DNA of 64,000 bases from a virus, in the IMG/VR virus record IMGVR_UViG_3300030060_002342, positions 1 to 64,000 of that record. One strand, given 5' to 3'. Positions within the stretch are counted from its first letter, which is position 1; each line of letters begins with the position of its first letter. Positions 1 through 64,000 of this stretch are shown here, piece by piece. Position numbers and translations under genes: made by a program. The notes beneath the pieces were generated by a model. The model had not been told where the DNA came from, did not search any database, and worked only from the letters and a program-made list of their open reading frames with translations.

Positions 1-122
1 CTACCATCTGAGCCAGAGACTTCTATATTCATAGCATCTCTATACTCACCGTTAGGCAATAGCCTCTCGTCCAGGTCTTTATTCATTCTACCTGCTTGGA
101 AAGTGTGTTTAATTTCTGGCAT
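1..122 (-). CDS. Tail/connector structural protein, N-terminal fragment
   Basis: Only the first 40 codons lie in the window; the gene runs off the left edge. It starts at ATG (120-122) and reads MPEIKHTFQAGRMNKDLDER and onward. The N-terminal pattern 'F.AGRMNKDLDER..PNGEYRDAMN' is one I recognise from large structural proteins of marine and crAss-like podoviruses that sit next to the ring and tail genes, so a tail or tail-stabilising role is inferred. It lies 3 bp downstream of the next structural gene in the same leftward operon. Confidence 0.75.
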   Translation of the reverse strand, partial: MPEIKHTFQAGRMNKDLDERLLPNGEYRDAMNIEVSGSDG

Positions 123-125
123 CTA

Positions 126-1262
126 TTAGTGTTTTATATGCTTAGACTTATTTCTCATTTGTTGAGTAAGCTCATCCATCTTGTAGTTAGATAGTCTTAG
201 TTTTGCGTTTCTTACAGAAGCAAATCTATCTCTTTTGAATCTAGCTATTATATACTCAGGTATACCCATTTTAGTACATAGTATTGCATAAGCTATGTGT
301 TTATATAAAGCTTCTTCAGCAAACTTGTGTACTAACATATCATCTTCAGTACCTAAACCGTCACTTATATATTTTAGTGATATTGTTTTACCATTTAAAT
401 CAGAGCTAAAATGTATGTTACCTCTTTTATAATCTATATAATAAGTACCGTTAGTATGTGCTCTTGATGGCTCTAATCCGTATCTACCACCAGTTGCATA
501 CCATTCATCAACTTCGTCATCACCAATACTTCTTGATACACTACCAACACTATTGTTATCTTGATAGTTTAACCATGTGTCTGAATCACTAGCTTCTGAT
601 AAATTACCATCAGCATCATATAAATAGTTAAATTCATCATCTTGTAACAAAGCTGTAGGGTTACTAGTTTTTATAGCAGGGTGAATCATACGCTCAATAC
701 CATCAGCATTTATGTAACATATTTTAACATAGTTTACATAGTCATGCGGTAATGGCATAACTAATGATGGTGGTAATTCTATTTCTTGACTCTTTTGACA
801 TCTCAACATATCGTAGCTAAATTCCTGCATACCTCGTTGAGCATGAAAACTTATATCAGCTCTTTTGCATTTGCTTAATAATTTACCTTCACCAACATAC
901 TGTATAATAAAATTGTTTATTATTTGTTGAATAGTTATATATTGATAGTTACCTAACTGTGGGTTTATTATATTAACTATAACAGTTGTTCCTACTGCTA
1001 AAGGCGTTGCTAATGTAATAGTATAGGTTGCTGCGTTAAAAGTAAATGATACAGCTTCTGCTGTTACACCACTAACTACTGTATCAACTCTCATTTCACC
1101 AGCACTTGTAGGCATAGTTGCACGCTGGTTCATTAATGTTTCGTTTACAGGAAAAGTTAATACATATTGACCAGCATCTGCACCGCCTGCTGCATTAGCT
1201 GATACTGTAGTGAATTGTTCTTGTCCGTAATACTGTTGTTGATTTCCTTCAAATAGTGGCAT
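126..1262 (-). CDS. Conserved structural (ring/tail connector) protein
   Basis: A 378-residue protein. The N-terminal third (about residues 15-105) is rich in small residues and beta-prone, with a fold-like run ending in VGTTVIVNI. The rest is helical and charged, ending in a basic tail (KMDELTQQMRNKSKHIKH). There is no signal peptide or membrane segment. It sits between the large tail protein at the left edge and the small structural protein at 1265-2044, downstream of the capsid gene, in the position where crAss-like podoviruses encode ring or head-tail connector proteins. The connector role is inferred from gene order; the exact subunit cannot be named from sequence alone. Confidence 0.7.
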   Translation of the reverse strand: MPLFEGNQQQYYGQEQFTTVSANAAGGADAGQYVLTFPVNETLMNQRATMPTSAGEMRVDTVVSGVTAEAVSFTFNAATYTITLATPLAVGTTVIVNIINPQLGNYQYITIQQIINNFIIQYVGEGKLLSKCKRADISFHAQRGMQEFSYDMLRCQKSQEIELPPSLVMPLPHDYVNYVKICYINADGIERMIHPAIKTSNPTALLQDDEFNYLYDADGNLSEASDSDTWLNYQDNNSVGSVSRSIGDDEVDEWYATGGRYGLEPSRAHTNGTYYIDYKRGNIHFSSDLNGKTISLKYISDGLGTEDDMLVHKFAEEALYKHIAYAILCTKMGIPEYIIARFKRDRFASVRNAKLRLSNYKMDELTQQMRNKSKHIKH

Positions 1263-1264
1263 AA

Positions 1265-2044
1265 TTATTTATTTTCTTGTTGAACGTTCTGCGCTTCTTC
1301 CGTAGCTGCTACTTGATATAATTGAGGATCTTTTATAGTTATTCCTGCTAACTCTAATATTTTTACTACTAACTCCGTCTCTTCTGATTGATGTAATTCA
1401 AAATCTCTTGTAAGATCGCTTCTATCAAATAAAGCTCTACTATTAGTTGAATTTACAATGTAAGTCCATTCTACAGTTTGAGGTCTAGATATATAGTTAC
1501 ACACTACACTACCAGATGTTATTGATATAGGATAAATTTGTATTGTTCTGTCAGAAGGTATACCTGTTAATACGTCTGCTGTTTGACCACCAACTAATGT
1601 TTGTGATTCTCTAACATACATAGGTCTTGACTCAGATGGTGCAGTCAATGGAGAGTTTTGTAAGTGATGTATTTCGTTTTGAGTAGCTTTTTCTATCTCT
1701 ACGAAACCACCTTTATGTTTGTAATATACTTCACCTAACCTATAATAATCTGGCAACTGCCAAATACCAGGTTGGTCAGTTTGATTACTGGCCGCTGTTA
1801 AAGCTACCCTGTAATTTTCAAATATATCTATTTTTTCTTGTAATATAGTAACTTGATCAGCATACTTGGTATCATTACCAGGTATTCTCATAAACTGATT
1901 TAAGTCATAGAAATATTGCTCAAAAATATCCATTTGAGCTTGGTTGGCATATAGATTATATTCTTGAGGTGTTATATAACCTCTTTGCTCTTTGTTAGCT
2001 ATTGCCAAAACTCTTTGATAAACTGTATCTATATTTACTGCCAT
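1265..2044 (-). CDS. Conserved small structural protein (connector/tail)
   Basis: The start is placed at the ATG ending at 2044 (MAVNIDTVYQRVLAIANKEQ), not the upstream in-frame ATG at 2077, because this N-terminus matches a conserved phage family I recognise. The protein is 259 residues. The N-terminal half is helical (GYITPQEYNLYANQAQMDIF), typical of small portal-proximal proteins. It overlaps nothing and is followed after 2 bp by the next structural gene. The likely role is head-tail joining or tail assembly, inferred from conservation and position downstream of capsid and portal genes. No enzyme motifs are seen. Confidence 0.7.
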   Translation of the reverse strand: MAVNIDTVYQRVLAIANKEQRGYITPQEYNLYANQAQMDIFEQYFYDLNQFMRIPGNDTKYADQVTILQEKIDIFENYRVALTAASNQTDQPGIWQLPDYYRLGEVYYKHKGGFVEIEKATQNEIHHLQNSPLTAPSESRPMYVRESQTLVGGQTADVLTGIPSDRTIQIYPISITSGSVVCNYISRPQTVEWTYIVNSTNSRALFDRSDLTRDFELHQSEETELVVKILELAGITIKDPQLYQVAATEEAQNVQQENK

Positions 2045-2103
2045 ATTTTTTTTATTTATAGTAAGTAACCACCTCATAGAGATGGTTACCTCTATAAGTT
2101 GTG

Positions 2104-2850
2104 TTATTTCATTTTTTTCTCAATAGCGCCTAACACTTCTAAGCCTTCGTCGGTTTTAAACCATACCGCTAAAGCGTTATATGGGTGCTCGCCAAACGGT
2201 ACTGTAAATAATTTTTTACCGTTACTACCCCAAGCAAAACTTCTTCTATCACCTGATAGTTTTATAATATTTGCTTCGACTGCTTTTACACCTATGTTTC
2301 TTAATTGAACTTCATCGTTAGTTGCTAGTGCTATAAGATTTTGTGGATCTCTTTTAGCCATAACTAAAACGTCTCTTTTTATTTCTTTTGAAGACATTTT
2401 AGATACACTAGAACCTTTTTCCATTCTTAATATAGCTTCTGCTTCGTCTATATCTAATTCCATAGCTAACTTAACAGCTTCAAACTCTAATGTAATCCAA
2501 TCAACTTCATTAGTTGCTACTTCCTGTGGGTTATCTTCAGAATATATCCTATCTTTCATAGGGTGATATAATGATAAAAGCTTTTGTAATGCTATATTTC
2601 TAGCTGGAACTTTTAATATTCCGTTTCTAAAAACTATTTGACCAAGCGTTGCTTGTCCATTTTGTTCATCTACAAAACATGAACTTTGGTTAGTTGCGTA
2701 TTTTAATTCCCTTTGTGTTTGACCATCAAAAAACAATAACGAGTGTCTTTTTGAGTGTTTACTAGGGATTTTATATATTATAGGTTGTCTGTTTCCTTTT
2801 AAAACATATAGCCTATCTTTTACTTGCCATTCGGCATTTTTATTTTCCAT
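2104..2850 (-). CDS. Conserved phage protein in structural cluster
   Basis: A 248-residue soluble protein. The first 110 residues are basic and beta-rich (YVLKGNRQPIIYKIPSKHSK). The middle has an acidic helix (ITLEFEAVKLAMELDIDEAE) and the C-terminus contains RRSFAWGSNGKKLFTVPFGE. No catalytic motif or membrane segment is recognisable. It lies directly downstream of the capsid gene, separated from it by a strong hairpin, and upstream of the connector genes in the same leftward order. I do not recognise a function. A virion or assembly role is inferred only from position. Confidence 0.6.
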   Translation of the reverse strand: MENKNAEWQVKDRLYVLKGNRQPIIYKIPSKHSKRHSLLFFDGQTQRELKYATNQSSCFVDEQNGQATLGQIVFRNGILKVPARNIALQKLLSLYHPMKDRIYSEDNPQEVATNEVDWITLEFEAVKLAMELDIDEAEAILRMEKGSSVSKMSSKEIKRDVLVMAKRDPQNLIALATNDEVQLRNIGVKAVEANIIKLSGDRRSFAWGSNGKKLFTVPFGEHPYNALAVWFKTDEGLEVLGAIEKKMK

Positions 2851-2880
2851 GATATAATATAATTAAAAAGTTATTAAAAA

Positions 2881-2914
2881 TAAAGGTGTGGGTGCCGAAG
2901 CACCCTTACCTTTA
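2881..2914 (-). terminator. Hairpin terminator/attenuator after the capsid gene
   Basis: An inverted repeat sits 11 bp past the capsid stop codon. The inner stem GGGTGC/GCACCC closes a CGAA loop. An outer stem TAAAGGT/ACCTTTA is separated from it by a 2-nt internal loop. On the minus strand the stem is followed by a T-rich run (ATTTTTAATAA), as in a factor-independent terminator. It would end or trim capsid mRNA relative to the connector genes downstream. Confidence 0.75.
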
Positions 2915-2924
2915 ATTATTTTGC

Positions 2925-4400
2925 TTATGCAACGTCAGCGTTATTTTTAAGTAACACGAAGTTGTTAGCAGCTTGTACACATAAACATCTTTCAGATAAG
3001 AAATTTACTTGCATTTTATCTAATGTCGAAGTATAATTTCCACCTACAGATCCTGTGATCCAAGACTTCATTTTTCTGTCATCAGCTTCAGAAGCTCTAT
3101 ATCTCACGTGTAAGAAAGGTCTTGAAATGTTCTTACCCATACTTTCATCATATACTGTTGAAGTACCTGCAGGAACGATAACACCTTCAATATCAGTGAA
3201 ACCACCTCTTGTAACTGAGTCGTTTAAATATTTCCAGTCAGTTTTGTAGAAGTCATAAGAACCTCTTCTAAAACCACTGAAACCTAGGTTAAGTGCCATG
3301 TCTTCAGATTGATTGAATACACCATAAGAAGTACCACCAGAACCATAAGAGTTCTGAGCAGCTAACATATTGTCAATTTCTAAGCTAGTAGTTCTATCTA
3401 AGAACATCATGTTCTCTTCAATACCACCTTGCTTATCTAACTCCTGTAGGATTTCATCAAATTCTGATAAACCACCACCACCTGCTGGATCAAAATCAGG
3501 TTGGTTATATACCAAACCTCTTTCTGATAATGCAGCGAATAGACCTTGAGTACCATTGATATTGATACCAGTTAGCTGTGAACCAGCTTCCTCGCCTTCA
3601 ATTACAACCATCTCTAAGTAGTCATTAAATCTTAGTCTTGCTTCAGCTTCAGACTTAATGTACCATAAATAACCAGAAGCTCCGTTTTCAGAAGTTACTT
3701 CTACCCAGCCGATTTGTGCTGTGTCAGAACCATTAACTGAATACTGATCTCTAATAATAACTGGTCTGTTTGAAAACTGAGTGAAAGAAGCATCTTTCGA
3801 TTTGTAAGTAGCAGACATTTCTACTCCTTTAGCAAATTCAGTACCATAAACAAATAATCTACAGTTATCTTGGTTATCTAAAAAGTTAATCGCGCCACTC
3901 GCTGTGTTATCTAAACACTGTTGAGTGTATGGCTGAATTACCGCATCATTTGCACCTACTGCAACTACGTAACATTTTAAGATGTTAGCAGTGTCAGGAG
4001 CAGCAAAAATTACTGAATCACCAATGTTAAGTAGGTGACCTGTAGGTAATCCTGCGATGTGACCACCATTACCAGCTGTAGAGCTTAATGCTCCAGAAGC
4101 GTTGTTGGCGTCTGTAATATCCACACCTTCGTATGCAGTGTGAATTCTTCCTTGCTCAGACCAAATAACTTGGTCAGAAGCTAGTGGCATTTCTGCACCA
4201 ACCATACCTAGAAAACCAGATATAGTTCTTTTTCCATATCTCTCCACTTCTTTCTCATAGATTTCAGGTAGGAATTGCGCAGCAAAAGTACCACCGGAAC
4301 CATCAAATGATAAATAATTATCATTCCATAGCGATTGAGTAGGTCTTGGAGTGACATGAGCTAAATTTGCCAGCGATGCTGGACTAGTTAAAAAACTCAT
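2925..4400 (-). CDS. Major capsid protein
   Basis: A 491-residue protein starting MSFLTSPASLANLAHVTPRP. It lies directly downstream of an acidic scaffold-like gene and portal in the leftward order terminase, portal, scaffold, capsid. Features fit an HK97-fold shell protein of the crAss-like type: an extended N-terminal arm, an early segment LPEIYEKEVERYGKRTISGF resembling the spine-helix entry, and mostly beta-rich remaining sequence with a Gly-rich loop (FDPAGGGGLSEFDE). A dedicated terminator follows it, consistent with high expression. The assignment rests on length, composition and synteny; a structure prediction would settle the fold. Confidence 0.85.
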   Translation of the reverse strand: MSFLTSPASLANLAHVTPRPTQSLWNDNYLSFDGSGGTFAAQFLPEIYEKEVERYGKRTISGFLGMVGAEMPLASDQVIWSEQGRIHTAYEGVDITDANNASGALSSTAGNGGHIAGLPTGHLLNIGDSVIFAAPDTANILKCYVVAVGANDAVIQPYTQQCLDNTASGAINFLDNQDNCRLFVYGTEFAKGVEMSATYKSKDASFTQFSNRPVIIRDQYSVNGSDTAQIGWVEVTSENGASGYLWYIKSEAEARLRFNDYLEMVVIEGEEAGSQLTGININGTQGLFAALSERGLVYNQPDFDPAGGGGLSEFDEILQELDKQGGIEENMMFLDRTTSLEIDNMLAAQNSYGSGGTSYGVFNQSEDMALNLGFSGFRRGSYDFYKTDWKYLNDSVTRGGFTDIEGVIVPAGTSTVYDESMGKNISRPFLHVRYRASEADDRKMKSWITGSVGGNYTSTLDKMQVNFLSERCLCVQAANNFVLLKNNADVA

Positions 4401-4427
4401 AATTTTTAATTTTTAATTTTGTTAAAC

Positions 4428-5678
4428 TTATTTTCTCATTTTAACTCGGAGTTTTCGTGAATCATCACCTGTTATAGCTCTTACTTTTATACCACCAGCT
4501 TCAACAACATCGGAATGTGTTTGTCTAGCGGCCATATCAACATTTTTTGCTTTTGCCATGCTTTCTTTCATTGCATCAGCTTTACCTTGTTGATAAAAGT
4601 GATTTGCTATAGCGTCTGGATTATTCGCTGTAAACAAAGCTTTGTGATAACCTTGAGGATCAACTAACTGATTCTTTTTATCTAAAAACTTAGATGCAAA
4701 GTTGTTAATATCACTTTGGTTATCTTTTACCTTAGCAGCATCTTTGACATTGTATCTAAATCTTTTTTCACCAACCTTAAATTCAAAACCTTTGAATTCA
4801 TCGTTAAATAACTGATTAGTTTTATTTTCAAATACTTGTCTTTGTTGTTTAGCTACCTTAGCTGTTTGTTCAGACTCTTCGTTATATCTGTTGAAAAAAT
4901 CGACAGCTTTCTGCTGATCGGGTGTTAACTTAACTCCACTTTTGATTTCCTCGTAATATTTGGACTTTTGCCCGTCCAAGTGGCTTTTAGCGTTGGCAAC
5001 TTGCTCTTTAAACGCTAATTTTTTTCTACGAACCTCTCTCTCTTCTTCAACTTCTTCGTCCCATGAATAAAGGTCCTCCATAACAAAACTAATCTCATCA
5101 TCTGTTAAATGTGGTTTAGTTTGTTTTAAATATTCTCTTATTAAGGTGTTATCATCAAATTTATCAAAATCTTGATTTAACCTTACATAGTCTTCAAGAC
5201 TACCACCAGTTTCATTCATAAAGTCTACGACTTTTTGAATATTTCCAGGTAAAGGGTTTGCAGTATCTTGAGCTTCAGCAATAGCTTCTTCAACTTCTTC
5301 CTGTAACTCTTCAACTTTTTCTTCTACTTCTTTCTCTTCTTCATCAGTTATTTCTTCAACAACTGGTGTTTCTTCTTCAACCTCTTCTTTTTTATCTTCT
5401 GGTTGTTCATCTTTTATTTCTTCAACAACCTCTTCTTTAGGTTCTTCGCTTAAATCAACTTTTGTAACATTGTCTTCTTTTTCTTCAACCTCTTTTGCAG
5501 GTTTACTTAAATCAACTTTTACTACGTTGTTTTCTTCTTCACCTAATTGTTTCATTTTACGTTTTGGTGGTGTTTTAACTTTTAACGGTTTGTCTTCCAC
5601 TTTTTCGTCAGAACCTGCAGGTTTAACAACAGGCACATCTTGTTGTAGTTCTTCAACTACTTCCTTATTTTTAGCCAT
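4428..5678 (-). CDS. Scaffold-like acidic coiled-coil protein
   Basis: A 416-residue protein dominated in its first 150 residues by Glu, Lys and Val (for example EEVEEETPVVEEITDEEEKE). The phrase VVKVDLSKPAKEVEEKED / VTKVDLSEEPKEEVVEE occurs twice there as an imperfect internal repeat. The middle and C-terminal parts are charged helices, and the last residues are basic (DDSRKLRVKMRK). Very acidic, low-complexity, helical proteins encoded between portal and capsid genes are typically capsid scaffolds, with a basic C-terminus that touches the shell. No protease motif is seen. Function is inferred from composition and position. Confidence 0.75.
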   Translation of the reverse strand: MAKNKEVVEELQQDVPVVKPAGSDEKVEDKPLKVKTPPKRKMKQLGEEENNVVKVDLSKPAKEVEEKEDNVTKVDLSEEPKEEVVEEIKDEQPEDKKEEVEEETPVVEEITDEEEKEVEEKVEELQEEVEEAIAEAQDTANPLPGNIQKVVDFMNETGGSLEDYVRLNQDFDKFDDNTLIREYLKQTKPHLTDDEISFVMEDLYSWDEEVEEEREVRRKKLAFKEQVANAKSHLDGQKSKYYEEIKSGVKLTPDQQKAVDFFNRYNEESEQTAKVAKQQRQVFENKTNQLFNDEFKGFEFKVGEKRFRYNVKDAAKVKDNQSDINNFASKFLDKKNQLVDPQGYHKALFTANNPDAIANHFYQQGKADAMKESMAKAKNVDMAARQTHSDVVEAGGIKVRAITGDDSRKLRVKMRK

Positions 5679-5704
5679 AATATAATATTATATAATTAAA
5701 CAAA

Positions 5705-8137
5705 TTACCTAGGTTCAAACATGCCTAGATCCATGCCAGCTAGATTATCATTACCAGCTGATTCAAAAGTCTTGGGTGGTTTACCCGTACTTCGTTGATC
5801 GATTAACTCAGATTGCTGACTAGCTTGTATTCTAGTTCTTTCATCTTTACGATCTTCTTTTTCTTTTTCTTTACTCTTCATTCCATCTACTTCCATATTC
5901 TTTAATTGCATGTTGTATTGGAATTCTAATGCCATTAACTCCTTTTTTGCTCTAACTTCACCCATCATCTTACCTTCATCTACTTGAGCTTGAAGTTGTA
6001 TTAACTGAGACTTTTGCTGAGTTAAAGCAGCTTGCTTTTGTACTTCAGCTTGAGCGGCTACTTGTTGTGTTTGAGCATTTGCTTGAGCTTGTGATTGAAT
6101 GTTCTGTTGAGCAATCATTTGATCCTCTTTTGATTTTGCTTTTCTACGTAGCTTTAAAACTTGATTAGCTAATTTTAAGTTCTTAATATCTCTTACGTCT
6201 ATAGCATCTTCAAGATGTATACTTTGTTGTTGTAAAGCAGCTTGAATATTATTTTCAAGTAATTGTTTCTCTTCTTCATCTGGTGCTAATTCAATATATA
6301 TACCAAAGTCATATAAATGTAGATTAGACATTTCATCTAATGTTGCTACATTATGAGCACCTATTTTCTGTATGAAAGCATCTCTTGCTGGTGAATATTC
6401 TATTATATCAGATATTCTTAATGAAACACCTTCACATAAATCAGATGTTAAGAATAAACCAGCTTGTAATATATGTCTTGTAGCTGTATTACTATTTGCT
6501 GCAGCTATTTTTTGTACACCAACTAAAGCGTCTTTTGCAGGAGCACTAGCATCTCTAGCTTCATTTAAACCGGTCACATCTCTTATCATTTGTAAATAAT
6601 AATTATATGTACCAATTAAACTTTGTATTTTACCACCACCGTTACCAGATGTTATTTCTTGTATAGGTACTTTACCAGGGTTCATATCACCATCACCAGT
6701 AAATGATCTACCAATTATCGAACCAGTTTGGAAGAACATGTTTAGTGCTTCTTGTGGGCTATAATTAGTACCATTACCTAAATCTATTTCAGCTAGTCCA
6801 TCAGCATCTAAATAAACACCGTCTGGAACCATTCTAGATAACACCTGTTGTAGTTTTAAATGAGTTAGCTGTATCATATCAGCAAAACCAGTTATACGTC
6901 CTACAAGTGATTCTATTTTACCCTTGTATAAACGTGGTGCACATATACTATAGTTCATTTTTACTTTAGTATAATCACTCTTAGGTCTTATCATGTTTTT
7001 AGCAATCTCCCATTTAAGTATTTTATCAGTACCTAAAATCATAGCTCCTTCATATAATACTTCTAGTACTCTTTCTAACTTACCAAATCTAACTTCCATT
7101 GCTGCGACTGGTGGATCAAACTGATCATCTCTCATTATTATTTTTTCAGCACCAGATGAGGTTTCTTTAACCTTATATACTTCGTTCATGTAAGTTTTGT
7201 AGTTAAAGTATAAAACTCTTATTTGGTTATGATCAATGTCTTCACCAAGATAAGATGCTTTATCATGTACTCTATTACTTTTGTAAGTTTGACCAGATAT
7301 ATCTTTTAGTTCTTCTGGTGATAAGTTTGGAAACTCTTTTTTAAGTTCGTTTAAAGGTATTGTTTTTACTTCACCTACATAATATAAATCATCAAAGTAT
7401 GGTGATTCTGTATATGAATAAACAATATTAGCTGGATCAACATATTGTACTTTAACACCTTCTGCCTGAGTAAACGTGTGTTTAACTGCTCCAATACCAA
7501 GTGTAACTAAGTCATAGTTGACTCTTTTTCTAATTAAATCATATCTATTACCTTCAAGTAAAACGTTTATAGCTTGCTCTTCTGCTAGTTCTACAGCTTG
7601 TTTGTATGTAAGCTGCATGTGTAGTTCTAACTCTTCTTCATCTTGAGGTAGTTTTTCTGGTGGCGTAGATGATAAGCTTATACCAAATGATTCTCTTGAC
7701 ATTTCATCTAGCTCTCTAGTTCTCATATCAGCTAGTAAGGTTTCCATATACTTTGTTCTTTTACTAACACCATATGGATCTTGTGAAAAAGCTTTTACAT
7801 CAAAAACTCTTTCTGATATACCATTAACTACTATATCTACAAACTTAGGTATAATAGGTACTGGCTTCCAGTCTAGGTTTAAGTAGCTTAAGTCACCATT
7901 AATTGATAACTCATCTTTATATTTTTGTATTGATTGCTCGCCCCTAGCATAAAGTCTCAATTTATGAAAACTACTTTCATTGGTATGAAACTTGTTAAAT
8001 CCAGTACCAACATCAAACCATTCTTTTTCAATAGCTTTTCCTATTTCAAGACCATACTCTTCGCTTAGCTTTTCAGCATCGCTTACAGTTTGGCTTGGAA
8101 AGTTTGCTTTTATATTTGAATCATTTCGAGTTCCCAT
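5705..8137 (-). CDS. Portal protein
   Basis: An 810-residue protein encoded immediately downstream of the large terminase gene (1-bp gap). The N-terminal region contains LRLYARGEQSIQKYKDEL and PIIPKFVDIVVNGISERVFD, phrases typical of large crAss-like portal proteins. The C-terminal 180 residues are Gln/Ala-rich and helical (QAQANAQTQQVAAQAEVQKQ), fitting the crown or barrel helix of a portal dodecamer. Its role would be to form the ring at the capsid vertex through which DNA is pumped and ejected. It is much longer than T7-type portals (about 530 residues), matching the crAss-like group. Confidence 0.85.
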   Translation of the reverse strand: MGTRNDSNIKANFPSQTVSDAEKLSEEYGLEIGKAIEKEWFDVGTGFNKFHTNESSFHKLRLYARGEQSIQKYKDELSINGDLSYLNLDWKPVPIIPKFVDIVVNGISERVFDVKAFSQDPYGVSKRTKYMETLLADMRTRELDEMSRESFGISLSSTPPEKLPQDEEELELHMQLTYKQAVELAEEQAINVLLEGNRYDLIRKRVNYDLVTLGIGAVKHTFTQAEGVKVQYVDPANIVYSYTESPYFDDLYYVGEVKTIPLNELKKEFPNLSPEELKDISGQTYKSNRVHDKASYLGEDIDHNQIRVLYFNYKTYMNEVYKVKETSSGAEKIIMRDDQFDPPVAAMEVRFGKLERVLEVLYEGAMILGTDKILKWEIAKNMIRPKSDYTKVKMNYSICAPRLYKGKIESLVGRITGFADMIQLTHLKLQQVLSRMVPDGVYLDADGLAEIDLGNGTNYSPQEALNMFFQTGSIIGRSFTGDGDMNPGKVPIQEITSGNGGGKIQSLIGTYNYYLQMIRDVTGLNEARDASAPAKDALVGVQKIAAANSNTATRHILQAGLFLTSDLCEGVSLRISDIIEYSPARDAFIQKIGAHNVATLDEMSNLHLYDFGIYIELAPDEEEKQLLENNIQAALQQQSIHLEDAIDVRDIKNLKLANQVLKLRRKAKSKEDQMIAQQNIQSQAQANAQTQQVAAQAEVQKQAALTQQKSQLIQLQAQVDEGKMMGEVRAKKELMALEFQYNMQLKNMEVDGMKSKEKEKEDRKDERTRIQASQQSELIDQRSTGKPPKTFESAGNDNLAGMDLGMFEPR

Positions 8138-8138
8138 A

Positions 8139-10349
8139 TTAATCTATTATTGTTGATCTCATGCCAGATTGTTTATATCTAGCAAAATTTATGTTTAATT
8201 TTTGTTTTTCCACGTTAGCGCTTGGGTTGTATAAATGTCTATTACAAGCCATTACAGCTAATCCACTACTTATTGTAGCATCGTACTTTGTTCTATTGTT
8301 TATATCAAATTTAGCCCAGTCATTTAATGTTTCATTGAAATACATATTACCGTTTGAACCATCGGGTTTAGTACCTACGTTTTGCTGTATGTACATTTCA
8401 ATTGCTGCAGCGTGAGCTTGTTTTATATCTTCGCTAGAGTTTGGTATACCACCTATTTCTTTTTCAGCAACAGATAGTTTGTTCCATAATTTATCAGGTC
8501 TGTTCATTGAGTAACCTCTATAACCTCTACGTTTAAAATAATATAACAGTCTTGGTTTATTGTTCTCTGCTAATAGTGGCATACCATAAAATATGCAAGC
8601 CATTAACACATCTTCAAAAAATATCTCTGCAGTTTGTGGTCTAGCTATATATTCTAAAAAGAAATGATTAGGTGGACAATCTTCCATGCTAAACTTAGTT
8701 AAACCATGTAAAGAACCTTTAGATCCTTTACCATCAACTGTGCCTGATATATCGTAACTATCACAACCTAAAGCACCCATGTGCTCGTTACCAGGATGTT
8801 TTCTATTATTCTTTAATGTAATTTTGTTTTGTAAATGAACTGGTGGTGTCCAGGTAACTTTAAATCTACCTTTTTGATCTGGATAAAACATTACTGTTGA
8901 ATCCTTAACACCGTTGAGCCATTGAAAATTACCTACGGATATACCGTTATTAGCCTCTTCATTAAAATCTATCTGCTCGTATATCTTAACTAAATTAAAT
9001 ATACTATTTTTAGTTTCATCTCTGAAAGCATGTTCTTCAGTTCTTGGAAACTGTCTATAAAATTCGTTTAACGCATCTTGATCGTTACGTAAACCATCTG
9101 CTTCGTTTTGCCAGTGATCTATTACACCTATATCAATCCAATCACCATATGGTCCTTTTACTTCTTCTTCAGGTGTTTCAAAAACAGGTATACCATATTC
9201 ATCAATAAATCCTTCATAGTTCCACTCCATTGGTATAAAAAGACTGTATAAACCAGAATTAGTTTGGCCATTACGGTTTCGTTTATTAACATCTGAATCA
9301 TAGAACAACTTTTTAAACTCAGCACCACCCTTGTCTAGAGCGTTACTTGTTGAACCCATCATACACTTGCCAATAATTCTACTACCTAACCTTAATGTAG
9401 TTTTAGTTACACGCCAGTTATTTAATATGTTATTTGGTCTTTCCCATTTACCACTTTCGTCGTGTACTAATAGTTTTAGTTTTTCACCATCATAACTATT
9501 ATCACCTGTATTTTTCCAGTCTATCGTTGTATCAAGACCCGTAAGTTCTTCTGGCCTATCATCTACACTTGTTATCTTTCTTCTAGTTAATTTTGTAGCA
9601 GGTACTCTATACGCTAGCTCTGTTTTAGGTCGATCCATACCGTCTTGGATCGGTTTAAAAAAGAAAGGATAATTAACTGATATTGGTACTACTTTATCAG
9701 TAAACATCTTTTTCGCATCAGGACCAGACTTTGATAATATACCAAACCTAGCGTCACTTGATATTGTTGCCATGTTTACTGTTTCACCAGATGCCATAAA
9801 GGAGAAACCAGATCGTCTATTCTTGAGATAACACATGCCATAACATCGCTTATCTGCCTTGCAAGCTTCCCAGAATATATAGAATAACCTGTTTGCTTCT
9901 CTAAAATCTGGATTACCAACATCAATTTTTGACCATTGGAGATACATATAATGAGTACCAGTAATATAAGTCGGAACACCTTTGTTGTAAAACCAAAACC
10001 CGTTTTCTCTTTTTGTAAACTCATTTTCTATGTAGTCTACATATTTGTTTTTAAAGTCTTTCGGGTATTCACGCCAATCAAAAATAGTTTTAATTCTTTT
10101 TAGCTCTTTTGGGTACTCGGTAACTTGCCACTTATTTTTCTTAAACTTATGTATTTCTTTTGGCTCTTTTGGCAAAGCTATTTTCAAACCTTGTATGCTA
10201 TACACATCGCCGATCGTACCGTTCTTGCTTATAACAACTACATCATGTTCTTTGTTATAACCATATTCCCACTTCTTAGACTTGTTAAGTCTTTTAATAG
10301 TGTTTATTTTAATAGGCTTTACAACCTCATATAATGTTTGATTATACAT
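8139..10349 (-). CDS. terL: Terminase large subunit (packaging ATPase/nuclease)
   Basis: A 736-residue protein upstream of the portal gene. The N-terminal ATPase region contains CYLKNRRSGFSFMASGE around residue 165 in the Walker A position, and LKLLVHDESGKWE (Walker B-like with a following acidic residue) near residue 295. The C-terminal half holds Asp-bearing segments (GALGCDSYDISGTVDG near 535 and KYDATISSGLAVMA near 700) that fit an RNaseH-like nuclease. It would drive DNA packaging into the prohead. The P-loop lacks the usual G-K-T/S end, reading R-R-S-G-F-S, a deviation I associate with this phage group. It overlaps the upstream small gene by one base. Confidence 0.85.
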   Translation of the reverse strand: MYNQTLYEVVKPIKINTIKRLNKSKKWEYGYNKEHDVVVISKNGTIGDVYSIQGLKIALPKEPKEIHKFKKNKWQVTEYPKELKRIKTIFDWREYPKDFKNKYVDYIENEFTKRENGFWFYNKGVPTYITGTHYMYLQWSKIDVGNPDFREANRLFYIFWEACKADKRCYGMCYLKNRRSGFSFMASGETVNMATISSDARFGILSKSGPDAKKMFTDKVVPISVNYPFFFKPIQDGMDRPKTELAYRVPATKLTRRKITSVDDRPEELTGLDTTIDWKNTGDNSYDGEKLKLLVHDESGKWERPNNILNNWRVTKTTLRLGSRIIGKCMMGSTSNALDKGGAEFKKLFYDSDVNKRNRNGQTNSGLYSLFIPMEWNYEGFIDEYGIPVFETPEEEVKGPYGDWIDIGVIDHWQNEADGLRNDQDALNEFYRQFPRTEEHAFRDETKNSIFNLVKIYEQIDFNEEANNGISVGNFQWLNGVKDSTVMFYPDQKGRFKVTWTPPVHLQNKITLKNNRKHPGNEHMGALGCDSYDISGTVDGKGSKGSLHGLTKFSMEDCPPNHFFLEYIARPQTAEIFFEDVLMACIFYGMPLLAENNKPRLLYYFKRRGYRGYSMNRPDKLWNKLSVAEKEIGGIPNSSEDIKQAHAAAIEMYIQQNVGTKPDGSNGNMYFNETLNDWAKFDINNRTKYDATISSGLAVMACNRHLYNPSANVEKQKLNINFARYKQSGMRSTIID

Positions 10350-10624
10350 TACTTAGATCTTTTTTCAGCAAAACCAGAAAAAGATTGTTTTTCTTCTTCT
10401 TGTCTTACAACACCATCAAGCATATCTTGTTCTGCTTGTATTCTATTAAGTATTTCAAAAGCATCGAATATAGCTAGCTTTTTTGTTGCAGCTGCGTTTT
10501 TTAATCTATCAGCACTTATATCGTCGTCACTATCAACTATAGGTTCTTTAGCTACTTTTACTAATTCTTCTACAGCTTTATAACCAGCTTGGATTATATT
10601 CTTCTTCCTGTCCTTTGTATTCAT
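10349..10624 (-). CDS. Small helical protein, candidate terminase small subunit
   Basis: A 91-residue charged helical protein (MNTKDRKKNIIQAGYKAVEE; then SADRLKNAAATKKLAIFDAF and EILNRIQAEQDML). Its stop codon overlaps the terminase large-subunit start by one base, the usual place for a small terminase. No DNA-binding helix-turn-helix is obvious, so the assignment is positional. It could instead be a conserved accessory protein. It overlaps the end of the upstream GroES-like gene by 47 bp in another frame. Confidence 0.5.
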   Translation of the reverse strand: MNTKDRKKNIIQAGYKAVEELVKVAKEPIVDSDDDISADRLKNAAATKKLAIFDAFEILNRIQAEQDMLDGVVRQEEEKQSFSGFAEKRSK

Positions 10625-11159
10625 ATTGAATTGTAATAAATTTTGATAATACTCTATATAGTCTTTCGTTATCTATAATAAACTCATACTCACCGTTTGG
10701 TTTAAAACCAACTAACGATCCTTTTTTAACAGTACCATCACTATGCTTTACAATACCCATTAAGGGTTCTTCTTTTTGAACACTAAGATTATTGTATGGT
10801 TTTATAGGTTTTATAAAACAATATCCTTGTAGAGGTTTCCAAACATTATTTCTTTTGTAAGCAAATATTTGATCTTCAAAAACAAAATACATATCATCTT
10901 TGTAATATGATTTACTATTCTTTTCAACACCTCTAATATCTTTCCAGCGTCTAAAAACATTATGATGTACTATAACAGTATCACCTTTTTTTAATGTAGT
11001 TTTTTCAGCTACAGGTAAACCTACTATAATAGCTTCTCTGTTAACATGTTTATGTTGATAGTTGTCGCTATTTATTATTAGCTCCTTACCATCAACATCA
11101 ACAGTGTTATTATAACGTTTGCCCTTAGGCTTTATTATATAAGTAAATACAGACTTCAC
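10578..11159 (-). CDS. GroES-like (Cpn10-fold) phage protein
   Basis: A 193-residue protein (MKSVFTYIIKPKGKRYNNTV). The segment KKGDTVIVHHNVFRRWKDIRG near residues 57-77 and a second beta-rich half (GYCFIKPIKPY, GSLVGFKPNGEYEFIIDNER) resemble the duplicated Cpn10-like proteins of crAss-like and cyanophage genomes. A co-chaperonin-like fold is therefore likely. It could cap a GroEL ring during capsid or tail folding, or play a structural role. A separate, smaller GroES-like gene is encoded beside GroEL at 23714-23974, so this genome has two Cpn10-like genes. The start overlaps the upstream gene's stop. Confidence 0.6.
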   Translation of the reverse strand: MKSVFTYIIKPKGKRYNNTVDVDGKELIINSDNYQHKHVNREAIIVGLPVAEKTTLKKGDTVIVHHNVFRRWKDIRGVEKNSKSYYKDDMYFVFEDQIFAYKRNNVWKPLQGYCFIKPIKPYNNLSVQKEEPLMGIVKHSDGTVKKGSLVGFKPNGEYEFIIDNERLYRVLSKFITIQYEYKGQEEEYNPSWL

Positions 11160-11380
11160 TAATACTCTAAATTGTATTCTATAGCTATAGCCATATTTTT
11201 ATTAAAATCTTTCCATGGTAATACATCATTACCTTTTTTAATAAATATGCTAAACTTATCGTCTACTTCTATTATAGAATCTATAGTATGACCACCATAA
11301 ACCTCTTGGCCTACTGAGTAGTGCATAGCTTCGTTCTTATAGTCTTTACCTATGCTAATCTTTCTTATTAACGTCTCCAT
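11159..11380 (-). CDS. Small conserved hypothetical protein
   Basis: A 73-residue soluble protein (METLIRKISIGKDYKNEAMH) with a beta-rich centre, YSVGQEVYGGHTIDSIIEVD, resembling a small SH3/OB-like barrel. Start and stop overlap both neighbours (26 bp with the upstream coiled-coil gene, 1 bp with the GroES-like gene), indicating translational coupling in the late operon. I recognise no function. Confidence 0.6.
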   Translation of the reverse strand: METLIRKISIGKDYKNEAMHYSVGQEVYGGHTIDSIIEVDDKFSIFIKKGNDVLPWKDFNKNMAIAIEYNLEY

Positions 11381-11603
11381 CTCTTTCAGTTATTGTTCCA
11401 TCTTGTATACTGACGTTAACTGGACCATACTTCTTCTCTAAGTCTTGCTGAGCAACAATTACTTGTTGTCTTAAAACTTTAGCAGCGTCTACAGTCTCTG
11501 ACTTCTGTAACTCTAATACACCGATTTGAATTTGAGTTTGATTTAATTTACCTAACAAACCTCTTAGGTTGTCAAGTTCTTTTTTTGCTATTTTTTTTGC
11601 CAT
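11355..11603 (-). CDS. Small coiled-coil protein
   Basis: An 82-residue protein (MAKKIAKKELDNLRGLLGKL) with a single long helix, heptad-like through QTQIQIGVLELQKSETVDAA and VLRQQVIVAQQDLEKKYG, followed by a short beta-like tail. It resembles the small helical proteins commonly placed just upstream of terminase in podovirus late operons. Function unknown; an assembly chaperone or virion component is possible. Coding is supported by overlap with the next gene and by an A/T-rich start context. Confidence 0.6.
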   Translation of the reverse strand: MAKKIAKKELDNLRGLLGKLNQTQIQIGVLELQKSETVDAAKVLRQQVIVAQQDLEKKYGPVNVSIQDGTITERDGDVNKKD

Positions 11604-11653
11604 TTTATTTAATTTTATTTCACTTTTATATTATCACGCAATTGTCACGCTTT

Positions 11654-12565
11654 TTACTTCTTTGCTGGCCTATCATCAATAAACCAATTTTTATAAGGTT
11701 CTCTCTTTTTTAGTATATAATCTAAATAAGCATCAACCTTTTTCTTCCAGTCTTTATCTACAGCTGGATTTATAATACCTGATTTAGGTGAAGAAAACGT
11801 TTTGTTTATATACTCTTTTGCAATATTCTGATTATAAAACAACCAGTTGTTTATACAGTAAAAAGATCCTCTCTGTATATTTTGCCAAACATCTATTGGT
11901 GTTGTATATTTTCCTAATACTGTAGCGTATGCACAACTTTCACTTATATGTGTCGTGTAAACGTTTTTAGCTTTTTGTAAGTAATAATACATATCAGCGT
12001 GTCTAGGTAGTATACACTCTTCACCAAAAAAGTCTTTTAACTCACCTATTATTTGATGAGTTGTTATTGGATGTGGTTTAAAATAAACGTTATCACCGTG
12101 TTGTTTTTTAATCCACTTTAATCTATTCAAACATACGTTTTCTCTAACTTTGTTTGAACCAGGTAATATAACTAAATTATCTTTAGCTGGGTATTTACCT
12201 GTAACATCCTCTCTGTCTTCGTACTTATTGCTTTTAGCATTAACTACTTTATCTATTAAATAACCTGCATAATCTACAACAGGAAACCTTAGATCTTTAA
12301 CATCGTCAAACCAAGCGTCCATCATCTGTTCGTTTCTTAGTTTATAGTTGAGAGGTTGTAAATAAAAACTACCAGCATATTCTGTATAAGCTAGTGTTCT
12401 AAAGTGTGGCATTTCTTCTGCCATAACATCGTATGAGCATTTAACTCCTGCCTCACTACATCTTCTTATTACATAACCTTCAACTTGCTCAAGATCATAT
12501 AAGTCTTTTGATTTTTTTAAAGGACCTATTCTACCGTCTAGTTCCTTTTTATTAAACATTTCCAT
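11654..12565 (-). CDS. Glycosyltransferase-like protein (GT-B, capsule/CDP-glycerol type)
   Basis: A 303-residue soluble protein. The C-terminal half carries VYFKPHPITTHQIIGELKDF (around residue 160), then EECILPRHADMYYYLQKAKN and an Ser/Glu pair in TTHISESCAYATVLGK. The K-P-H-P followed by an acidic/Ser loop is typical of GT-B glycosyltransferases of the capsular polysaccharide, polysialyl/GT52 and CDP-glycerol transferase classes, where it binds the nucleotide-sugar phosphate. The gene is the last of a tightly spaced group that includes both Thr-rich proteins and two methyltransferase-like genes, so sugar transfer onto those proteins is an attractive but untested idea. Donor and acceptor are unknown. 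Confidence 0.55.
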   Translation of the reverse strand: MEMFNKKELDGRIGPLKKSKDLYDLEQVEGYVIRRCSEAGVKCSYDVMAEEMPHFRTLAYTEYAGSFYLQPLNYKLRNEQMMDAWFDDVKDLRFPVVDYAGYLIDKVVNAKSNKYEDREDVTGKYPAKDNLVILPGSNKVRENVCLNRLKWIKKQHGDNVYFKPHPITTHQIIGELKDFFGEECILPRHADMYYYLQKAKNVYTTHISESCAYATVLGKYTTPIDVWQNIQRGSFYCINNWLFYNQNIAKEYINKTFSSPKSGIINPAVDKDWKKKVDAYLDYILKKREPYKNWFIDDRPAKK

Positions 12566-12618
12566 ATAATTAAATTTAAATTTCTAGTATTTTTATAGTT
12601 ACACGTTTTTACACTTTT

Positions 12619-14682
12619 CTACCTACCCGAGCTAAATGGCTGCTCTCCAAGTTGACCAGCTTTTGTAGAAGGGTCATACCATGTTGTATTAGTCGCTGTA
12701 GTTGTGTTAAACGTAGTACTAAACGTTGTTATAGTATTAAACACTGTTAACGTTGTTGTATTAAACGTCGTTAGTGTACTAGTATTAAACGTAGTTGTTG
12801 TACTAGTTGAAGTACTTGTGTTAAAAGTAGTCAACGTACTTGTGTTAAATGTTGTTGTAGTACTTGTACTAGTATTGAATGTAGTTAACGTGCTTGTATT
12901 GAAAGTAGTAACCGTTATTGTACTAGTATTAAATGTAGTACTTGTGGTATAATCAGTCTGTGTTAACCTTTGCTCTATGGTATTCTTGTTAGTACTATAT
13001 TCTGTTGTTGTTTCTTTGCTGGTACTAAAAGTTGTAGTATATACAGTAGTAGTAGTAGTACTAGTATTAAACGTTGTAGTAGTTTGTGTTGATCTAGTAG
13101 TATTAAACGTTGTTAAGGTACTAGTGTTATACACAGTTATAGTTGTTCTAGTGGTATTAAAAGTTGTAGTTACATTTATAGGTGTAGTATTAAGCGTATT
13201 TCTTTGTGTCTCATACGTTGTGTTTGTACCTCTAACCGTACTAGTACTTCTTGATTCAGCTGTGGCTCTTATTGTAGCAAAAGTAGTTCCTATAGTTGTA
13301 TTAAACACAGTAACCGTAGATGTGTTAAATGTTGTAGTAGTAGTTTTGCTAGTATTAAATGTTGTAACTGTACTCTTAGATGTACTTACAACTGTAGATG
13401 TTCCTATACTTGTAGGTACTGTTGTGCCAAAACTAGTTGTTGTGTTTGTAGATGTATTAAACACCGTGGTTGTAGTATGGTTTGTTGCAAAAGTTGTACT
13501 AGTTTGTTTTGTAGTTGCAAACGTTGTTGTAAAGCTAGTTGTTGTAGATTTACTTGTATTATACTGAGTAATAGTTAAAGTACTTGTATTAAAAGTAGTT
13601 GTAGTACTCTTAGTAGTGTTAAACGTGGTACTAGTTGTATAAAGAGTTTGCGTTGATCTTTGCTCCGTTGTAGACTTAGTTGTTGCAAAAGTAGTAGTTC
13701 TACTTGTTAAAGTTTGCTTACTAGTATTAAAAGTTGTGACAGTAGCTGTACTAGTGTTAAATGCTGTTATAGTTCCAAATACAGTTACAGTACTTGTATT
13801 AAAAGTTGTTGTTCTAGCTGTAGAAAACGTAGTAGTAGTTGATCTGTTTGTAGTTCTACTAGTATTAAACGTTGTTGTTGTAGTATACGTGGTTTGAGTT
13901 AATCTTTGTTCAGTAGTACTTTTAGTTGTATTAAACGTTGTTGTCGTAGTAAACTCCGTTGTAGTTGTTGTATTAAATACAGTAAGTGTAGTTGTGGTTG
14001 TATTAAACGTTGTTGTGGTTGTATACGTAGTAGTTGTATTTCTTTGCTCTATTGTATTTCTATTAGTAGCAAATGTGGTAACAGTATTTTTATTTGTAGA
14101 TATAGTTGTAGTTCTACTAGTTAATGTAGACCTACTAGTATTAAAAGTAGTAGTAGTAGCAAATATTGTACTAGTGTTTCTACTTTCAAGTGTGTTTCTT
14201 GAGGTTTGTGTCGTTCTACTTTCAGCTGTGTTTCTTGATGTACCTGTGTTTCTAGTTTCAAGTGTACTTCTAGTTGTACCTCTTGATGTTGTAGTACCAA
14301 ATGTGGTTGTTGTATTTTTATCAGTAATTTTCTGAGTAGCAAACGTCGTAGTTGTGTTTCTTTGCTCTGTTGTTCCTCTTGATGTTATAGTGTTAAAAGA
14401 AGTAACAGAGTTACGATTAGTTTCTATTGATGTGCCAAATGTTGTAGTAGTGTCAAATAAAGTAGTTCTACTAGTATTAAACGTAGTATTTCTACTAGTA
14501 TTAAACGTGGTAACTCTATCAGTATTATACGTAGTATTAAAGCTAGTTGTTGTAGAGTACACCGTAGTAGTATTTCTACTTTCACCAGTAACGTTACTAG
14601 TATTTTCAACGTACTGTGTTATTGTAGCAAACGCAGTCGAAGTATTAAATACAGTAAGTGTAGCAGTACTAGTATTAGGCAT
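12619..14682 (-). CDS. Thr-rich alternating-repeat virion protein A
   Basis: A 687-residue protein, nearly all of it built from threonine-rich strands such as TTTFNTSTLTTFNTST. About 30 copies of F-N-T occur. Every second residue is Thr, Phe/Tyr, Arg, Lys or Glu, and the alternate positions carry Asn, Ser, Ala, Val or Thr. Spacings between successive aromatic residues are even throughout the stretches counted (4, 6, 8, 10, 12, 14, 16, 18 or 24), as expected for continuous beta-structure with one face of Thr and aromatics. There is no signal peptide. The last 20 residues (WYDPSTKAGQ...) are non-repetitive. The start overlaps the methyltransferase-like gene by 8 bp. A fibre or decoration role in the virion is inferred from the operon; no homologue is recognised. 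Confidence 0.85.
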   Translation of the reverse strand: MPNTSTATLTVFNTSTAFATITQYVENTSNVTGESRNTTTVYSTTTSFNTTYNTDRVTTFNTSRNTTFNTSRTTLFDTTTTFGTSIETNRNSVTSFNTITSRGTTEQRNTTTTFATQKITDKNTTTTFGTTTSRGTTRSTLETRNTGTSRNTAESRTTQTSRNTLESRNTSTIFATTTTFNTSRSTLTSRTTTISTNKNTVTTFATNRNTIEQRNTTTTYTTTTTFNTTTTTLTVFNTTTTTEFTTTTTFNTTKSTTEQRLTQTTYTTTTTFNTSRTTNRSTTTTFSTARTTTFNTSTVTVFGTITAFNTSTATVTTFNTSKQTLTSRTTTFATTKSTTEQRSTQTLYTTSTTFNTTKSTTTTFNTSTLTITQYNTSKSTTTSFTTTFATTKQTSTTFATNHTTTTVFNTSTNTTTSFGTTVPTSIGTSTVVSTSKSTVTTFNTSKTTTTTFNTSTVTVFNTTIGTTFATIRATAESRSTSTVRGTNTTYETQRNTLNTTPINVTTTFNTTRTTITVYNTSTLTTFNTTRSTQTTTTFNTSTTTTTVYTTTFSTSKETTTEYSTNKNTIEQRLTQTDYTTSTTFNTSTITVTTFNTSTLTTFNTSTSTTTTFNTSTLTTFNTSTSTSTTTTFNTSTLTTFNTTTLTVFNTITTFSTTFNTTTATNTTWYDPSTKAGQLGEQPFSSGR

Positions 14683-15190
14683 GTCTTATAATTTTATTTG
14701 TTAGTGGCCAAATCATTACACCATCATCTTTTAACTGAGGTGTATATAGGTTTGTCATTTTATTTGGCGTAATATCATCTACGTCTCCATAATATTCTAA
14801 TATAATTAAATCATATTTTTTAGTTCCACTATAAGCTTCACAATCTGAAGTTGATATTATATTTATATCTTCATGTAAATAATCTACATATTCAACTAAC
14901 TCAGGATCATCTTCAACAACATCTATAGTAGTATAGTTTTTATTTTGTCTTATGTACTCTGGTATAAGACCTAGGCCTAGCCCGATAACTAAAACATCAC
15001 CATACACTAAATTGTTAAAACAAGTGTTATAATTACAACCATCACAATCATTAAAATAACCTATAAGACAAGCTGTAAAGTTTTCATAGCCGCCATACCT
15101 ATTTTTATATTCGAGTATAGAATATCCGTAGGGTTTGGTTACCTTAAAATTTGTTGCATCAATAACACTTAAGTATTCTTCGTTTATCAT
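14675..15190 (-). CDS. SAM-dependent methyltransferase / spermidine-synthase-like protein
   Basis: A 171-residue protein. The nucleotide-binding Gly loop VLVIGLGLGLIPEYI (about residues 71-85) is followed by the acidic strand end IDVVEDDPELVEYV, as in class I Rossmann methyltransferases and spermidine synthases. YDLIILEYYGD marks strand 4. The N-terminal segment has four Cys in GYFNDCDGCNYNTCFNN (residues 44-60), which could bind metal. It overlaps the upstream methyltransferase-like gene by 4 bp and Thr-rich protein A by 8 bp, so all three are probably translated together. The substrate is unknown; a neighbour-encoded fibre protein is possible. Confidence 0.6.
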   Translation of the reverse strand: MINEEYLSVIDATNFKVTKPYGYSILEYKNRYGGYENFTACLIGYFNDCDGCNYNTCFNNLVYGDVLVIGLGLGLIPEYIRQNKNYTTIDVVEDDPELVEYVDYLHEDINIISTSDCEAYSGTKKYDLIILEYYGDVDDITPNKMTNLYTPQLKDDGVMIWPLTNKIIRHA

Positions 15191-15756
15191 ATTCTTTTAA
15201 CGGGTATTTTATATATTGAGTAATTGTAATAAGCATTTTTAGGTGGCTTAACGTTCATGTCATAAAACTTAACGTTATCCCAACCCATAGTATGAGTATC
15301 ACTACATAAATGATTCCACCAGCTAATTATACCCTTGTTCATCTTAGCTTCGCAAAATTGTTTAAACTTTGGCAAATCATCATCAGCGTATGTATCTATT
15401 AATATTACACTATATCCACTATCTTTTAAATTTATCCACTTGTCCTCGTGCAATATAACATTAGATTTATCTTTAGCCCAAGATCTTAACCTTGGTATTA
15501 TATCTTTATGGTTTTCACATATAGTATGTGAAGCTGGGTTTTTTGCTTGTATTTCATCTGATAATATACCCATGCCAAATCCACACTCTAAAACATGATC
15601 ACCTTCATTAACACATAGATCAGCTATTTTTTTCATTATAGGTTTTTCCCAATCCATCATAACTTCCCAAATACGACCACGATTAGATTCATAAAATGTT
15701 ATCTTATCGTGATCAAATTCTAGGCTTGCGTTTTGATATGCTTCTTGCAGCTTCAT
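15187..15756 (-). CDS. Class I methyltransferase, GAMT/RMT2-like
   Basis: A 189-residue protein. DWEKPIMKKIADLCVNEGDH leads into the SAM-binding loop VLECGFGMGILSDEIQ (about residues 55-70), then HTICENHKDIIPRLRSWA. This order (W-E-K-P-I-M, then the Gly loop, then E-x-H) closely resembles guanidinoacetate and protein-arginine N-methyltransferase 2 enzymes. A SAM-dependent N-methyltransferase is likely. Its gene sits 3 bp after Thr-rich protein B and overlaps the second methyltransferase-like gene. The target could be an Arg/Lys side chain in a virion protein or a small metabolite; the sequence does not decide. Confidence 0.7.
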   Translation of the reverse strand: MKLQEAYQNASLEFDHDKITFYESNRGRIWEVMMDWEKPIMKKIADLCVNEGDHVLECGFGMGILSDEIQAKNPASHTICENHKDIIPRLRSWAKDKSNVILHEDKWINLKDSGYSVILIDTYADDDLPKFKQFCEAKMNKGIISWWNHLCSDTHTMGWDNVKFYDMNVKPPKNAYYNYSIYKIPVKRI

Positions 15757-15759
15757 ATC

Positions 15760-18120
15760 TTACGGTTGACCAGGAGGTCCACCTGGATCACTACCACCGC
15801 CGCCTCTTCCGCCGCCGCCGCTGTTACAGTTATGTATTGCAGTACATAAACCACCAGAACCTATTGTTGCAACTTTAACAGCATTACCACCACTGTTTAC
15901 AGACATACCGTAGTTACCAGAAGATAATGGTATTGTACCTGCAGCATTTGTATAGAAGTTGTCACCAACGTTAACCACTGTGAATGAGTTACCATTTACT
16001 AATCTGTATATTAAACTAAATGTAGAGTTATTACAGTTTGATGCAGGGAAGAACGTGCTGTTTGTTCTATATCTACTTTGCAGCGTTTGTGCAGTGTTAA
16101 ATACCGTAGTTGTACTAACGTTAGTACTGTAAGTATGAGTTGTTGTAGTACTTTGTGCTGTGTTAGCTTGATAAGCTGTACTAGTTACATAAACAGTAGT
16201 TGTGCTTCTTGATTCAGTAGTATTCTTACTAGTTAATGTAGAAGTATTGTATTTAGTATTTCTAGTTGTATTAAATGTAGTACTTCTACTTGTGTTGAAC
16301 GTAGTACTTCTACTTGTGCCAGTTACTTTACTTGTATTAAATGTTGAGTTATAAACAGTGTTAGTAAATCTAGACGTACCAGTAGCAAACGCTGTTAATG
16401 TTGAGTAAACAGTAAGTGTTGATTTACTAGTGTTAAACACACTTGCATATTCAGTAACAGTAGACTTAGTAGTATTTGTTGTAAACGCAGTATTAAACGC
16501 AGTAGTAGTTGAGTACTCAGTTACAGTATTAAACGCTGTGCTAGTTGTGTAAGCTGTTGTCGTACCAAACGTAGTAGATGTTGTATAAGTAGTACCTGTT
16601 GATCTACTAGTTAACGTGTTTTTACTAGTGTTAAATGTAGTTGTAGTACTAAATACTGTTGTTGTACTAGTGTTGTATACAGTATTAGTAGTAGTAGTTG
16701 TGTTAAACACTGTGTTCGTAGTATATGTAGTTGTAGTACTTCTTGATTCAGTAGTATTTCTAGTAGTTGCGTATGTTGTTTCAGTATTTCTTGAAGTCGC
16801 GTAAGTTGTTTGTCTACTAGTTAACGTAGCCCTAGTTGTATTGAACGTAGTCGTGGTTGTATAAACAGTAGTAGTCATTCTTGACTCGGTAGTACTTCTA
16901 GAAGTTGCAAACGTAGTAGTATAAACTGTAATAGTTGATGTTGATGTATTAAACGTAGTTGTTCTACTAGTTGATATTGTTGTAGTTCTACTAGTTGTAG
17001 TTGCTCTAGATGTAGAATACTCAGTCGTAGTTGATCTAGTTGTATTAAACGTGGTTGTAGTAGCAAATACAGTCGATGTGCTAGTGTTAAACGTAGTTGT
17101 AGTTGTATATGTTGTTGTTGTAAACCTACTTTCTGCCGTATTTCTACTAGTGGCAAAGGTTGTAGTTGTACTTATATTAGTACTGTATGTTGTATTAGTA
17201 CCTCTTGCTGTTGCAAATGTAGTTGTGGTACTTTTACTAGTTGTCGTACTTGTATTAAACGTAGTAGTAGTTAATGTACTAGTGTTAAAAACAGTAGTAG
17301 TACTACGAGATGTTGAAACCACAGTACTAGTTTGTTTTGTAGTTGCTGTAGTTGTATTAAACACAGTTGTAGTTACTGTAGACGTATTAAATGTAGTCGT
17401 AGTGCTTCTATTTGTAGCAAAAGTAGTTGTAGTATCTCTTGTTGTAGATACTGTGGTAGTTGTACTAGTGTTAAATGTAGTAAGTGTACTCGTATTAAAT
17501 GTAGTGTTTGTTGAATAAAGAGTAGTAGTACTAAATTGTGTTATAGTTAGTGTACTAGTATTAAACGCCGTTATAAGTGTGTTGATTGTGTTTCTGACAA
17601 AAGTACTTCTACTTGTGTTGTAAGTAGTTGTTGTATCTCTTTGAGTTGAAATTGAGGTACCTCTAGTAGTATTGAAAGTAGTAGTTGTACTTGTACTTCT
17701 AGTTGTATTAAATACTGTTGTTGTTGATTTACTTGTTAACTTTGATGTGTTAAATACAGTTACAGTAGTTGTAGTTGTATTAAAGACAGTATTAGTTGAA
17801 TATACAGTCATCGTCATTCTAGACTCAGCTGTGTTTTTACTTGTAGCAAAAGTCGTTTCAGTAGACTTAGTTGTAGATATAGTTGTAGTTCTAGTTGTGT
17901 TGTACTGAGTTGTGGTATTTTTACTTGTAGAGAAATTAGTTCCTCTAGTCGTATTAAACACCGTAGTAGTATTTGTAGATCTACTAGTACTTATAGTAGT
18001 TGTTCGGGAAGTAGCAAAGACAGTGTTCCTCGACGTGCTAGTGCTTTTAGTAGTATTCTTACTAGTGCTAACAGTCGTGCTCGTACCCCAGAAATCTATT
18101 CTATTCCACAACCACCTCAT
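15760..18120 (-). CDS. Thr-rich alternating-repeat virion protein B with C-terminal domain
   Basis: A 786-residue protein. A short N-terminus (MRWLWNRIDFWG) precedes about 640 residues of the same two-residue register as protein A (FNTSTLTITQF, TTTVFNTTRST), with one register slip seen near YNTSRSTFVRN. The C-terminal 110 residues differ: a beta domain with SFTVVNVGDNFYTNAAGTIP and two Cys pairs, then a Gly-rich end (GGGGRGGGGSDPGGPPGQP). That domain resembles small modules found at the ends of phage tail proteins, and a similar Cys-containing end occurs in the cadherin-repeat protein at 61895-64000. A long fibre with a distal head is inferred. Codon third positions vary between repeats, so the repeat is old or held by selection. 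Confidence 0.85.
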   Translation of the reverse strand: MRWLWNRIDFWGTSTTVSTSKNTTKSTSTSRNTVFATSRTTTISTSRSTNTTTVFNTTRGTNFSTSKNTTTQYNTTRTTTISTTKSTETTFATSKNTAESRMTMTVYSTNTVFNTTTTTVTVFNTSKLTSKSTTTVFNTTRSTSTTTTFNTTRGTSISTQRDTTTTYNTSRSTFVRNTINTLITAFNTSTLTITQFSTTTLYSTNTTFNTSTLTTFNTSTTTTVSTTRDTTTTFATNRSTTTTFNTSTVTTTVFNTTTATTKQTSTVVSTSRSTTTVFNTSTLTTTTFNTSTTTSKSTTTTFATARGTNTTYSTNISTTTTFATSRNTAESRFTTTTYTTTTTFNTSTSTVFATTTTFNTTRSTTTEYSTSRATTTSRTTTISTSRTTTFNTSTSTITVYTTTFATSRSTTESRMTTTVYTTTTTFNTTRATLTSRQTTYATSRNTETTYATTRNTTESRSTTTTYTTNTVFNTTTTTNTVYNTSTTTVFSTTTTFNTSKNTLTSRSTGTTYTTSTTFGTTTAYTTSTAFNTVTEYSTTTAFNTAFTTNTTKSTVTEYASVFNTSKSTLTVYSTLTAFATGTSRFTNTVYNSTFNTSKVTGTSRSTTFNTSRSTTFNTTRNTKYNTSTLTSKNTTESRSTTTVYVTSTAYQANTAQSTTTTHTYSTNVSTTTVFNTAQTLQSRYRTNSTFFPASNCNNSTFSLIYRLVNGNSFTVVNVGDNFYTNAAGTIPLSSGNYGMSVNSGGNAVKVATIGSGGLCTAIHNCNSGGGGRGGGGSDPGGPPGQP

Positions 18121-18131
18121 TATATTTTAGT

Positions 18132-18539
18132 TTAAGGTTGAGGATATGAATCAAAATTCCCAACGTAGTTTATCAATACTTTGTTTGCTGCCAATATAAA
18201 ATAGGAAATAACAGCTATGCCATTAGCCGTAGTATCAAAGTTTATTGTACCACCACCTGGAGTATAAGCTGTTGATGGTAAAACACTCCAACCTAAAGAT
18301 CCTACACTTGATGGGTTGGTTATTGTTATATTACCTTGTTTACCTATAAGATCAGCTGATAAATTAACGAACGTTATTACGTTTGTTGCATTGTTTGCTG
18401 ATATACTATAATTGTTACTTTCTAAAGCAAAATTAATATTATGGGTATTACCTGGCGCTGCCGTAATGTTTGTGACGCCAACTTTTTGAACTGTTAATTC
18501 ACCTTTAAATAAACTATCTGAAAGAAACTGTATTGACAT
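18132..18539 (-). CDS. Small beta-rich virion/tail-associated protein
   Basis: The start is set at the ATG ending at 18539 (MSIQFLSDSLFKGELTVQKV); the in-frame ATG at 18563 would lie inside the intergenic hairpin. The protein is 135 residues and rich in Asn, Ser, Thr and Val (NYSISANNATNVITFVNLSA). It resembles a beta-sandwich knob, close in style to the small protein at 61498-61884. It sits between the 13-residue-repeat tail fibre and Thr-rich protein B, so a fibre-tip or adaptor role is plausible. No known family is recognised. Confidence 0.65.
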   Translation of the reverse strand: MSIQFLSDSLFKGELTVQKVGVTNITAAPGNTHNINFALESNNYSISANNATNVITFVNLSADLIGKQGNITITNPSSVGSLGWSVLPSTAYTPGGGTINFDTTANGIAVISYFILAANKVLINYVGNFDSYPQP

Positions 18540-18557
18540 AAGAGTGTAGTTAAATGA

Positions 18558-18588
18558 ATACATGGCGGCACCGAAGTACCGCCTGTAT
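18558..18588 (-). terminator. Intergenic hairpin after tail-fibre gene
   Basis: GGCGG-C-AC closes on GT-A-CCGCC with one mismatch around a CGAA loop. The stem is extended by ATACA/TGTAT with one bulged T. It lies between the fibre stop (18600) and the next start (18539). Its loop and loop-closing bases resemble the capsid terminator at 2881-2914. The downstream T-run is weak, so it may act as an attenuator or an mRNA end stabiliser. Confidence 0.55.
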
Positions 18589-18599
18589 TTAATTATTTA

Positions 18600-20114
18600 T
18601 TAAGATATAGCTGGATATTTCTCAACTAGCACTAGGTAATCTTGTGAAGTACCTGGAGCTGTTGCGAAAACAACGTCGACTTTATTATCGTCAGACCCTG
18701 CTTTTACCTCAGCAAAAACTTGAGCGTATGTTGCTCCTGAACTATCGTTACCGTAATCTAATAGAGTAACACTAACGATTGGACTGTTAAGACCGTGGTT
18801 TATTGAATATGTTAGACCTGATCCACCACTTAGCTTTTTAGTTACTTTGTTAGCCGCTGTTTCTTTTGCGTCTAACTGAGTTTGAATAGCTGAAGTTACA
18901 CCATCTATATGGTTTATCTCTGCAGTTGTTGCAGTTACGCCATCCATTAAGTTTAACTCAGTAGCTGTAGCAGTTACACCGTCTAAGATATTAAGCTCAG
19001 AGGCAGTAGCAGTTACACCATCAAGTATGTTAAGCTCCGAAGTTGTAGCGGTTACACCATCTAACAAGTTAAGTTCTGTTGCAGTTGCAGTAACGCCATC
19101 TAGAATATTTAATTCTGATGCTGTGGCTGTAACACCATCCATGATGTTAAGTTCAGCAGTAGTTGCTGTAACACCATCCATAATGTTTAATTCCTCAGGA
19201 GTTGCTGATATTTGAGTTGTAGATGCGACTGCTAAAACAGGTATAGTACCTGATTGGTTTGGTAACTTAATAGATCTAGTTGCAGTTGGATCAATTACAT
19301 CTAATGTTGTTTCATTACCATCATCAGTACCACCTTCAAATTTAACACCACTTGAAGTACTAATAACTTCAACGTTCTTTGTTGTTTGTGTTCCTGTTAC
19401 AGATATGTTTTTAACACTTAATGTTTCTGTACTAGGATTATAGTGGAAAGCACCACCTGATGATTCGTCTAATAAACCGTTACTACCATCATGGTAAACC
19501 ATGTTAAAGTTAGTGTTAGCACTTGAGCTCTCTGTAACTGTTACTGTACTAGCTAATGTAGCTGAATCAGCATTACCTTCAAGAGCACCATCAAATTTAG
19601 TAGCTTCAATTTCGCCAGAACCTTTCATTATAATACCGTCGCCATTATCAACTCTAAATATGATTTGATTATCAGTACTAAACTTTATCTGGTTTTGACT
19701 ATCTCTACCCACAACAAGAGCAGTGTTAAGTATCGACTGTAATGAAGTTTGTGCTGTATCTAACGTAATTTCTAAATCAAACTCGTCACCAGCGTCACCA
19801 CTGTCAACATCTGTTAAATCAGTAGTTATACCTGTTCCACCAAATATTTTTACGTGTTTACCATCTGATACTGTTACGTTGTCATCGCCTTCATCAGATA
19901 TGATCCAAGAACTCATTGTTCCTGAAGCAGTACCTAGTGATTGCCATGATGAACCATTATAATATTTTAACGTTCCTGCATCATAGATCAATTTACCCGT
20001 AACATTAGTTGCGTCTGAAGTATTTGAATGATCTACAACAAAGTCGTTTAATTGGTTATTGTTAAGGTTAATGGTACCCTTAACATCCAAATTTTGTAAA
20101 AAATCAATTGCCAT
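18600..20114 (-). CDS. Tail fibre protein with eight ELN-DGVT repeats
   Basis: A 504-residue protein. The N-terminal part (KLIYDAGTLKYYNGSSWQSL) has the adaptor-like pattern common in phage fibres. Residues about 304-407 hold eight 13-residue units of the form ATxxELNxxDGVT, well known in trimeric tail fibres. The C-terminal 90 residues (SINHGLNSPIVSVTLLD and QDYLVLVEKYPA) form a beta domain likely to be distal. It would be a trimeric receptor-contacting fibre. It is followed by a hairpin and other tail proteins. Confidence 0.8.
   Translation of the reverse strand: MAIDFLQNLDVKGTINLNNNQLNDFVVDHSNTSDATNVTGKLIYDAGTLKYYNGSSWQSLGTASGTMSSWIISDEGDDNVTVSDGKHVKIFGGTGITTDLTDVDSGDAGDEFDLEITLDTAQTSLQSILNTALVVGRDSQNQIKFSTDNQIIFRVDNGDGIIMKGSGEIEATKFDGALEGNADSATLASTVTVTESSSANTNFNMVYHDGSNGLLDESSGGAFHYNPSTETLSVKNISVTGTQTTKNVEVISTSSGVKFEGGTDDGNETTLDVIDPTATRSIKLPNQSGTIPVLAVASTTQISATPEELNIMDGVTATTAELNIMDGVTATASELNILDGVTATATELNLLDGVTATTSELNILDGVTATASELNILDGVTATATELNLMDGVTATTAEINHIDGVTSAIQTQLDAKETAANKVTKKLSGGSGLTYSINHGLNSPIVSVTLLDYGNDSSGATYAQVFAEVKAGSDDNKVDVVFATAPGTSQDYLVLVEKYPAIS
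18894..19205 (-). repeat. Eight 39-bp tandem repeats inside the fibre gene
   Basis: Eight in-frame 39-bp units encode A-T-x-x-E-L/I-N-x-x-D-G-V-T. Third codon positions differ between units (for example GTT/GTA and CCA/CCG on the plus strand), so the units are diverged copies. Copy number could change by slippage and lengthen or shorten the fibre shaft. Confidence 0.85.
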
Positions 20115-20119
20115 AGTTT

Positions 20120-20812
20120 TTAATTTAAGATAACAACGCCTGTGTACGAGTTGTTGTTAAAAGTTATTGTTAATGTGTTATTGTTAGTGTGACTTACATC
20201 TGCGTAAACCACGGAGTTATCATTCAATTTAATTGTTACGTTAGGAAATTTACCTAAATTGTGATTGATAGTTTTAGTTGCAGTGCCTGTGCTATCAAAA
20301 GGCACAACAGCGTTAGCATCACCATCTGTATTAAAAGCAGCAACAGCATAAACTTTACCATCAGTAAAGCTTCCGTTTGTAGTTGCTGCAGTTAAAGATG
20401 ATTCATAAAAACCATCAGAGTTAGCATCTGTCCAAGGGCCAGCTGTAAATGTTCCATAGCTGTTTGGATTACCAACTTCTATTATTATTATTTTCTTATT
20501 GTTTAAGGCTACTAATGCAGGACTAATATCTAAAGAGCCTTTAAATTGAAACTTGCTAACGTTAATTTTAGTAACATTAGCAAATGTAGTACCGCTAGAT
20601 GCGGTAATTTTAGCCTCACCTGTTTGTAGGCTTTGTGTTTGATTTAGTTTCCAGTTAAACTGTAAAGGTATACCAGCTGAATTAGTTTCGCTAATAAAAT
20701 CAGTAACACTAGCAACTGAGAAGTTTCTAGTTTTTCCAGATCCATCAGATCCAAAAAACTTATCACCTCTTGTTACGTTATCGTCCTGAGCGTATTTACT
20801 AATTCTAGCCAT
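20120..20812 (-). CDS. Tail-associated beta-rich protein
   Basis: A 230-residue protein starting MARISKYAQDDNVTRGDKFF, a start resembling N-termini of phage proteins that dock fibres to the tail. The C-terminal part contains TKTINHNLGKFPNVTIKLND, matching the 'T-I-N-H-N-L' motif of receptor-binding or fibre-tip domains; the neighbouring fibre has a related SINHGLNSPIVSVTLLD segment. A tail-fibre or fibre-adaptor role is likely. It overlaps the holin-like gene by 8 bp. Confidence 0.65.
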   Translation of the reverse strand: MARISKYAQDDNVTRGDKFFGSDGSGKTRNFSVASVTDFISETNSAGIPLQFNWKLNQTQSLQTGEAKITASSGTTFANVTKINVSKFQFKGSLDISPALVALNNKKIIIIEVGNPNSYGTFTAGPWTDANSDGFYESSLTAATTNGSFTDGKVYAVAAFNTDGDANAVVPFDSTGTATKTINHNLGKFPNVTIKLNDNSVVYADVSHTNNNTLTITFNNNSYTGVVILN

Positions 20813-21212
20813 TCTTCTTTTTGTTAAATTTTTCTACACTTCGACCTCCGAAATAGGCCCCAATGGTTGTCATCAAAACTAATTGAAGTAAATCTGTCCA
20901 CTTCTGTTCGACGTTAAATGTTATTGATCCACTGTCTATAAATACCATGAGCACGGTCGCCACTATTAGGAATATAAGAACGAGAGGACGAACTGAACGC
21001 GTTAACCAGTTTCCGTGCTCTAAATCTGCTTTCCACCTTTCGGTTACGTTTTTCTGCATTTCAGCCTCAGCTTTTATAAGTATCTGAGTCATTTCTTTTT
21101 GAAACGCTGCTTTTTCTTCTTTTGTTTGTATAAACTTATCAGCTACACCAGATAGTTTTTCTAATATACTACCACCAGCATTGCCAAATAGCTTTGCTAA
21201 TAATTTACTCAT
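20805..21212 (-). CDS. Holin-like membrane protein (3TM holin type)
   Basis: A 135-residue protein with an N-terminal amphipathic segment, the helix-rich KEMTQILIKAEAEMQKNVTE, then WLTRSVRPLVLIFLIVATVL and WTDLLQLVLMTTIGAYFGGR as two strong membrane segments and a basic tail (KFNKKKNG). The NWL-xx-VRPL motif followed by IDSGSI and IGAYFGGRS is characteristic of a phage holin family often labelled 3TM holin. It would form membrane lesions that release the endolysin. The M15 peptidase gene is far away at 48783-49241, so the lysis genes are split between two late blocks. Confidence 0.75.
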   Translation of the reverse strand: MSKLLAKLFGNAGGSILEKLSGVADKFIQTKEEKAAFQKEMTQILIKAEAEMQKNVTERWKADLEHGNWLTRSVRPLVLIFLIVATVLMVFIDSGSITFNVEQKWTDLLQLVLMTTIGAYFGGRSVEKFNKKKNG

Positions 21213-22093
21213 TTCTTAAGTTTTGATCCATAGCCCATCATTTTAAATGGAGCTTTTGATTTTAATTTTTTAGTAGGTGTACCTGATATGTTTTCTTTAC
21301 CTTCTTCACCTGGTTTACCTTTTTTAGCTTTTTCCATTATAACTTTATCCTGTACGTTACCAAGTTGTCCAGCTGATTTATCCATAGTTTGACCTTCAAC
21401 TCTACTTTTAAATTGATCAGATGTTTTATCTAACTTACCTCTAGCAGATTCTATATTAGTAACACCAAAGTTTTCAGCTCCTTCAATACCCATTTTAGTT
21501 CCTTTATAGTCTCTGTTTACGTTTTGCATTAATTGTATATCTCTTGCAGCGCCTCTACCTTTTAACTCACCTAAACCTCTTAGTTTTCTTTTTTCTTTAC
21601 GAAGCGCTTGCTTTTGGTTTTTAGTAAGATTACCTTTTAAATCTTTTATTGCTCTTTTAGTATCTCTTGCAGAACCTCTACGCGCAGCGCCTTCTGCTAA
21701 GTTTTTATTAAGAGTTTCAAAATAACCAGGGTTATATCTTTTTCTTTCAGGTGTAGGATCAACAGGATCTTTACCTTCTATATCACCTCTATATTCTGTT
21801 TTACCTTCAACAGCTGGCTTACCTTCTATTTTTTCTGTATAAGCTTTACCTTCAGGCGATGCTAAGAATTTTTTCCAGTCTTCATCTGAAGCATAACCAC
21901 CAGATCCATCATAATCATCTGCAACACCTGGAACAGCATCTTGACCACCAGTAGTTCTTTTTTCAGCGTTCATTAATATATTACCAGCTGAATCCTGAAT
22001 CTCTTCTTCTGTTGGTTCCCAATCGTCGTGATTATCTTTCAACGGTGAAGATGAAGATTTTGACATTTTTATTTTTTCATAAATAGTTTTCAT
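21209..22093 (-). CDS. Charged SPLK-containing protein of the late operon
   Basis: A 294-residue hydrophilic, mostly disordered-looking protein. An internal start at the ATG ending 22066 (MSKSSSSPLKDNHDDWEPTE) is as plausible as the upstream one. The N-terminal SSPLK motif recurs in other basic proteins of this phage. Internal parts are Arg/Lys-rich (RKRYNPGYFETLNKNLAEGA) and the tail ends KAPFKMMGYGSKLKK. Its end overlaps the holin-like start by 4 bp. Possibly an internal virion or DNA-associated protein. I do not recognise a family. Confidence 0.6.
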   Translation of the reverse strand: MKTIYEKIKMSKSSSSPLKDNHDDWEPTEEEIQDSAGNILMNAEKRTTGGQDAVPGVADDYDGSGGYASDEDWKKFLASPEGKAYTEKIEGKPAVEGKTEYRGDIEGKDPVDPTPERKRYNPGYFETLNKNLAEGAARRGSARDTKRAIKDLKGNLTKNQKQALRKEKRKLRGLGELKGRGAARDIQLMQNVNRDYKGTKMGIEGAENFGVTNIESARGKLDKTSDQFKSRVEGQTMDKSAGQLGNVQDKVIMEKAKKGKPGEEGKENISGTPTKKLKSKAPFKMMGYGSKLKK

Positions 22094-22095
22094 AG

Positions 22096-22431
22096 TTATT
22101 TTGTTTTGTTATAGGCTTCTTTTTCCCATGGTAAATCCTTGGCGCCTTCTTGCATATCATCACGATCGTACTCTTTACCTTTCCAGTAAACATGTTCATC
22201 GTCGTAATCTAAATCACCTCTTTGCATTTGGTCTAAATGCACCATTTCGTGGTCGACAACCTCCTTACCTTTCTTTGTATCAAGGTTAACAGATCTATCC
22301 ACGAATATTGTTCCGTCTTTGTTAGCTTCAGCTTCTATGCCAGGATCTAGGTCTTTCTTTATGACCGGAGCGTTATGCTTTTGTGAACCTTGGCGTGAAA
22401 GCTGTACTTTTTTTGTTATTGGTATTGCCAT
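22096..22431 (-). CDS. Small zincin-like protein with HEMVH motif
   Basis: A 111-residue protein. KEVVDHEMVHLDQMQRGDLD (about residues 58-77) contains H-E-x-x-H, and ENVYWK-type acidic/aromatic sequence follows (DDEHVYWKGKEYDRDDMQEG). This resembles the compact eCIS/DUF4157-type metallopeptidase core. The short length leaves room for little else. It might process virion proteins or act at the host envelope during entry. It sits between two SPxK proteins. A peptidase role needs a third zinc ligand, probably one of the later acidic residues. Confidence 0.6.
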   Translation of the reverse strand: MAIPITKKVQLSRQGSQKHNAPVIKKDLDPGIEAEANKDGTIFVDRSVNLDTKKGKEVVDHEMVHLDQMQRGDLDYDDEHVYWKGKEYDRDDMQEGAKDLPWEKEAYNKTK

Positions 22432-22489
22432 ATTTTCTTCTTGCTCTTGCGTTAGCTCTTCTTGCTACTCTTCCTCTTTTACTTTCCAT
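22373..22489 (-). CDS. Possible 38-residue Arg-rich peptide
   Basis: The ATG (22487-22489) overlaps the stop of the upstream SPxK gene as TAATG, a coupled arrangement. The product MESKRGRVARRANARARRKY and onward is strongly basic, and it overlaps the start of the HEMVH gene by 59 bp in another frame. It may be a genuine tiny nucleic-acid-binding protein or a chance reading frame. Confidence 0.35.
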   Translation of the reverse strand: MESKRGRVARRANARARRKYGNTNNKKSTAFTPRFTKA

Positions 22490-23271
22490 TACTTCTTGTT
22501 ACAATGTGCTTTAGCTGGAGATGCTTTTTTATATTTCTTTGCAGGAGACTTTTTATATTTCTTAGCAGGAGATTTTTTATACATCTTAGCTGGAGCACCT
22601 TTACCACCATCGGCTTTAGAAGCATGTACTGCTTTTCTTTGAGCATCAGATTTGTACTTTTTAGCAGGAGATTTTTTAGCAGAAGCACTTACTTTAGCTT
22701 CACCTTCTTTTCTAACTTTAGCTATTATAGCTTTTCTTTTTGCGGCACCTGCTTTAGTACCTTTCTTTTTAACAGGAGATTTTTTCTTGTTATATTCTTT
22801 AGCAGCTTTCTTAAATGATTCTTTACTAGGATATTTCTTTTTATCAGCATCAGCATACGCTTCATCATATGTAACACCTAATCCTAAAGCTCTGTTCTTT
22901 TTGTTTTTAAAGCTTTGCACTTTATCTTTAACACCTGGTAATCTACCACCTAGTCCTACAGCCATATCAACAGCAGCGTCAGTTGCTTTTTTAGCGAAAT
23001 TTTTAAGTTTATTCTTTTTAGCAGGTGAAGATTCAACTGCAGCTTTAAATTTAGGGTTTTTATCTAACTTACCTTCAGCAGCTGCTTTCTTTAAACCAGC
23101 GTTAAACTGCATAGGTGAACTGTGCTTCATACCCATTTTGATAGGGGAACCTAATCTTTGAGGTCCACAACCCTTTCTTTTTTTGAATGGTGAACCAATG
23201 TTTTTAATTTCTGGTCCTTTACCACCTTCTGATTTTACTCCTTTATTCTGGAATATATTACTTGCTTTCAT
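22489..23271 (-). CDS. Histone-H1-like basic protein with SPxK motifs
   Basis: A 260-residue protein very rich in Lys and Ala. SP-x-K-like motifs occur at GSPFKKRKG, GSPIKMG, SSPAKKN, KSPVKKKG, KSPAKKYKS and repeatedly as KSPAKKYKK near the C-terminus. Such S/T-P-x-K repeats bind the minor groove of AT-rich DNA in histone H1 tails, so DNA condensation or packaging inside the virion is a reasonable inference. The middle part (VDMAVGLGGRLPGVKDKVQS) may be a small folded unit. Three further basic proteins with the same motif are encoded at 47425-48374. Confidence 0.7.
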   Translation of the reverse strand: MKASNIFQNKGVKSEGGKGPEIKNIGSPFKKRKGCGPQRLGSPIKMGMKHSSPMQFNAGLKKAAAEGKLDKNPKFKAAVESSPAKKNKLKNFAKKATDAAVDMAVGLGGRLPGVKDKVQSFKNKKNRALGLGVTYDEAYADADKKKYPSKESFKKAAKEYNKKKSPVKKKGTKAGAAKRKAIIAKVRKEGEAKVSASAKKSPAKKYKSDAQRKAVHASKADGGKGAPAKMYKKSPAKKYKKSPAKKYKKASPAKAHCNKK

Positions 23272-23276
23272 AATTA

Positions 23277-23717
23277 TTATCTAGTTTTGTCTTTAATCAT
23301 ATCATCGATAGCTTTATTAAAGACTTTATCTGTGTATGATTTGTTATTAAAAAAAGTGTTTCTTTCTGAAGTAGGCATATCCTCTTGCCCTAATAAGATT
23401 CTGTATATACGGGATATTAGTTGACTACATTTAAATGATGTTTTGTATATACTGTATTTGATTGAAGTACGGTTACGATGTCTCCAAACTTCGATCCAAC
23501 CGTCTCGTCGAAGTCGCTCCCAGCGGTTTTTATCCCAACTGTAAGTATAAGAGCCATCTATAAAATTATTACGTGTAAATCGCGATTTGCAATCTAAATA
23601 GATTAAAAGTTCTAAATCAGCGTCTTTTAACCCATAAGTTTTACAGGCCCATTTTCTAACAAGCCTGTAATACTTAAATAAATTTAATTCTCTTATGTCT
23701 GATGCTGATAGCTTCAT
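23277..23717 (-). CDS. Winged-helix (MarR-like) DNA-binding protein
   Basis: A 146-residue protein. LSASDIRELNLFKYYRLVRK, DLELLIYLDCKSRFTRNNF and RLRRDGWIEVWRHRNRTSIK fit a winged helix-turn-helix, with the last segment as the wing. I recognise this sequence type as a conserved late-operon protein in crAss-like and marine podoviruses. It could regulate late genes or bind DNA in the virion. It overlaps the GroES-like gene by 4 bp, linking its expression to the chaperonin pair. Confidence 0.65.
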   Translation of the reverse strand: MKLSASDIRELNLFKYYRLVRKWACKTYGLKDADLELLIYLDCKSRFTRNNFIDGSYTYSWDKNRWERLRRDGWIEVWRHRNRTSIKYSIYKTSFKCSQLISRIYRILLGQEDMPTSERNTFFNNKSYTDKVFNKAIDDMIKDKTR

Positions 23718-23974
23718 TCTACTAAAACTACATCCTGCATCTTAATTACTTTATATATATTGTTGTCATAAGATATATTATGCCCACAATGTCCATCGTA
23801 ATATATAGTAGATTTATTTGATATGCCTTCTACCATATTACCAACAGAGACTACTTTAGCTTTTTTGTATCTAGCTTCGTCTTTTGTTAGTTTTGCTGTA
23901 AGATCTAGACCTGCAATCTTAGCAGGTTTCTCTTTTATGTCTTTTACTATTATATAATAACTAATTGCTCTCAT
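23714..23974 (-). CDS. groES: GroES-like co-chaperonin
   Basis: An 86-residue protein (host GroES is about 97). Segments EARYKKAKVVSVGNMVEG, IYYDGHCGHNISYDNN and YKVIKMQDVVLVE follow the Cpn10 order: N-terminal strand, VG-containing turn, and C-terminal strand. The mobile loop region (PAKIAGLDLTAKLTKDEA) lies near residues 17-34. It would cap the phage GroEL encoded immediately upstream, with start and stop overlapping by 14 bp. The gene order is GroEL then GroES, the reverse of most bacterial operons. Confidence 0.7.
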   Translation of the reverse strand: MRAISYYIIVKDIKEKPAKIAGLDLTAKLTKDEARYKKAKVVSVGNMVEGISNKSTIYYDGHCGHNISYDNNIYKVIKMQDVVLVE

Positions 23975-25520
23975 TTGTTCTCATATTAGATATTACACAA
24001 TCAGCTGATATAATAGTAGAAGCAACACTTGCAGCATTTTTTAAAGCTGTTTTTGTTACTAATACTGGATCTATGATACCTTTATCAACCATTTTAGTTA
24101 ATTCGCCAGTAATAACATCAATACCATAGCCTTCATCTTCAATTATATCAATTTTTTTGATACCTGCATTAGAAACTATGGTTTGATATGGTGAAACTAT
24201 TGCTTTTGCCACAATTTTTTCACCTACTTTGTCCATATCGAGTAATTTTACCGCATTTACTAGTGCTACACCACCTCCAGGAACAATTCCTTCTTGTAAA
24301 GCAGCTTTTGTAGCGTAAATTGCGTCTTCTACTCTTGCTTTTTTCTCGTTTAGTGCTACTTTTGAGTTTGCACCTACCTTAATTACGCCGACAGAGCCTG
24401 TTAACATAGCTAATCTGTCTTGTAATTTATCTTTTACGAAAGGGTTTTTCTCTTTTTTTGCTATTTTCTTAACTTCCGCAACTCTTTCATTTAAATTTGC
24501 TGGCTTCACGCCAGTTGTAAGGACTGTAGTTCTGTTATCAGTTACAGATTTGACCACTTCGCCTAAACAATCTGGCTGGATCAGATCTAAATCATCACCA
24601 AGTTCTTCATTCATTACCTTTGCGCCAGTTAATATTGCTAAGTCCTCAATTGTGTCCATTCTTGTTGGACCAAAACCAGGAGTATCAATAATATTTACTT
24701 TGATATTACCTTTAATTTTGTTCATTAACAGAGCAGATTTAACTTGTTGATCAACATCTGCTACTATAAGAAGGCTTCTACCCTTCTTTATAACATGTTC
24801 TAGTATTGCTTGTATCTTTCTTATGCTAGTTATAGTTGAACTAACAACTAAAACATAAGGATTTTCTAGTGTACATGTTTGTCTATCTTTATCGGTTATC
24901 CAGTGAGGTGATGTTAACTTACAGTCTAGCTTTATACCATCTGTAATATCAGCATAAGTTGTTTCATCTTCTGAGTCTTCCATCAAAACTATACCGTCTT
25001 GACCAACTTTTTTATAAGCTTCTGCTATTATGCTGCCAAGTTCTTTATCATTGTTACATGAAATAGATGCAACACTTTCAAGCATTTTACCTTTAACTGG
25101 TATTGATATTGAATTAAGATAAGTACATATTTTATTAATTGCACTTTCTATACCATTTTTAATATCTCTTGTAGACTTATTTTCTTTAAGAGCATTAATT
25201 AACAGCGAGTGAGCAAGGACGGTAGCTGTTGTAGTACCATCACCTGCTTCGCTTACTGTCTTTTTAGCAGCTTCTTTAATTAGATGTGCACCTAAGTTTT
25301 CTACAGGATCGTACAATACAACTGATTCAGCAACGGTAACACCGTCTTTAGTTATAATTGGTCGACCTCTGTCATCTTCATATATTACACACTTACCAGA
25401 AGCGCCTAATGTAGATGCTACAGCATTTGCTAGCTTAGTAACACCACTCATTATTTTGTTTTTACCATCTTTGCCAAAGTTTAAATCCTTGACAATAAGG
25501 CTAGGGGGATTATATTCCAT
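23961..25520 (-). CDS. groEL: Phage-encoded GroEL chaperonin
   Basis: A 519-residue protein (bacterial GroEL is about 548). ATP-site motifs are present: TKDGVTVAESV (near residue 50), AGDGTTTATVLAHSLL (near 85), VEDAIYATKAALQEGIVPGGGVALVNAV (split across residues 378-405; catalytic Asp in VEDA) and IIDPVLVTKTAL near 480. The apical domain is recognisable (LILVVADV-like SLLIVADVDQQVKSALLMNK). The C-terminal Gly-Gly-Met tail is absent. It should assemble a folding chamber for virion proteins with its adjacent GroES. Its place at the head of the morphogenesis operon supports a role in folding capsid or the unusual Thr-rich proteins. Confidence 0.93.
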   Translation of the reverse strand: MEYNPPSLIVKDLNFGKDGKNKIMSGVTKLANAVASTLGASGKCVIYEDDRGRPIITKDGVTVAESVVLYDPVENLGAHLIKEAAKKTVSEAGDGTTTATVLAHSLLINALKENKSTRDIKNGIESAINKICTYLNSISIPVKGKMLESVASISCNNDKELGSIIAEAYKKVGQDGIVLMEDSEDETTYADITDGIKLDCKLTSPHWITDKDRQTCTLENPYVLVVSSTITSIRKIQAILEHVIKKGRSLLIVADVDQQVKSALLMNKIKGNIKVNIIDTPGFGPTRMDTIEDLAILTGAKVMNEELGDDLDLIQPDCLGEVVKSVTDNRTTVLTTGVKPANLNERVAEVKKIAKKEKNPFVKDKLQDRLAMLTGSVGVIKVGANSKVALNEKKARVEDAIYATKAALQEGIVPGGGVALVNAVKLLDMDKVGEKIVAKAIVSPYQTIVSNAGIKKIDIIEDEGYGIDVITGELTKMVDKGIIDPVLVTKTALKNAASVASTIISADCVISNMRTNESN

Positions 25521-25542
25521 TGAATTAAATTTTAATTAGTTA

Positions 25543-25827
25543 CTATTTAAATGTTTTTACAACTTTAGGACCCTTTGTAAACTCTAGTCTTTTGTTGTAG
25601 TGCTCGATACTACCATCAATAGCAGCTTCTGCTGATTCAATAGTCTCTCGCCTTGTTACGTCTACCCATTGATCATCTTGATCTTGGTATTCGGTTTGGT
25701 AAAACCCGTTAGGTAGCTGAACTATTCGCCAGTTTTTCTTGTCAGCTAAGTGCTTCCAATATTTAACGGTTTCCTCATTAATCTGTGGTTGACTAGTCCA
25801 CGTTTTAGTCGTGTAAAAATATGTCAT
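25543..25827 (-). CDS. Small hypothetical protein
   Basis: A 94-residue soluble protein (MTYFYTTKTWTSQPQINEET) with Trp-rich segments (YWKHLADKKNWRIVQLPNGF and EYQDQDDQWVDVTRRET). It looks like a small alpha/beta fold with a beta hairpin around NGFYQTEYQD. It is the second gene of the leftward late operon, just upstream of GroEL. No family recognised. Confidence 0.6.
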   Translation of the reverse strand: MTYFYTTKTWTSQPQINEETVKYWKHLADKKNWRIVQLPNGFYQTEYQDQDDQWVDVTRRETIESAEAAIDGSIEHYNKRLEFTKGPKVVKTFK

Positions 25828-25845
25828 AATATTTAAGGTTTTAGG

Positions 25846-26079
25846 TTAACCAACTTCACCTCTACGGTGCGTGGCTCTGTTATAGGCTATCGATGTGCGT
25901 CTTACCTGTCCGCTGGCAGTATGGTGTAGATCACTATTTGACCTTTGTCCTATGCGTTGGTTTTCGGCTTTACGTGCTCTACGCTTAGGTGTTTTAGCTG
26001 CATTAAGATCTCTTTTTCTCTTTGCTGCTAACGCTCTTCTCGATAATCCTTGGGAGTTTCCCGGTTTTTTCACTGCCAT
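25846..26079 (-). CDS. Small Arg/Lys-rich protein, first gene of late operon
   Basis: The start is placed at the ATG ending 26079 (MAVKKPGNSQGLSRRALAAK). The longer in-frame extension would run through the promoter-like element at 26118-26163. The protein is 77 residues, strongly basic throughout (RKRDLNAAKTPKRRARKAEN), with no acidic stretch. It may bind nucleic acid. It is the first gene downstream of the divergent control region on the minus strand. Confidence 0.6.
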   Translation of the reverse strand: MAVKKPGNSQGLSRRALAAKRKRDLNAAKTPKRRARKAENQRIGQRSNSDLHHTASGQVRRTSIAYNRATHRRGEVG

Positions 26080-26117
26080 AGTAAGAATAATCACATAGTT
26101 AAGCAGAAATTTAAAAA

Positions 26118-26163
26118 GGTGACACTTGCCTATTACTAGTATACTCTTATAGGCTATTGTCAT
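26118..26163 (-). promoter_or_regulatory. Candidate late promoter, 46-bp shared element (minus copy)
   Basis: Read on the minus strand: TGACAATAG, then TATAAGAGTATA, then AGTAATAGGCAA and GTGTCAC. The same order and spacing, with few differences, occurs on the plus strand at 33034-33080, just before the regulator and sigma-factor genes. It lies 39 bp upstream of the first late gene. Conservation of a non-coding stretch next to two operon heads suggests a promoter or operator. Confidence 0.6.
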
Positions 26164-26421
26164 AAAAAAAGTTGTTAGATATAATGGGGTATAGCGCCGC
26201 CCCTCTCCTCCCTGCACCACACCGTAAAAGCAAAGTTAAAATTATTTACCGGGCCCCACCCTGTTTTTATATTATTATCCATGTTTGTCAGTGTTTACTC
26301 TGTATTTTCCTGCTCACCATTTAATAACTAATATATTTTTTGTTCTAAATTTTCACAATGTTACTACTATATATAATGGATAGTAATAATGTAAGTAAAT
26401 TAAATAAATAACTTAGACAAT

Positions 26422-26499
26422 ATGAGACAGTGCGGAATACTACTAACAATAAATGAAACACTAAACAAAGTATCTACTTTTATACAATGTAAATACTAA
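26422..26499 (+). CDS. Possible 25-residue leader peptide
   Basis: ATG to TAA encodes MRQCGILLTINETLNKVSTF and five more residues. Its stop lies inside the first 32-bp early element, as does the stop of the gene at 27809-28291. It could be a tiny early gene or chance. No homologue recognised. Confidence 0.25.
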   Translation: MRQCGILLTINETLNKVSTFIQCKY

Positions 26500-26513
26500 C
26501 TCAATTGGATAAT
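26482..26513 (+). promoter_or_regulatory. 32-bp early element, copy 1
   Basis: Matches the shared pattern ATACAA, then AAATAC, a variable centre, then TTGGATAAT, with no gaps relative to the other four copies. It ends 40 bp before the first early gene. This copy is the most diverged in the centre (TAACTCAAT). Candidate phage early promoter or RNA signal. Confidence 0.65.
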
Positions 26514-26553
26514 AATAATGTAACTAAATAATAATAATTAAATATAATAAACT

Positions 26554-26781
26554 ATGAGTAACTTAATCACAAAAAGATTTGTCGTAAGACAATCACTAGT
26601 CGGAAAAAATGTAACATTCGAATTCACTAACAAAAAAGGTGACAAGATAACTTACAATCATGACAAAGTATTTTCAATAATGAAAGATACACTAACTAAA
26701 CTTCCATGTTGGTTAAAGTACAAAAGTTATACTGCTACTAACAATATACCTTTAGTACTTAGAGATAAAGACTTAGTGTAA
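26554..26781 (+). CDS. Small early protein, unknown
   Basis: A 75-residue basic protein (MSNLITKRFVVRQSLVGKNV) with an early beta hairpin (TFEFTNKKGDKITYNHDKVF) and a helical end (LTKLPCWLKYKSY). It is the first clear gene of the rightward early block, 40 bp after a copy of the 32-bp element, so it should be expressed very early. Small basic first-expressed proteins of phages often bind host enzymes; here that is only a suggestion. Confidence 0.6.
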   Translation: MSNLITKRFVVRQSLVGKNVTFEFTNKKGDKITYNHDKVFSIMKDTLTKLPCWLKYKSYTATNNIPLVLRDKDLV

Positions 26782-26844
26782 CAACTAAGCTTTATTTCAA
26801 CTGCGAGTTCCACTTGTTTCTAACAGTAAATTGCGAATGAGTAA

Positions 26845-26887
26845 TGTCATTATGGTACACGAGTGTGTTCGATTCACACTATGACAA
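26845..26887 (+). ncRNA. tRNA-like minihelix (acceptor plus T-arm only)
   Basis: TGTCATT (26845-26851) pairs 6 of 7 with TATGACA (26880-26886), as in an acceptor stem. Between them is a perfect T-arm: GTGTG, loop TTCGATT, CACAC (26863-26879). Only 11 bases lie where D and anticodon arms would be. It sits in the 127-bp gap between two small genes. It could be a tRNA relic, an RNA structure that mimics tRNA, or chance. Confidence 0.4.
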
Positions 26888-26908
26888 CTAACAATTAATA
26901 TTATAACT

Positions 26909-27103
26909 ATGAATAAAATCAAATTGACGTACAATAAAGTGTACAATTATGCGAAAGGTAAACCAGTAGCAGAACTAATAGCAGAAGTAATAGCTTTCGG
27001 TTTCTTACTACCACTAGTAATAGTAGGTTTAACTACAATCATATTTGCTTTGCTAACAGGTGAAATCAATACTAACAATATAACATTTGGAATTTATGGA
27101 TAA
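26909..27103 (+). CDS. Small membrane protein
   Basis: A 64-residue protein with a basic N-terminus (MNKIKLTYNKVYNYAKGKPV) and one strong membrane segment (IAFGFLLPLVIVGLTTIIFA). It is followed, with 8-bp overlap, by a second tiny membrane protein, suggesting a co-translated pair inserted in the host inner membrane. An early superinfection or host-takeover role is possible but unproven. Confidence 0.6.
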   Translation: MNKIKLTYNKVYNYAKGKPVAELIAEVIAFGFLLPLVIVGLTTIIFALLTGEINTNNITFGIYG

Positions 27104-27188
27104 GAAGCAAATGATAATAGAAATAATGTTTGTAGCGTGTTTATTCGCGCTACTATATGTATCACTATGGATATTCTGTCCATGCTAA
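27096..27188 (+). CDS. Tiny 30-residue membrane peptide
   Basis: The ORF MDKKQMIIEIMFVACLFALL and onward, ending WIFCPC, is a single membrane helix with a charged N-terminus and two C-terminal Cys. Its start overlaps the stop of the membrane protein at 26909-27103. The overlap and composition support a real gene, though its length makes this uncertain. Confidence 0.45.
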   Translation: MDKKQMIIEIMFVACLFALLYVSLWIFCPC

Positions 27189-27199
27189 ACTATAATAAT

Positions 27200-27337
27200 A
27201 TGGCAAGAAAACACACACATGAGAAACTATGGTCGTTTAGTGACGAACACGTAGTTGATGGTATGATTTACTCACATGAATTAGACAAGTGGGTAACTGT
27301 TGAAGAATACACAGAAGTATACTATGGAACTTTATAG
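27200..27337 (+). CDS. Small early protein, unknown
   Basis: The start is set at ATG 27200 (MARKHTHEKLWSFSDEHVVD), because the longer in-frame ORF from 27137 overlaps the tiny membrane gene. It encodes 45 residues, acidic toward the end (WVTVEEYTEVYYGTL). It ends just before copy 2 of the 32-bp element. No family recognised. Confidence 0.5.
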   Translation: MARKHTHEKLWSFSDEHVVDGMIYSHELDKWVTVEEYTEVYYGTL

Positions 27338-27338
27338 T

Positions 27339-27370
27339 ATACAATATAAATACGAACTGAGTTGGATAAT
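27339..27370 (+). promoter_or_regulatory. 32-bp early element, copy 2
   Basis: ATACAATATAAATACGAA, a short centre, then AGTTGGATAAT. The first 18 bases differ from copy 3 at only one position. It starts 2 bp after a stop codon and ends 15 bp before the ATG of the next gene, which fits a promoter giving a very short leader or a processing site. Confidence 0.7.
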
Positions 27371-27385
27371 AATATAAATTAAAAT

Positions 27386-27571
27386 ATGAATAAACTTAAA
27401 TTTACAAACTATAATGCACTGGGTCAACCACAAAATGTTATACTAAAGTATGCAAATGGCGATGTCGAAGTACTCGAATTTGCTCCAAATACTAGATACT
27501 ATGACAGTTTTGACAAGAAATACAGAAGTTACCCATCATTTACTACTATAAAAACTAGAACTTATGCCTAA
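27386..27571 (+). CDS. Small early protein, unknown
   Basis: A 61-residue protein (MNKLKFTNYNALGQPQNVIL) with beta-prone, Tyr-rich sequence (NTRYYDSFDKKYRSYPSF). It is first after copy 2 of the 32-bp element and overlaps the next gene by 8 bp. It looks like a small single-domain beta protein. Function unknown. Confidence 0.55.
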   Translation: MNKLKFTNYNALGQPQNVILKYANGDVEVLEFAPNTRYYDSFDKKYRSYPSFTTIKTRTYA

Positions 27572-27803
27572 ATACTTTGATGATTTAACATTAGAACAAA
27601 TGTTCGAGTATCATGACCATACTTATATGATGGCAGATGACAATCGAGCGTACGAAAATGGCAGACGCCAACGTGATTTGATAGAAGATAAAGTCAAAGC
27701 ACAAGGCGGATGGACTAAAGAATTAGTAGATTTGTATAATAAATATGCACCAAGTGGTATGTTTCAAAAAGATTACGACTTCATGCAAAAATATAATAAA
27801 TAA
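27564..27803 (+). CDS. Small early protein, unknown
   Basis: A 79-residue soluble helical protein (MPKYFDDLTLEQMFEYHDHT), rich in Asp, Tyr and Met, with a run RQRDLIEDKVKAQGGWTKEL. It overlaps the upstream gene by 8 bp, which suggests coupling. No motif identifies a function. Confidence 0.55.
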   Translation: MPKYFDDLTLEQMFEYHDHTYMMADDNRAYENGRRQRDLIEDKVKAQGGWTKELVDLYNKYAPSGMFQKDYDFMQKYNK

Positions 27804-27808
27804 TAACT

Positions 27809-28291
27809 ATGAGAATACTAGAAAACGGCGAGTATAAATATACTTGGCAACAAGAACAGCAAATGCTTGAAGATGCTTATGCAAGACAATTGCTACTTAA
27901 ATACAATATTAAAGAAGTAACTACACAAAAACAAGCAATAAATGGTACAAGAGAATTTGAGTTTCCTGTATCTACTTATAATAATACTAATGAATTTTAT
28001 AAGAAATGGCTAAAAAAGCAGGGTAGATCACTAAAAGATACACCAAGATTAAGATTAGCTTGCTTTAAATCTGGCTATGTAAGAAAACAAAATGGTACTT
28101 ATTCACCATATCAGTTAAATAAAACTTACAAACAAGAGCAAAGAACTACTTTTTTAATAGATGGTAAGCTAGAAACTAGAAAGTATAGAGGAATAGCTAG
28201 AGCTAAAATATGGTCAGGTCTTGCTAGATTAAACTATATGTTAGAATACTATTTAAGAAATTACAAACAAAATACGAATAAAGTTGGATAA
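27809..28291 (+). CDS. Early basic protein, unknown
   Basis: A 160-residue protein, strongly basic in its second half (KTYKQEQRTTFLIDGKLETR then KYRGIARAKIWSGLARLNYM). Its last codons lie inside copy 4 of the 32-bp element, so the element and the end of this gene share sequence. Nucleic-acid binding is possible from charge. I recognise no family. Confidence 0.6.
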   Translation: MRILENGEYKYTWQQEQQMLEDAYARQLLLKYNIKEVTTQKQAINGTREFEFPVSTYNNTNEFYKKWLKKQGRSLKDTPRLRLACFKSGYVRKQNGTYSPYQLNKTYKQEQRTTFLIDGKLETRKYRGIARAKIWSGLARLNYMLEYYLRNYKQNTNKVG

Positions 28292-28292
28292 T
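28261..28292 (+). promoter_or_regulatory. 32-bp early element, copy 4
   Basis: TTACAAACAAAATACGAA, then TAAAG and TTGGATAAT. It overlaps the last ten codons of the upstream gene and ends 8 bp before the next ATG. It is nearly the same as copy 5, although the encoded reading frames differ there, so protein coding does not explain the match. Confidence 0.7.
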
Positions 28293-28300
28293 ATATTTGT

Positions 28301-28513
28301 ATGACGAAATGTAAATGTAAAAATATAATACCTCCGCAGCGCCTCGCACTAGGTTATACCTCTTGCGTCGACTGTTCAACCACTGAACCTTATGGTTGTG
28401 TTCAAATCACGTACCATAAAACCGGCAATACTATTCAAATTATGCCAAAAAGTCAGGCGAAACGTGTAAGGAAGCTTGGCGCTAGACGAGGTTATGGCAC
28501 ATGTTTAAGATAA
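28301..28513 (+). CDS. Small Cys-rich early protein
   Basis: A 70-residue basic protein starting MTKCKCKNIIPPQRLALGYT, followed by SCVDCSTTEPYGCVQ. The Cys pattern C-x-C near residue 4 and C-x-x-C near residue 25 suggests a small zinc-binding or treble-clef-like finger. The C-terminus is Arg-rich (AKRVRKLGARRGYGTCLR). Conserved small zinc-finger proteins of this kind are common in phages; their role is not known to me. Confidence 0.6.
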   Translation: MTKCKCKNIIPPQRLALGYTSCVDCSTTEPYGCVQITYHKTGNTIQIMPKSQAKRVRKLGARRGYGTCLR

Positions 28514-28517
28514 TAAT

Positions 28518-28736
28518 ATGGCACTAATAAAACAAATGAATATTGTAGCAGAAGAAATAGCTACAGATATAATAAAACAAATAGACAAACAAAGTGATTG
28601 GCAAGTCGGTCAGTTTCTACCAGAAGATGCTGAGTCCCCACTTACAAACGACACTCATAGTTATCTTATGAGACTGGTCGCTCGCCACATCGCTAATAAA
28701 CTAGACGTAACAACTAATAAATACTACGATGAGTGA
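28518..28736 (+). CDS. Small early helical protein
   Basis: A 72-residue protein (MALIKQMNIVAEEIATDIIK) with two amphipathic helices separated by a loop (WQVGQFLPEDAESPLTNDTH). Its end overlaps the next start by 8 bp. Function unknown. Confidence 0.55.
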   Translation: MALIKQMNIVAEEIATDIIKQIDKQSDWQVGQFLPEDAESPLTNDTHSYLMRLVARHIANKLDVTTNKYYDE

Positions 28737-29013
28737 TTCAGTAAAAAAATATTTTGAAGATAAAGAAGAAACTTGTAACTACAGCGGGCTAAGAAGTACA
28801 AGCAGCTACACAGCTAAGTACATATTCTTACTAGATTTTACAGACGGTAAGGTATATAGATATGACATTAGCTCGTTATGTAATGATGAAAACAAATGGA
28901 ATCCTGACTCAGAGTCTTGTGAAGCGTTTTTATACGGCGCAGGTCACAAAGTAAATGACTGTGAGTGGATGGTTACAAGTGATAAAGATATAACTCTCGG
29001 GAATACACAGTAG
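28729..29013 (+). CDS. Small acidic early protein
   Basis: A 94-residue acidic protein (MSDSVKKYFEDKEETCNYSG) with a beta-rich middle (YIFLLDFTDGKVYRYDISSL). There are four Cys but no clear metal motif. It overlaps the upstream gene and is followed 26 bp later by a tRNA-like sequence. No function recognised. Confidence 0.55.
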   Translation: MSDSVKKYFEDKEETCNYSGLRSTSSYTAKYIFLLDFTDGKVYRYDISSLCNDENKWNPDSESCEAFLYGAGHKVNDCEWMVTSDKDITLGNTQ

Positions 29014-29039
29014 GCCTTGTGATGAAAACAAGAGAGTAT

Positions 29040-29113
29040 GGGCGTGTAATGGTTGGCGGCAACCTCGGCGTAAGCAAAGGTGCCAGACGCAGGTTCGAAT
29101 CCTGCCACGTCCA
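29040..29113 (+). tRNA. tRNA or tRNA-like gene with unusual anticodon arm
   Basis: The acceptor stem GGGCGTG pairs 7/7 (one G-U) with CACGTCC. The T-arm GCAGG, TTCGAAT, CCTGC is perfect and a discriminator A follows; CCA is not encoded. By canonical numbering positions 34-36 are GCA (Cys), but the anticodon arm pairs only if an 8-base loop AAGCAAAG is allowed with stem GGCGT/GGTGCC-type pairing, and the base at position 33 is A, not T. The D-arm has GG in its loop but a weak stem. Antisense translation gives the GFEP/DSNLR-type peptides usual over tRNA genes. The amino acid cannot be assigned. Confidence 0.6.
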
Positions 29114-29115
29114 CA

Positions 29116-29147
29116 ATACAATATAAATACGACAATAGTCGGATAAT
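29116..29147 (+). promoter_or_regulatory. 32-bp early element, copy 3
   Basis: ATACAATATAAATACGAC, then AATAGTC and GGATAAT. The centre forms CGAC-AATA-GTCG, a perfect 4-bp inverted repeat. It starts 3 bp after the tRNA-like gene and ends 29 bp before the next ATG. Same spacing as the other four copies. Confidence 0.7.
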
Positions 29148-29176
29148 ATATATACAAACAATTAAATATAATAACA

Positions 29177-29419
29177 ATGGGTAAACTTAAAACACTTTAC
29201 GACTTAATGCAACCTAGTCTTAAAACAGAGTTGCAAGCTAGTGCTAGAAAGTATGACAGCGCTAAAAGACTAAAGTATAAACTCATGAGTTCTACATTAT
29301 GGCACGAGCTATCATTATCTGATATTAGTGACCTAATGTCTTACTCAGGTCTTTATACAAGCGATGTAACAGCTAAAGATATAATCTATGGCGATAAATT
29401 CTTAACAAACAAATACTAA
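29177..29419 (+). CDS. Small early protein, unknown
   Basis: An 80-residue helical protein (MGKLKTLYDLMQPSLKTELQ) with a basic middle (ARKYDSAKRLKYKLM) and an acidic Ser-rich end (LSDISDLMSYSGL). Its stop overlaps the start of the next gene by one base. Likely first of an early transcript that starts at copy 3 of the 32-bp element. Confidence 0.55.
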   Translation: MGKLKTLYDLMQPSLKTELQASARKYDSAKRLKYKLMSSTLWHELSLSDISDLMSYSGLYTSDVTAKDIIYGDKFLTNKY

Positions 29420-29874
29420 TGGCAGAATTACTAACAGATGATATTATCACCGATGCGCTAAGCAACGATGGTATCATGGAAGAACCAGATGCTAACTGGC
29501 TCCTTGAATATATCGAATCAGAATACGGCGGCAAACTAGACAATACTACCACATGGTCTGACAGTAAAGGTTTAAAAATATACAGTGAATCAACAGCTGA
29601 CAGCTATGATATATATTTCTGTACTTATGAAGATAAACCTTATGTGTCACAAGATGGTTATTACTATGAAGATCACGCGACTTGGTCAGAACAAGCTATT
29701 GAAGCACTGTGTGATAATCAAAATGTGTGGATAGAATCTCATATATGGGACGATATGGAATACGACTTTAACCACGAACTAGAACAATGGTGGCAAGATG
29801 TATACGAAGATAAGTTTAACGATAAAAAAGATGAGTTAATAGACTCAGGCGATTACTATGAAGAAAAACAATAA
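29419..29874 (+). CDS. Acidic early protein, unknown
   Basis: A 151-residue, very acidic protein (MAELLTDDIITDALSNDGIM) with Trp/Asp-rich segments such as WIESHIWDDMEYDFNHELEQ. Net negative charge and abundant aromatic residues are reminiscent of small DNA-mimic or inhibitor proteins made early by phages, but no known family is recognised. It overlaps the next gene by 17 bp. Confidence 0.6.
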   Translation: MAELLTDDIITDALSNDGIMEEPDANWLLEYIESEYGGKLDNTTTWSDSKGLKIYSESTADSYDIYFCTYEDKPYVSQDGYYYEDHATWSEQAIEALCDNQNVWIESHIWDDMEYDFNHELEQWWQDVYEDKFNDKKDELIDSGDYYEEKQ

Positions 29875-30142
29875 ACAAGAGAAACCAAACTGGTTTCACG
29901 GTGTATGGTACACAGAAGGTGATACTGTAAACAATCCTTTTACAGGTGACAGTTGCAAGCTAACTGGTCCTGAATTAAGTATGTATGACTTTATTAAAGG
30001 TGCAGAGTTTACTATATCAATGCAGTCTAACGACGTTACTGTGCTACATCCTGACACCGTTAACTTACAAAACGATATGAGAAAAGGCTTAGACTGGTTT
30101 AGAACTGCTAACCCTTCAGCTTATATGACATTACTAGATTAA
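29858..30142 (+). CDS. Small conserved marine-phage protein
   Basis: A 94-residue protein. Segments TVNNPFTGDSCKLTGPELSM, YDFIKGAEF and KGLDWFRTANPSAYMTLLD match a small protein family I recognise from marine phages, where 'NPF.G', 'ELS.YDFI' and 'GL.WF...N..AYM.LLD' are conserved. Its function is not known. It overlaps the acidic protein upstream and is followed 1 bp later by the next gene. Confidence 0.65.
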   Translation: MKKNNKQEKPNWFHGVWYTEGDTVNNPFTGDSCKLTGPELSMYDFIKGAEFTISMQSNDVTVLHPDTVNLQNDMRKGLDWFRTANPSAYMTLLD

Positions 30143-30143
30143 T

Positions 30144-30458
30144 ATGAAGACAGATAAATTTAATGAGATAGTGCATGAGTTAGATACACACGCACAAGAA
30201 ACTATGAATGCTAAAGGTCCTGAGTATACAGTGCAGGACGAAGATGTGTTAAACAATTTTAAAGCTACAGCTAAAAAGCTAGGTGTAGATCCTTTAATTG
30301 TTTGGTATGCTTACTTTGATAAGCAAGTTAGTTCAGTTGCTGCTCACGTTAGCAACCATGATCTAAATAAAGCAGAACCTATGATTAGTAGGTTTGGTGA
30401 TATAATTAACTACGCAAAGCTTGGCTATGCGTTATTTACAGAAAGAGATAAATTATGA
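30144..30458 (+). CDS. Nucleotide-modification-associated (Nmad1/DUF1599-like) protein
   Basis: A 104-residue helical protein. NAKGPEYTVQDEDVLNNFKA (residues 22-41), then KLGVDPLIVWYAYFDKQVSS and MISRFGDIINYAKLGYAL match the pattern of the DUF1599/Nmad1 family, small helical proteins often encoded beside phage nucleotide-modifying enzymes. In this window a ThyA-family gene with a cytosine-type signature is encoded 8 kb downstream. The exact biochemical role of the family is unsettled. Confidence 0.6.
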   Translation: MKTDKFNEIVHELDTHAQETMNAKGPEYTVQDEDVLNNFKATAKKLGVDPLIVWYAYFDKQVSSVAAHVSNHDLNKAEPMISRFGDIINYAKLGYALFTERDKL

Positions 30459-30943
30459 GTACAAGAAACTTAACAATGGTCGTAGACCGAAAACATGCAG
30501 AAAATCATGAACTTGGTTTTGCTGCTCCACCACAGGTGTACAGTGACAAAAGCTACGTAAATATGTATTTACATCATGATGGTTACCCACAATGGCAAGG
30601 TGTACAAATAGCAAACTGGGTTAAAGCTAATGCTAGACAAGATGGTAGTGCTATAGCTGCAAAGCTAGTACACGATATGTACTATGACAGTTGCTATTTA
30701 TATGCAGACCCAGATAATATAGACCATCATTATACTTACGTAATATGGACAGGTAAAGATGATATATGGATTAGTTGCTACGATCAGTACAGTAGTAAGA
30801 ATATATTTGTAAGTCAACCTGATAGAATTATAGAAAGATACAGTGATGATATGGACTATACTGATTTTGCTGGCGGTGAAATAAGACATGAAGATAGTAA
30901 GATAGCTTCTGCTAGAAAACTAATTGATTTATTACAAAGCTAA
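30455..30943 (+). CDS. Conserved phage protein of the 'HWDGYP' type
   Basis: A 162-residue protein starting MSTRNLTMVVDRKHAENHEL. The segment VNMYLHHDGYPQWQGVQIAN corresponds to the 'Y-H-W-D-G-Y-P' block of a small family common in phages and plasmids, whose members begin MSTRS. The rest is beta-rich with Tyr/Asp clusters. Function unknown. Its stop lies inside copy 5 of the 32-bp element. Confidence 0.65.
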   Translation: MSTRNLTMVVDRKHAENHELGFAAPPQVYSDKSYVNMYLHHDGYPQWQGVQIANWVKANARQDGSAIAAKLVHDMYYDSCYLYADPDNIDHHYTYVIWTGKDDIWISCYDQYSSKNIFVSQPDRIIERYSDDMDYTDFAGGEIRHEDSKIASARKLIDLLQS

Positions 30944-30963
30944 TACGAATAAAGATGGATAAT
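30932..30963 (+). promoter_or_regulatory. 32-bp early element, copy 5
   Basis: TTACAAAGCTAATACGAA, TAAAGA, then TGGATAAT. It overlaps the end of the upstream gene and contains the first possible ATG of the next (inside GATGGATAAT). If it is a promoter, the real start is probably the ATG at 30970. Confidence 0.7.
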
Positions 30964-31269
30964 GATAATATGATGCCCAAAGATTTTTACAATAAAAAAA
31001 GGCTTGATGAGCTAGCTGATAAAGTATTAGATATACTAATACAAAAAGCTCAACAACCACAGTGGCATCAGTATAATACACCTATGACACTAGGTGAATT
31101 AATAAAAGGACATTTGCCATTTAAAGAAACAACTGAAGAGTTCTTAGTATCTGAAATGGCTAGGCTAACTACATTACTTAATATGTATGAAGCTCAAGAA
31201 GAATATATGAAAGCAGCTATAATAAAAAGAAAACTAGATGCTATAACCAATAAACTAAATAACCTATGA
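30955..31269 (+). CDS. Small helical early protein
   Basis: 104 residues from ATG 30955. The start at 30970 or 30973 (MMPKDFYNKKRLDELADKVL) is equally likely, because 30955 lies within copy 5 of the 32-bp element. The C-terminus, LLNMYEAQEEYMKAAIIKRKLDAI split across residues 77-100, resembles a UVR-type helical hairpin. Its stop overlaps the ligase start by 4 bp. Function unknown. Confidence 0.6.
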   Translation: MDNDNMMPKDFYNKKRLDELADKVLDILIQKAQQPQWHQYNTPMTLGELIKGHLPFKETTEEFLVSEMARLTTLLNMYEAQEEYMKAAIIKRKLDAITNKLNNL

Positions 31270-32138
31270 CAAAACCTATGCTAGCACACAAGTATGACGA
31301 CAAGCGAGTAGACTGGTCTCAACCTGTGTATATACAACCTAAACTCGACGGCGTTCGCTGTATAATAAAACGAGTATCAGACTTTCCTGGCCAAGAAAAC
31401 TTGGCATCATACAGCGTAAAAGCTTATTCACGTACAGGTAAAGAATTTAAAAATGTCAGGCATATTACAAATGCTTTGAAAGGATTTTTCTTTCATAACC
31501 CTGACACAGTGCTTGATGGCGAATTATACAACCACAAGCTTAAAAACGATTTTGAAAAAATTATATCATTAGTTCGTAAGCAAAAGCCTACCGATACTGA
31601 CAGACTTGATGCTCAACATCTTGTACAATTTCATTGCTACGATTATGTTGATGGCAATTACGAAAGCTACAAAGCTCGTATGCACAACCTTGTCTGCTCT
31701 AATATTTACGATGCGCAGATAAAGTATGTGCCTGCAAAGCTAGTTGATAGCTACAATTATGCTAGAGATATACACGCCACGTTCTTAAGTGAGGGCTACG
31801 AAGGCTCTATCATAAGGCTTGATGGTCTGTACAAACACGGTAGGTCTTACGACTTAATGAAATTCAAAGACTTCAGCGATACTGAAGCAACAATCATAGG
31901 TTATGAATTAGGTAAAGGTAAAAGGACAGGCACACTTGGCAAGTTCATTATGCTAGATGACGAAGGTATACAGTTCGGTTGTCCACCGGGTAAAGGTTAT
32001 ACCTACAAGGATTTAGCTAAAATGCTCAGTGAAATAGACTCTTATGTTGGCAAGCGTGCTACCTTTACTTATTTTCAACGAACACAAGCAGGTTCATACA
32101 GACACCCGCTATTTAAATGTATACGTAATTATGAGTAA
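31266..32138 (+). CDS. ATP-dependent DNA ligase
   Basis: A 290-residue protein (T7 ligase is 359). Nucleotidyltransferase motifs in order: motif I QPKLDGVRCIIKR (catalytic Lys about residue 26), motif III VLDGELYNH (about 82), motif IV GYEGSIIRLDG (about 180) and motif V YDLMKFKDFSD (about 197). A C-terminal OB-like domain follows. It would seal nicks during phage replication and recombination, acting with the primase-helicase and ERF/exonuclease encoded downstream. Confidence 0.88.
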   Translation: MTKPMLAHKYDDKRVDWSQPVYIQPKLDGVRCIIKRVSDFPGQENLASYSVKAYSRTGKEFKNVRHITNALKGFFFHNPDTVLDGELYNHKLKNDFEKIISLVRKQKPTDTDRLDAQHLVQFHCYDYVDGNYESYKARMHNLVCSNIYDAQIKYVPAKLVDSYNYARDIHATFLSEGYEGSIIRLDGLYKHGRSYDLMKFKDFSDTEATIIGYELGKGKRTGTLGKFIMLDDEGIQFGCPPGKGYTYKDLAKMLSEIDSYVGKRATFTYFQRTQAGSYRHPLFKCIRNYE

Positions 32139-32241
32139 ATTAATATGGCAACTATACAATGACAACTTAATATCAGAAGAGGTAGCAAACCTTTTACTAG
32201 ATAAACATTATAATAGATTAAACCACAAAAGATATAAATGA
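32131..32241 (+). CDS. Small early peptide, unknown
   Basis: 36 residues from ATG 32131 (MSKLIWQLYNDNLISEEVAN), overlapping the ligase stop by 8 bp and the next start by 4 bp. A single amphipathic helix with a basic end (HYNRLNHKRYK). Tight overlaps on both sides support translation. Function unknown. Confidence 0.5.
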   Translation: MSKLIWQLYNDNLISEEVANLLLDKHYNRLNHKRYK

Positions 32242-32768
32242 ATATATTTTATTTAGATAAATGCCCAGTTAAAGCTGCGCAGTTACAATATAATAAACAT
32301 GTAGTGAAAATGATACTCGAGTCAGCCCAGATGCTGTGTACTGCTCATCACTGTTACGGTGATAGAGATCAGAAAGAGAACGTCCCATATAAGCAAGCGC
32401 ACTTGAACCACCCATCTACGATATGGGCTAGACAGTCAAGATCAACTTATATGTGGTTGTATGAGCATATGCTAGCTCTGGGCCACGAGTACACAAAACG
32501 ATATGGTAAAACACATTTAACAATAACTAAATGCAAAGACTTTTTGGCTAAACCGCCAGTGCATATACAAGGTGATGAGTTTACTCAACCACCACAAGCT
32601 ATGCCCGAAGAGTTTAAGCGTGCTTGTGCTATACACGCGTATTGGCTATACTATGTATACGATAAAAAACATATAGCGCATAACAAAGAAAAATTATATG
32701 ATAGTAGATTTATTCAAAATAATTTTGGTTACTGCGACGATTTATCATGCAGAACCGCAACAAACTGA
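32238..32768 (+). CDS. Conserved phage protein, 'MNIF-LD / KHVVKM-LE-AQ' family
   Basis: A 176-residue protein starting MNIFYLDKCPVKAAQLQYNK, then HVVKMILESAQMLCTAHH, which is the signature of a conserved family in T4-like and marine phages. Family members are often annotated only as hypothetical, sometimes as pyrimidine-dimer-glycosylase-like. Conserved His and Cys residues (KHVVKM, CTAHHCYG) may bind metal. Later segments (HPSTIWARQSRSTYMWLYEH) keep the family spacing. A nucleic-acid role is possible but unproven. Confidence 0.65.
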   Translation: MNIFYLDKCPVKAAQLQYNKHVVKMILESAQMLCTAHHCYGDRDQKENVPYKQAHLNHPSTIWARQSRSTYMWLYEHMLALGHEYTKRYGKTHLTITKCKDFLAKPPVHIQGDEFTQPPQAMPEEFKRACAIHAYWLYYVYDKKHIAHNKEKLYDSRFIQNNFGYCDDLSCRTATN

Positions 32769-33039
32769 TGATACACCTTATATAACTGCCTCAGGCATGT
32801 ATATAAACCCTGATTGTCCTCAGTGCCACAGATGGATAGCTGTATCAAGAGATCTTGAAGAGCTTGGTTTTGTTTTTGGTGCTGAAGTAAGAGTTTCAGG
32901 TACAGGTTACCTAGATGGTATATGGACTGTACAAGACAGAATGAACTCAAGATGGACAAACCGCATTGATTTCTTGGTAAACCAAGATATTTCAGGTGGT
33001 AAATGGGAAAACATCAAAATAGAATTATTGTCATACTGA
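32698..33039 (+). CDS. 3D-domain (double-psi barrel) protein, possible cell-wall hydrolase
   Basis: A 113-residue protein with a hydrophobic start (MIVDLFKIILVTATIYHAEP) that could be a signal or anchor. TDDTPYITASGMYINPDCPQ, CHRWIAVSRDLEELGF, GTGYLDGIWTVQDRMNSRWT and RIDFLVNQDI match the 3D/RlpA-like double-psi beta-barrel family, with the conserved Asp residues in DGIW, QDRM and RIDF. Members cut peptidoglycan (MltA, Rpf-linked) or bind it. It overlaps the upstream gene by 71 bp. Its early position suggests wall modification during infection, not final lysis. Confidence 0.7.
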   Translation: MIVDLFKIILVTATIYHAEPQQTDDTPYITASGMYINPDCPQCHRWIAVSRDLEELGFVFGAEVRVSGTGYLDGIWTVQDRMNSRWTNRIDFLVNQDISGGKWENIKIELLSY

Positions 33040-33044
33040 CAATA
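33026..33044. repeat. 8-bp inverted repeat at gene junction
   Basis: TATTGTCA-TAC-TGACAATA, perfect over 8 bp with a 3-base loop, covers the stop codon of the 3D-domain gene and the left end of the 46-bp element. It has no T-run after it, so an operator is as likely as a terminator. Confidence 0.6.
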
Positions 33045-33080
33045 GGTTATAAGATATAATTAGTAATAGGCAAATGTCAC
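33034..33080 (+). promoter_or_regulatory. Candidate promoter, 46-bp shared element (plus copy)
   Basis: TACTGACAATAGG, TATAAGATATAATTAGTAAT, then AGGCAAATGTCAC. It is the counterpart of 26163-26118 on the minus strand, with one single-base gap and few substitutions. TATAAGATATAAT resembles a -10 region. The element runs into the ATG of the next gene (33074). Confidence 0.65.
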
Positions 33081-33709
33081 AAGATAGAAACTTAAAATGG
33101 TTAAATGATAGACGCATCGTATATAGGAGAGATCCTATAAATGATGTGCCTACCATTGAAACCAAACAATATAAATACTACGAAAATGGTACACATGAAT
33201 GTTATCACTTGTTTAATAGCAAGGCTAAGATAACTACATATAAATCATTGAAGTGGCACATGCTTGTATTATATTACTTAAATATAGATGGCGTAGAAAA
33301 TGATTATATATCTTTAGAAGATGATATGCGTTCTGTATTTAACTTTATAGCAAACAAAGAAAATGGTTTTGTAACCTTCTTCATAAAACAGAAAGTATTA
33401 AATGATATGATAGAAGATGTATTTAACCAAGGTGGTGATCCACCTGCAAACAAGCTACGTAAAGTAGTATTTAAACCGTACTCTGGGTTAGACTTGAGTG
33501 GTAAATTAAAAATTGTAGGCCAACTAATAGGCAGATCTAGCATTGATAAGTTTATGATATACGATGCTATGATTGAAATAAGCGATGCTTATAGAAAAAT
33601 TACTATTAGCAGAATAGCTAAGCTTTTAAGATGCTCTGCAAGAACAATACATCGCCATATGAGTGATGATTTAAAACGAGAAAAACGAATATTAAATGAA
33701 AAGTTATAA
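33074..33709 (+). CDS. Helix-turn-helix regulator
   Basis: A 211-residue protein. The N-terminal 150 residues are unrecognised (MSQDRNLKWLNDRRIVYRRD). The C-terminus, ITISRIAKLLRCSARTIHRH followed by MSDDLKREKR, is a clear helix-turn-helix with a basic recognition helix. It overlaps the sigma-factor gene by 14 bp and starts inside the 46-bp shared element, which suggests it is made with, and may autoregulate, the sigma factor and the late promoter copy. Confidence 0.65.
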   Translation: MSQDRNLKWLNDRRIVYRRDPINDVPTIETKQYKYYENGTHECYHLFNSKAKITTYKSLKWHMLVLYYLNIDGVENDYISLEDDMRSVFNFIANKENGFVTFFIKQKVLNDMIEDVFNQGGDPPANKLRKVVFKPYSGLDLSGKLKIVGQLIGRSSIDKFMIYDAMIEISDAYRKITISRIAKLLRCSARTIHRHMSDDLKREKRILNEKL

Positions 33710-34463
33710 CATACAAAATTATATTCGGTGGAAAAAAGACATTGAATATAAAATTAGCAAGTTACCAAAAATAGTAGACAATGATTATACTGTTTGGAAC
33801 AGAGAGCAGATGATTATTGGTTTTACTCCTCTTGTAGAAAATTTATCAAGGAAGTTCTCAACTAGCCAACAAGCTAGCGGAGTAATGGATATACTAGATT
33901 TAATACAAGAAGGTAATTCAGGTTTAGTTAAAGCTGTAGATAGGTTAGACTATACTACACTTTCTGACTCTGACGATCAAGAAAAAACTTTAAAATCATT
34001 TTTATCTAAAAGAATAAAAGGCCACATACGTAGAGCTGTAGATATTAATCGTGGTGACATGAGAATACCTGAACACAAGCTAAATGAAATACGTAGGAAC
34101 TTTGGTAAAGATAAAAAGATGGTTGAAATGTTTTTTAATTCTATATTTTTAAGTATAGATGATAAACCTAAAGATGACGAAAATATGGTTTATCAAATAC
34201 CTGATAAATCAGAACCTTATAATATGAATTTACTAAATATATATTTAAAAGGTTTGATGAGAAAATACCTCAATGAAAAAGAATACGAGGTACTTAGGTT
34301 AAGCTATGGCTTGGACTGTGATAAACACCCTGCGAAGCAAATTGCTGACATATTAAAGATTGAAGGCACTAGCTCTTATGTACGTGTTTCACAACTAAAA
34401 AGGCAAGCTGTAGAAAAACTTATAGAGAATGTCGATCACTCGCAAGTGCTTGATTATCTTTAA
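33696..34463 (+). CDS. Phage sigma-70-like factor
   Basis: A 255-residue protein. Region 2-like sequence is seen at MDILDLIQEGNSGLVKAVDR then FLSKRIKGHIRRAVDI (about residues 65-115), and region 4 at LNEKEYEVLRLSYGLDCDKH then PAKQIADILKIEGTSSYVRV and SQLKRQAVEKL (about 190-240), including its helix-turn-helix. No region 1.1 is present, and region 3 is short. It would bind host core RNA polymerase and direct it to phage promoters, possibly the 32-bp or 46-bp elements found here. It is co-transcribed with the upstream HTH protein. Confidence 0.85.
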   Translation: MKSYNIQNYIRWKKDIEYKISKLPKIVDNDYTVWNREQMIIGFTPLVENLSRKFSTSQQASGVMDILDLIQEGNSGLVKAVDRLDYTTLSDSDDQEKTLKSFLSKRIKGHIRRAVDINRGDMRIPEHKLNEIRRNFGKDKKMVEMFFNSIFLSIDDKPKDDENMVYQIPDKSEPYNMNLLNIYLKGLMRKYLNEKEYEVLRLSYGLDCDKHPAKQIADILKIEGTSSYVRVSQLKRQAVEKLIENVDHSQVLDYL

Positions 34464-34470
34464 GTTATGG

Positions 34471-34499
34471 AGTGAACTATATGTTAAATTGTGTTCACT
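34471..34499. terminator. Inverted repeat after the sigma-factor gene
   Basis: AGTGAAC (34471-34477) and GTTCACT (34493-34499) are perfect 7-bp arms separated by 15 AT-rich bases. It lies 8 bp past the sigma stop, in a 72-bp gap before the recombination genes. The long loop makes an operator as likely as a terminator. Confidence 0.4.
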
Positions 34500-34535
34500 A
34501 ATATGTAATTATAATAAAGACTAAAATTAAATTAT

Positions 34536-35051
34536 ATGACTTTACAACAAAAGCTGGCGCAAGTCCAGACTGAGTTTAAATCTAAAAAATCTAGATTTAA
34601 TTCCTTCGGCAAATATTATTTCCGATCAGCCGAAGACATCTTAGAAGCAATCAAACCGTTTTTATTGAAGTACGGTATTACCGTAACTGTTGACGAAGAA
34701 TTAATCGTCGAAGGTCCTGTACCTGTGATTAAGACTACAGCAACTATACATGATGAGAAAGGCATGACAATGCAAACCTCAGCTATAGTAGGAGTAGACT
34801 TAAATCAGAAGGGTATGCAAGTACCACAGCAGTTTGGTAGTGCAAGTTCATACGGTAAAAAATATGCTTTAGGAAATTTATTTTTAATAGATGATACTCA
34901 AGATTCTGATGCAACTAATAAACACAATAAAGACAAACTACAGGATATTAATAAAGCTGTAGACTATGTTAAGTCTGGTGGTAAAATAGATGCGATCAAG
35001 AAAAAGTATCAGTTAACACCTGAACAGGAAAAGCAATTAACAACGATATAA
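34536..35051 (+). CDS. erf: ERF-family single-strand annealing protein
   Basis: A 171-residue protein (MTLQQKLAQVQTEFKSKKSR). Conserved segments FNSFGKYYFRSAEDILEAIK, LLKYGITVTVDEEL and FGSASSYGKKYALGNLFLID with DDTQDSDA match the ERF superfamily, including its Gly-Tyr-rich core. It anneals complementary single strands in phage recombination and genome concatemer formation. It is encoded directly before its likely partner, an exonuclease (1-bp spacing), and close to SSB. Confidence 0.85.
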   Translation: MTLQQKLAQVQTEFKSKKSRFNSFGKYYFRSAEDILEAIKPFLLKYGITVTVDEELIVEGPVPVIKTTATIHDEKGMTMQTSAIVGVDLNQKGMQVPQQFGSASSYGKKYALGNLFLIDDTQDSDATNKHNKDKLQDINKAVDYVKSGGKIDAIKKKYQLTPEQEKQLTTI

Positions 35052-35783
35052 ATGAAAAAGGAAAAAGTACTACAGAAGCTTCGTAATGATGAAGATTATT
35101 ATGGAGAGTTTGGTAGGAAATATTTAAGCAACTCAGACATAGGTACATTACTTAAAAACCCTTTGGCTTTTGGTGAACCAAGCAAGCCATCGTCAGCGTT
35201 TCTAGTAGGTGGTTATTTTCATACTGCAATACTTGAGCCAGATAAACTCAAGAAGTATAAGATAATACCCGCAACAACTAGAAATACTAAGGTTTATAAA
35301 GAAATGTCAGGCGGTGAGTTATGTTTATTACAACACGAAGTTGATATGATTGAGGCTATGGTCGATAAGATGATTAGCAACAACATATGCAACGGTATAA
35401 TTAACAGCAAAGGTAACGAGTTTGAAGTACCTGGTATATCAAAGCTTAATAAGTATATGTGGAAAGGTAAAGCAGATATTGTATGTCACGATGAACAACT
35501 TGTAGTTGATTTAAAAACTACGGCAGATATACATAAATTTAAAAGCTCTGCTTATCGTTACAATTACGACTCACAAGCTTATATATACAGAAAGCTATTT
35601 AATTATGATATGTTATTCGTTGTAATAGATAAGACTACCCATCAAATAGGTATGTTTGACTGTTCGCCTGAGTTTTATGCATCAGGTAAAGATAAGGTTG
35701 ATAGAGCAGAAGAAGCTTATGAGCTGTTCTATAAAACCAAGGACTTTAATCCAAAACAATATTTCATAAGCAAAACACTTTAA
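35052..35783 (+). CDS. PD-(D/E)XK exonuclease (RecE/Cas4-like)
   Basis: A 243-residue protein. YLSNSDIGTLLKNPLAFGEP matches the N-terminal signature of RecE/PDDEXK_12 nucleases; HTAILEP gives the first His/Glu, and GKADIVCHDEQLVVDLKTTA the catalytic D..D-L-K core (about residues 138-160), followed by the QAYIYRKL motif helix. Paired with the ERF annealing protein it would form a phage recombination module: the exonuclease exposes a strand that ERF anneals. Confidence 0.82.
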   Translation: MKKEKVLQKLRNDEDYYGEFGRKYLSNSDIGTLLKNPLAFGEPSKPSSAFLVGGYFHTAILEPDKLKKYKIIPATTRNTKVYKEMSGGELCLLQHEVDMIEAMVDKMISNNICNGIINSKGNEFEVPGISKLNKYMWKGKADIVCHDEQLVVDLKTTADIHKFKSSAYRYNYDSQAYIYRKLFNYDMLFVVIDKTTHQIGMFDCSPEFYASGKDKVDRAEEAYELFYKTKDFNPKQYFISKTL

Positions 35784-35792
35784 TTTAATAAT

Positions 35793-35960
35793 ATGGCAAG
35801 AACAAGAAAAAGAACTTGTGACGTCTCAGGCGTTACAACGAGTACCAATAACTTTTATGCAAATCAATCACACGTAAAAGCTGTTGATAATTTAAGAAGA
35901 GGCACAGGAGCTACAAAAGCTCAAATGTCTAGAATGTTTAACCAATTAAATACTTATTAA
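35793..35960 (+). CDS. Small basic protein, unknown
   Basis: 55 residues from ATG 35793 (MARTRKRTCDVSGVTTSTNN) to MFNQLNTY, basic and helical at the end (NLRRGTGATKAQMSRMF). It fills the gap between the exonuclease and SSB genes with 9-bp and 1-bp spacings, fitting a real gene. It may bind nucleic acid. Confidence 0.5.
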   Translation: MARTRKRTCDVSGVTTSTNNFYANQSHVKAVDNLRRGTGATKAQMSRMFNQLNTY

Positions 35961-35961
35961 T

Positions 35962-36276
35962 ATGGCGAGTATAATAGCTACAAGTATTGACCTTACTAAA
36001 ATACCTAAAGATAAAATTATCGAAGGTAAGAAAGGTAAATACTTACCAATTACTATTACACTTAACGACGAACTAGATCAGTTTGGTAACAACGGACCTG
36101 TTATCGTTCAACAAACGAAAGAGGAAAGAGAAGCTAAGACTGAAAAGGTTTACCTCGGTAATGTGAAAGTAGTATGGACTAACGACAATAATGTTGGCGT
36201 TGCTCCAAGACAAGATCAGCCAGCTCAAGCAGCACCAGTTGCAGCAGCTGCACCAGTAGATGATTTACCATTTTAA
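35962..36276 (+). CDS. ssb: Single-stranded-DNA-binding protein (SSB-like)
   Basis: A 104-residue protein. An OB-like beta core (KYLPITITLNDELDQFGNNG, VYLGNVKVVWTND) is followed by an Ala/Pro/Gln-rich linker (APRQDQPAQAAPVAAAAP) and the acidic tip VDDLPF. That last motif is the hallmark of SSB C-termini, which recruit replication and repair partners. It precedes the primase-helicase gene by 9 bp. It is short for an SSB, but phage SSBs often are. Confidence 0.75.
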   Translation: MASIIATSIDLTKIPKDKIIEGKKGKYLPITITLNDELDQFGNNGPVIVQQTKEEREAKTEKVYLGNVKVVWTNDNNVGVAPRQDQPAQAAPVAAAAPVDDLPF

Positions 36277-36285
36277 ATATTATAG

Positions 36286-38010
36286 ATGCAAGTAGAAGAA
36301 AGAGAGATCAATGGATTTAAGATTGACCAGTTCAATCAATATGGCCTAGAAGTGGGTAAGACACAGGGGATTTGTCCTCTGTGTTCTCACGACAGGAAAC
36401 CCAAGAACCAGAAGCTTAAATGCTCTAGTTATGATTGGGAACGTGGTCTCGGTACTTGCCACAACTGTAATTCAACTTATCAGCTACATACTTACGAACG
36501 TAAGGGTACTAGCGATCGTGAATACGTTCGCCCGAGTTTCTCTACAAAAACTCACAAAGCACCCAGTAGTAAAGTTGTAGAATGGTTTAAGTCAAGAGGA
36601 ATATCTCAAGGTACTTTAGAGGATTTAAATGTCTCTGAAGGCCTTGAGTTTATGCCTCAAACTGGCAAGCAAGAGAACACGATAAAGTTTAATTACTTTA
36701 TGGGTAACAAGCTTATCAATATAAAATATAGAGACGGTGCTAAAAACTTTAAGTTATATAAAGGTGCTGAAAAAGTATTTTATAATATTAACAGTATTGT
36801 TAATCATGAAAGCTGTGTTATTGTAGAAGGTGAGATAGATGCTCTATCATTACACGAGGCAGGTGTGCCTAACGTAATATCTGTACCTAACGGTGCAACG
36901 TTAAATCACAACAACCTAGATTATCTAGACAACTGTATAGATTACTTTGATGACAAAGAAAAAATTATACTAGCTGTCGATGCAGATGAACCTGGTCAAA
37001 TGCTTAAACAAGAGTTTATACGTAGACTAGGTGCTGAAAACTGTTATATTGTAGATTTTCTAGACTGTAAAGATGCTAATGAATACTTGATCAAACATGG
37101 CAAAGAGGCTTTGGCCAGTGCTATACACGATGCTCAACAAGTTCCATTAGAAAATGTAACAACACTTAAAAACGTAGAAAATGACCTTAAAGACTTTGTT
37201 AAACACGGTTTTAAACCGGGCTTCCAAGTTGGCCTCAAGAATTTTGACGAAATATTCAGCACTTATACTGGACAGTTTATTACTGTTACTGGTATTCCTA
37301 GTAGTGGCAAATCTGATTTTGTCGATCAAATGGTTGTAGGTTATAACAAGATGTATGGTTGGAAGACTGCATTTGCTAGTCCTGAAAACCAGCCAATATA
37401 TCTACATACTCACAAGTTAATGCGTAAGTGTTGGGGTGATATGCCATCTCCACACGACATAGGTGGTGGTAAGTGGAATCAAGTAGCAGATCATGTAAAT
37501 GATAACTTTTATTTCATTGATATGGATAAATATAGTTTAGAGTCAGTACTACGTAAAGGCGCTGAGCTAGTTAAACGTAAAGGTATTAAATGCCTGGTTA
37601 TAGATCCGTATAACAAAGTAAGAGATACAAACGCGGTGTCAGATGATGTCAACAGATATACTATGGATTATCTATCTAAGATAGAATCGTTTTGTAAAAA
37701 GTATGATGTTTTAACATTTATAGTAGCTCATCCGACTAAGATGCCAAGAGAAAACGGTAAGATGGTAGAACCTAATATGTATAACATAAAGGGTGGTGGC
37801 GAATGGTATGATGCAAGTTATCACGGTTTACTAGTACACAGAGATTATGAAGCTAAAAATACTAAAGTAAAAGTATTAAAAGTTAAGTTTCAAAACCTAG
37901 GTGAAAACGGTGCCGAAGCATTTTTCACATGGGAACCTAAGTCAGGTTCTTTTGTACCGCAAGTTAATGTATTAGACGAAAAGAATGACAGCGGCCTTCC
38001 GTGGGAATAA
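36286..38010 (+). CDS. T7-type bifunctional primase-helicase
   Basis: 574 residues. An N-terminal zinc finger has C-x-x-C at GICPLCSHDRK and a second pair in LGTCHNCNST (Cys about residues 25-65). A TOPRIM domain follows: VIVEGEIDALSLHEAG (about 180) and IILAVDADEPGQML (about 225). The RecA-like helicase has Walker A VTGIPSSGKSDF (about 340), Walker B KCLVIDPYNKV (about 445) and a later helicase motif VAHPTKM. It unwinds DNA and primes lagging-strand synthesis at the fork. No DNA polymerase is present in the window. Confidence 0.92.
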   Translation: MQVEEREINGFKIDQFNQYGLEVGKTQGICPLCSHDRKPKNQKLKCSSYDWERGLGTCHNCNSTYQLHTYERKGTSDREYVRPSFSTKTHKAPSSKVVEWFKSRGISQGTLEDLNVSEGLEFMPQTGKQENTIKFNYFMGNKLINIKYRDGAKNFKLYKGAEKVFYNINSIVNHESCVIVEGEIDALSLHEAGVPNVISVPNGATLNHNNLDYLDNCIDYFDDKEKIILAVDADEPGQMLKQEFIRRLGAENCYIVDFLDCKDANEYLIKHGKEALASAIHDAQQVPLENVTTLKNVENDLKDFVKHGFKPGFQVGLKNFDEIFSTYTGQFITVTGIPSSGKSDFVDQMVVGYNKMYGWKTAFASPENQPIYLHTHKLMRKCWGDMPSPHDIGGGKWNQVADHVNDNFYFIDMDKYSLESVLRKGAELVKRKGIKCLVIDPYNKVRDTNAVSDDVNRYTMDYLSKIESFCKKYDVLTFIVAHPTKMPRENGKMVEPNMYNIKGGGEWYDASYHGLLVHRDYEAKNTKVKVLKVKFQNLGENGAEAFFTWEPKSGSFVPQVNVLDEKNDSGLPWE

Positions 38011-38020
38011 AAAGTATGGC

Positions 38021-38260
38021 ATGGGTAGTTATACCCCTAGCACAGAAGAAATGAAAGCTAGCACATGGTGTCATAAAAACGATATATGTATAACTCCAAG
38101 AGCTATTAAATATGGCGAACGTATATGGGTTGTAGATATTGAAAAAGGTAAATACCCTAACCGAAGATTATTAGGTACGTCTGATCCTTACGGTCCGACT
38201 ACAATATGGGAAAAGGTATTTGAATATAAATTATTTTATTATAAGAAGTATGCGAAATAA
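38021..38260 (+). CDS. Small conserved phage protein 'MGSYTPS-EEMK-STWC'
   Basis: The start at ATG 38021 (MGSYTPSTEEMKASTWCHKN) is preferred over the in-frame ATG 37985, which overlaps the primase-helicase, because the family I recall begins M-G-x-Y-T-P. The protein has 79 residues and is beta-rich (ICITPRAIKYGERIWVVDIE). It overlaps the ThyA-family gene by 11 bp. Function unknown. Confidence 0.6.
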   Translation: MGSYTPSTEEMKASTWCHKNDICITPRAIKYGERIWVVDIEKGKYPNRRLLGTSDPYGPTTIWEKVFEYKLFYYKKYAK

Positions 38261-38891
38261 ATTTTATAATGCTAACGAAGCTTTTAACTGTATATTACAC
38301 GAGTTAAAAACAACAGGTATAGACTTTGATAATACTAAGGCTTTATTTAATGTAGGTTTTACATTAGAAAATCCATTAGATAATCATATACATAATAAGT
38401 TTAGAGACTGGAAATATGAATATGCAGAAGCTGAATGGCAATGGTATTTATCAGGTGACAATAGCATATCAAAGCTAGGGTCTATATATGGTAAGATACC
38501 ACCAATATGGGTAAAAATGGCTAATCGCAAAGGTTGTGTAAATAGTAATTATGGTTGGCAATGGCAACGTGAAAATCAATTAGAATACGTTATCAAAAAG
38601 CTAAGAAAAAACAAAGATACTAGACACGCAGCGATTAGTATATACGATTGTAAAGAGCATGACCAATACAAGAAAGATACCCCTTGTACTTATGCTGTTC
38701 AATTTACAATTATTGATGATAAACTAAATATGTCTGTTTATATGCGTTCTAACGACATCTGGTACGGTTTCTGTAATGATCAATACTGTTTTAGTATGTT
38801 ACAAAAATTAGTTGCAGAGAGACTGTCTATTGACGTCGGATGGTATTACCATCACGCACACAACATGCATTTATATAATGATAAATTATGA
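38250..38891 (+). CDS. Thymidylate-synthase-family enzyme, possible dCMP hydroxymethylase
   Basis: The start at ATG 38250 (MRNKFYNANEAFNCILHELK) follows the usual family N-terminus; the ORF from 38220 overlaps the previous gene more. It has 213 residues. The catalytic Cys is in DTPCTYAVQF, the phosphate-binding Arg in MRSNDIWYGF, and HNMHLYND ends the fold. Aligned without gaps to E. coli ThyA (R-S-x-D...G-x-x-x-N177), the base-selecting Asn is Asp here (GFCNDQY). Asp at that place is the signature of dCMP hydroxymethylases such as T4 gp42. It transfers a one-carbon unit to a pyrimidine nucleotide; dCMP is the likely substrate. Confidence 0.75.
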   Translation: MRNKFYNANEAFNCILHELKTTGIDFDNTKALFNVGFTLENPLDNHIHNKFRDWKYEYAEAEWQWYLSGDNSISKLGSIYGKIPPIWVKMANRKGCVNSNYGWQWQRENQLEYVIKKLRKNKDTRHAAISIYDCKEHDQYKKDTPCTYAVQFTIIDDKLNMSVYMRSNDIWYGFCNDQYCFSMLQKLVAERLSIDVGWYYHHAHNMHLYNDKL

Positions 38892-39679
38892 CGTATTATA
38901 TTTATCATATTCCTGGTAAAAAAATCGGTGTTACCTGTGATCTTAATAACCGGGTCACAGTTCAGCAAGGTTATGGGCCAGATGAATATGAAGTACTAGA
39001 AACCTCTGAAGATGTTGATTATGTATCAGCAAAAGAGAGGACATTACAAAGAGAATATGGTTACCGTGTAGATATGGTGCCATATAAAAACCTTAAACCA
39101 AAATCAAATATGAATATAAATATAACTGAACAGACTACAACGTTTCCATGTCCAGTGGATAAATTAAAAGGTCAATTGTTCGATAACATAGGTATGAAAT
39201 GGAAAACTGATCACGGTCAGTTAGATATAACACCTAAGACTATTGGCTGGATAATGAAAAACGTTAAAACTTCTATGTTTAATACAGAAAGAAGTTATGT
39301 ATACAATAAAGCATTTGCAAGGTTTTACGACAACAATGATGTGTTTGCAGAACCAACTCCAGTTAAATGCTCTAAGAAACCTTTAAAAATGTTTGAGAAC
39401 ATTAGACAATGGGCTGATGAAAGAGGCTTATACGATAAGGGTGATACAAAAACTCAATTAATCAAACTACAAGAAGAAATGGGTGAGCTAGCTAAAGCTA
39501 CACTAGAAAAAGACCAAGCAGAAGTAATTGATGCTATTGGTGATATGGTTGTAGTATTAACTAACCTAGCACATTTAAACAACGTGAACATAGAAACGTG
39601 TATAGCAGAAGCATACAACGTAATATCGAAACGAACTGGTAAAATGGTTAATGGAACATTTGTCAAAGATGCAGATTAA
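38888..39679 (+). CDS. GIY-YIG-like domain fused to MazG-like pyrophosphohydrolase
   Basis: 263 residues. Residues 1-60 (YYIYHIPGKKIGVTC, DLNNRV, SAKERTLQREYG) have the Tyr, Gly, Arg and Glu order of a GIY-YIG module. Residues about 165-255 are MazG-like: KLQEEMGELAKATLEKD (E-E-x-x-E) and EVIDAIGDMVVVL (E-x-x-D), the metal-binding helices of NTP pyrophosphohydrolases. The enzyme could clear unwanted nucleotides or lower ppGpp-type signals. The nuclease-like module may be degenerate. It overlaps the ThyA-family stop by 4 bp, supporting a nucleotide-metabolism role. Confidence 0.7.
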   Translation: MTYYIYHIPGKKIGVTCDLNNRVTVQQGYGPDEYEVLETSEDVDYVSAKERTLQREYGYRVDMVPYKNLKPKSNMNINITEQTTTFPCPVDKLKGQLFDNIGMKWKTDHGQLDITPKTIGWIMKNVKTSMFNTERSYVYNKAFARFYDNNDVFAEPTPVKCSKKPLKMFENIRQWADERGLYDKGDTKTQLIKLQEEMGELAKATLEKDQAEVIDAIGDMVVVLTNLAHLNNVNIETCIAEAYNVISKRTGKMVNGTFVKDAD

Positions 39680-39893
39680 AACAGAAGATAAGGTAGTACG
39701 ATCAGTACTAAGGAAGATGGACGAACGTAGCTTAATTGGCCAAGCCAAGTATGGAGCTATGATGCATGAAGAAATAGAAGGTAAAGATAAAAATCTTCTA
39801 GACTTCTTAAATGATGTACAAGAAGAGATAATGGATGCGTTGTTGTATATCGAAGCTGCTAAAAGATGTATTGAAGATGAGAAGAAAGGTTAG
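39669..39893 (+). CDS. Small MazG-associated phage protein
   Basis: The start at ATG 39669 (MQIKTEDKVVRSVLRKMDER) overlaps the upstream stop by 11 bp; the longer start at 39651 overlaps more. 74 residues. SLIGQAKYGAMMHEEIEGKD, then LLDFLNDVQEEIMDALLYIE match a common small phage family related to MazG-type helical dNTP hydrolases. It probably works with the MazG domain protein encoded just before it. Its end overlaps the next gene by 17 bp. Confidence 0.6.
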   Translation: MQIKTEDKVVRSVLRKMDERSLIGQAKYGAMMHEEIEGKDKNLLDFLNDVQEEIMDALLYIEAAKRCIEDEKKG

Positions 39894-40323
39894 AAGAAAA
39901 AAACGAGGTCCTGTTGTCAGTAAGAAAACTACTGTTGACGGGATTAAGTTTGCAAGCGGATTAGAAGCATATATGTATAAAGCATTAAAGCAGGCTAAAA
40001 TACCTGCAGCTTACGAAGGTAGCACATATACTATATTTCAAGGCTTTGATTTAACAAAGACTTGTATTGAAAGATGTGCTAACGGAAAAGGCGAGTATAA
40101 AGATAGAGGTAATAAAAAGATATTACCAATAAAATATACTCCAGACTTTATAGGAAAAGGTTTTATAATAGAGTGTAAAGGTAGAGCTAACGAATCATTT
40201 CCAATGCGTTGGAAGTTATTTAAACATTATGCAGAGCATAACTTAAACTCTACACTTTATAAACCTCAAAATCAAAGAGAGTGTGACAGAACTGTAGAAT
40301 TAATTTTAAAAGATAATGGCTAG
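39877..40323 (+). CDS. T7 endonuclease I-like Holliday junction resolvase
   Basis: The start at ATG 39877 (MRRKVRRKKRGPVVSKKTTV) is preferred over 39835, which overlaps the previous gene fully. 148 residues. KFASGLEAYMYKALKQAKIP gives the first catalytic Glu, KYTPDFIGKGFIIECKGRAN the D..E-x-K core, and MRWKLFKHYAEHN the last basic helix, as in endonuclease I (T7 gp3). It would cut branched DNA during recombination and packaging and perhaps degrade host DNA. Confidence 0.8.
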   Translation: MRRKVRRKKRGPVVSKKTTVDGIKFASGLEAYMYKALKQAKIPAAYEGSTYTIFQGFDLTKTCIERCANGKGEYKDRGNKKILPIKYTPDFIGKGFIIECKGRANESFPMRWKLFKHYAEHNLNSTLYKPQNQRECDRTVELILKDNG

Positions 40324-40456
40324 AAAAATAAACTTAGTAGCATATAGAAAACAAGCTAAAAAGAAAAGGCCTGGAGTACATTCTAAAAACAGACACACAA
40401 AACAAAAATCAGGCAAGTACTATAATGGTACTGCCTACAGAGGACAAGGTAGATAA
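40316..40456 (+). CDS. Tiny basic protein, unknown
   Basis: 46 residues from ATG 40316 (MARKINLVAYRKQAKKKRPG), almost all Lys/Arg/Gln/Tyr. The start overlaps the resolvase stop by 8 bp, and the next gene starts 1 bp after its stop. Probably a nucleic-acid-binding peptide. No family recognised. Confidence 0.5.
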   Translation: MARKINLVAYRKQAKKKRPGVHSKNRHTKQKSGKYYNGTAYRGQGR

Positions 40457-40457
40457 T

Positions 40458-40598
40458 ATGAAAAAATGGGAATTAAGTTTTGGCCTTTTTGAAGGCTTAC
40501 TGTTTGGGTATAGAAATTATCCAGACCAAGAGAACTCAAAGATAGATCACGTATTTTACGTGTTTGTTTTTGATATTTGTTTAACTTTTTATTATTAA
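40458..40598 (+). CDS. Tiny hydrophobic protein, unknown
   Basis: 46 residues (MKKWELSFGLFEGLLFGYRN, later VFYVFVFDICLTFYY), Phe/Tyr-rich. The 'KKWEL-x-x-GLFEG-x-LFG' start resembles a small protein seen beside ribonucleotide reductase genes in marine phages. It may associate with the membrane. It ends 4 bp before NrdB. Confidence 0.5.
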   Translation: MKKWELSFGLFEGLLFGYRNYPDQENSKIDHVFYVFVFDICLTFYY

Positions 40599-40602
40599 AA
40601 AA

Positions 40603-41574
40603 ATGGGATTATTTGATGAACGTATACCTTACAAACCTTTTGAGTACCCTGAGTATTACACAGACGGTTGGCTAAAACAAGCTCAAGCGTTTTGGTTACA
40701 CACAGAGATACCAATGAGTGGTGATGTAAAGGACTGGAACGAAAAACTAACAAAGTCAGAGAAAAACTTAGTAGGTAATATACTATTAGGGTTCGCACAA
40801 ACTGAGTGTGCAGTATCTGATTATTGGACTCAGAAAGTCGTATCATGGTTTCCAAAACATGAGATACAGCAAATGGCTATGATGTTCGGCTCACAAGAAA
40901 CAATACACGCTGTAGCTTATAGTTATTTAAATGAAACACTGGGACTTGAAGACTTTGAAGCGTTTTTACATGAGCCAGCTACGGCTGAGCGTTTTGATAA
41001 TCTCGTTTCATATAGTGGCTCCGATCCTGTTGAGATCGGTAGATCACTGGCTATTTTTTCTGCTTTCGCAGAAGGAGTATCTTTATATTCTGCTTTTGCA
41101 GTACTTTACAGCTTTCAGCTACGTAATTTACTCAAGGGTATTGGCCAACAAATGAAATGGTCAGTAAGAGATGAATCATTGCATAGTAAAATGGGTTGCC
41201 AATTATATAGACACATGTGTCAAGAAAAAGACTTTTTAAAAGAGACTTGCAAACCACACATTGTTGAAGCTGCTCATGTTATGCACGATGCTGAAATGAA
41301 CTATATTGATAAGATGTTTGAGATGGGAGATATAGAAGGTTTAAAAGCATATGATCTTAAACAGTTTATAAAGAAAAGATTAAATGAAAAGCTTGAAGAG
41401 CTTGGATATAAAGAACTTTCAAAAGAGTTTAAATACGACAAAGAAGCAGCAAAAAATCTAGACTGGTTTTATCATCTTACAGGTGGTCATACACATACAG
41501 ACTTTTTTGCTATTAGACCAACTGATTATTCTAAAGCCAACGAAGGAGAGGATTTTGAAGATATATGGGAATAA
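40603..41574 (+). CDS. nrdB: Class I ribonucleotide reductase, small (beta) subunit
   Basis: 323 residues. Metal ligands are visible: Glu in FAQTECAVSDYW, Glu and His in GSQETIHAVAYSY, Glu in FAEGVSLYSAF, and Glu and His in VRDESLHSKMG. The Tyr four residues after the His (HAVAY) corresponds to the radical Tyr122 of E. coli. It carries the di-metal/tyrosyl radical used by the alpha subunit encoded at 41818-43539 to make deoxynucleotides for phage replication. Confidence 0.93.
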   Translation: MGLFDERIPYKPFEYPEYYTDGWLKQAQAFWLHTEIPMSGDVKDWNEKLTKSEKNLVGNILLGFAQTECAVSDYWTQKVVSWFPKHEIQQMAMMFGSQETIHAVAYSYLNETLGLEDFEAFLHEPATAERFDNLVSYSGSDPVEIGRSLAIFSAFAEGVSLYSAFAVLYSFQLRNLLKGIGQQMKWSVRDESLHSKMGCQLYRHMCQEKDFLKETCKPHIVEAAHVMHDAEMNYIDKMFEMGDIEGLKAYDLKQFIKKRLNEKLEELGYKELSKEFKYDKEAAKNLDWFYHLTGGHTHTDFFAIRPTDYSKANEGEDFEDIWE

Positions 41575-41576
41575 AA

Positions 41577-41816
41577 ATGAAGTATTTAAAACTTTTAGTA
41601 AGAAGTAAAAGATTAACACCAGGTGAAAAACTAGCTAGTAGGATAGGTTATTTTGGTGCTGGCTGTTTATTATCAGCGCACTGGACGTTAGAACCTAAAT
41701 TATATATAGCTGGTTTTTTATGCGTGTTAATACAAGTTGCGACAAGAAAGCAATGGAATTTAGTAGCGTTAAACATTAATGGTTTAATAGCTTGGACAAA
41801 ACATTTAATAGGATAA
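41577..41816 (+). CDS. Small membrane protein between nrdB and nrdA
   Basis: The start at ATG 41577 (MKYLKLLVRSKRLTPGEKLA) avoids overlap with nrdB. 79 residues with two likely membrane segments (IGYFGAGCLLSAHW and YIAGFLCVLIQVA) and a third weaker one at the C-terminus. It sits in a 243-bp gap between the reductase genes. Function unknown; its insertion here suggests co-expression, not a role in reduction. Confidence 0.5.
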   Translation: MKYLKLLVRSKRLTPGEKLASRIGYFGAGCLLSAHWTLEPKLYIAGFLCVLIQVATRKQWNLVALNINGLIAWTKHLIG

Positions 41817-41817
41817 C

Positions 41818-43539
41818 ATGTGGAGTAATAGATGGAAAAAAGGCGTTGATTACCCTGAGTGGGCAGACGCAGATGTATATAAGAAAACAATTACAGGTGG
41901 TTATTTATTTAACGGCGAAACACCAAGAGAAGCATATGAACGAGTAGCTGCTACGGTAGCCATGCGACTTAGAAAGCCTGAGCTTAAAGATAAATTCTTT
42001 GAGTATATATGGAACGGTTGGTTATGTTTGGCTTCACCTGTATTATCAAACCTAGGCACAGAGAAAGGATTACCGATCTCGTGCTTTGGTATTGATGTAG
42101 CTGATAGCATACAAGACATAGGTAAGAAAAACTTAGAGATGATGCTGTTAGCTAAACACGGTGGTGGTGTAGGTATAGGCATAAATCAAATCAGACCATC
42201 AGGTGCTGAGATTACAATGAACGGTACATCAGATGGTGTTGTGCCTTTCTGTAAGATATATGACTCTAGCATACTAGCCACTAATCAAGGTGCTGTACGA
42301 AGAGGTGCTGCATCTGTTAATTTAAATATAGAACACAGCGATTGGGAAGACTGGTTAGAAATAAGAGAACCTAAAGGTGATATTAATAGACAATCATTAA
42401 ACCTACATCAGTGTACTGTAATCGGTGATAAGTTTATGCGTAAACTTAGAGACGGTGATAAAGTTGCAAGACGTAAATGGGGTAAACTATTACAGAAACG
42501 TAAGGCAACTGGTGAACCTTATATAATGTACAAGGGTAATGTAAATAAAAACAACCCTGCTGCATATAAGGATAATGCTCTGAAAGTATTTATGACTAAT
42601 ATATGTTCAGAGATAGTATTGCACACAGATGAAAACCATAGTTTCGTATGTTGTTTATCTAGTTTAAACCTAGCTAAATATCATGAGTGGAAAGACTCAA
42701 ATATAATATACGATAGTATATGGTTTTTAGATGGTGTATTAGAAGAATTTATACAAAAAGCAAAAAATAGAAGGGGCTTTGAAAACGCAGTAAGATCTGC
42801 TGAAAAAGGTAGAGCACTTGGTTTAGGTGTTTTAGGTTGGCATACTTATTTACAACAAAAAGGTTACCCTTTTGAAGGATTATTAGCACAATATGAAACA
42901 AGAAGGATTTTTAGCCAAATTAAAATTGAAAGTGAAAGAGCAAGTATGGCGCTTGCGGAAGAGTACGGAGAACCTTTATGGTGTATTGGTACTGGATTTC
43001 GTAACACCCATCTTAGAGCTATTGCTCCTACTGTTAGTAATAGTAAACTATCTGGTAATGTCAGTCCTGGTATTGAGCCTTGGGCTGCTAACGTCTTTAC
43101 TGACCAGAGTGCTAAAGGTACTTTCATACGTAAAAATCCTACGCTAGTAGAAGTATTAAAAGAACATAATTTAAACACGGATAAAATATGGAACAAAATT
43201 TTGGAAGACGGTGGTTCAATACAAGGCATAAAACAATTAGAGAAAATTACGTTGGGCGATCACGACATACCAATCAAAGAAGTATTCAAAACTTTCAAGG
43301 AAATAAATCAACTAGACTTAGTTAATCAAGCTGGTATAAGACAACAGTATATAGACCAGTCTGTTAGTTTAAACTTAGCTTTTCCTGCGCAAGCAGATCC
43401 TAAGTTTATAAACAAAGTTCATTTAGAAGCTTGGAAGAAAGGTATAAAAACATTATATTATATGAGAACCGAATCAGTACTTAGAGGTGATATAGCTAGA
43501 CAAGCTACTGATGAAAATTGTTTAAGTTGTGATGGTTAG
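41818..43539 (+). CDS. nrdA: Class I ribonucleotide reductase, large (alpha) subunit
   Basis: 573 residues, shorter than E. coli NrdA (761). It starts inside the catalytic core with no N-terminal ATP cone, so dATP feedback is probably absent. Active-site features: KGLPISCFGIDV (redox Cys), MTNICSEIVLHTDE (N-x-C-x-E radical site), FVCCLSSLNL and PTVSNSKLSGNVSPG. The C-terminus ends NCLSCDG, giving the CxxC redox pair. It pairs with NrdB. Loss of the ATP cone is common in phage enzymes and would allow dNTP overproduction. Confidence 0.93.
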   Translation: MWSNRWKKGVDYPEWADADVYKKTITGGYLFNGETPREAYERVAATVAMRLRKPELKDKFFEYIWNGWLCLASPVLSNLGTEKGLPISCFGIDVADSIQDIGKKNLEMMLLAKHGGGVGIGINQIRPSGAEITMNGTSDGVVPFCKIYDSSILATNQGAVRRGAASVNLNIEHSDWEDWLEIREPKGDINRQSLNLHQCTVIGDKFMRKLRDGDKVARRKWGKLLQKRKATGEPYIMYKGNVNKNNPAAYKDNALKVFMTNICSEIVLHTDENHSFVCCLSSLNLAKYHEWKDSNIIYDSIWFLDGVLEEFIQKAKNRRGFENAVRSAEKGRALGLGVLGWHTYLQQKGYPFEGLLAQYETRRIFSQIKIESERASMALAEEYGEPLWCIGTGFRNTHLRAIAPTVSNSKLSGNVSPGIEPWAANVFTDQSAKGTFIRKNPTLVEVLKEHNLNTDKIWNKILEDGGSIQGIKQLEKITLGDHDIPIKEVFKTFKEINQLDLVNQAGIRQQYIDQSVSLNLAFPAQADPKFINKVHLEAWKKGIKTLYYMRTESVLRGDIARQATDENCLSCDG

Positions 43540-44305
43540 TATAGAACAAATATTAGATCCAATAGATGTAAAAACTTTCTTTAGTACTTATTGGAAGAAA
43601 AAACATTTAGTTATAAGAAGAAATAAGTTTAAAGACTTATATACTTTTGAGCAGTTAGATAAATATCTAAATCAATATCCTGATGTAAAATCGTTACAGA
43701 TATTAAACTATAACGATAAAGATGAAAGATGGTGTTTAGATAAACATAAAAAACTAAAACAACCCATGTTAAGCAAACAAGAGGTACATACTCTATGGAC
43801 AAAAGGTAAATCATTTGTTTTACCCTTTGCAGAGTATCAAAGCAAAAAGTTAGTTGATATATGTTTTGAGCTAGAAAAGTATTTTGATCGCGGGCAAGTA
43901 AACGTGTATGCTTCGCCTGCAGCAAACTCAAAGTCATTTCCACCTCATAGAGATGGTACAGAAAACTTTTTGTTTCATCAACACGGTAGAGTTAAATGGA
44001 CTTTGTATAAAAACTTTGATAATAAAGAAATATTAGATGAGTTTATTTTAGAACCAGGTGATTTACTTTATATACCTATAGGTATGTTTCACAAGGTAGA
44101 AACACTTGGACCAAGAATACTATTAAGTATTCATTTTACAAATAAGAAAAATCAATCATTAGAAAAGTTTTCAGTAGGTGGTAGCAACAGTAGACGTAAG
44201 TGGTATAATTGGTTACCTGAACTACCTACCGCAACAATTAAACGACCAGCTAGGCTTATGAACAAAGCAAGATGGTCTAAACCTTACTTTAATAAAAAAA
44301 TATGA
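43529..44305 (+). CDS. JmjC/cupin-type 2-oxoglutarate oxygenase
   Basis: 258 residues. The cupin core has FPPHRDGTENFLFHQHGRVK (His-x-Asp iron ligands, about residue 138) and GDLLYIPIGMFHKVETLGPR (second His, about 190), then ILLSIHFTN. This order matches the cupin_4/JmjC ribosomal-oxygenase (YcfD-like) family. It would hydroxylate a protein or another target using Fe(II) and 2-oxoglutarate. It overlaps nrdA by 11 bp and the cupin gene by 4 bp, and precedes the Kdo cassette, so modification of a sugar or cell-surface product is a second possibility. Confidence 0.65.
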   Translation: MMVSIEQILDPIDVKTFFSTYWKKKHLVIRRNKFKDLYTFEQLDKYLNQYPDVKSLQILNYNDKDERWCLDKHKKLKQPMLSKQEVHTLWTKGKSFVLPFAEYQSKKLVDICFELEKYFDRGQVNVYASPAANSKSFPPHRDGTENFLFHQHGRVKWTLYKNFDNKEILDEFILEPGDLLYIPIGMFHKVETLGPRILLSIHFTNKKNQSLEKFSVGGSNSRRKWYNWLPELPTATIKRPARLMNKARWSKPYFNKKI

Positions 44306-44646
44306 AAGCAGGAAAAATATGGGGTAAAACAGAAATGGTCCATAAAAATGGAGTATTAGAGTTTCACCGAATAGAATTTAATAAAGGATTTAAATGCTCT
44401 GAACATGAGCATAGATTTAAGTGGAACGGATTTTTTGTTGAGTCCGGCAAAATGCTTGTCAGAGTTTGGCAAGAAGATCAAGGCTTGCTAGATGAAACAA
44501 TACTTGAAGCAGGTGATTTTACTATGGTTAAACCTGGTAAGATACATCAGTTTGAAGGTATTGAAGATGGCGTAGCTTTTGAATTATATTGGGCTGAGTT
44601 TAATCACGATGATATAATTAGAAGAACAGCAGGTACTAAGATATGA
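44302..44646 (+). CDS. Small cupin-domain protein
   Basis: 114 residues forming one cupin barrel: GFKCSEHEHRFKWNGFFVES (two His and Glu for metal) and LEAGDFTMVKPGKIHQFEGI. Small cupins near sugar-nucleotide genes often isomerise or epimerise sugars or act as sensors. It overlaps the oxygenase before and KdsB after by 4 bp each, so its role is likely tied to the Kdo pathway. Substrate unknown. Confidence 0.65.
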   Translation: MKAGKIWGKTEMVHKNGVLEFHRIEFNKGFKCSEHEHRFKWNGFFVESGKMLVRVWQEDQGLLDETILEAGDFTMVKPGKIHQFEGIEDGVAFELYWAEFNHDDIIRRTAGTKI

Positions 44647-45290
44647 AAATAGCTATAGTAATACCAGCAAGACTAAATAGTACTAGAGTCAAGCACAAGA
44701 TGTTAAAGAAGTTTAATAACAAACCTTTAATAGCACTTGTGTTTGATAAAGTACGTTCATTTGGCTATGATACATATGTCGCAACAGACAGTACTAAAAT
44801 AGCAAATACAATACCAGTTAAATGGTTGTTAAAAACAAATAGAGCAAAAAATGGTACAGAGCGTATAGCTCAGTGTTATAATAAATTACAAAAGTATGAT
44901 TATATAATAAACATACAAGGTGATATGATAGATATAGATGCTTGGACTATGAAGCCTATATTTAGAGAGTGTAAGACTGGTAACTTTGATGTGTTAACAG
45001 CTTATACAGAAGGTGCTAAACCTGACGATGTAAAAGTTATACACAACTATGGTCAAGCTCTATGGTTTACAAGATCTAATATAGGTTATGGTGATAGACA
45101 TTTAGGTATATATGTTTACACACCAAGGATATTACAAGTGTATGATTTGTTTCATGATAAATATCCTATAGAAAACTTAGAACAAAACCGTATGGTTGGT
45201 TATTATAAATTTAATGTAGTTAAAACAGAATACAATGGAATCGAAATTAACACCCAAGAAGATATTGATAGCTGGCCCGTGCAGTCTTGA
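44643..45290 (+). CDS. kdsB: CMP-Kdo synthetase-like cytidylyltransferase
   Basis: 215 residues (E. coli KdsB is 248). IAIVIPARLNSTRVKHKML gives the nucleotide-binding P-A-R/S-T-R-x-x-K start, TNRAKNGTERIAQ the NGTER motif, INIQGDMIDID the metal/ribose loop (usually QGDEP), LEQNRMVGYY the LEQLR-like motif, and GIEINTQEDID the GIDT-type C-terminal motif. It would couple Kdo to CMP. The gene overlaps KdsA by 56 bp. Together they would make activated Kdo for a transferase. Confidence 0.82.
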   Translation: MKIAIVIPARLNSTRVKHKMLKKFNNKPLIALVFDKVRSFGYDTYVATDSTKIANTIPVKWLLKTNRAKNGTERIAQCYNKLQKYDYIINIQGDMIDIDAWTMKPIFRECKTGNFDVLTAYTEGAKPDDVKVIHNYGQALWFTRSNIGYGDRHLGIYVYTPRILQVYDLFHDKYPIENLEQNRMVGYYKFNVVKTEYNGIEINTQEDIDSWPVQS

Positions 45291-45999
45291 AGACTGGTCA
45301 ACGGTTAGCATGATAGCTCAGAACTGTAAATACCTAGCAGATCAAGATGGTTTTGATTATGTATTTAAAGGATCGTTTGATAAAGCTAATAGAACTTCTG
45401 TACACTCTAAACGAGGTATAGGTATAAGTGAAGCTAAGTTTATGTTTAGAACACTTAGAGAGTTTGGTATAGATAAAATAACAACTGATATACATGAACC
45501 TTGGCAAGCAAAAGAACTAGAACCATATGTAGATATAATTCAAATACCTGCTTACCTATGTAGACAAACTGATTTATTAGTTGCTGCAGGTGAAACAGGT
45601 AAAATTGTAAACATTAAAAAAGGTCAGTTTATAAGCGGTAAAAATATGGTATACGCTGTAAATAAAGTTAGAAGCACAGGTAACGAAAATGTTTGGCTAA
45701 CAGAAAGAGGTAGTATGTTTGGTATGGGTGATTTAGTTGTAGATCCTAGACAAATAGTTGATATGAAAGATTTAGGTGTACCTGTTATAATGGACTGTAC
45801 TCACTCAGTACAAAAACCTAACTCAGGTAATAAAACAGCTGGCCAACCTAAATATACGTTACCAATAGCTAAAGTAGCTAAAGCATTAGATGTTGATGGT
45901 TACTTTTTTGAAGTACATCCAAATCCTAGCGCTGCTTGGAGTGACGGATCTAATATGGTTGAGCTAGATAACTTTGGAAATATATTATTAGAATTATGA
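45235..45999 (+). CDS. kdsA: Kdo-8-phosphate synthase
   Basis: 254 residues (E. coli KdsA is 284). Motifs: LIAGPCSLEDW, YVFKGSFDKANRTS, TDIHEPWQAKE, IIQIPAYLCRQTDLLVAA, VNIKKGQF, WLTERGSMFGMGDLVVD and VIMDCTHSVQKP. The Cys in AGPC matches the metal-binding Cys of class II (metal-dependent) enzymes. It condenses arabinose-5-phosphate with phosphoenolpyruvate to Kdo-8-phosphate. The phosphatase (KdsC) and isomerase (KdsD) are not seen, so the host must supply those steps. It overlaps KdsB by 56 bp. Confidence 0.9.
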   Translation: MESKLTPKKILIAGPCSLEDWSTVSMIAQNCKYLADQDGFDYVFKGSFDKANRTSVHSKRGIGISEAKFMFRTLREFGIDKITTDIHEPWQAKELEPYVDIIQIPAYLCRQTDLLVAAGETGKIVNIKKGQFISGKNMVYAVNKVRSTGNENVWLTERGSMFGMGDLVVDPRQIVDMKDLGVPVIMDCTHSVQKPNSGNKTAGQPKYTLPIAKVAKALDVDGYFFEVHPNPSAAWSDGSNMVELDNFGNILLEL

Positions 46000-46646
46000 A
46001 AATATTTATAGGACACGATAGTAAATACCCGCAAGCAACAGATGTTTGTATAAAGTCTATTAGAGACAACGGGTTTAAAGGTGATATACAAATACTAGAT
46101 AAAAAGAAACTGATACGCGATGGAGTGTATAGCAGAGAAGATGTTGAAGGCGAATCAACAGAGTTTTCGTTTACTAGATTTTATGTACCGTTGTTAAGTG
46201 ATTACAAGGGTATATCTATGTTTTGTGATAATGATTTTTTATGGAAATGTAATCCAGAAGAGTTATTAGATTATATGGATAATCACAAACTAGGTGTGGT
46301 TATGCACGATGATTATGAGGCTACTGGCACTAAAATGGACGGTATTGTAAATAAAACCTATCCTAGAAAAAACTGGTCTAGCTTAATGGTATTTAAAAAC
46401 GAAGGATTTAAAGATATACTTGTTAAAGAATATTTAGACAATGCTTCTCCAGCAGAGCTTCATCAAATTAAATGGGCTTGTAATAAATGTGTTAGTAGTA
46501 TACCAAAGAAATATAATTGTTTAGTAGGTCATTATGATTGTACTAACGCTAAAGCTTTACATTATACTAATGGTGGACCTTGGTTTGATAAATATAAAAA
46601 TTCAGAAAAATCTTTAGAATGGTGGAAAGTATACGAGAGTTTGTAA
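45996..46646 (+). CDS. Glycosyltransferase, GT-A/GT8-like
   Basis: 216 residues. MKIFIGHDSKYPQATDVCIK is a typical GT8-like start; SFTRFYVPLLSDYKG and ISMFCDNDFLWKCNPEELLD contain the D-x-D metal motif (about residue 79). KNWSSLMVFKNEGFKD and LHYTNGGPWFDKYKN are acceptor/donor-site segments common in these enzymes. It overlaps KdsA by 4 bp and the next transferase by 28 bp. It likely adds a hexose to a glycan whose terminal Kdo (or acidic sugar) is added by the neighbouring enzyme. Acceptor unknown. Confidence 0.72.
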   Translation: MKIFIGHDSKYPQATDVCIKSIRDNGFKGDIQILDKKKLIRDGVYSREDVEGESTEFSFTRFYVPLLSDYKGISMFCDNDFLWKCNPEELLDYMDNHKLGVVMHDDYEATGTKMDGIVNKTYPRKNWSSLMVFKNEGFKDILVKEYLDNASPAELHQIKWACNKCVSSIPKKYNCLVGHYDCTNAKALHYTNGGPWFDKYKNSEKSLEWWKVYESL

Positions 46647-47428
46647 AAGGTAAGTCAGTAATATTTGTTGGCAACTCTGTAGAAATGATGAATTACAATA
46701 ATGCAAAGTTTATAGACGGCTTTGATATTGTTGTTAGATTTGGTGCAGCTATAGAAGCTAACAAAGCACATAGAAAGTTAGTAGGTAATAAGACTGATAT
46801 ATGGATCACAGGTCAGTTTAGATCACCTGCTTATACTAGACTAAAAGAAGAGTTTAATACTGGTAGATATAAAGATACTAAAATACTAGTTAATAGATGT
46901 AGAGGTAATTTTAAATTAAAGAGCTGGATATTAGAAGATCGTTTACCAAAAGGTATGAAGTACGATCAAATGTATACTGATAAAGAAATTATAGATATAA
47001 TGAAGAATAGGTTTAACAAAGATATGTTAGACCCAAATGAATGTAGACCTAGCGCTGGCTTTATAAGTTTACTATGGTTTATGGAACAAATAAAAACATA
47101 TAGTAGTATACACCTTATAGGCTTTGATTTTTTTACTAAACAAGTTGATATAAAAGTTAGGGATAAGAAAGGTAGACAGAGTAATTGTAAGCCACATAGT
47201 TGGCATCTACCTTGTTATGTATTAGATAGGTCGGCTCACGATTCTAATATGGAAAGAAATTATGTTGTGAATTTATGTAAGAAAAAGCTAGTAACTTGGT
47301 ATGTACTAACTAATTTAGATAAGCAGCAGATAAAATATACAGGTTGGATGGGTAACGCAAAGTTAGTTAAATCAAAACCTAAATTTACTAAGACATCAAA
47401 GATAGTTCCTCAATCAGAACAAGATTAG
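46619..47428 (+). CDS. GT29-like CMP-sugar (sialyl/Kdo) transferase
   Basis: 269 residues. SVIFVGNSVEMMNYNN and IDGFDIVVRFG correspond to sialylmotif L (V-G-N-S...D-x-V-I-R), RPSAGFISLLWFMEQIK with IHLIGFDFF to sialylmotif S, and SAHDSNMERNYVVNL to the C-terminal His/Glu motif. GT29 enzymes use CMP-activated acidic sugars, including CMP-Kdo in plant relatives. Encoded after KdsA/KdsB, it is the natural user of phage-made CMP-Kdo. Its stop codon overlaps the stop of the convergent gene at 47425. Confidence 0.7.
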   Translation: MVESIREFVKGKSVIFVGNSVEMMNYNNAKFIDGFDIVVRFGAAIEANKAHRKLVGNKTDIWITGQFRSPAYTRLKEEFNTGRYKDTKILVNRCRGNFKLKSWILEDRLPKGMKYDQMYTDKEIIDIMKNRFNKDMLDPNECRPSAGFISLLWFMEQIKTYSSIHLIGFDFFTKQVDIKVRDKKGRQSNCKPHSWHLPCYVLDRSAHDSNMERNYVVNLCKKKLVTWYVLTNLDKQQIKYTGWMGNAKLVKSKPKFTKTSKIVPQSEQD

Positions 47429-47868
47429 CACTTCCATCTTCTTCGTGCAGCTTTACCTCTTTCACCGGTCCAGCCTTTTGATCTTGCACAAAAAGATTTT
47501 CTACGTTTAGCAGCTTTACTACCAGGTTTAACCTTACCAGTAACAGCTGTTTTTAATTTACTACCTGGATTTTTTCTTTTATAATCAGCTACACCAGCAG
47601 CTGTCATACCAGCACCTTCTTCTACAGTTCTAAAGTTTCTACCTTTACCTTTAGTAGTTTTTCTAGGTTCATTACTTTTTTTAGCAGGTGATTTAGGATA
47701 TGGAGCAGCACCTATTTTTTTAGGTCCTATAATACCACAACCACAGTGTTTTAGTGGTGATTGAACATTATCAAAACCACTATATCCACACTCTGGACAC
47801 GTTGAACTTTTTGCTTTTAATCTTTGTAACCAAGTCATATTATTCTCCACATTTTTTACTAGGATCAT
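47425..47868 (-). CDS. Basic SPxK protein with zinc-ribbon start
   Basis: 147 residues; a later ATG (MTWLQRLKAKSSTCPECGYS) is equally likely. A Cys4 zinc ribbon is visible (CPECGYSGF, then KHCGCG). SP-x-K motifs VQSPLKH and PKSPAKKSNE follow, and the C-terminus is basic (KAAKRRKSFCARSKGWTGER). The protein probably binds DNA or another virion component. It overlaps the next basic gene by 29 bp and is last in the leftward block, meeting the plus-strand genes stop to stop. Confidence 0.6.
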   Translation of the reverse strand: MILVKNVENNMTWLQRLKAKSSTCPECGYSGFDNVQSPLKHCGCGIIGPKKIGAAPYPKSPAKKSNEPRKTTKGKGRNFRTVEEGAGMTAAGVADYKRKNPGSKLKTAVTGKVKPGSKAAKRRKSFCARSKGWTGERGKAARRRWKC

Positions 47869-48205
47869 CTACTCTTCTCCAGTCTTCTTTTTGAAACCAG
47901 TCACGTAATGTAGCACCTTTTTTTCTAGCACCTTTTACGTTTGTTTTAGATGATCTTCTATATTTACCACTAGCTCCTGCTGATTTTTTAGCGTTAACTA
48001 ATTGTTTTCTTTTTTCTGGTGACATACTTCTTATCTTTGCCGCAGGTAAACAAGTTTTAGTAGTACCACCACCTTTTTGTTTCTTTTTAGCTGGTGAGTT
48101 CTTTTTACAACTACCTTTACTATATGCAGCCTTACCTGGAACAGGTGAATAACCTGGCCAACATCTCTTTAATAAAGGTGAAGAAAAAGGTTGTTTGTAA
48201 CTCAT
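47840..48205 (-). CDS. Basic SPxK protein
   Basis: The start is set at ATG ending 48205 (MSYKQPFSSPLLKRCWPGYS), because the GTG-initiated extension overlaps the next gene. 121 residues with SSPLLKR, YSPVPGK, KNSPAKKKQ and a basic end (KGARKKGATLRDWFQKED). It contains Cys residues in CWPGYSPVPGK and KTCLPAAK. Same style as its neighbours and as 22489-23271; DNA condensation or virion packing is inferred. Confidence 0.6.
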   Translation of the reverse strand: MSYKQPFSSPLLKRCWPGYSPVPGKAAYSKGSCKKNSPAKKKQKGGGTTKTCLPAAKIRSMSPEKRKQLVNAKKSAGASGKYRRSSKTNVKGARKKGATLRDWFQKEDWRRVDDPSKKCGE

Positions 48206-48206
48206 A

Positions 48207-48374
48207 TTATTTCTTTTTACCGCCTCCGTAATTACCAGGACCACCAGCTTTTGTACATCTTACACCCCATCCAGAAGCATAAGCACTAGGCCAAACTTTA
48301 AATTTACGTTTTGCCGCAGCTTTACAAGCAGCGCTAATCTTTTTTAAAGGCGAAGTTTTCATTGTATCTTTCAT
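48207..48374 (-). CDS. Small basic SPLK protein
   Basis: 55 residues from the ATG ending 48374 (MKDTMKTSPLKKISAACKAA), with KRKFKVWPSAYASGWGVRCT and a Gly/Lys tail (GGPGNYGGGKKK). The SPLKK motif ties it to the neighbouring basic proteins. Stop-to-start spacing with the next gene is 1 bp. Two Cys could bind metal or form a disulfide. Confidence 0.55.
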   Translation of the reverse strand: MKDTMKTSPLKKISAACKAAAKRKFKVWPSAYASGWGVRCTKAGGPGNYGGGKKK

Positions 48375-48375
48375 A

Positions 48376-48786
48376 TCAATTCTTTTTTCTAGGATTAACT
48401 GGCGTTGGTGGTGTAACTACTGAGCCAGATGGTTTTACTGTTTGTGTATTTACTGGTGTATTATTACTAGTATTACTATTACCAATAGGTTTATAATTAC
48501 TATTACCATAAACAGGTTTATACCTATGTGGATTATAATAAAAAGTATTATGTCCATATCCTATAGGGTATCTATTTGTTGGATAGGTATTATAGTTATA
48601 AATAGGTCTTATAACATCTATAGGTAACTTTAATGTATCACCTTCAGCTGTAACAGCTAATACAGATGTTATTTTCATGTGAGGTTGTTTATAAACAGTA
48701 CAACTAGTAAACATAGCTATGAGTATTATCAATAATAATATTGATACTGATATTGCTCTACCTTTATCTCTTTGTGAATCTGTCAT
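48376..48786 (-). CDS. Small lipoprotein-like envelope protein
   Basis: 136 residues. A basic N-terminus (MTDSQRDKGRAISVS) precedes a membrane segment ILLLIILIAMFTSC whose final Cys fits a lipobox (F-T-S-C). The mature part is Tyr/Asn/Pro-rich (YNYNTYPTNRYPIGYGHNTF) with a low-complexity end. It overlaps the M15 peptidase start by 4 bp, suggesting a spanin-like or outer-membrane lipoprotein role in lysis. No strong family match. Confidence 0.6.
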   Translation of the reverse strand: MTDSQRDKGRAISVSILLLIILIAMFTSCTVYKQPHMKITSVLAVTAEGDTLKLPIDVIRPIYNYNTYPTNRYPIGYGHNTFYYNPHRYKPVYGNSNYKPIGNSNTSNNTPVNTQTVKPSGSVVTPPTPVNPRKKN

Positions 48787-49241
48787 ATTACCATGTATTT
48801 TGTTTTACCACCTTCGCGGTAAGCTTTCAAACATCTATTTCTATTTGCTTCAGGATTTACATAACTTACATGAACCCAATCAGGATTTTTATCGTCACCA
48901 AATTCCCATATCATCTGATCGTAATCTAAGTTTTCTTTTATAAACTTATACATATCAGCATTAGACATGTTACCCATAGTATCATCAATATCCATTGCTT
49001 GTCCGTGACAATGCTGTGATTTTGACGATCCACCAATAGCTTTATTAAGTTCAGGTCCACGATAAAACGAATTAATCTTTATAGGACCACCCACGTGCAT
49101 TCTAAGAGGTTCAAATACTTTTTCTGCGATAAGCTTCATGTTTAATAAATGAGCATCAGAGGGATCATTTTTTAAACCTAGCCTTATAGCTGTTATACTG
49201 TATACACCTTCCTTGTAACTAACGTGTTTACTTATTTTCAC
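48783..49241 (-). CDS. M15-type peptidase, likely endolysin
   Basis: 152 residues, starting with GTG (gtgaaa). SSKSQHCHGQAMDIDDTMGN (about residue 78) holds the His and Asp zinc ligands, and DWVHVSYVNPEANR the second His, as in peptidase_M15_3 (D-Ala-D-Ala carboxypeptidase-like) endolysins. It would cut peptide cross-links in peptidoglycan. The GTG overlaps the TGA of the small upstream gene (GTGA), so translation is coupled. No signal peptide, so it needs a holin or other pore. Confidence 0.82.
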   Translation of the reverse strand: MKISKHVSYKEGVYSITAIRLGLKNDPSDAHLLNMKLIAEKVFEPLRMHVGGPIKINSFYRGPELNKAIGGSSKSQHCHGQAMDIDDTMGNMSNADMYKFIKENLDYDQMIWEFGDDKNPDWVHVSYVNPEANRNRCLKAYREGGKTKYMVI

Positions 49242-49378
49242 TTCTTAATAATTTTCTTTATTTCTTTAGCTTTACTTTTAATTTCTTTAGCTTTAGCTAA
49301 GATAATATCATCTACAGTGGTTTTACTCCATAGTAATACCCACATATCTTTCCAATATTCTTTTGTTAATTTCCACAT
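49238..49378 (-). CDS. Small charged helical peptide upstream of endolysin
   Basis: 46 residues from ATG ending 49378 (MWKLTKEYWKDMWVLLWSKT), ending in Lys-rich AKAKEIKSKAKEIKKIIKK. An amphipathic Trp-rich N-terminus plus a basic coiled tail is reminiscent of small membrane-active lysis peptides. Its TGA is shared with the GTG start of the endolysin gene. Function not established. Confidence 0.5.
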   Translation of the reverse strand: MWKLTKEYWKDMWVLLWSKTTVDDIILAKAKEIKSKAKEIKKIIKK

Positions 49379-49424
49379 AATTAATTATTTACAAATACAT
49401 ATTTCACAAAATGGACACATAGTT

Positions 49425-49835
49425 TTAAAATTTAGAAGCCTGATTGACTTCGTTAATACTTTCTTGAATTTCTTCTAAGCCTACAGGTAATTCAAGGTCT
49501 AAGCCTGCTTTAAAAACTGTTTCTTTTATACCACCTTTAAATACTATAATTGTAGGTGCCATACGGACTCTATACTTTTTTTTAGCTTCTGGTGCTTTTG
49601 CTATATCAACCCTGTAATATGTAACATCTTTTAGTTTATTCCACTCAGCAAAACAATTTATATCATTAAACTTAGCCCAAAACTCTACTACAACAGGTTT
49701 ACTGTCATCATCACCAAATGCTTTGTGTTCTTTAATTTTTTCTTCAAAGTTTGAATCATCTATCCAATATTCGTCTGGTACATCTACTTGTGAGAACGAT
49801 ATAAATGGAATTAAAATTAAAATTAAGTACTTCAT
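49425..49835 (-). CDS. Secreted thioredoxin-fold protein without CxxC
   Basis: 136 residues with a signal peptide (MKYLILILIPFISFSQ). VVVEFWAKFNDINCFAEWNK sits where thioredoxins have W-C-x-x-C; only one Cys remains. The cis-Pro segment VRMAPTIIVFKGG is present. It should fold as thioredoxin but probably cannot do dithiol exchange alone. Its location between the membrane protein and lysis genes suggests an envelope role. It shares one base with the next gene. Confidence 0.7.
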   Translation of the reverse strand: MKYLILILIPFISFSQVDVPDEYWIDDSNFEEKIKEHKAFGDDDSKPVVVEFWAKFNDINCFAEWNKLKDVTYYRVDIAKAPEAKKKYRVRMAPTIIVFKGGIKETVFKAGLDLELPVGLEEIQESINEVNQASKF

Positions 49836-50155
49836 TATCTTTGTTTTTGTAATTCGTAAAGTCTTTCGTCAATTTTTTCAAGACTTTCTTTTATTTCTTC
49901 TACGTCATCTTGAGTGTCCATTATGGTCTGGCGTATCAACTCGTCTTTTAGATCATACTCTACTCTATCAATAACAGGTGCTGGTAGTTTCTTAGCTTCT
50001 TCTATATCTGCTTTCAATGTAAACCAAACACCAGCCAAAGATATAATACCAAATATCAATGCACCTATTGTTTTTAATGATAAAGCAAAGTCTGGTTTGC
50101 CATCTCCATCAATATCTAATCCTATTTTGTGGTTTTCGTTTAGTTCTTTTGCCAT
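49835..50155 (-). CDS. Membrane protein with Ca-loop and coiled coil
   Basis: The start is set at ATG ending 50155 (MAKELNENHKIGLDIDGDGK). The longer ORF to 50245 overlaps the beta-barrel gene. 106 residues: an EF-hand/dockerin-like loop DIDGDGKPDF (about residues 14-23), one membrane segment (IGALIFGIISLAGVWFTL), then a coiled-coil tail (DDVEEIKESLEKIDERLYEL). This architecture fits a holin or spanin-like envelope protein. I recall a similar protein in crAss-like phages. The Ca loop in the cytosolic or periplasmic tip is unusual. Confidence 0.65.
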   Translation of the reverse strand: MAKELNENHKIGLDIDGDGKPDFALSLKTIGALIFGIISLAGVWFTLKADIEEAKKLPAPVIDRVEYDLKDELIRQTIMDTQDDVEEIKESLEKIDERLYELQKQR

Positions 50156-50156
50156 G

Positions 50157-51335
50157 TTATCTGAATGTGTAGTTAATTCCAAAGTTTGAGTTAAACATTT
50201 CTGTGTCCCAGAATTTAGTATATTCGCCTTCAATAAACAAACCAATTGATTTGCTAACTTTAACTCCTAATACCAAACCAGCTTGGTAATCACTCCATTG
50301 TTCACCATCTAATGTATCATTATGTCCACCTTTACCCCAGCTGTTTCTATGTAAATAGCTGAAATCTTCATTACCCTGTACATATTTATGATAAGGTAAT
50401 ATCCAGCTACCATAAGCATGAAGCCAGAAGTTGTTTTTGTAATGGTAAAAGTCCATACCGATGATAGGTGCAACTTCACCAAAAGCATCTAGATCAGCCC
50501 AAGCTTCTCTATTATATCGATTTAACAAGCCAGGCATTATCCTGTCTCTAAAATCTGCATCAGTATAAGCTACAATATCTCCTTGTTCATTAACCCAATA
50601 CCAATCATATGTTGCATTACCATACTCATCATTTTGTGAGTAATATACATCATCGTAACCATATTCAAAACCTAGAGTATACCATGGGTTTACAGCGTTA
50701 CCATCTTCGTCCATTTCATTTAACCATATCTCTACTGGATTATATCCATAAGGACGTTGATGAGTTCTATATATTGCACCTGCAGATATACTAAACTTCT
50801 TACCTATAGGTAACCTGGCTCTTAATTCACCAGATATATATTGAAAATCTATTTTACCTGTTTCTCTTGCTTCAAACTTAGCTATGTGATAGTCGCCAGT
50901 ATGTCTAACAAATAATCTTTTGTTATCAAACTGTGCGCCGTTAAATCTTTCTTTTTCCCAATGTAGTAAATATTCTAGCCCTTGTACAGCTGACGTTGGT
51001 GCTGACAAACCTATTTGTCTTTCTACTTGCTGATCACCTGTCCAAAAATTACCAGGTTTTATTTCATAATCAAATCTAGCTAGTTTACGTATACCAAAAC
51101 CATATCTATAATTAAATGGATGGTAATTAGCTCTATCCTCTACTTGAGGTATGCCATAAAAATCTTCTGGGTCTGTACGTATGAAATAGTTTGGTTGTAC
51201 TAGTCTGGAGTTTTCGATATTACCAGCAGCATAAAAAGTACCGTACTTAAGAAAGTCTTTGTATAATTCTTTAAAAAATTGTGCTTCAGCATTGCTAGAA
51301 ATTAACAATGCTACAATTAATAGTAGTTTTTTCAT
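50157..51335 (-). CDS. Secreted beta-barrel-like outer membrane protein
   Basis: 392 residues. A signal peptide (MKKLLLIVALLISSNAEAQ) precedes many alternating strands rich in Tyr, Trp and Gly (WYTLGFEYGYDDVYYSQNDE), and the last strand SNFGINYTFR ends close to an aromatic residue as in outer membrane barrels recognised by Bam. No enzyme motif. A phage-encoded outer membrane protein could block superinfection, help release progeny, or change the cell surface. It is encoded just before the lysis-type genes and just after the giant internal virion protein in the leftward order. Confidence 0.7.
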   Translation of the reverse strand: MKKLLLIVALLISSNAEAQFFKELYKDFLKYGTFYAAGNIENSRLVQPNYFIRTDPEDFYGIPQVEDRANYHPFNYRYGFGIRKLARFDYEIKPGNFWTGDQQVERQIGLSAPTSAVQGLEYLLHWEKERFNGAQFDNKRLFVRHTGDYHIAKFEARETGKIDFQYISGELRARLPIGKKFSISAGAIYRTHQRPYGYNPVEIWLNEMDEDGNAVNPWYTLGFEYGYDDVYYSQNDEYGNATYDWYWVNEQGDIVAYTDADFRDRIMPGLLNRYNREAWADLDAFGEVAPIIGMDFYHYKNNFWLHAYGSWILPYHKYVQGNEDFSYLHRNSWGKGGHNDTLDGEQWSDYQAGLVLGVKVSKSIGLFIEGEYTKFWDTEMFNSNFGINYTFR

Positions 51336-51360
51336 AGTAGAGTGGTTTATTCTTTAATTA

Positions 51361-54300
51361 TTACTCGTTTTCTCTCTTTTTTAATCTTTCAATTTCGTTT
51401 CTTATAAATTCGTTTCTTTCTTTTATTGAAAGACTTTTGTAATAGTTGTATACGTTGTCAGGCATTCTTTCTTCTATAATCTTCTTCTGTGCGTTAAATG
51501 TACTTACAGTCTCTTTTCTTTTCTTAATACCCTCTTGTTTTCTTCTTTCTTTTGCTTGATCTTTTATTAAGTCATGCTCAGGGAAAGGTTCAACACCTAC
51601 ATCCCAGCTACTCCAGCCCATAGCCATAGCAACTCTTTGCCATGCTCTATGTCTTGAATCTAATGCAGCGTATGTATTTGTTAATATGTTAACAGCTCTT
51701 TGCATAGGTATATTTGTTGTACCTTCAACCATACTACCTATAACACTGTATATAGGTGAATCTAAATTAAATCCTCTTGCAGCAATAACATCTTTTTCAT
51801 ATGTCATTGTTTTATGTGATGAGTACATCTTTCTTATTTTAGAGCCTAATGGTGGAGATAAGTTAATAGCTTCAATTATAGTATACGCATGATCAGTACC
51901 CCAAGATTTATCTTCTTGCTTTTTGTAAGTCATTAATATATTTTTAACTGTAGATACAACAGCACCAGGTAAACCAGATCCTCTTAATATAGTATCTGTC
52001 ATGTTGTTTATAACTCTAACCTTTTTACCCATAATTCTATTTGCTTCTCTTTCTTCATCTTCTTCTTCATCACCGTGCATTCCTGGTAGTAAAGCAAATA
52101 AAGCATTTTGCATAGCTGTAAATATAAAGTTTTGTACAGCTCCATAATATATTATTTTACTAATATGTGTTTTAGGATCACCTCTTCTGTTAATTAAATC
52201 TCTTGCAGCTTTTTTCATTAACCTGTTATACTGGAAAGGTGTATTCTGCCAAGCAAATAAAAATCTACCCATTGGACTAGCTTGTATTGCTGATATTAAA
52301 GATGGATCAGATGATTGCTGTGTTTCTTCAGATATTTTAGAAAAGTCTTCAAATGCTCTTTTAGTAGCATCTTCTTGTGTATAACCTTCTTTAATATATT
52401 TATTTACTCTATTACGATACATTGATGCACCACCTAATGATATTGCTAAACTATCAACTATTCTTGTCGGTGTAAAACCTATTGATAATAGTTTGTTAAT
52501 AACACCTTTCACACCACCTTTTTTAGCTGCAGCTGCCATTTCAGCTTCTTGTACGTTTATTTCTAAACCACCTCTTCTTTGTTTTAATTTAGGTGAATTA
52601 AATATCATACTAAAGTCTTTCCAAAACTGAGGTTGATTAGCAAATGCTTTAGCAGCAGCTAGTGGATTGTTATCTGACCAGTTTAAAAAGTTAACTGTAG
52701 ATAAAGACTGTAATGTTGCTGATCTAAAGTTAAAGAACATAGTAGCACCAACAGAAGCATTGATCCAGTCTTGAAACTCATTCATTAATCTATTGCTACC
52801 AAAGTTTCTATTTCTACCAGACTTCATTCTAAATAAAGAATCTTCTATAGCATCTCTTATAGGTTTACCATATAAAGCTTCTATTTTATTTAAATTATCT
52901 TTATCAAATATTATGTCAGCGTTCATTTCAAACTGAGCTAAATATTGTTTTCTACCTATCTTACCTGTTATAGCTTGTAAATCTGTAAGTATAGTTTCTG
53001 CTACCCAGCTATTACCAGGCTCTACATAATTACTTGTTTTAACTATAGGTATTATGCTTTCCGCAAACAACTGTAAGTTAGGATTATTTTCCATAACTTT
53101 ATTTACAGCTGCTAAATCTCTAGCTGCTATTCCTGGTATCTTATGACCAGCTTTGTTCCATAAATATATTCTTACAGCTTGTTCATGTGTTAATACACTA
53201 CCTGGTATTTCTTTGTTTAATATTTCTTTAACGTCAGGGTATAATTTCTTTAACGCTCTATAGTCTTCTGTTATTTTTTGTTTAGCTACGTTCATAGCAT
53301 CTATACCTCTTTGATATGGTTTCATTAAGTTATCATTAAACCATTGCATATCAAGATCACCTTGCTTGCCTTTACCTAAAAAGTTATACATAAGACCCAT
53401 AAAGTCCTCTGCACTTGGTGGTAAATAAAAAGTAAACTGACCTGTTTGTGCGCCTTTTATTCTAGCAACAGCATCTGAATATCTAGCTTCCGATACAACA
53501 CCTTTATCTCTTTGTATCATATCGTTAAAGTCTTTAGACATTTTATCTACTTTACTAAACATTACTTGTTGCACATCAGACTTCACGTCTACAACATCTA
53601 AAACTGTTTTAACAGCATTAACATTACCTAGCGCATCATCAGCAAATAAAAAGTCATTATAACCTTCAGCTGCTTTTCTTACTATAAAATCTGCTTTAGC
53701 TAATGGGCTACCGTCTTCTAAACCTGTTATGTTTTCTAACGGTATGTTTAAGCCTACACTCTTTAAAAACTTTTGTATTGCAGGTGCAGCAGCCGCTGGT
53801 CTAGCAGTTAGTATAAACATGTCTTTGCTACCAAACTTCTTTTGTAACTCTAGTGCTCTTTTTAAGAAAGGTCCAGGTTTACCGTCTTTAACATCATTGA
53901 ACTCGTTAAAATCAAACTTAGCACCTTGTTCTTCTAGTATGCCAGCGTCTGTAGCAAATTTAGCTGGTGTTATTTTAGTTACTTTACCATCAGGCATTGT
54001 AACTATAATTTTAGAATCACTAGTAGCAAGTGTATCATCAAAGTCTAAAACACTAATACCTTTTCTTGTTTTTGATTTTTTCTTAGCTAACTCTAAAGCT
54101 TTATCAACTAAGTTTAACTTATCTATTATCTCTTGCTGTGATAAGTTTTTGCTATACATCACACCTGTATCTTGTAATGCTTTTAAATTATTTTTTTGTG
54201 CAGCTTCAAAAGCTTTTTTATTTTTTACTATTTCAGGACCTACTACTTTACCTGTTGAAAGTTGTTTTAGTTTTACGTTAAACTTGCCTATTGTAAATGG

Positions 54301-57300
54301 GTTATAATATCTCAACAAGGACATTTGCGTACCATCCCACCATGATGGCATAAAATCTTTATAAAACTTATTAATAGTTGTATGTGCTTTAGTAGATATT
54401 AAAGCTGTTCTATATCCTGCTAGCTTGTTTTTAAAATCAGTTTGATTTAAATTACCAGTTACATACTCAAATAAAGCTAAACCAATTTCTTTAGCTGGTG
54501 TCATGTGCTCAAGATCTATTTTACCATCAACTAAATCTTCTTGTACAAAATCCATTATAGCTGAAGTTCTTAGTAAAGAGCCAGGATTATTATTCATTGT
54601 TTGTATTAGTGTAGCTACTTGCGACGACGATATTAATTTCTTACCGTGCATGTCTTTTAGTATATCAGCAAACTTACCTAAAAATTTATTGTCTTGCCTT
54701 GACTGCTCAACCATTATATTAAGATCAGCTTCTGTAGGCATCTTTTTGTTTTTTAATTGATAAACCTTACTGTTTAAAGTACCTTGATCAGCTCCATCTT
54801 TTTTACTATGTAAATCTATAAAAGCATTTAGATCTGCTTTATTATTAAACAAACCATATCTATTTGTATTTTTTTTATCAGCTTTATAATTTGGGTTGTC
54901 CATTATAGCTGTGCTACCAGGTGATACAGGTATAAACCTACCGTCACCAATTTTTGATGCTATAGACATACCACCAAAATATCTTTTAAACTCTGCTTTA
55001 GTTATACGGCCTTCGCTTAACATAGTTGCCAACACTGATCTACCACTTTCTACAGAAGATTTGTTATTAAACAAAGCTGTTCCTGTTAAACCACCATAAC
55101 CATTTATACCATTAAACGACATTGGTGAGCTAGGATCTTGATTAGCTACTTGTTTTATTTCTTGTTTAAATAACTCTGTTGCTGATAAGTTTAACGCAGA
55201 TACAGCCGGTGTAAATGTATTATACTTTTGCCATATTTCATTTATATCTTTTACAATATCTCTTACCTGAGCTTTATTTAAAGCAAACTCAGCTAAGTGG
55301 CCAGGTAATGTAGCTTCTAATTCATTTTGATCATTAGGTGAAATGTTTAATGAAGCTAGCTTATTTACTATATCCATAGCTAGCTGAGAATTAGTTTTAC
55401 CAATTTTTCTTATGGTTTTACTAAACATAACATCTGACTTACCATCAGACACAAACTTAAGAGCATCTACTGATCTACCGTCTAACAACTGTTGATCTCT
55501 TACAGCTTGATTAGTTAACATCTTACCAGTCTGCATTACTAGTGCTTTTATTCTAGCACTAACATTAGTTTCTTTTTTATATAAGTTAGTACCATCTTCT
55601 ATAATACCAAAGTACTCTAAGAAATCTTTTTTATAAGCTTTATAAGGTTCAGTCTCTACTTTTTGTTGTACTATCTCTCCGTTTTCGTTTGTAACTTGTT
55701 GTATTGTAAATTGTTCTGGAACAGGATTTTTAATTTGCTCAGTTAAATTAGCAGCACTACCTGTTTTAGCATACTTTACTTTATCACCTTTAGTATAAAA
55801 CTTATCTAATAAAACCTTTTGAACGCCTGTTGAAGTACCACTTGTAGTAGTACCATCAGGTAACATTTGTATTAATACATCTACATTTTCTTGTATAAAC
55901 TCTTGAGCGTTTGTTATATCACCTCTAGTTAAGTTACCAGGTTTTGGTTTAATACCAAACATCTCTTGTGTTTGATTAGGCGTAGCATCTGTTAATGATT
56001 TAAAGTCTTTACCTTTTATATCTATATTTAATTCTTTTACAGCTGCATCTATTGTTTTAGCTAAATCAGATGTCAATTCATCTTTTAGTCTTATCTTAAC
56101 TCTACTAGATAGGTTTAAGTTAGATACTTTACTTTTGTTTTCGTTAGGTGTAAAGTTATTATTATCTAGTATGTTATCTATTTCACCTGGTGTAAAATCA
56201 CCTAAGCTAACTTTAAAGTCTAGACCAACACCATACTTTTTTCGTATACCATCTATTTTTTGTTCTATCTGACCGTTTATCCAAGCACTTATAGGTTTAC
56301 CTTCACTTGGGTTCCATCTTCTTATTATATCTACTATACCTCTAGCACCTTTAACATCACCATATGCAATATCAGCAACCATATCATCTATGTATTTACT
56401 GTAGTCTGAAAACTTAGAATACTTTTTAAATCTTCTTCTTATTTCGTTTTCCCAACCAAAGCCAGCTTCTTGAGCTTTACTAATATCAAAACCATCCCAA
56501 GAAAAATTACCATCAGCATCTTTTGTTATACCTAGTAATCTTTCTGTTTGATCAAACAATTGTTCGTTACCCATAGAAAAGTCAACACCATCTTTCTTTT
56601 GCATTTCCTGTACTGCAGCTGTAGCTTGTGCCATTTTAACCTCACCTCTCATAACTCTAGAAGCAGCACCAGATATTTCACCAGCGTCAAAACCACTAGC
56701 AAAACTATGTAACATGTCAAATACATCTTTACCAGTTTTTATTTCATTAAACTGATCTGTATCTTTAGTTGTATCTTGCCACCAGTCTAAGGCACCTTTA
56801 AGCATAGTTTGATCTGCTTTTAAATCATACTTTCTCATAAAGTCTATAGCTCTAGCTAATTTTTCCTCAGCTCTTTTAGCTTCGTTCATTTCTTTATAAG
56901 CTGGATCATCTTGTACAACTTCAAATAAACCTTTATATCTACCTCTTAAATAACTGTCTAACATATTAGCCATAGATACTAAATCACCACCTTGCTCTAC
57001 TATTGATCTAAACAATGTTTGATGGCTAAGCTCATGTGAAAATACACTAGCATTACCTAAACCACCACCTCTTTCAGACATAGTTAAATCTTGAAAAGTA
57101 AAGTTTTGATTACCTTCGCTTATAGAAAAACCATGAATATCATGGCCCTGAGCTTTAGCATCTACTATTACTTTAGCAACTCTTCTCTTTAATCTGTTTT
57201 TTTGCTCAGGTGTTAAGCTAGAAGCTTCTATCTTGTCATTTGCATCTTTTAACAAGTTATCAACACCTCTACCTTTTACAACATTTATATTTTTACCAGT

Positions 57301-59526
57301 TAATACAGCGTCTTTCATAACTAACTTACTAGTTCTGTATTGATCTTTAAACAATTGAGCTTTATTTAAAAGTGTTTCATGTTGATACTCTAGATTATTT
57401 ATTTCATTAATCTTTTCGTTTATAGCTTTTGATTTCATTTTTGGCGACATATCGCTGTTAGCATTTATATTATCTATTTCTGCTTTTAGCTTTCTTACGT
57501 CTCTCATTAACTCTACAGCTTGGCGCTTTTGAGTGTTACTCATGTTATCAACTCTTGTCTCTGTTTCGTACTTTGTATCTAAGTTCATTCTCAACAAAGC
57601 ATCTTGTTGTTTTCTTAGCTGTGATATTGCGGCTTTTTGAGAACCAGGATTTAATTTATTTAGCTTTTCTAACCTGTCTATTTCATTTTGCATTTCAATA
57701 ACTTCAAGTGTATTAGCGTTTAACTGTTTCCACTTTTTAGCAGTTGTAAAGCTTTGATACATGTCTTTAGCTACAACTGGAGCTTGAAAACCAAAACCTG
57801 ACATTAAAGCACCTGTTATATAAGCCTCACCAACACCATCAAATATATCAACGTCTTCATCTAACATGTATCTACCAATAGTGTTTTGAATTATACTAGC
57901 ACCTGCTTCAGCCATACCTTCACTGTTAACTTGTATTGCGTAGTTTGTTAAAGCTTTTTCAACATTCATTTGCCTTAACGTATATTTTGGTAGCTCTCTA
58001 GTAAGATCTAAGTTTCCAGCCGCAGCTTTTGCATATGCTTTTTTAAAGTTGTTTTTACCAAAACCACCAAAAGCTTTTAACATACCTTTTGCTTGACCTA
58101 AACTAATTCTTTCTGTTATATATTCTGCAACACCAAATCCCATTGAGCCAGCATAATAATTTAAAGCACTTATATCTTCACCGTTCTCCATACGTATATT
58201 AAGTTCAGACATTTTATTACCCGCAGCACCAGCTGCAACAAGCATTAAACCAGTACCACCAGTAGATAGTGTAACAGCTGTGTTTATAGATTGTTCAGCA
58301 AATAGATCTACCATAAATACACCAAAATCACCTAAGCTATCTATATCACCTAAAGCTATATTTTTTCTAGCTTGACCACCTATTTCTTCAGCAACATCTG
58401 CCGTGTAGTCTGAAAGCTTATCTAAACCTTTATATAAATAAACACCTGTTTTAGCTCTTACATATGATTTAAGAGCATCTGGAACCATCTCTAATTGGCT
58501 ATCATCTGCTAAGTCTAAACCAGTAGTTCTTTTTATTATAGAGTACGGTGTTAATTCAGCACCAACTTGACTTAGACCACTAACTAAGTTTAATGCTGTT
58601 TTTTGTACCTTCATTATAGGTACTTCTAGTTCGTTATAAGATCTTTTTGATAAATCACCTAAGTCAGCTATTTCTTCAGCTTGACCTTGCAACGTATCTA
58701 ATTTATCAAGCTCATCTTGAAAAGCGGCTGTATGACCTCTATACTCTTCTAATAGCTCTCTATGTTTAAATACTATGTCTTGTGTGATTTGTTCTTGCGG
58801 AGTGTTTTCGATCGCAGTTAATTGACCGTGCAAGTTTTCTATGTGTGTTTTTCGGTTTTTAATACCTGCTATATGATTTACTATTTCAGTTTCTTTAACT
58901 TTAAATTCTTGATCATATTTAGCCTTTATGTCAGCTCTTACTTGTTCGTATTCTGTTTTAGGTCTTTCATATCCTGTTATATTGCCATCTTCGTCCTTAA
59001 CAGGTACTAATGTTTTGTTACCTGGACCATACTTACTTAAAAATACAGCTACATCATTACTACCATCTAATGATAAAAATGGTTGTACTTCATCTTCTAT
59101 AGTATCAAATAAACCTTCTGTTTTCTGTGCTCTTTTCTTTTGCTTGGCTTGTGTTATCCACATATTCCTAGCATCTTCTTTACTAACTTTATCAGTTACT
59201 AGCTCTTCCCATGGAAACTCTTCATATGTTTCAGTTGATTTTATACCGTAAACAGGAAACTTAGAATCCATACCACCTGAAACACCTCTAAGCTGTTCTT
59301 TTTCTAATATTCTAGTCTTTTTAACTTTAGTATCAGCTTGTGTTTCTATGGCTTGTATTTCATCTTGAGATAGCTTACCTTGTTTATCTATTCGATATTT
59401 ATATAAGCTGGCTCTGTCAGTTACACCTGGCAGTATTTCTGCAGTACCATATTTACCTCGGTCCTTTTCCTTTATCAGCTTATACTCGCCTTCATGGAAA
59501 ATACCTATCATATTTGTTTCCGGCAT
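51361..59526 (-). CDS. Giant (2721-residue) internal virion/polyvalent protein
   Basis: Domains seen: a helical N-terminus; a small-residue, membrane-like stretch near 425 (TAVTLSTGGTGLMLVAAGAA); a zincin-like site VFSHELSHQTLFRS (HExxH near 831, followed by EEKLARAIDF); a HAD-like module KGISVLDFDDTLATS (near 1822) with LTARPAAA and DFLFADDAL; and a long helical C-terminus (KRRKQEGIKKRKETVS). Such multi-domain proteins are ejected with DNA by podoviruses and can act in the envelope or cytosol. The order beside 59528-60808 and 60824-61462 fits inner-core proteins. No RNA-polymerase catalytic motif was seen. Confidence 0.75.
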   Translation of the reverse strand: MPETNMIGIFHEGEYKLIKEKDRGKYGTAEILPGVTDRASLYKYRIDKQGKLSQDEIQAIETQADTKVKKTRILEKEQLRGVSGGMDSKFPVYGIKSTETYEEFPWEELVTDKVSKEDARNMWITQAKQKKRAQKTEGLFDTIEDEVQPFLSLDGSNDVAVFLSKYGPGNKTLVPVKDEDGNITGYERPKTEYEQVRADIKAKYDQEFKVKETEIVNHIAGIKNRKTHIENLHGQLTAIENTPQEQITQDIVFKHRELLEEYRGHTAAFQDELDKLDTLQGQAEEIADLGDLSKRSYNELEVPIMKVQKTALNLVSGLSQVGAELTPYSIIKRTTGLDLADDSQLEMVPDALKSYVRAKTGVYLYKGLDKLSDYTADVAEEIGGQARKNIALGDIDSLGDFGVFMVDLFAEQSINTAVTLSTGGTGLMLVAAGAAGNKMSELNIRMENGEDISALNYYAGSMGFGVAEYITERISLGQAKGMLKAFGGFGKNNFKKAYAKAAAGNLDLTRELPKYTLRQMNVEKALTNYAIQVNSEGMAEAGASIIQNTIGRYMLDEDVDIFDGVGEAYITGALMSGFGFQAPVVAKDMYQSFTTAKKWKQLNANTLEVIEMQNEIDRLEKLNKLNPGSQKAAISQLRKQQDALLRMNLDTKYETETRVDNMSNTQKRQAVELMRDVRKLKAEIDNINANSDMSPKMKSKAINEKINEINNLEYQHETLLNKAQLFKDQYRTSKLVMKDAVLTGKNINVVKGRGVDNLLKDANDKIEASSLTPEQKNRLKRRVAKVIVDAKAQGHDIHGFSISEGNQNFTFQDLTMSERGGGLGNASVFSHELSHQTLFRSIVEQGGDLVSMANMLDSYLRGRYKGLFEVVQDDPAYKEMNEAKRAEEKLARAIDFMRKYDLKADQTMLKGALDWWQDTTKDTDQFNEIKTGKDVFDMLHSFASGFDAGEISGAASRVMRGEVKMAQATAAVQEMQKKDGVDFSMGNEQLFDQTERLLGITKDADGNFSWDGFDISKAQEAGFGWENEIRRRFKKYSKFSDYSKYIDDMVADIAYGDVKGARGIVDIIRRWNPSEGKPISAWINGQIEQKIDGIRKKYGVGLDFKVSLGDFTPGEIDNILDNNNFTPNENKSKVSNLNLSSRVKIRLKDELTSDLAKTIDAAVKELNIDIKGKDFKSLTDATPNQTQEMFGIKPKPGNLTRGDITNAQEFIQENVDVLIQMLPDGTTTSGTSTGVQKVLLDKFYTKGDKVKYAKTGSAANLTEQIKNPVPEQFTIQQVTNENGEIVQQKVETEPYKAYKKDFLEYFGIIEDGTNLYKKETNVSARIKALVMQTGKMLTNQAVRDQQLLDGRSVDALKFVSDGKSDVMFSKTIRKIGKTNSQLAMDIVNKLASLNISPNDQNELEATLPGHLAEFALNKAQVRDIVKDINEIWQKYNTFTPAVSALNLSATELFKQEIKQVANQDPSSPMSFNGINGYGGLTGTALFNNKSSVESGRSVLATMLSEGRITKAEFKRYFGGMSIASKIGDGRFIPVSPGSTAIMDNPNYKADKKNTNRYGLFNNKADLNAFIDLHSKKDGADQGTLNSKVYQLKNKKMPTEADLNIMVEQSRQDNKFLGKFADILKDMHGKKLISSSQVATLIQTMNNNPGSLLRTSAIMDFVQEDLVDGKIDLEHMTPAKEIGLALFEYVTGNLNQTDFKNKLAGYRTALISTKAHTTINKFYKDFMPSWWDGTQMSLLRYYNPFTIGKFNVKLKQLSTGKVVGPEIVKNKKAFEAAQKNNLKALQDTGVMYSKNLSQQEIIDKLNLVDKALELAKKKSKTRKGISVLDFDDTLATSDSKIIVTMPDGKVTKITPAKFATDAGILEEQGAKFDFNEFNDVKDGKPGPFLKRALELQKKFGSKDMFILTARPAAAAPAIQKFLKSVGLNIPLENITGLEDGSPLAKADFIVRKAAEGYNDFLFADDALGNVNAVKTVLDVVDVKSDVQQVMFSKVDKMSKDFNDMIQRDKGVVSEARYSDAVARIKGAQTGQFTFYLPPSAEDFMGLMYNFLGKGKQGDLDMQWFNDNLMKPYQRGIDAMNVAKQKITEDYRALKKLYPDVKEILNKEIPGSVLTHEQAVRIYLWNKAGHKIPGIAARDLAAVNKVMENNPNLQLFAESIIPIVKTSNYVEPGNSWVAETILTDLQAITGKIGRKQYLAQFEMNADIIFDKDNLNKIEALYGKPIRDAIEDSLFRMKSGRNRNFGSNRLMNEFQDWINASVGATMFFNFRSATLQSLSTVNFLNWSDNNPLAAAKAFANQPQFWKDFSMIFNSPKLKQRRGGLEINVQEAEMAAAAKKGGVKGVINKLLSIGFTPTRIVDSLAISLGGASMYRNRVNKYIKEGYTQEDATKRAFEDFSKISEETQQSSDPSLISAIQASPMGRFLFAWQNTPFQYNRLMKKAARDLINRRGDPKTHISKIIYYGAVQNFIFTAMQNALFALLPGMHGDEEEDEEREANRIMGKKVRVINNMTDTILRGSGLPGAVVSTVKNILMTYKKQEDKSWGTDHAYTIIEAINLSPPLGSKIRKMYSSHKTMTYEKDVIAARGFNLDSPIYSVIGSMVEGTTNIPMQRAVNILTNTYAALDSRHRAWQRVAMAMGWSSWDVGVEPFPEHDLIKDQAKERRKQEGIKKRKETVSTFNAQKKIIEERMPDNVYNYYKSLSIKERNEFIRNEIERLKKRENE

Positions 59527-59527
59527 A

Positions 59528-60808
59528 TTATTTTGCTTTAAAGTGTCTTTTCAAAAACTTATTAATAGTTGCGCTATCAGCGCTAGCTGAGATTGAAGAT
59601 GTGCCTCTTCGTGTTGAAGTATCATAAACAACATATCTACCGTCCATAAGTCTAAGCTCTTTATTAGTGCTAGTTCTGTGTTCTACTGTAGGGAAAATTT
59701 TATATTTTTTCTCTGGAACCGTAATACCACCTGATTCAGTAGCAGGTTCTACTATTTCTTCAGAGTAACTAGTTATATTTCCACTATCATCAAACGCAAA
59801 GTCATCATCACTATCACCAGTACCATTAGCTTTTTTACCTTTTGTAGCTGAATTATTTAAATGTACCATAAGTTGATCTTTTACAGCATCGTTTATAGCT
59901 TCTTTAGCACCTACACTTACACTTGTGTCATTACTGTTTGCCATGTCCATAGCTTGATCTAGCGTATAATCTTTACCATCTATATTAACTGTAGATATTT
60001 GTTGATTTAATGGAGTACCAAATAAATCATCTGCTAAAAAAGATTGAGTAACGTTCCAGCCACCTGTGTCTAAAATGTTAGCTATTTTATTTTGATGCAT
60101 TTGTTTTTCAGCGTCACTAATATCTTTACCACTGTTATATATACTTTTATTTAGTTCTAAAAACTGTTTAGCTTCATCGTTTGCTTTTGAAAAAGGAGCA
60201 TCGTTACCTGTAGTATTTAAATTAAACTCTTCAACACCTTCACCACTAAAAAATAAATTACCATCTTCACTTATTCTTACATCTAAATTATCTGTATATA
60301 GTTGTGACAAGTTATACATCTTACCACCTGGATCATTTGCGGCAGAAAAGTTTTTTGTTTGATGATCTTCTAAAAAATCTTTTTTATCAGTACCAAATTG
60401 ATCAAACTGTGTTTTGATATTATTCATAGCGTTTTTAACTCTATTTATAATATCAACATTCATTTGATAACCTTGCTCACCAGGATTATACTGTACTATA
60501 TCTTGTGCAGCTTGAGCAGCTTCATTTTTCATTTCTAATAACTTCTCTGTTATAGCACCTCTATATTTGTCTGGTATTTGTGATACATCAAAGTCTGGCG
60601 GTAAACTATTTATATAACTAGCAACAGTGGTTTCCATTTCAGCTTCTTGTGCTTTTCTTTTAGCTTTAGCTTGCATAGCAGCCATTTGCATAGCTTGACC
60701 ACTACCACCATATCTAGCTTGTATATTAGCTTGACGCATAGCTGCAGCTGATGATGTACCAGCACCGTATGCAAATTTTGCTCCTTGTATTAATGATTCG
60801 TTTGCCAT
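59528..60808 (-). CDS. Internal virion protein
   Basis: 426 residues. The first 70 are Ala/Gln-rich and helical (QANIQARYGGSGQAMQMAAM), the middle is mixed alpha/beta, and the C-terminus basic (STRRGTSSISASADSATINK). No signal or membrane segment. Its place between the giant protein and the Ala/Gln-rich 212-residue protein matches the inner-core protein group of podoviruses. Its exact role (ejection tunnel or core) is inferred from position. Confidence 0.6.
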   Translation of the reverse strand: MANESLIQGAKFAYGAGTSSAAAMRQANIQARYGGSGQAMQMAAMQAKAKRKAQEAEMETTVASYINSLPPDFDVSQIPDKYRGAITEKLLEMKNEAAQAAQDIVQYNPGEQGYQMNVDIINRVKNAMNNIKTQFDQFGTDKKDFLEDHQTKNFSAANDPGGKMYNLSQLYTDNLDVRISEDGNLFFSGEGVEEFNLNTTGNDAPFSKANDEAKQFLELNKSIYNSGKDISDAEKQMHQNKIANILDTGGWNVTQSFLADDLFGTPLNQQISTVNIDGKDYTLDQAMDMANSNDTSVSVGAKEAINDAVKDQLMVHLNNSATKGKKANGTGDSDDDFAFDDSGNITSYSEEIVEPATESGGITVPEKKYKIFPTVEHRTSTNKELRLMDGRYVVYDTSTRRGTSSISASADSATINKFLKRHFKAK

Positions 60809-60823
60809 TTTTATTATTTTATT

Positions 60824-61462
60824 TTATCCTTCGACTGATCCTAAACCAGCTTGCATGTCAGCACCAAAGCCACTAACAGCGCCACCAACTTGACCAATAC
60901 CACCGATTACTTGTTGTTTTGCAGCTTCTCTTGCAGCATCCGCAGCTCCTTTTCTTTGTTGCGCCATACCTAACATAGTACCTGTTTTTTCGTACTGCAA
61001 ACTTCTTGCGGCACCAGCACCTTGTCTTTCAGCCATTTGATTACTAGCTGCTTGTTGTGCGGCAGCCGCTTGATTACTAGCTTCTTGTCTACCAATATCT
61101 GCAGCAGCAGCTTGGTTTTGTTGTGAAGCTTGATTAGCCATAGATTGCGCTAAAGCAGCAATACCGGATCCACCAGCTGCTCCAGACATACTTTGCATAA
61201 TATTTGCTTGTGATGCTTGATTTTGTTGTGCTTGAAAGTTAGAAGCTTGTTGATTTACAGTTAAGTCTTCAGCTGTATTTTCTAAGTTAGCCATCAAGTT
61301 AGAGGTATCTAAGTTTGAATACTGTTGCTTCATTTGATTTAGTTCTCTTTGTGCGGCTCTTTGTTCTTGTCTTCTTTTACGACCACCGATAAGTCCTCCA
61401 GCTATATTAGCTATCCCACCTAAGGCTGCGCCGCCCGCTTTCATCATAGTAAATGGATCCAT
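60824..61462 (-). CDS. Ala/Gln-rich internal virion protein (gp14-like)
   Basis: 212 residues. A Gly-rich hydrophobic start (MKAGGAALGGIANIAGGLIG) is followed by long Ala/Gln helices (NQASQQNQAAAADIGRQEAS). This composition, with an N-terminal membrane-active stretch, resembles T7 gp14-type ejection proteins that form the outer part of the DNA tunnel. It is followed by the 426-residue and 2721-residue proteins, the usual inner-core order. Confidence 0.7.
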   Translation of the reverse strand: MDPFTMMKAGGAALGGIANIAGGLIGGRKRRQEQRAAQRELNQMKQQYSNLDTSNLMANLENTAEDLTVNQQASNFQAQQNQASQANIMQSMSGAAGGSGIAALAQSMANQASQQNQAAAADIGRQEASNQAAAAQQAASNQMAERQGAGAARSLQYEKTGTMLGMAQQRKGAADAAREAAKQQVIGGIGQVGGAVSGFGADMQAGLGSVEG

Positions 61463-61497
61463 ATTCTTTTATATTAAGTTATTATTATTATCACACG

Positions 61498-61884
61498 TTA
61501 TTTGCTACTTTCAACTATTTCACTACCAACAGAAAACAATTCAATTTGCTCATTACTAGTGTTTTCCATCTTTACCTCAGCGTAGTAGCCAGCTAAGCTA
61601 GACATATTTGCTCTATTATCTTTGCTAAATAGTATAAAGCTATTATTTGAAGGTCTAGTAGTACTTGCAGGTATATTTGTTTTAATTGTAAACTTACCAG
61701 CATGAACACCACTAGCCGCTCTAAATCTATTAACTTCAGTTATATTACCCATTTCAACTATATCACCTTGAGGACCATATGCTGTTGGTGCTCCAGATGT
61801 TGAGGTGTTTAAGTAATAAGATACATCACCTACACTTACTGATTCATTTATTGGGTGGTCAAAACCTATAGTTATTAAAGCCAT
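61498..61884 (-). CDS. Small beta-rich structural protein
   Basis: 128 residues (MALITIGFDHPINESVSVGD). Ser/Thr/Asn-rich beta strands (VSYYLNTSTSGAPTAYGPQG) and a Gly-Pro loop resemble small tail or decoration proteins. It follows the cadherin-like protein by 10 bp and precedes the inner-core genes. No motif defines a function. Confidence 0.6.
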   Translation of the reverse strand: MALITIGFDHPINESVSVGDVSYYLNTSTSGAPTAYGPQGDIVEMGNITEVNRFRAASGVHAGKFTIKTNIPASTTRPSNNSFILFSKDNRANMSSLAGYYAEVKMENTSNEQIELFSVGSEIVESSK

Positions 61885-61894
61885 ATTTATTTAT

Positions 61895-64000
61895 TTAACA
61901 GTTAATTCCAAATTGGTTGTTGTGAGCATTTGCAGCTGAGCTATATTTCTTATCATCATTTATGTAAGCATTGAAAGTACCATTACTAACAGACTGACTT
62001 GTTATTCTACCAGCTGCAAAACTAGTAGTACCACAACCACCAGCTGTTGTAACATACCTAAAGTAATCACCTACAGAGAAACAACCACCAGGCATTAATG
62101 AAAGTTGATTACCTTCACAATAACTTGTAGCTGAAACGTGACCTGTAGCACCAGTTGCTTGACCTTGTGCGTTATATACATCAAAGCTCCATCTAGCACC
62201 AGAGAACGTTTGCTCTGTAATACTTATAGTAAATTGTTTTTCAAAAGTACCACCTGAACCATCTGTCGCTCTTAATCTAATGCTGTAACTACTCTTAACA
62301 CTAAAGTCAAATACTTCAGCTGCTTTAAGTGACGTTCCAGTTATACTAAAGCTACTGTTGTTTGTTGATCCAGTACCTGTCACTAGAGCAAATGTATGTG
62401 AAGAACCATCTACGTCAGTAGCTTGCATTGAACCAATCACATCACCTATAGAGTTTCCTTCTTCAATCGATGCAGCAGATAATACTATATTTGTAGGTGC
62501 ATCATTAACAGCTGTTACATTTACTGTAGCTGTTGAAGTGTTACTGTCTTGAACACCGTCGTTTACTTTATATGTAAAGCTAACATTTGTGTTATTGTTT
62601 GCGGCTGGAACATATGTTACAGTACCATTTGAAGAACTTGTTAAAGTTAAAGTACCATTAGATCCTGTGCCATCAGAAACTATAGAGTATGTTAATGTTC
62701 CACCAGAAGGGTTTGTAATATTAGTTGCTAAATTAATGTTCTGCGTTGTATCTTCATTTCCAGTAGATGTAAAGTTAGATGTTGTAGGTGCTGCACTTAA
62801 AATGTTATTTAAGTTTAACGATGAAGTTGTGTTTGCAGAACCAAAAGCACCGACATTAAATCTACCAGCTATTGTTAATGTTGTACCACCACTACCAGTA
62901 ACAGTAGGTTCTGATAAAAAGAATTGATTACCATTTGTATCAACATTACTAAAATCATCAGGGAATATAGGTTGTCTAGCTAAAAACATATTTGCACTAC
63001 TTGTTACAGTAAAGCTAGCTGTTTTTGAAGCAATATCAACCCCTAATCCAGCATCACCAGCAGCACCAACTAAAGTATCTTGTGTTCTACTTGATACATT
63101 AGAACCATTAACAGTTGTTAATGTTATAGTAATATCTTCTACTTGATTTAATGTTATATTAGGATTACTATTGTTGTAATTTGTTATATTACTACTTATA
63201 GTAGTACCAGACTCAGCAAGCACTTTTATATCAAATGATTCAGTTTTATTTGCTGGTGGACCTGGTATAACAATATAACACTCGTGAAAACCTGTAGCTC
63301 CTACTGTAACATTGTCTAGTTTAGTTGAGCTTGATGTAAATTTATCATCTAGCTCGCTAGTAAAATCATATGTATTGCTATCACTAGATCTTGTTACAGT
63401 TAATTCAAAACTAGCTGTAGGTGTACCATAAACTTTTAATACTCTAGTATCACCTCTTCTAGGTATACTTGAGTCATCTATTACTAATTTTTTTATTTCA
63501 GATGTTCCAGATTCATTATCAGTAGCTGGTATATCAACAGCTGTTGCTGCAAAATCTATATTATCTCCTGCTACAAAAGCACCTGGCACTCTATATTTTA
63601 CTATAAACCTTCTTTTAATTAATCTATTAAAGAAGTTATTGTTAACAGTATCTTCATGTTCTATTATATAATTAGTAGCTGTTCCTGTAGAAACCGTAGC
63701 TGTTGGCTCAGATGCAAAGTGTTTACCAGTAGCAGCTTCAAAAGTTTTTTCAAACAACGTTATTATAGTACCTTCAATACCAGCTCCATTATAAGCTTGT
63801 CCAGTATAAGTCGATGGCGAAGCATTACTAACTGTAGCATCACTCGTACCAGCTATTGTATACTCTCTACTTTTCTTATCTTTAGCATCACCATCAATGT
63901 CTATTATATAATTAATGCTAGCGTTAGGAACAAAGTTATTATCAAGATCACATGTTACTAAAACAGTATTATCATCGTGATAAGGATTTGCGTGACTATC
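61895..64000 (-). CDS. Tail/adhesin protein with cadherin-like repeats, 5' end missing
   Basis: The frame stays open to the right edge (701 codons to the stop), so the gene is cut by the window; no start is assigned. C-terminal features: a cadherin/VCBS-type repeat with VNDAPTNIVLSAASIEEGNS and ATDVDGSSHTFALVTGTG, then a Cys-containing terminal domain (GGCFSVGDYFRYVTTAGGCG) like the end of Thr-rich protein B. Upstream parts contain SREYTIAGTSDATVSNASP and many Ser/Thr strands. A large tail or receptor-binding protein is likely, exposed at the virion surface. The calcium-binding cadherin motif D-V-D-G is visible. Confidence 0.7.
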   Translation of the reverse strand, partial: DSHANPYHDDNTVLVTCDLDNNFVPNASINYIIDIDGDAKDKKSREYTIAGTSDATVSNASPSTYTGQAYNGAGIEGTIITLFEKTFEAATGKHFASEPTATVSTGTATNYIIEHEDTVNNNFFNRLIKRRFIVKYRVPGAFVAGDNIDFAATAVDIPATDNESGTSEIKKLVIDDSSIPRRGDTRVLKVYGTPTASFELTVTRSSDSNTYDFTSELDDKFTSSSTKLDNVTVGATGFHECYIVIPGPPANKTESFDIKVLAESGTTISSNITNYNNSNPNITLNQVEDITITLTTVNGSNVSSRTQDTLVGAAGDAGLGVDIASKTASFTVTSSANMFLARQPIFPDDFSNVDTNGNQFFLSEPTVTGSGGTTLTIAGRFNVGAFGSANTTSSLNLNNILSAAPTTSNFTSTGNEDTTQNINLATNITNPSGGTLTYSIVSDGTGSNGTLTLTSSSNGTVTYVPAANNNTNVSFTYKVNDGVQDSNTSTATVNVTAVNDAPTNIVLSAASIEEGNSIGDVIGSMQATDVDGSSHTFALVTGTGSTNNSSFSITGTSLKAAEVFDFSVKSSYSIRLRATDGSGGTFEKQFTISITEQTFSGARWSFDVYNAQGQATGATGHVSATSYCEGNQLSLMPGGCFSVGDYFRYVTTAGGCGTTSFAAGRITSQSVSNGTFNAYINDDKKYSSAANAHNNQFGINC

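Follow-up and report, generated by a model that had tools for sequence, protein, structure and literature searches.

Two threonine-rich proteins, A and B, encoded in a 64,000-nucleotide stretch of viral DNA (positions 1 to 64,000 of IMG/VR record IMGVR_UViG_3300030060_002342, here called the window) are built on a two-residue register that is under selection, and the family to which they belong recurs, paired with the gene for a predicted glycosyltransferase that we call the KPHP protein, in unrelated phage backbones. The reading that we favour, and consider probable, is that A and B are tail-fibre shafts carrying a dense array of Thr-linked O-glycans, which the phage enzyme would attach inside the host cytoplasm, with CMP-Kdo or a related sugar as its donor. 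Most of the evidence comes from metagenomic contigs; the features concerned are collected in Table 1.

Table 1. Genes and other features of the window and of related phage loci (L numbers).
Feature	Sequence	Position	Strand	Description
KPHP protein	window	11654..12565	minus	303 aa; predicted GT-B glycosyltransferase of the CMP-Kdo/sialic acid transferase kind; putative modifier of A and B
Protein A	window	12619..14682	minus	687 aa Thr-register protein; register without break from residue 12 to about 658, then short C-terminal tail WYDPSTKAGQLGEQPFSSGR
Class I methyltransferase-like, small	window	14675..15190	minus	171 aa; weak NCBIfam matches only; lies between B and A throughout the kin
Class I methyltransferase-like, second	window	15187..15756	minus	189 aa; not in all kin; in some of them fused to the first
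Protein B	window	15760..18120	minus	786 aa Thr-register protein; N-terminal anchor MRWLWNRIDFW; register 12-676 with 6 shifts; Cys-containing C-terminal domain about 685-765; Gly-rich tail
Protein upstream of B	window	18132..18563	minus	143 aa; match in C-terminal 43 residues (see text)
Tail-fibre-like protein	window	18600..20114	minus	504 aa; ELNILDGVTATASELN repeats; phrog_29288 (6e-11), unknown function
Val/Leu-rich long ORFs	window	12977-13567, 13994-14335, 14354-14704, 17051-17518	plus	antisense shadows of A/B Thr codons, not genes
Long ORF	window	51361-59526	minus	2721 aa; no Pfam or PHROG match
Long ORF	window	61895-63757	minus	620 aa; bacterial Ig and cadherin-like domains
GT29-matching gene	L006	9555-10256		near the pair; the three genes fall in two unrelated lineages
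GT29-matching gene	L010	5364-5990	minus	near the pair
GT29-matching gene	L144	6396-7109		near the pair
phrog_28018 protein	L144	7624-8298		near the pair
phrog_28018 protein	L012	11937-12581	minus	near the pair
Thr-register gene	L138 (F86)	1501-2058		directly upstream of KPHP
Thr-register gene	L137 (D484)	1501-2034		directly upstream of KPHP
Thr-register gene	L136 (D479)	1465-1977	minus	directly upstream of KPHP
Thr-register blocks	L140 (Stenotrophomonas phage DLP6)	1-2862		inside a much longer ORF (open frame of 1290 aa) of structural appearance

The two-residue register and its conservation

Both ORFs are real, with exactly the boundaries given in a first-pass annotation made from the letters of the window alone, and sequence searches of Pfam, PHROG, NCBIfam and the PDB returned no family match for either protein, in keeping with its remark that the family was unrecognised. 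Threonine makes up 44% of A, in which the register is strict: within residues 1-660 all 61 F/Y/W and all 44 R/K residues share one parity class, the other taking all 27 A/G residues, so that the aromatics of A ahead of its C-terminal tail are indeed all in one register, as first described. B had been described as even in all but one step and proved less regular, with 58 of the 64 Phe/Tyr steps even across residues 1-676 and six odd ones (10-35, 167-174, 322-333, 333-338, 578-585 and 585-590), and the Phe/Tyr distances, first given as 4 to 24, reach 46 in A and 25 in B. The fraction of even steps (0.98 in A, 0.91 in B) far exceeds that of Markov sequences simulated from their own first- or second-order residue transitions (mean 0.50-0.61, maximum 0.82). 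Bulky residues (F, Y, W, R, K) nearly always have Thr at both -2 and +2, and in A they never have another bulky residue at +2. This placing of Thr at +2 or -2 of a bulky residue is far above that in shuffled sequences in nearly all lineages, the short KVP40 and Lullwater proteins included, while the spacing between bulky residues depends on the lineage and is 4 or 6 or more (strictly 4 in KVP40.0254, mixed 4/6 in most others). The share of residues in clear register is 44% in Lullwater gp41 and 26% in BL199 gp042, where the register is local and the motif is kept, and Cr30 gp254 shows a weak form of the pattern only. The C-terminal motif of A is common to its kin. Among kin, chain length runs from 112 to 1850 aa.

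Comparison of 98 distinct Thr-rich genes, by offsets between unique 27-base anchors since blastn gaps were short, spurious and uninformative, gave 35 distinct net indels; every one has a length divisible by 6 nt, and none is 3 modulo 6. In collinear blocks the N/S ratio was 0.16 at register positions versus 0.69 at the positions between them; changes at register positions were mostly K/R and F/Y, and those between them interchanged A, S, T, N, G and V. From the indels and the N/S ratios we conclude that the register is held by selection. Serine is nearly excluded from it (Thr:Ser ratios in versus out of register are 189:1 versus 94:56 in A and 471:6 versus 205:209 in L117), a bias shared by all lineages whose register could be measured, and the Thr codons of register genes are a mixture of ACT, ACA, ACG and ACC, so the register is not an artefact of DNA repeats. 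N-glycosylation at N-x-S/T was considered and set aside: 47 of 62 Asn residues in A have S/T at +2 (background 0.55), but only 22 of 136 do so in L006, and the sequon is therefore no general rule; Thr is preferred as the putative acceptor instead.

The KPHP partner enzyme

Forward searches from the Thr-rich proteins placed a KPHP gene, coding for about 300 aa, downstream in 40 of 40 assessable loci, with three more loci at contig ends, the gene being next after the Thr-rich gene or, in some lineages, next but one. The reverse search, from an alignment of KPHP proteins, found a register protein directly upstream, across a gap of 51-71 bases, in 73 of 73 assessable loci among the best 80 of 404; these 80 belong to the window's own phage group, and the divergent lineages came from other searches. 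Between most lineages the KPHP enzymes are homologous at 22-43% identity. A single relative was found in genome contigs, on a contig of a Flavobacteriales MAG, and the family therefore looks phage-specific. Phage DLP6 carries its KPHP enzyme about 16 kb from the nearest Thr-rich blocks, possibly as a separated pair. The adjacency links a phage-encoded glycosyltransferase to the Thr-rich gene, as expected where a phage enzyme glycosylates its own virion, and its near-constancy suggests self-glycosylation of part of the tail fibres in these phages. The first-pass annotation had overlooked both this partner and the presence of the family in many phages.

The KPHP protein belongs to phrog_26179, a PHROG of unknown function, and a Pfam search gave no match, PF00777 included. 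Foldseek returned WbbB as the best match of its AlphaFold2 model (pLDDT 83.8, pTM 0.83), and in a VIA structure comparison the top 14 rows were all Kdo transferases (KpsC, WbbB and KrkA; Z 8.7-10.4), followed by polysialyltransferases such as the bacterial GT38 enzyme (5wc6, Z 8.6), a match in HP-type GT-B fold. KpsC (8fuw) aligned with Z 10.4 over 218 residues at an rmsd of 3.8, pointing to a modified GT-B fold. Invariant in 26 KPHP sequences are D46, K114, Y115, G136, N138, K163, P164, H165, P166, T168, L186, E209, K219, G263 and D270, among them the KxHPxT motif with the His of the HP motif (K163, H165, P166), a residue that in sialyltransferases protonates the leaving phosphate (PMC9587256). 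The retaining beta-Kdo transferases KpsC (GT107), WbbB (GT99) and KrkA share the GT-B fold and the invariant HP motif with KPHP, but they are only 10-14% identical to it, with no match at the sequence level, and have no counterpart of the Thr-rich acceptor. They differ further in the QxxxD motif, which provides the catalytic Asp nucleophile and is invariant throughout the known retaining Kdo transferases (PMC9587256), whereas between K114/Y115 and K163 only G136 and N138 are invariant in the 26 KPHP sequences. Because QxxxD is not conserved, the donor is uncertain and KPHP is not filed as GT99 or GT107. Judging from the model, the best explanation is that the KPHP enzyme works like a CMP-ulosonate transferase.

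Distribution and accompanying genes

With B as the query we recovered 37 viral loci, from the window's podovirus group, a T5-like marine lineage and an HK97-type lineage whose major head protein is phrog_10. By terminase, the nearest cultured kin of the podovirus group are the Flavobacterium elemo phages and MW202828, which are without the module at the corresponding place, and the terminase of the T5-like lineage is 50% identical to those of Pectobacterium phage My1 and Vibrio phage VspSw_1. A T4-like assignment of the VNDSGT lineage (L010-L038) was rejected: its terminase is T5-like (50% to My1), and searches for Gp23 and the T4 portal were silent, as were their controls. A tblastn search of cultured phages with B found nothing, a weak negative given that BLAST masks low complexity, and cultured relatives were instead reached via the partner enzyme. 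The pair is present in Lullwater and BL199 (Autographiviridae), in Cr30, a Caulobacter phage from pond water, in KVP40, VS2 and QD01 (Schizotequatrovirus), and in the Vibrio phages F86, D484 and D479, where a six-frame search revealed Thr-register genes that the depositors had left unannotated.

In the window's phage group, one or two methyltransferase-like genes lie between B and A in loci spanning both. The 189-aa protein has sub-threshold matches to Pfam RrnaAD (3.4e-4) and to NCBIfam KsgA (1.2e-5), and in four loci (L098, L101, L116 and L119) both genes form one ORF of 346-350 aa between two Thr-rich genes. Methyltransferases accompany KPHP in two lineages, and so does a GT29 sialyltransferase-like gene; the GT29 assignment of the latter is firm since eight of nine members (the VGNS proteins) match PF00777 (best E 4.8e-9). 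These true GT29 homologues adjoin the pair, and KPHP itself is not GT29. The HK97-type cassette (L144-L146) runs Thr-rich, KPHP, GT29-like, methyltransferase (phrog_24759) and phrog_28018, and the T5-like lineage has a GT29-like gene together with a homologue of phrog_28018 (30%, E 4e-34), which by eye is possibly a GT-A glycosyltransferase. Upstream of B, the C-terminus of the 143-aa protein matches a tail-fibre-like protein encoded upstream of the HK97-type Thr-rich gene (E 2e-9, 44% over 43 aa).

Proposed glycosylated fibres and the alternatives

The S74 chaperone is typical of trimeric phage beta-fibres. The relative of B in L032 ends in a Peptidase_S74 domain at the same position (E 1.5e-4, 22.4 bits against a Pfam cut-off of 22), and in both L014 and L032 the sequence SDRRLKKNI follows the conserved Cys-Gly domain; a Pfam search found no Peptidase_S74 domain in the window's own B. 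Tail-fibre-like genes adjoin S74-chaperoned tail fibres and spikes, as they do here, and the genomic context agrees with the fibre-like character proposed at first pass, but A and B differ from such fibres in having hundreds of alternating residues without Gly/Pro turn motifs. Monomeric B, modelled by AlphaFold2 with 6 homologues, gave pLDDT 32 and pTM 0.25 (pLDDT 25-35 in the register repeats, moderate only in the C-terminal domain), values that are uninformative for a trimer or a modified chain. Single-chain prediction, suggested at the outset as a check for a confident solenoid, thus yielded none and leaves a trimeric fibre neither shown nor excluded. From the continuous beta structure first proposed we retain the long-range, selected register that extended beta would need; a continuous beta-solenoid is unsupported, and bulky residues spaced differently from lineage to lineage do not resemble a solenoid whose coils have a set length.

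We propose that A and B are tail-fibre-type virion proteins, in which the register region would form an extended scaffold whose Thr, aromatic and basic side chains point to the same face; B is probably trimeric and anchored by its conserved N-terminus. The KPHP enzyme would O-glycosylate the register Thr residues of both proteins in the host cytoplasm, taking as donor a CMP-activated ulosonic sugar (CMP-Kdo or a relative), and the glycans may serve adsorption, shielding or spacing. In the window's phage the two methyltransferases between B and A probably methyl-cap the product, and other lineages would add the GT29-like and a third glycosyltransferase. Any LPS-making (Gram-negative) host supplies CMP-Kdo, and the enzyme could therefore travel between phages of unrelated Gram-negative hosts. 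A glycosylation signal alone needs no 650-residue register, so structure must matter too, and as the strict register suggests an extended, evenly spaced scaffold, structure and glycan array were probably both selected. Several points weigh against this proposal: the GT-B enzyme might have a different acceptor, beta-sheet propensity alone would favour Thr over Ser too, QxxxD is not conserved, the DLP6 enzyme lies far from its nearest Thr-rich blocks, and Cr30 gp254 shows the pattern only weakly.

An alternative that we regard as unlikely is that A and B are purely structural trimeric beta shafts (triple beta-helix or beta-ribbon) whose alternation reflects two strand faces, and that the glycosyltransferase acts on the LPS or capsule of the host, for instance as a block to superinfection. 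Indels that in all 35 cases hold the register over whole chains are structural behaviour, the preference for Thr over Ser fits beta propensity and the B relative in L032 carries the S74 chaperone, but a host-directed enzyme is expected neither beside one protein type in every lineage and in both search directions nor to be absent from non-viral contigs apart from the single MAG match, and the monomer prediction shows no fold while bulky-residue spacing varies between lineages. Low pLDDT in the repeats would rather suit a disordered, mucin-like bottlebrush, in which short T-x-[FYWRK]-x-T motifs are what the enzyme recognises and the packing of overlapping motifs produces the long register incidentally, as would the enrichment of Thr around bulky residues in nearly all lineages and the Lullwater and BL199 proteins that keep the motif with a local register only; we judge this improbable, since that reading predicts tolerance of odd-length indels between motifs and none of the 35 is of that kind, and since A holds one register for some 650 residues. 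TxT ice-binding beta-solenoids likewise have Thr at alternate positions, but the ice-binding or adhesive surface suggested at first pass has a negligible chance of being correct, as aromatic or charged residues break the Thr runs of A and B every 4-6 residues, the same family occurs in pond-water phage Cr30 and the idea leaves no role for the glycosyltransferase partner.

We found no prior description of Thr-rich phage fibres with glycosyltransferases in the open-access papers that we searched. The glycosylated-fibre reading has a parallel in mycobacteriophages, in which, according to Freeman et al. (2023) as cited in PMC12619734, phage glycosyltransferases decorate the phage's own virion proteins, capsid and tail tube subunits carrying their glycans at the C-terminus. 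Relative to the systems as summarised there, the arrangement proposed here would differ in its dedicated Thr-register scaffold and its phage-specific HP-motif enzyme family. A bolder version, which we advance tentatively and hold to be possible rather than probable, is a new class of phage glycoprotein fibre made of T-x-[FYWRK or T]-x units in a continuous extended fold, each register Thr bearing one glycan, for a total of up to hundreds on a chain, together with a new family of CMP-sugar-dependent Thr O-glycosyltransferases that moves with its acceptor between unrelated tailed phages.

The analysis ties an undescribed glycosyltransferase family to an undescribed family of proteins whose residue code is unusually strict and measurably selected, and finds the pair in several tailed-phage backbones, including those of the model phages KVP40, Lullwater and Cr30. 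If the proposal is correct, a small enzyme of the bacterial cytoplasm would attach an ulosonic-type sugar directly to Thr, and many marine phages would carry glycan fibres of their own making, which would bear on host range, adsorption and immune or receptor mimicry.

Follow-up and report, generated by a model that had tools for sequence, protein, structure and literature searches.

The window analysed here comprises 64,000 nucleotides of a viral genome record of 68,415 bp (IMG/VR record IMGVR_UViG_3300030060_002342), in which a divergent control region lies between a leftward, structural arm and a rightward arm whose genes we call early on the strength of gene order (Table 1). A preliminary description had reported five gapless 32-letter copies of one element on the + strand of this region, and both their positions and the differing codon phases of the two copies that overlap ORF ends (by 31 bases at 28261 and by 12 at 30932) hold. 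A pattern scan of the window with TACAANNNWAATACGANNNNANNNGGATAAT, allowing up to three mismatches, returned precisely these five copies, while 100 dinucleotide shuffles gave a mean of 0.02 matches and never reached five; an exact-match search of the full genome record found none beyond them. Gaps from the end of the element to the next start codon range from 6 to 40 nt. The set of five is real but incomplete, as it missed a decayed + copy and one minus-strand copy, both of which lie, together with copy 1, in the divergent control region. In relatives the counterpart of the degenerate copy belongs to an intact pair, 127-163 bp apart, and minus-strand copies likewise occur in about a dozen of them. 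Copy 5 stands at the head of an operon of ligase, helix-turn-helix (HTH), sigma and recombination genes; in relatives one element is found ~300 bp upstream of the ligase gene. The 8-nt offset seen at copy 3 is common among the copies of relatives.

Table 1. Coordinates of the element copies and associated features in the window
Feature	Position	Strand	Remarks
Divergent control region	26221..26553		between leftward and rightward arms
Minus-strand copy	26274..26305	-	ATACAGAGTAAACACTGACAAACATGGATAAT; score 22.6; faces leftward (structural) arm
Degenerate sixth copy	26353..26384	+	TCACAATGTTACTACTATATATAATGGATAGT; 129 bp before copy 1
Element copy 1	26482..26513	+	ATACAATGTAAATACTAACTCAATTGGATAAT; 40 nt before ATG 26554
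Element copy 2	27339..27370	+	15 nt before ATG 27386
Element copy 3	28261..28292	+	overlaps end of ORF 27809-28291; 8 nt before ATG 28301
Element copy 4	29116..29147	+	immediately behind a tRNA/tmRNA-like sequence; 29 nt before ATG 29177
Element copy 5	30932..30963	+	overlaps end of ORF 30455-30943; 6 nt before ATG 30970
Candidate partner, 211-aa protein with C-terminal helix-turn-helix	33074..33709	+	weak HTH Pfam matches; overlaps sigma start
Phage sigma factor, 255 aa, proposed element reader	33696..34463	+	PHROG 351, E=2e-18

Conservation of the element and its spacing

A profile scan of 80 relatives gave 431 forward and 9 reverse matches, and 78 of 81 loci carry matches to the profile. 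The three loci without a match begin 3-49 bp upstream of the ligase gene and therefore do not include the region in question; every relative whose sequence includes the region carries the element, which is found before orthologous genes, where the preliminary description had proposed that it be sought. Eighteen relatives are largely complete, and there the element occurs almost solely in one early cluster (a reversed-pattern control gave 0). It is likewise present in most of the ~150 loci that bear the sigma gene, the remainder being incomplete loci from which the upstream region is missing. A literature search, mainly of open-access journals, found no description of it.

The consensus is WTACAAAC-TAAATACGA-N8-nGATAATA, with a right block, GATAATA, that is one base longer in relatives, and the spacing between the blocks is invariant (403/404). 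Among 394 distinct sites GATAAT is near-invariant, including the A at -11 and the T at -7 of a -10 hexamer, and positions 18-25 are weakly conserved. Position 26 may be any base, yet it is largely fixed within each genome (homogeneity 0.80 vs 0.33 expected, z=40). Start codons are most frequent 6 and 8 nt past the element. The element is very probably an on-switch (promoter) for early genes in a large group of Bacteroidota phages, most of them marine, that have not been cultured.

A phage sigma factor as the proposed reader

The most likely reader is the phage-encoded sigma factor, which appears to have diverged along with the element. Its matches to the Pfam sigma70 region 2 and region 4 families fall slightly under the cut-off, its PDB profile matches are to FliA and RpoD, and its structure model matches sigmaA structures. 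The genome therefore encodes a sigma, proposed as the cognate one, that has both region 2 and region 4, and this sigma co-occurs with the element. The sigma was found in 74/81 loci, the others being incomplete. Neither the sigma, sought by tblastn and by profile, nor the element was found in the four annotated relatives elemo (50/62 kb covered), phi38:1 and phi13:2 (50/72 kb each) and MW202828 (covered whole). The phage records searched yielded no culturable relative with the sigma. The most diverged sigma carrier, L215 (about 50% identical), has eight copies of TTGCAGAtctATAACGA-N8-A-TATAAT in the identical 32-bp frame, all on the sigma strand and, save for the first of a pair, 18-30 nt before ORFs (chance expectation 0.0); L214 has three copies, with GATAA in the matching frame. 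The L215 copies, with TATAAT at the -10 position, are the strongest evidence that the element is a sigma70-type promoter read by the phage sigma.

Position 16 of the element co-varies with the sigma more than with three control proteins. In a mutual information (MI) ranking that ignores phylogeny, S227 and Q233 of the sigma gave the best co-variation with this position among 2055 protein columns, and in a phylogeny-aware likelihood ratio test (LRT) Q233 reached 23.2 and D/N227 22.8, against at most 14.8 for 220 control columns, on a somewhat inflated background (median LRT ~5 for the sigma, 3-4 for the controls). In the structure model the recognition helix is predicted at residues 227-245. 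This residue assignment is only suggestive, because position 16 lies at about -23, ~10 bp away from the usual binding place of region 4.2, and because Q167, K157 and M122, sigma columns outside that region, have equal or nearly equal scores. R112 was rejected as a reader of the G at -12, since L215 has a T there and yet retains this residue.

We consider it probable that each copy is a sigma70-type promoter for the host core RNA polymerase carrying the phage sigma. The preliminary description had offered a phage-specific promoter read either by a sigma or by a virion polymerase, and it is the sigma that conservation, joint absence, the TATAAT of L215 and co-variation favour. Under this reading, GATAAT (positions 27-32) would be the -10 hexamer, with a predicted transcription start at about position 39, and specificity would reside in the 17 bp upstream, WTACAAAC-TAAATACGA (about -38 to -22), with which sigma region 4.2 probably makes contact, perhaps joined by a partner, for which the HTH protein is a candidate. 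The sequences themselves establish the element, its conservation, fixed spacing and drift from clade to clade, its co-occurrence with the sigma and the -10 match; transcription, its start site, sigma binding and timing are what we infer from these features. In this numbering the centre of block 1 falls at -35, and the gap to the -10 is 19-20 bp, where a sigma70 -35 element would be expected at ~17 bp. The start codon is compatible with the predicted start at ~96% of sites; counting against the sigma reading, at ~14/394 sites it follows GATAAT by 0-5 nt and so precedes the predicted start, and most sigma70 promoters have a less rigid spacing. Placing the canonical -35 at block 2, with a start near position 47, was ruled out because about a third of sites would then have start codons upstream of the start. 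A purine at position 39 was withdrawn as proof of +1, since the signal mostly disappears at sites without a nearby ATG in the A-rich leader.

Given that copy 5 heads the operon containing the sigma, the promoter set would form a self-amplifying loop, which would switch on the small early genes together with those for recombination and replication, while the minus copy would switch on the leftward arm. If the operon that encodes the sigma cannot be expressed without it, the initial supply must have another source, which counts against the sigma reading and raises the question of how infection gets under way when the early genes appear to bear only own-sigma promoters. One speculative answer, to which we give a small chance, is that early transcription needs no primary sigma of the host, the phage sigma and its translationally coupled HTH partner being virion-borne or otherwise made first, and that the box read by region 4.2 sits one helical turn nearer the -10 than holoenzymes are known to have it, while a second factor occupies the outer box; such an arrangement would explain the absolutely fixed spacing.

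Alternative readings

It is possible, though unlikely, that the copies are promoters at which a host sigma directs the host RNA polymerase, helped by a phage activator (the HTH protein, for example) on the upstream half, and that the phage sigma acts elsewhere. The upstream half does form a direct repeat, TACAA-N6-TACGA, with an 11-bp period in a layout typical of activators, rigid spacing suits an activator in contact with polymerase, and the HTH gene is conserved as well as that of the sigma: the two overlap by 13 bp in 126/202 loci, and the HTH protein is absent from sigma-less relatives. Its model has three C-terminal helices and gave no match when compared with the PDB. Its columns are unremarkable against position 16 (maximum LRT 14.4, no higher than controls), whereas the sigma stands out, and the protein was rejected as the reader of that position. 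Furthermore, while host machinery is presumably shared, the -10 block differs from the TAnnTTTG/TAHHTTTG box of Bacteroidota primary sigma promoters, whose consensus is TTTG / TAnnTTTG (PMC6847099, PMC9723704). The poor fit to the -7 box that had been remarked on earlier was confirmed, the element having neither TAnnTTTG at -7 nor TTG/TTTG at -33. No host-type promoter stood out: across 547 kb of early regions, TTG-N17-22-TAHHTTTG had 4 sense and 37 antisense occurrences.

It is improbable that the copies are promoters for an RNA polymerase that the phage encodes or carries in its virion (T7-like, N4-like or crAss-type). AATACGA does recall the start of the T7 promoter, fixed spacing is a property of single-polypeptide polymerase promoters, starts at GATAATA would explain the start codons directly behind it, and a crAss-type muzzle protein indicates a distant relationship with phages whose virions contain a polymerase. 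Against this, a PF00940 search for a T7-type polymerase gave no match at E<=1 (control genomes also gave none), scans for the DxDGD and Rx3K..YG motifs gave nothing convincing, and a giant 2721-aa protein had no PDB match, alone or as a profile of its conserved C-terminal part; for the virion polymerase of the earlier proposal, these searches found no T7-type or DxDGD-type enzyme. The contiguous conservation of T7-type promoters from -17 to +1 is broken at the variable, weakly conserved centre, this centre has no excess of paired bases over 369 distinct sites, unlike an N4-type hairpin, and the -10 block is TATAAT in L215. The consensus also has neither the GG at -24 nor the GC at -12 of a sigma54 promoter (TGGCAC-N5-TTGC).

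An RNA-level role, as a processing site or a translation-initiation signal in the 5' leader, is less probable still. Such a role would fit a position 6-40 nt before start codons and the placement of copy 4 directly behind a tRNA/tmRNA-like sequence. Evidence against the processing site that had been suggested comes from copies on both strands flanking the divergent control region, from the lack of base-pair co-variation within the element and from the lack of a matching Rfam family; GATAATA as a general translation signal was rejected, since outside the element it is not enriched in early regions, which hold 308 copies against an expectation of 346. Chance or copied coding sequence, for which an AT-rich region and the two ORF-end overlaps might speak, is practically negligible given the shuffle expectation and the differing reading phases, and is already refuted by conservation in relatives.

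Relation to known promoter systems

No promoters were found described for this group of phages, and the element and its probable reader would provide them with a promoter code. The joint divergence of sigma and element over many genomes offers a natural data set on sigma specificity, and the pairs are candidate orthogonal sigma-promoter systems for Bacteroidota, in which the standard promoters of E. coli fail. Phage sigmas such as SPO1 gp28 and gp33-34 and T4 gp55 redirect the host core polymerase to phage-specific promoters, and serve middle or late genes after early promoters read by the host sigma; unlike these, the element set heads the early cluster and the sigma-encoding operon itself. 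T4 middle promoters combine a MotA box with a -10, and lambda CII promoters have direct repeats around -35. Like both, the element has a -10 preceded, between about -38 and -22, by a further block or direct repeat; unlike them, it occurs alongside a phage sigma that co-varies with its upstream block, and neither a MotA nor a CII homologue was identified. The group-3 promoters of Sigma28 (FliA), TAAAGTTT-N11-GCCGATAA (PMC2859248), share GATAA in the -10 and a G at -12 with the element, and the best PDB profile match of the phage sigma is FliA (1rp3). Unlike Sigma28 promoters, the element has no GCC before GATAA (position 26 being any base), its upstream half is 17 bp long, in two blocks of other sequence at invariant spacing, and its -10 turns into TATAAT in L215.

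The repeated element and its conservation

The five gapless copies of the 32-bp element at 26482, 27339, 28261, 29116 and 30932 (all +) stand as first described, and two of them do overlap the end of an ORF, each in a different phase. Allowing three mismatches or fewer, the conserved-letter pattern matches exactly these five places in the window, against 0.02 expected in shuffled sequence, and the part of the 68,415-bp record outside the window yielded no further copies. Copy ends and start codons are separated by 40, 15, 8, 29 and 6 nt (copies 1 to 5 in order). Two additional copies had been missed in the preliminary description (see table): a decayed one, which together with copy 1 occupies the place of an intact pair in relatives, and one on the minus strand, matched by minus-strand copies at the same place in about 12 relatives.

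Eighty relatives fetched via the ligase gene gave, with the window, 81 loci, and a profile scan of these found 431 forward versus 9 reverse matches in 78 of them; the other three begin 3-49 bp before the ligase gene and so lack the region. Two more sets, fetched via the phage sigma factor gene (33696-34463, +), agree, the element-less loci being, as far as checked, those without the region upstream of sigma. The scan of relatives proposed earlier places the element before orthologous genes in relatives that keep the region. Among 18 largely complete relatives, nearly all copies fall within a single early-strand cluster, and a reversed control pattern had no matches there. The consensus is WTACAAAC-TAAATACGA-N8-nGATAATA, with both gaps between blocks unchanged in length in 403 of 404 strict matches, a spacing stricter than is usual in sigma70 promoters.

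The phage sigma factor as proposed reader

The set is real and widely conserved, and is very probably a promoter family of a Bacteroidota phage group. Its most probable reader is the phage's own sigma, which profile and model both place in the sigma70 family. Every locus with a complete region encodes this factor, while four annotated relatives have neither sigma nor element (for three of them the examined part was 50 of 62-72 kb). Within a genome the copies have letters in common that vary from one genome to the next, most of all at position 26 (homogeneity 0.80 versus 0.33 expected, z=40), as expected of a reader drifting along with the phage. In an unselected scan of 2055 early-protein columns, position 16 of the element, in block 2, had its strongest co-variation with residues 227 and 233 of sigma, the first and seventh of the predicted recognition helix. 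With the tree modelled, the LRT against position 16 was 23.2 for Q233 and 22.8 for D/N227, versus a control maximum of 14.8 over 220 columns in ligase, Erf and the HTH protein. Since high scores are also reached by Q167, K157 and M122 of sigma, the co-variation backs sigma as reader more than it does the residue assignment.

GATAAT (positions 27-32), the most conserved block, resembles a -10 hexamer. This reading is tested best by the two most diverged sigma carriers, L214 and L215, both found in bacterial genome bins. In L215 (sigma about 50% identical), an unguided repeat search detected eight copies, all on the strand that carries sigma and all keeping the 32-bp frame, with the pattern TTGCAGAtctATAACGA-N8-A-TATAAT; L214 (sigma 52%) has three copies with GATAA, again in frame. 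The hexamer is thus TATAAT in one lineage and GATAAT elsewhere. Transcription would then start near position 39. Start codons, which peak 6 and 8 nt past the element end, lie at or after this position in about 96% of sites, and because about 14 of 394 precede it, the start site is a prediction and not a result.

Of the options first offered, a promoter read by the phage sigma is thus retained as the most probable. The noted misfit to the Bacteroidota -7 box holds, host sigmaA boxes (sequences from PMC6847099 and PMC9723704) being absent from the element. A phage or virion polymerase as reader is unsupported, a negative limited for the T7 family by controls that gave no match either; RNA processing finds no RNA family, and a hairpin promoter and a translation signal are likewise unsupported.

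Operon start-up and element layout

The sigma gene lies in an operon headed by copy 5, which under the sigma reading would contain its own reader. No host-type promoters stand out on the early strand, and the antisense excess may reflect base composition; the first sigma must therefore come from a weak host promoter, readthrough or the virion. Phage sigma factors with their own promoters are of a known kind; new, as far as the literature was searched, are the rigid arrangement in three blocks, the placement at early genes, an operon that contains its own proposed reader, and the extent to which sigma and element have diverged together.

Like the source of the first sigma and the strict spacing, the place of the co-variation fits the sigma reading poorly: block 1 sits near -35, where region 4.2 would be expected, yet the co-varying position 16 lies at about -23, one helical turn off. 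Blocks 1 and 2 are alike (TACAA-N6-TACGA), which suggests two contacts, perhaps partner-made. A candidate partner is the HTH protein (33074-33709, +), whose gene overlaps the start of the sigma gene in most loci and does not occur in sigma-less relatives; its columns, however, are unremarkable when scored against position 16, and its model had no PDB match.

The phage and neighbouring features

Features of the window and of the full record
Feature	Position	Strand	Remarks
Decayed element copy	26353-26384	+	129 bp before copy 1
Extra element copy	26305-26274	-	faces leftward arm
GC-rich palindromic stretch	26262-26248	-	GGGGCCCGG; also L006, L027, L037, L040 (relatives' loci)
24-codon ORF	26421-26495	+	MRQCGILLTINETLNKVSTFIQCKY; between degenerate copy and copy 1
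T-arm-like sequence	~26845-26892	+	GTCAT...GTGTGTTCGATTCACAC..ATGAC; between early genes
tRNA/tmRNA-like sequence	29040-29116	+	ends at copy 4; 7-bp acceptor stem, T arm
Sugar cassette	43529-47428	+	JmjC/cupin, cupin, cytidylyltransferase, DAHP-synthetase-family, sialyltransferase-like (GT29) proteins
2721-aa protein	51361-59526	-	conserved C-terminal 900 residues, HAD-like DFDDT motif
1403-aa late protein	record 64190-68401 (L094, fetched locus, 4190-8401)	-	crAss muzzle domains at both ends (PF25731, PF25729)

By its terminase the phage stands closest to MW202828 and the Flavobacterium elemo, Cellulophaga and Tenacibaculum/Maribacter podoviruses, and the muzzle-like 1403-aa protein indicates, by its domains, distant kinship to Crassvirales. 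The plus arm carries small genes, ligase, the HTH protein, sigma, Erf, exonuclease and primase-helicase; structural genes occupy the leftward arm. The early-arm proteins scanned include primase-helicase, ligase, Erf and exonuclease but no recognised replicative DNA polymerase. The 2721-aa protein, found in 37 of 37 relatives searched, has a highly variable N-terminal part. The sugar cassette looks like phage-carried surface-sugar synthesis of KDO or sialic-acid type. Contigs of these phages (L209-L213, genome_contigs) occur inside MAGs labelled Aliivibrio, Ilumatobacteraceae and Halieaceae, and are probably mis-binned, given that relatives infect Bacteroidota.

The ends of the tRNA/tmRNA-like sequence match the tmRNA model RF00023 (38.8 bits versus a cut-off of 47), the whole being only 77 nt without an mRNA-like part, and ARAGORN called nothing in it; a tRNA-Met gene lies 3-6 bp before an element in some relatives (L037, L011, L070). 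Neither Rfam nor ARAGORN matched the second T-arm-like sequence. The palindromic stretch, about 10-20 nt past a minus-strand element in several genomes, may be leader RNA for the leftward arm. The 24-codon ORF has its stop inside copy 1, and L027 has a similar N-terminus.
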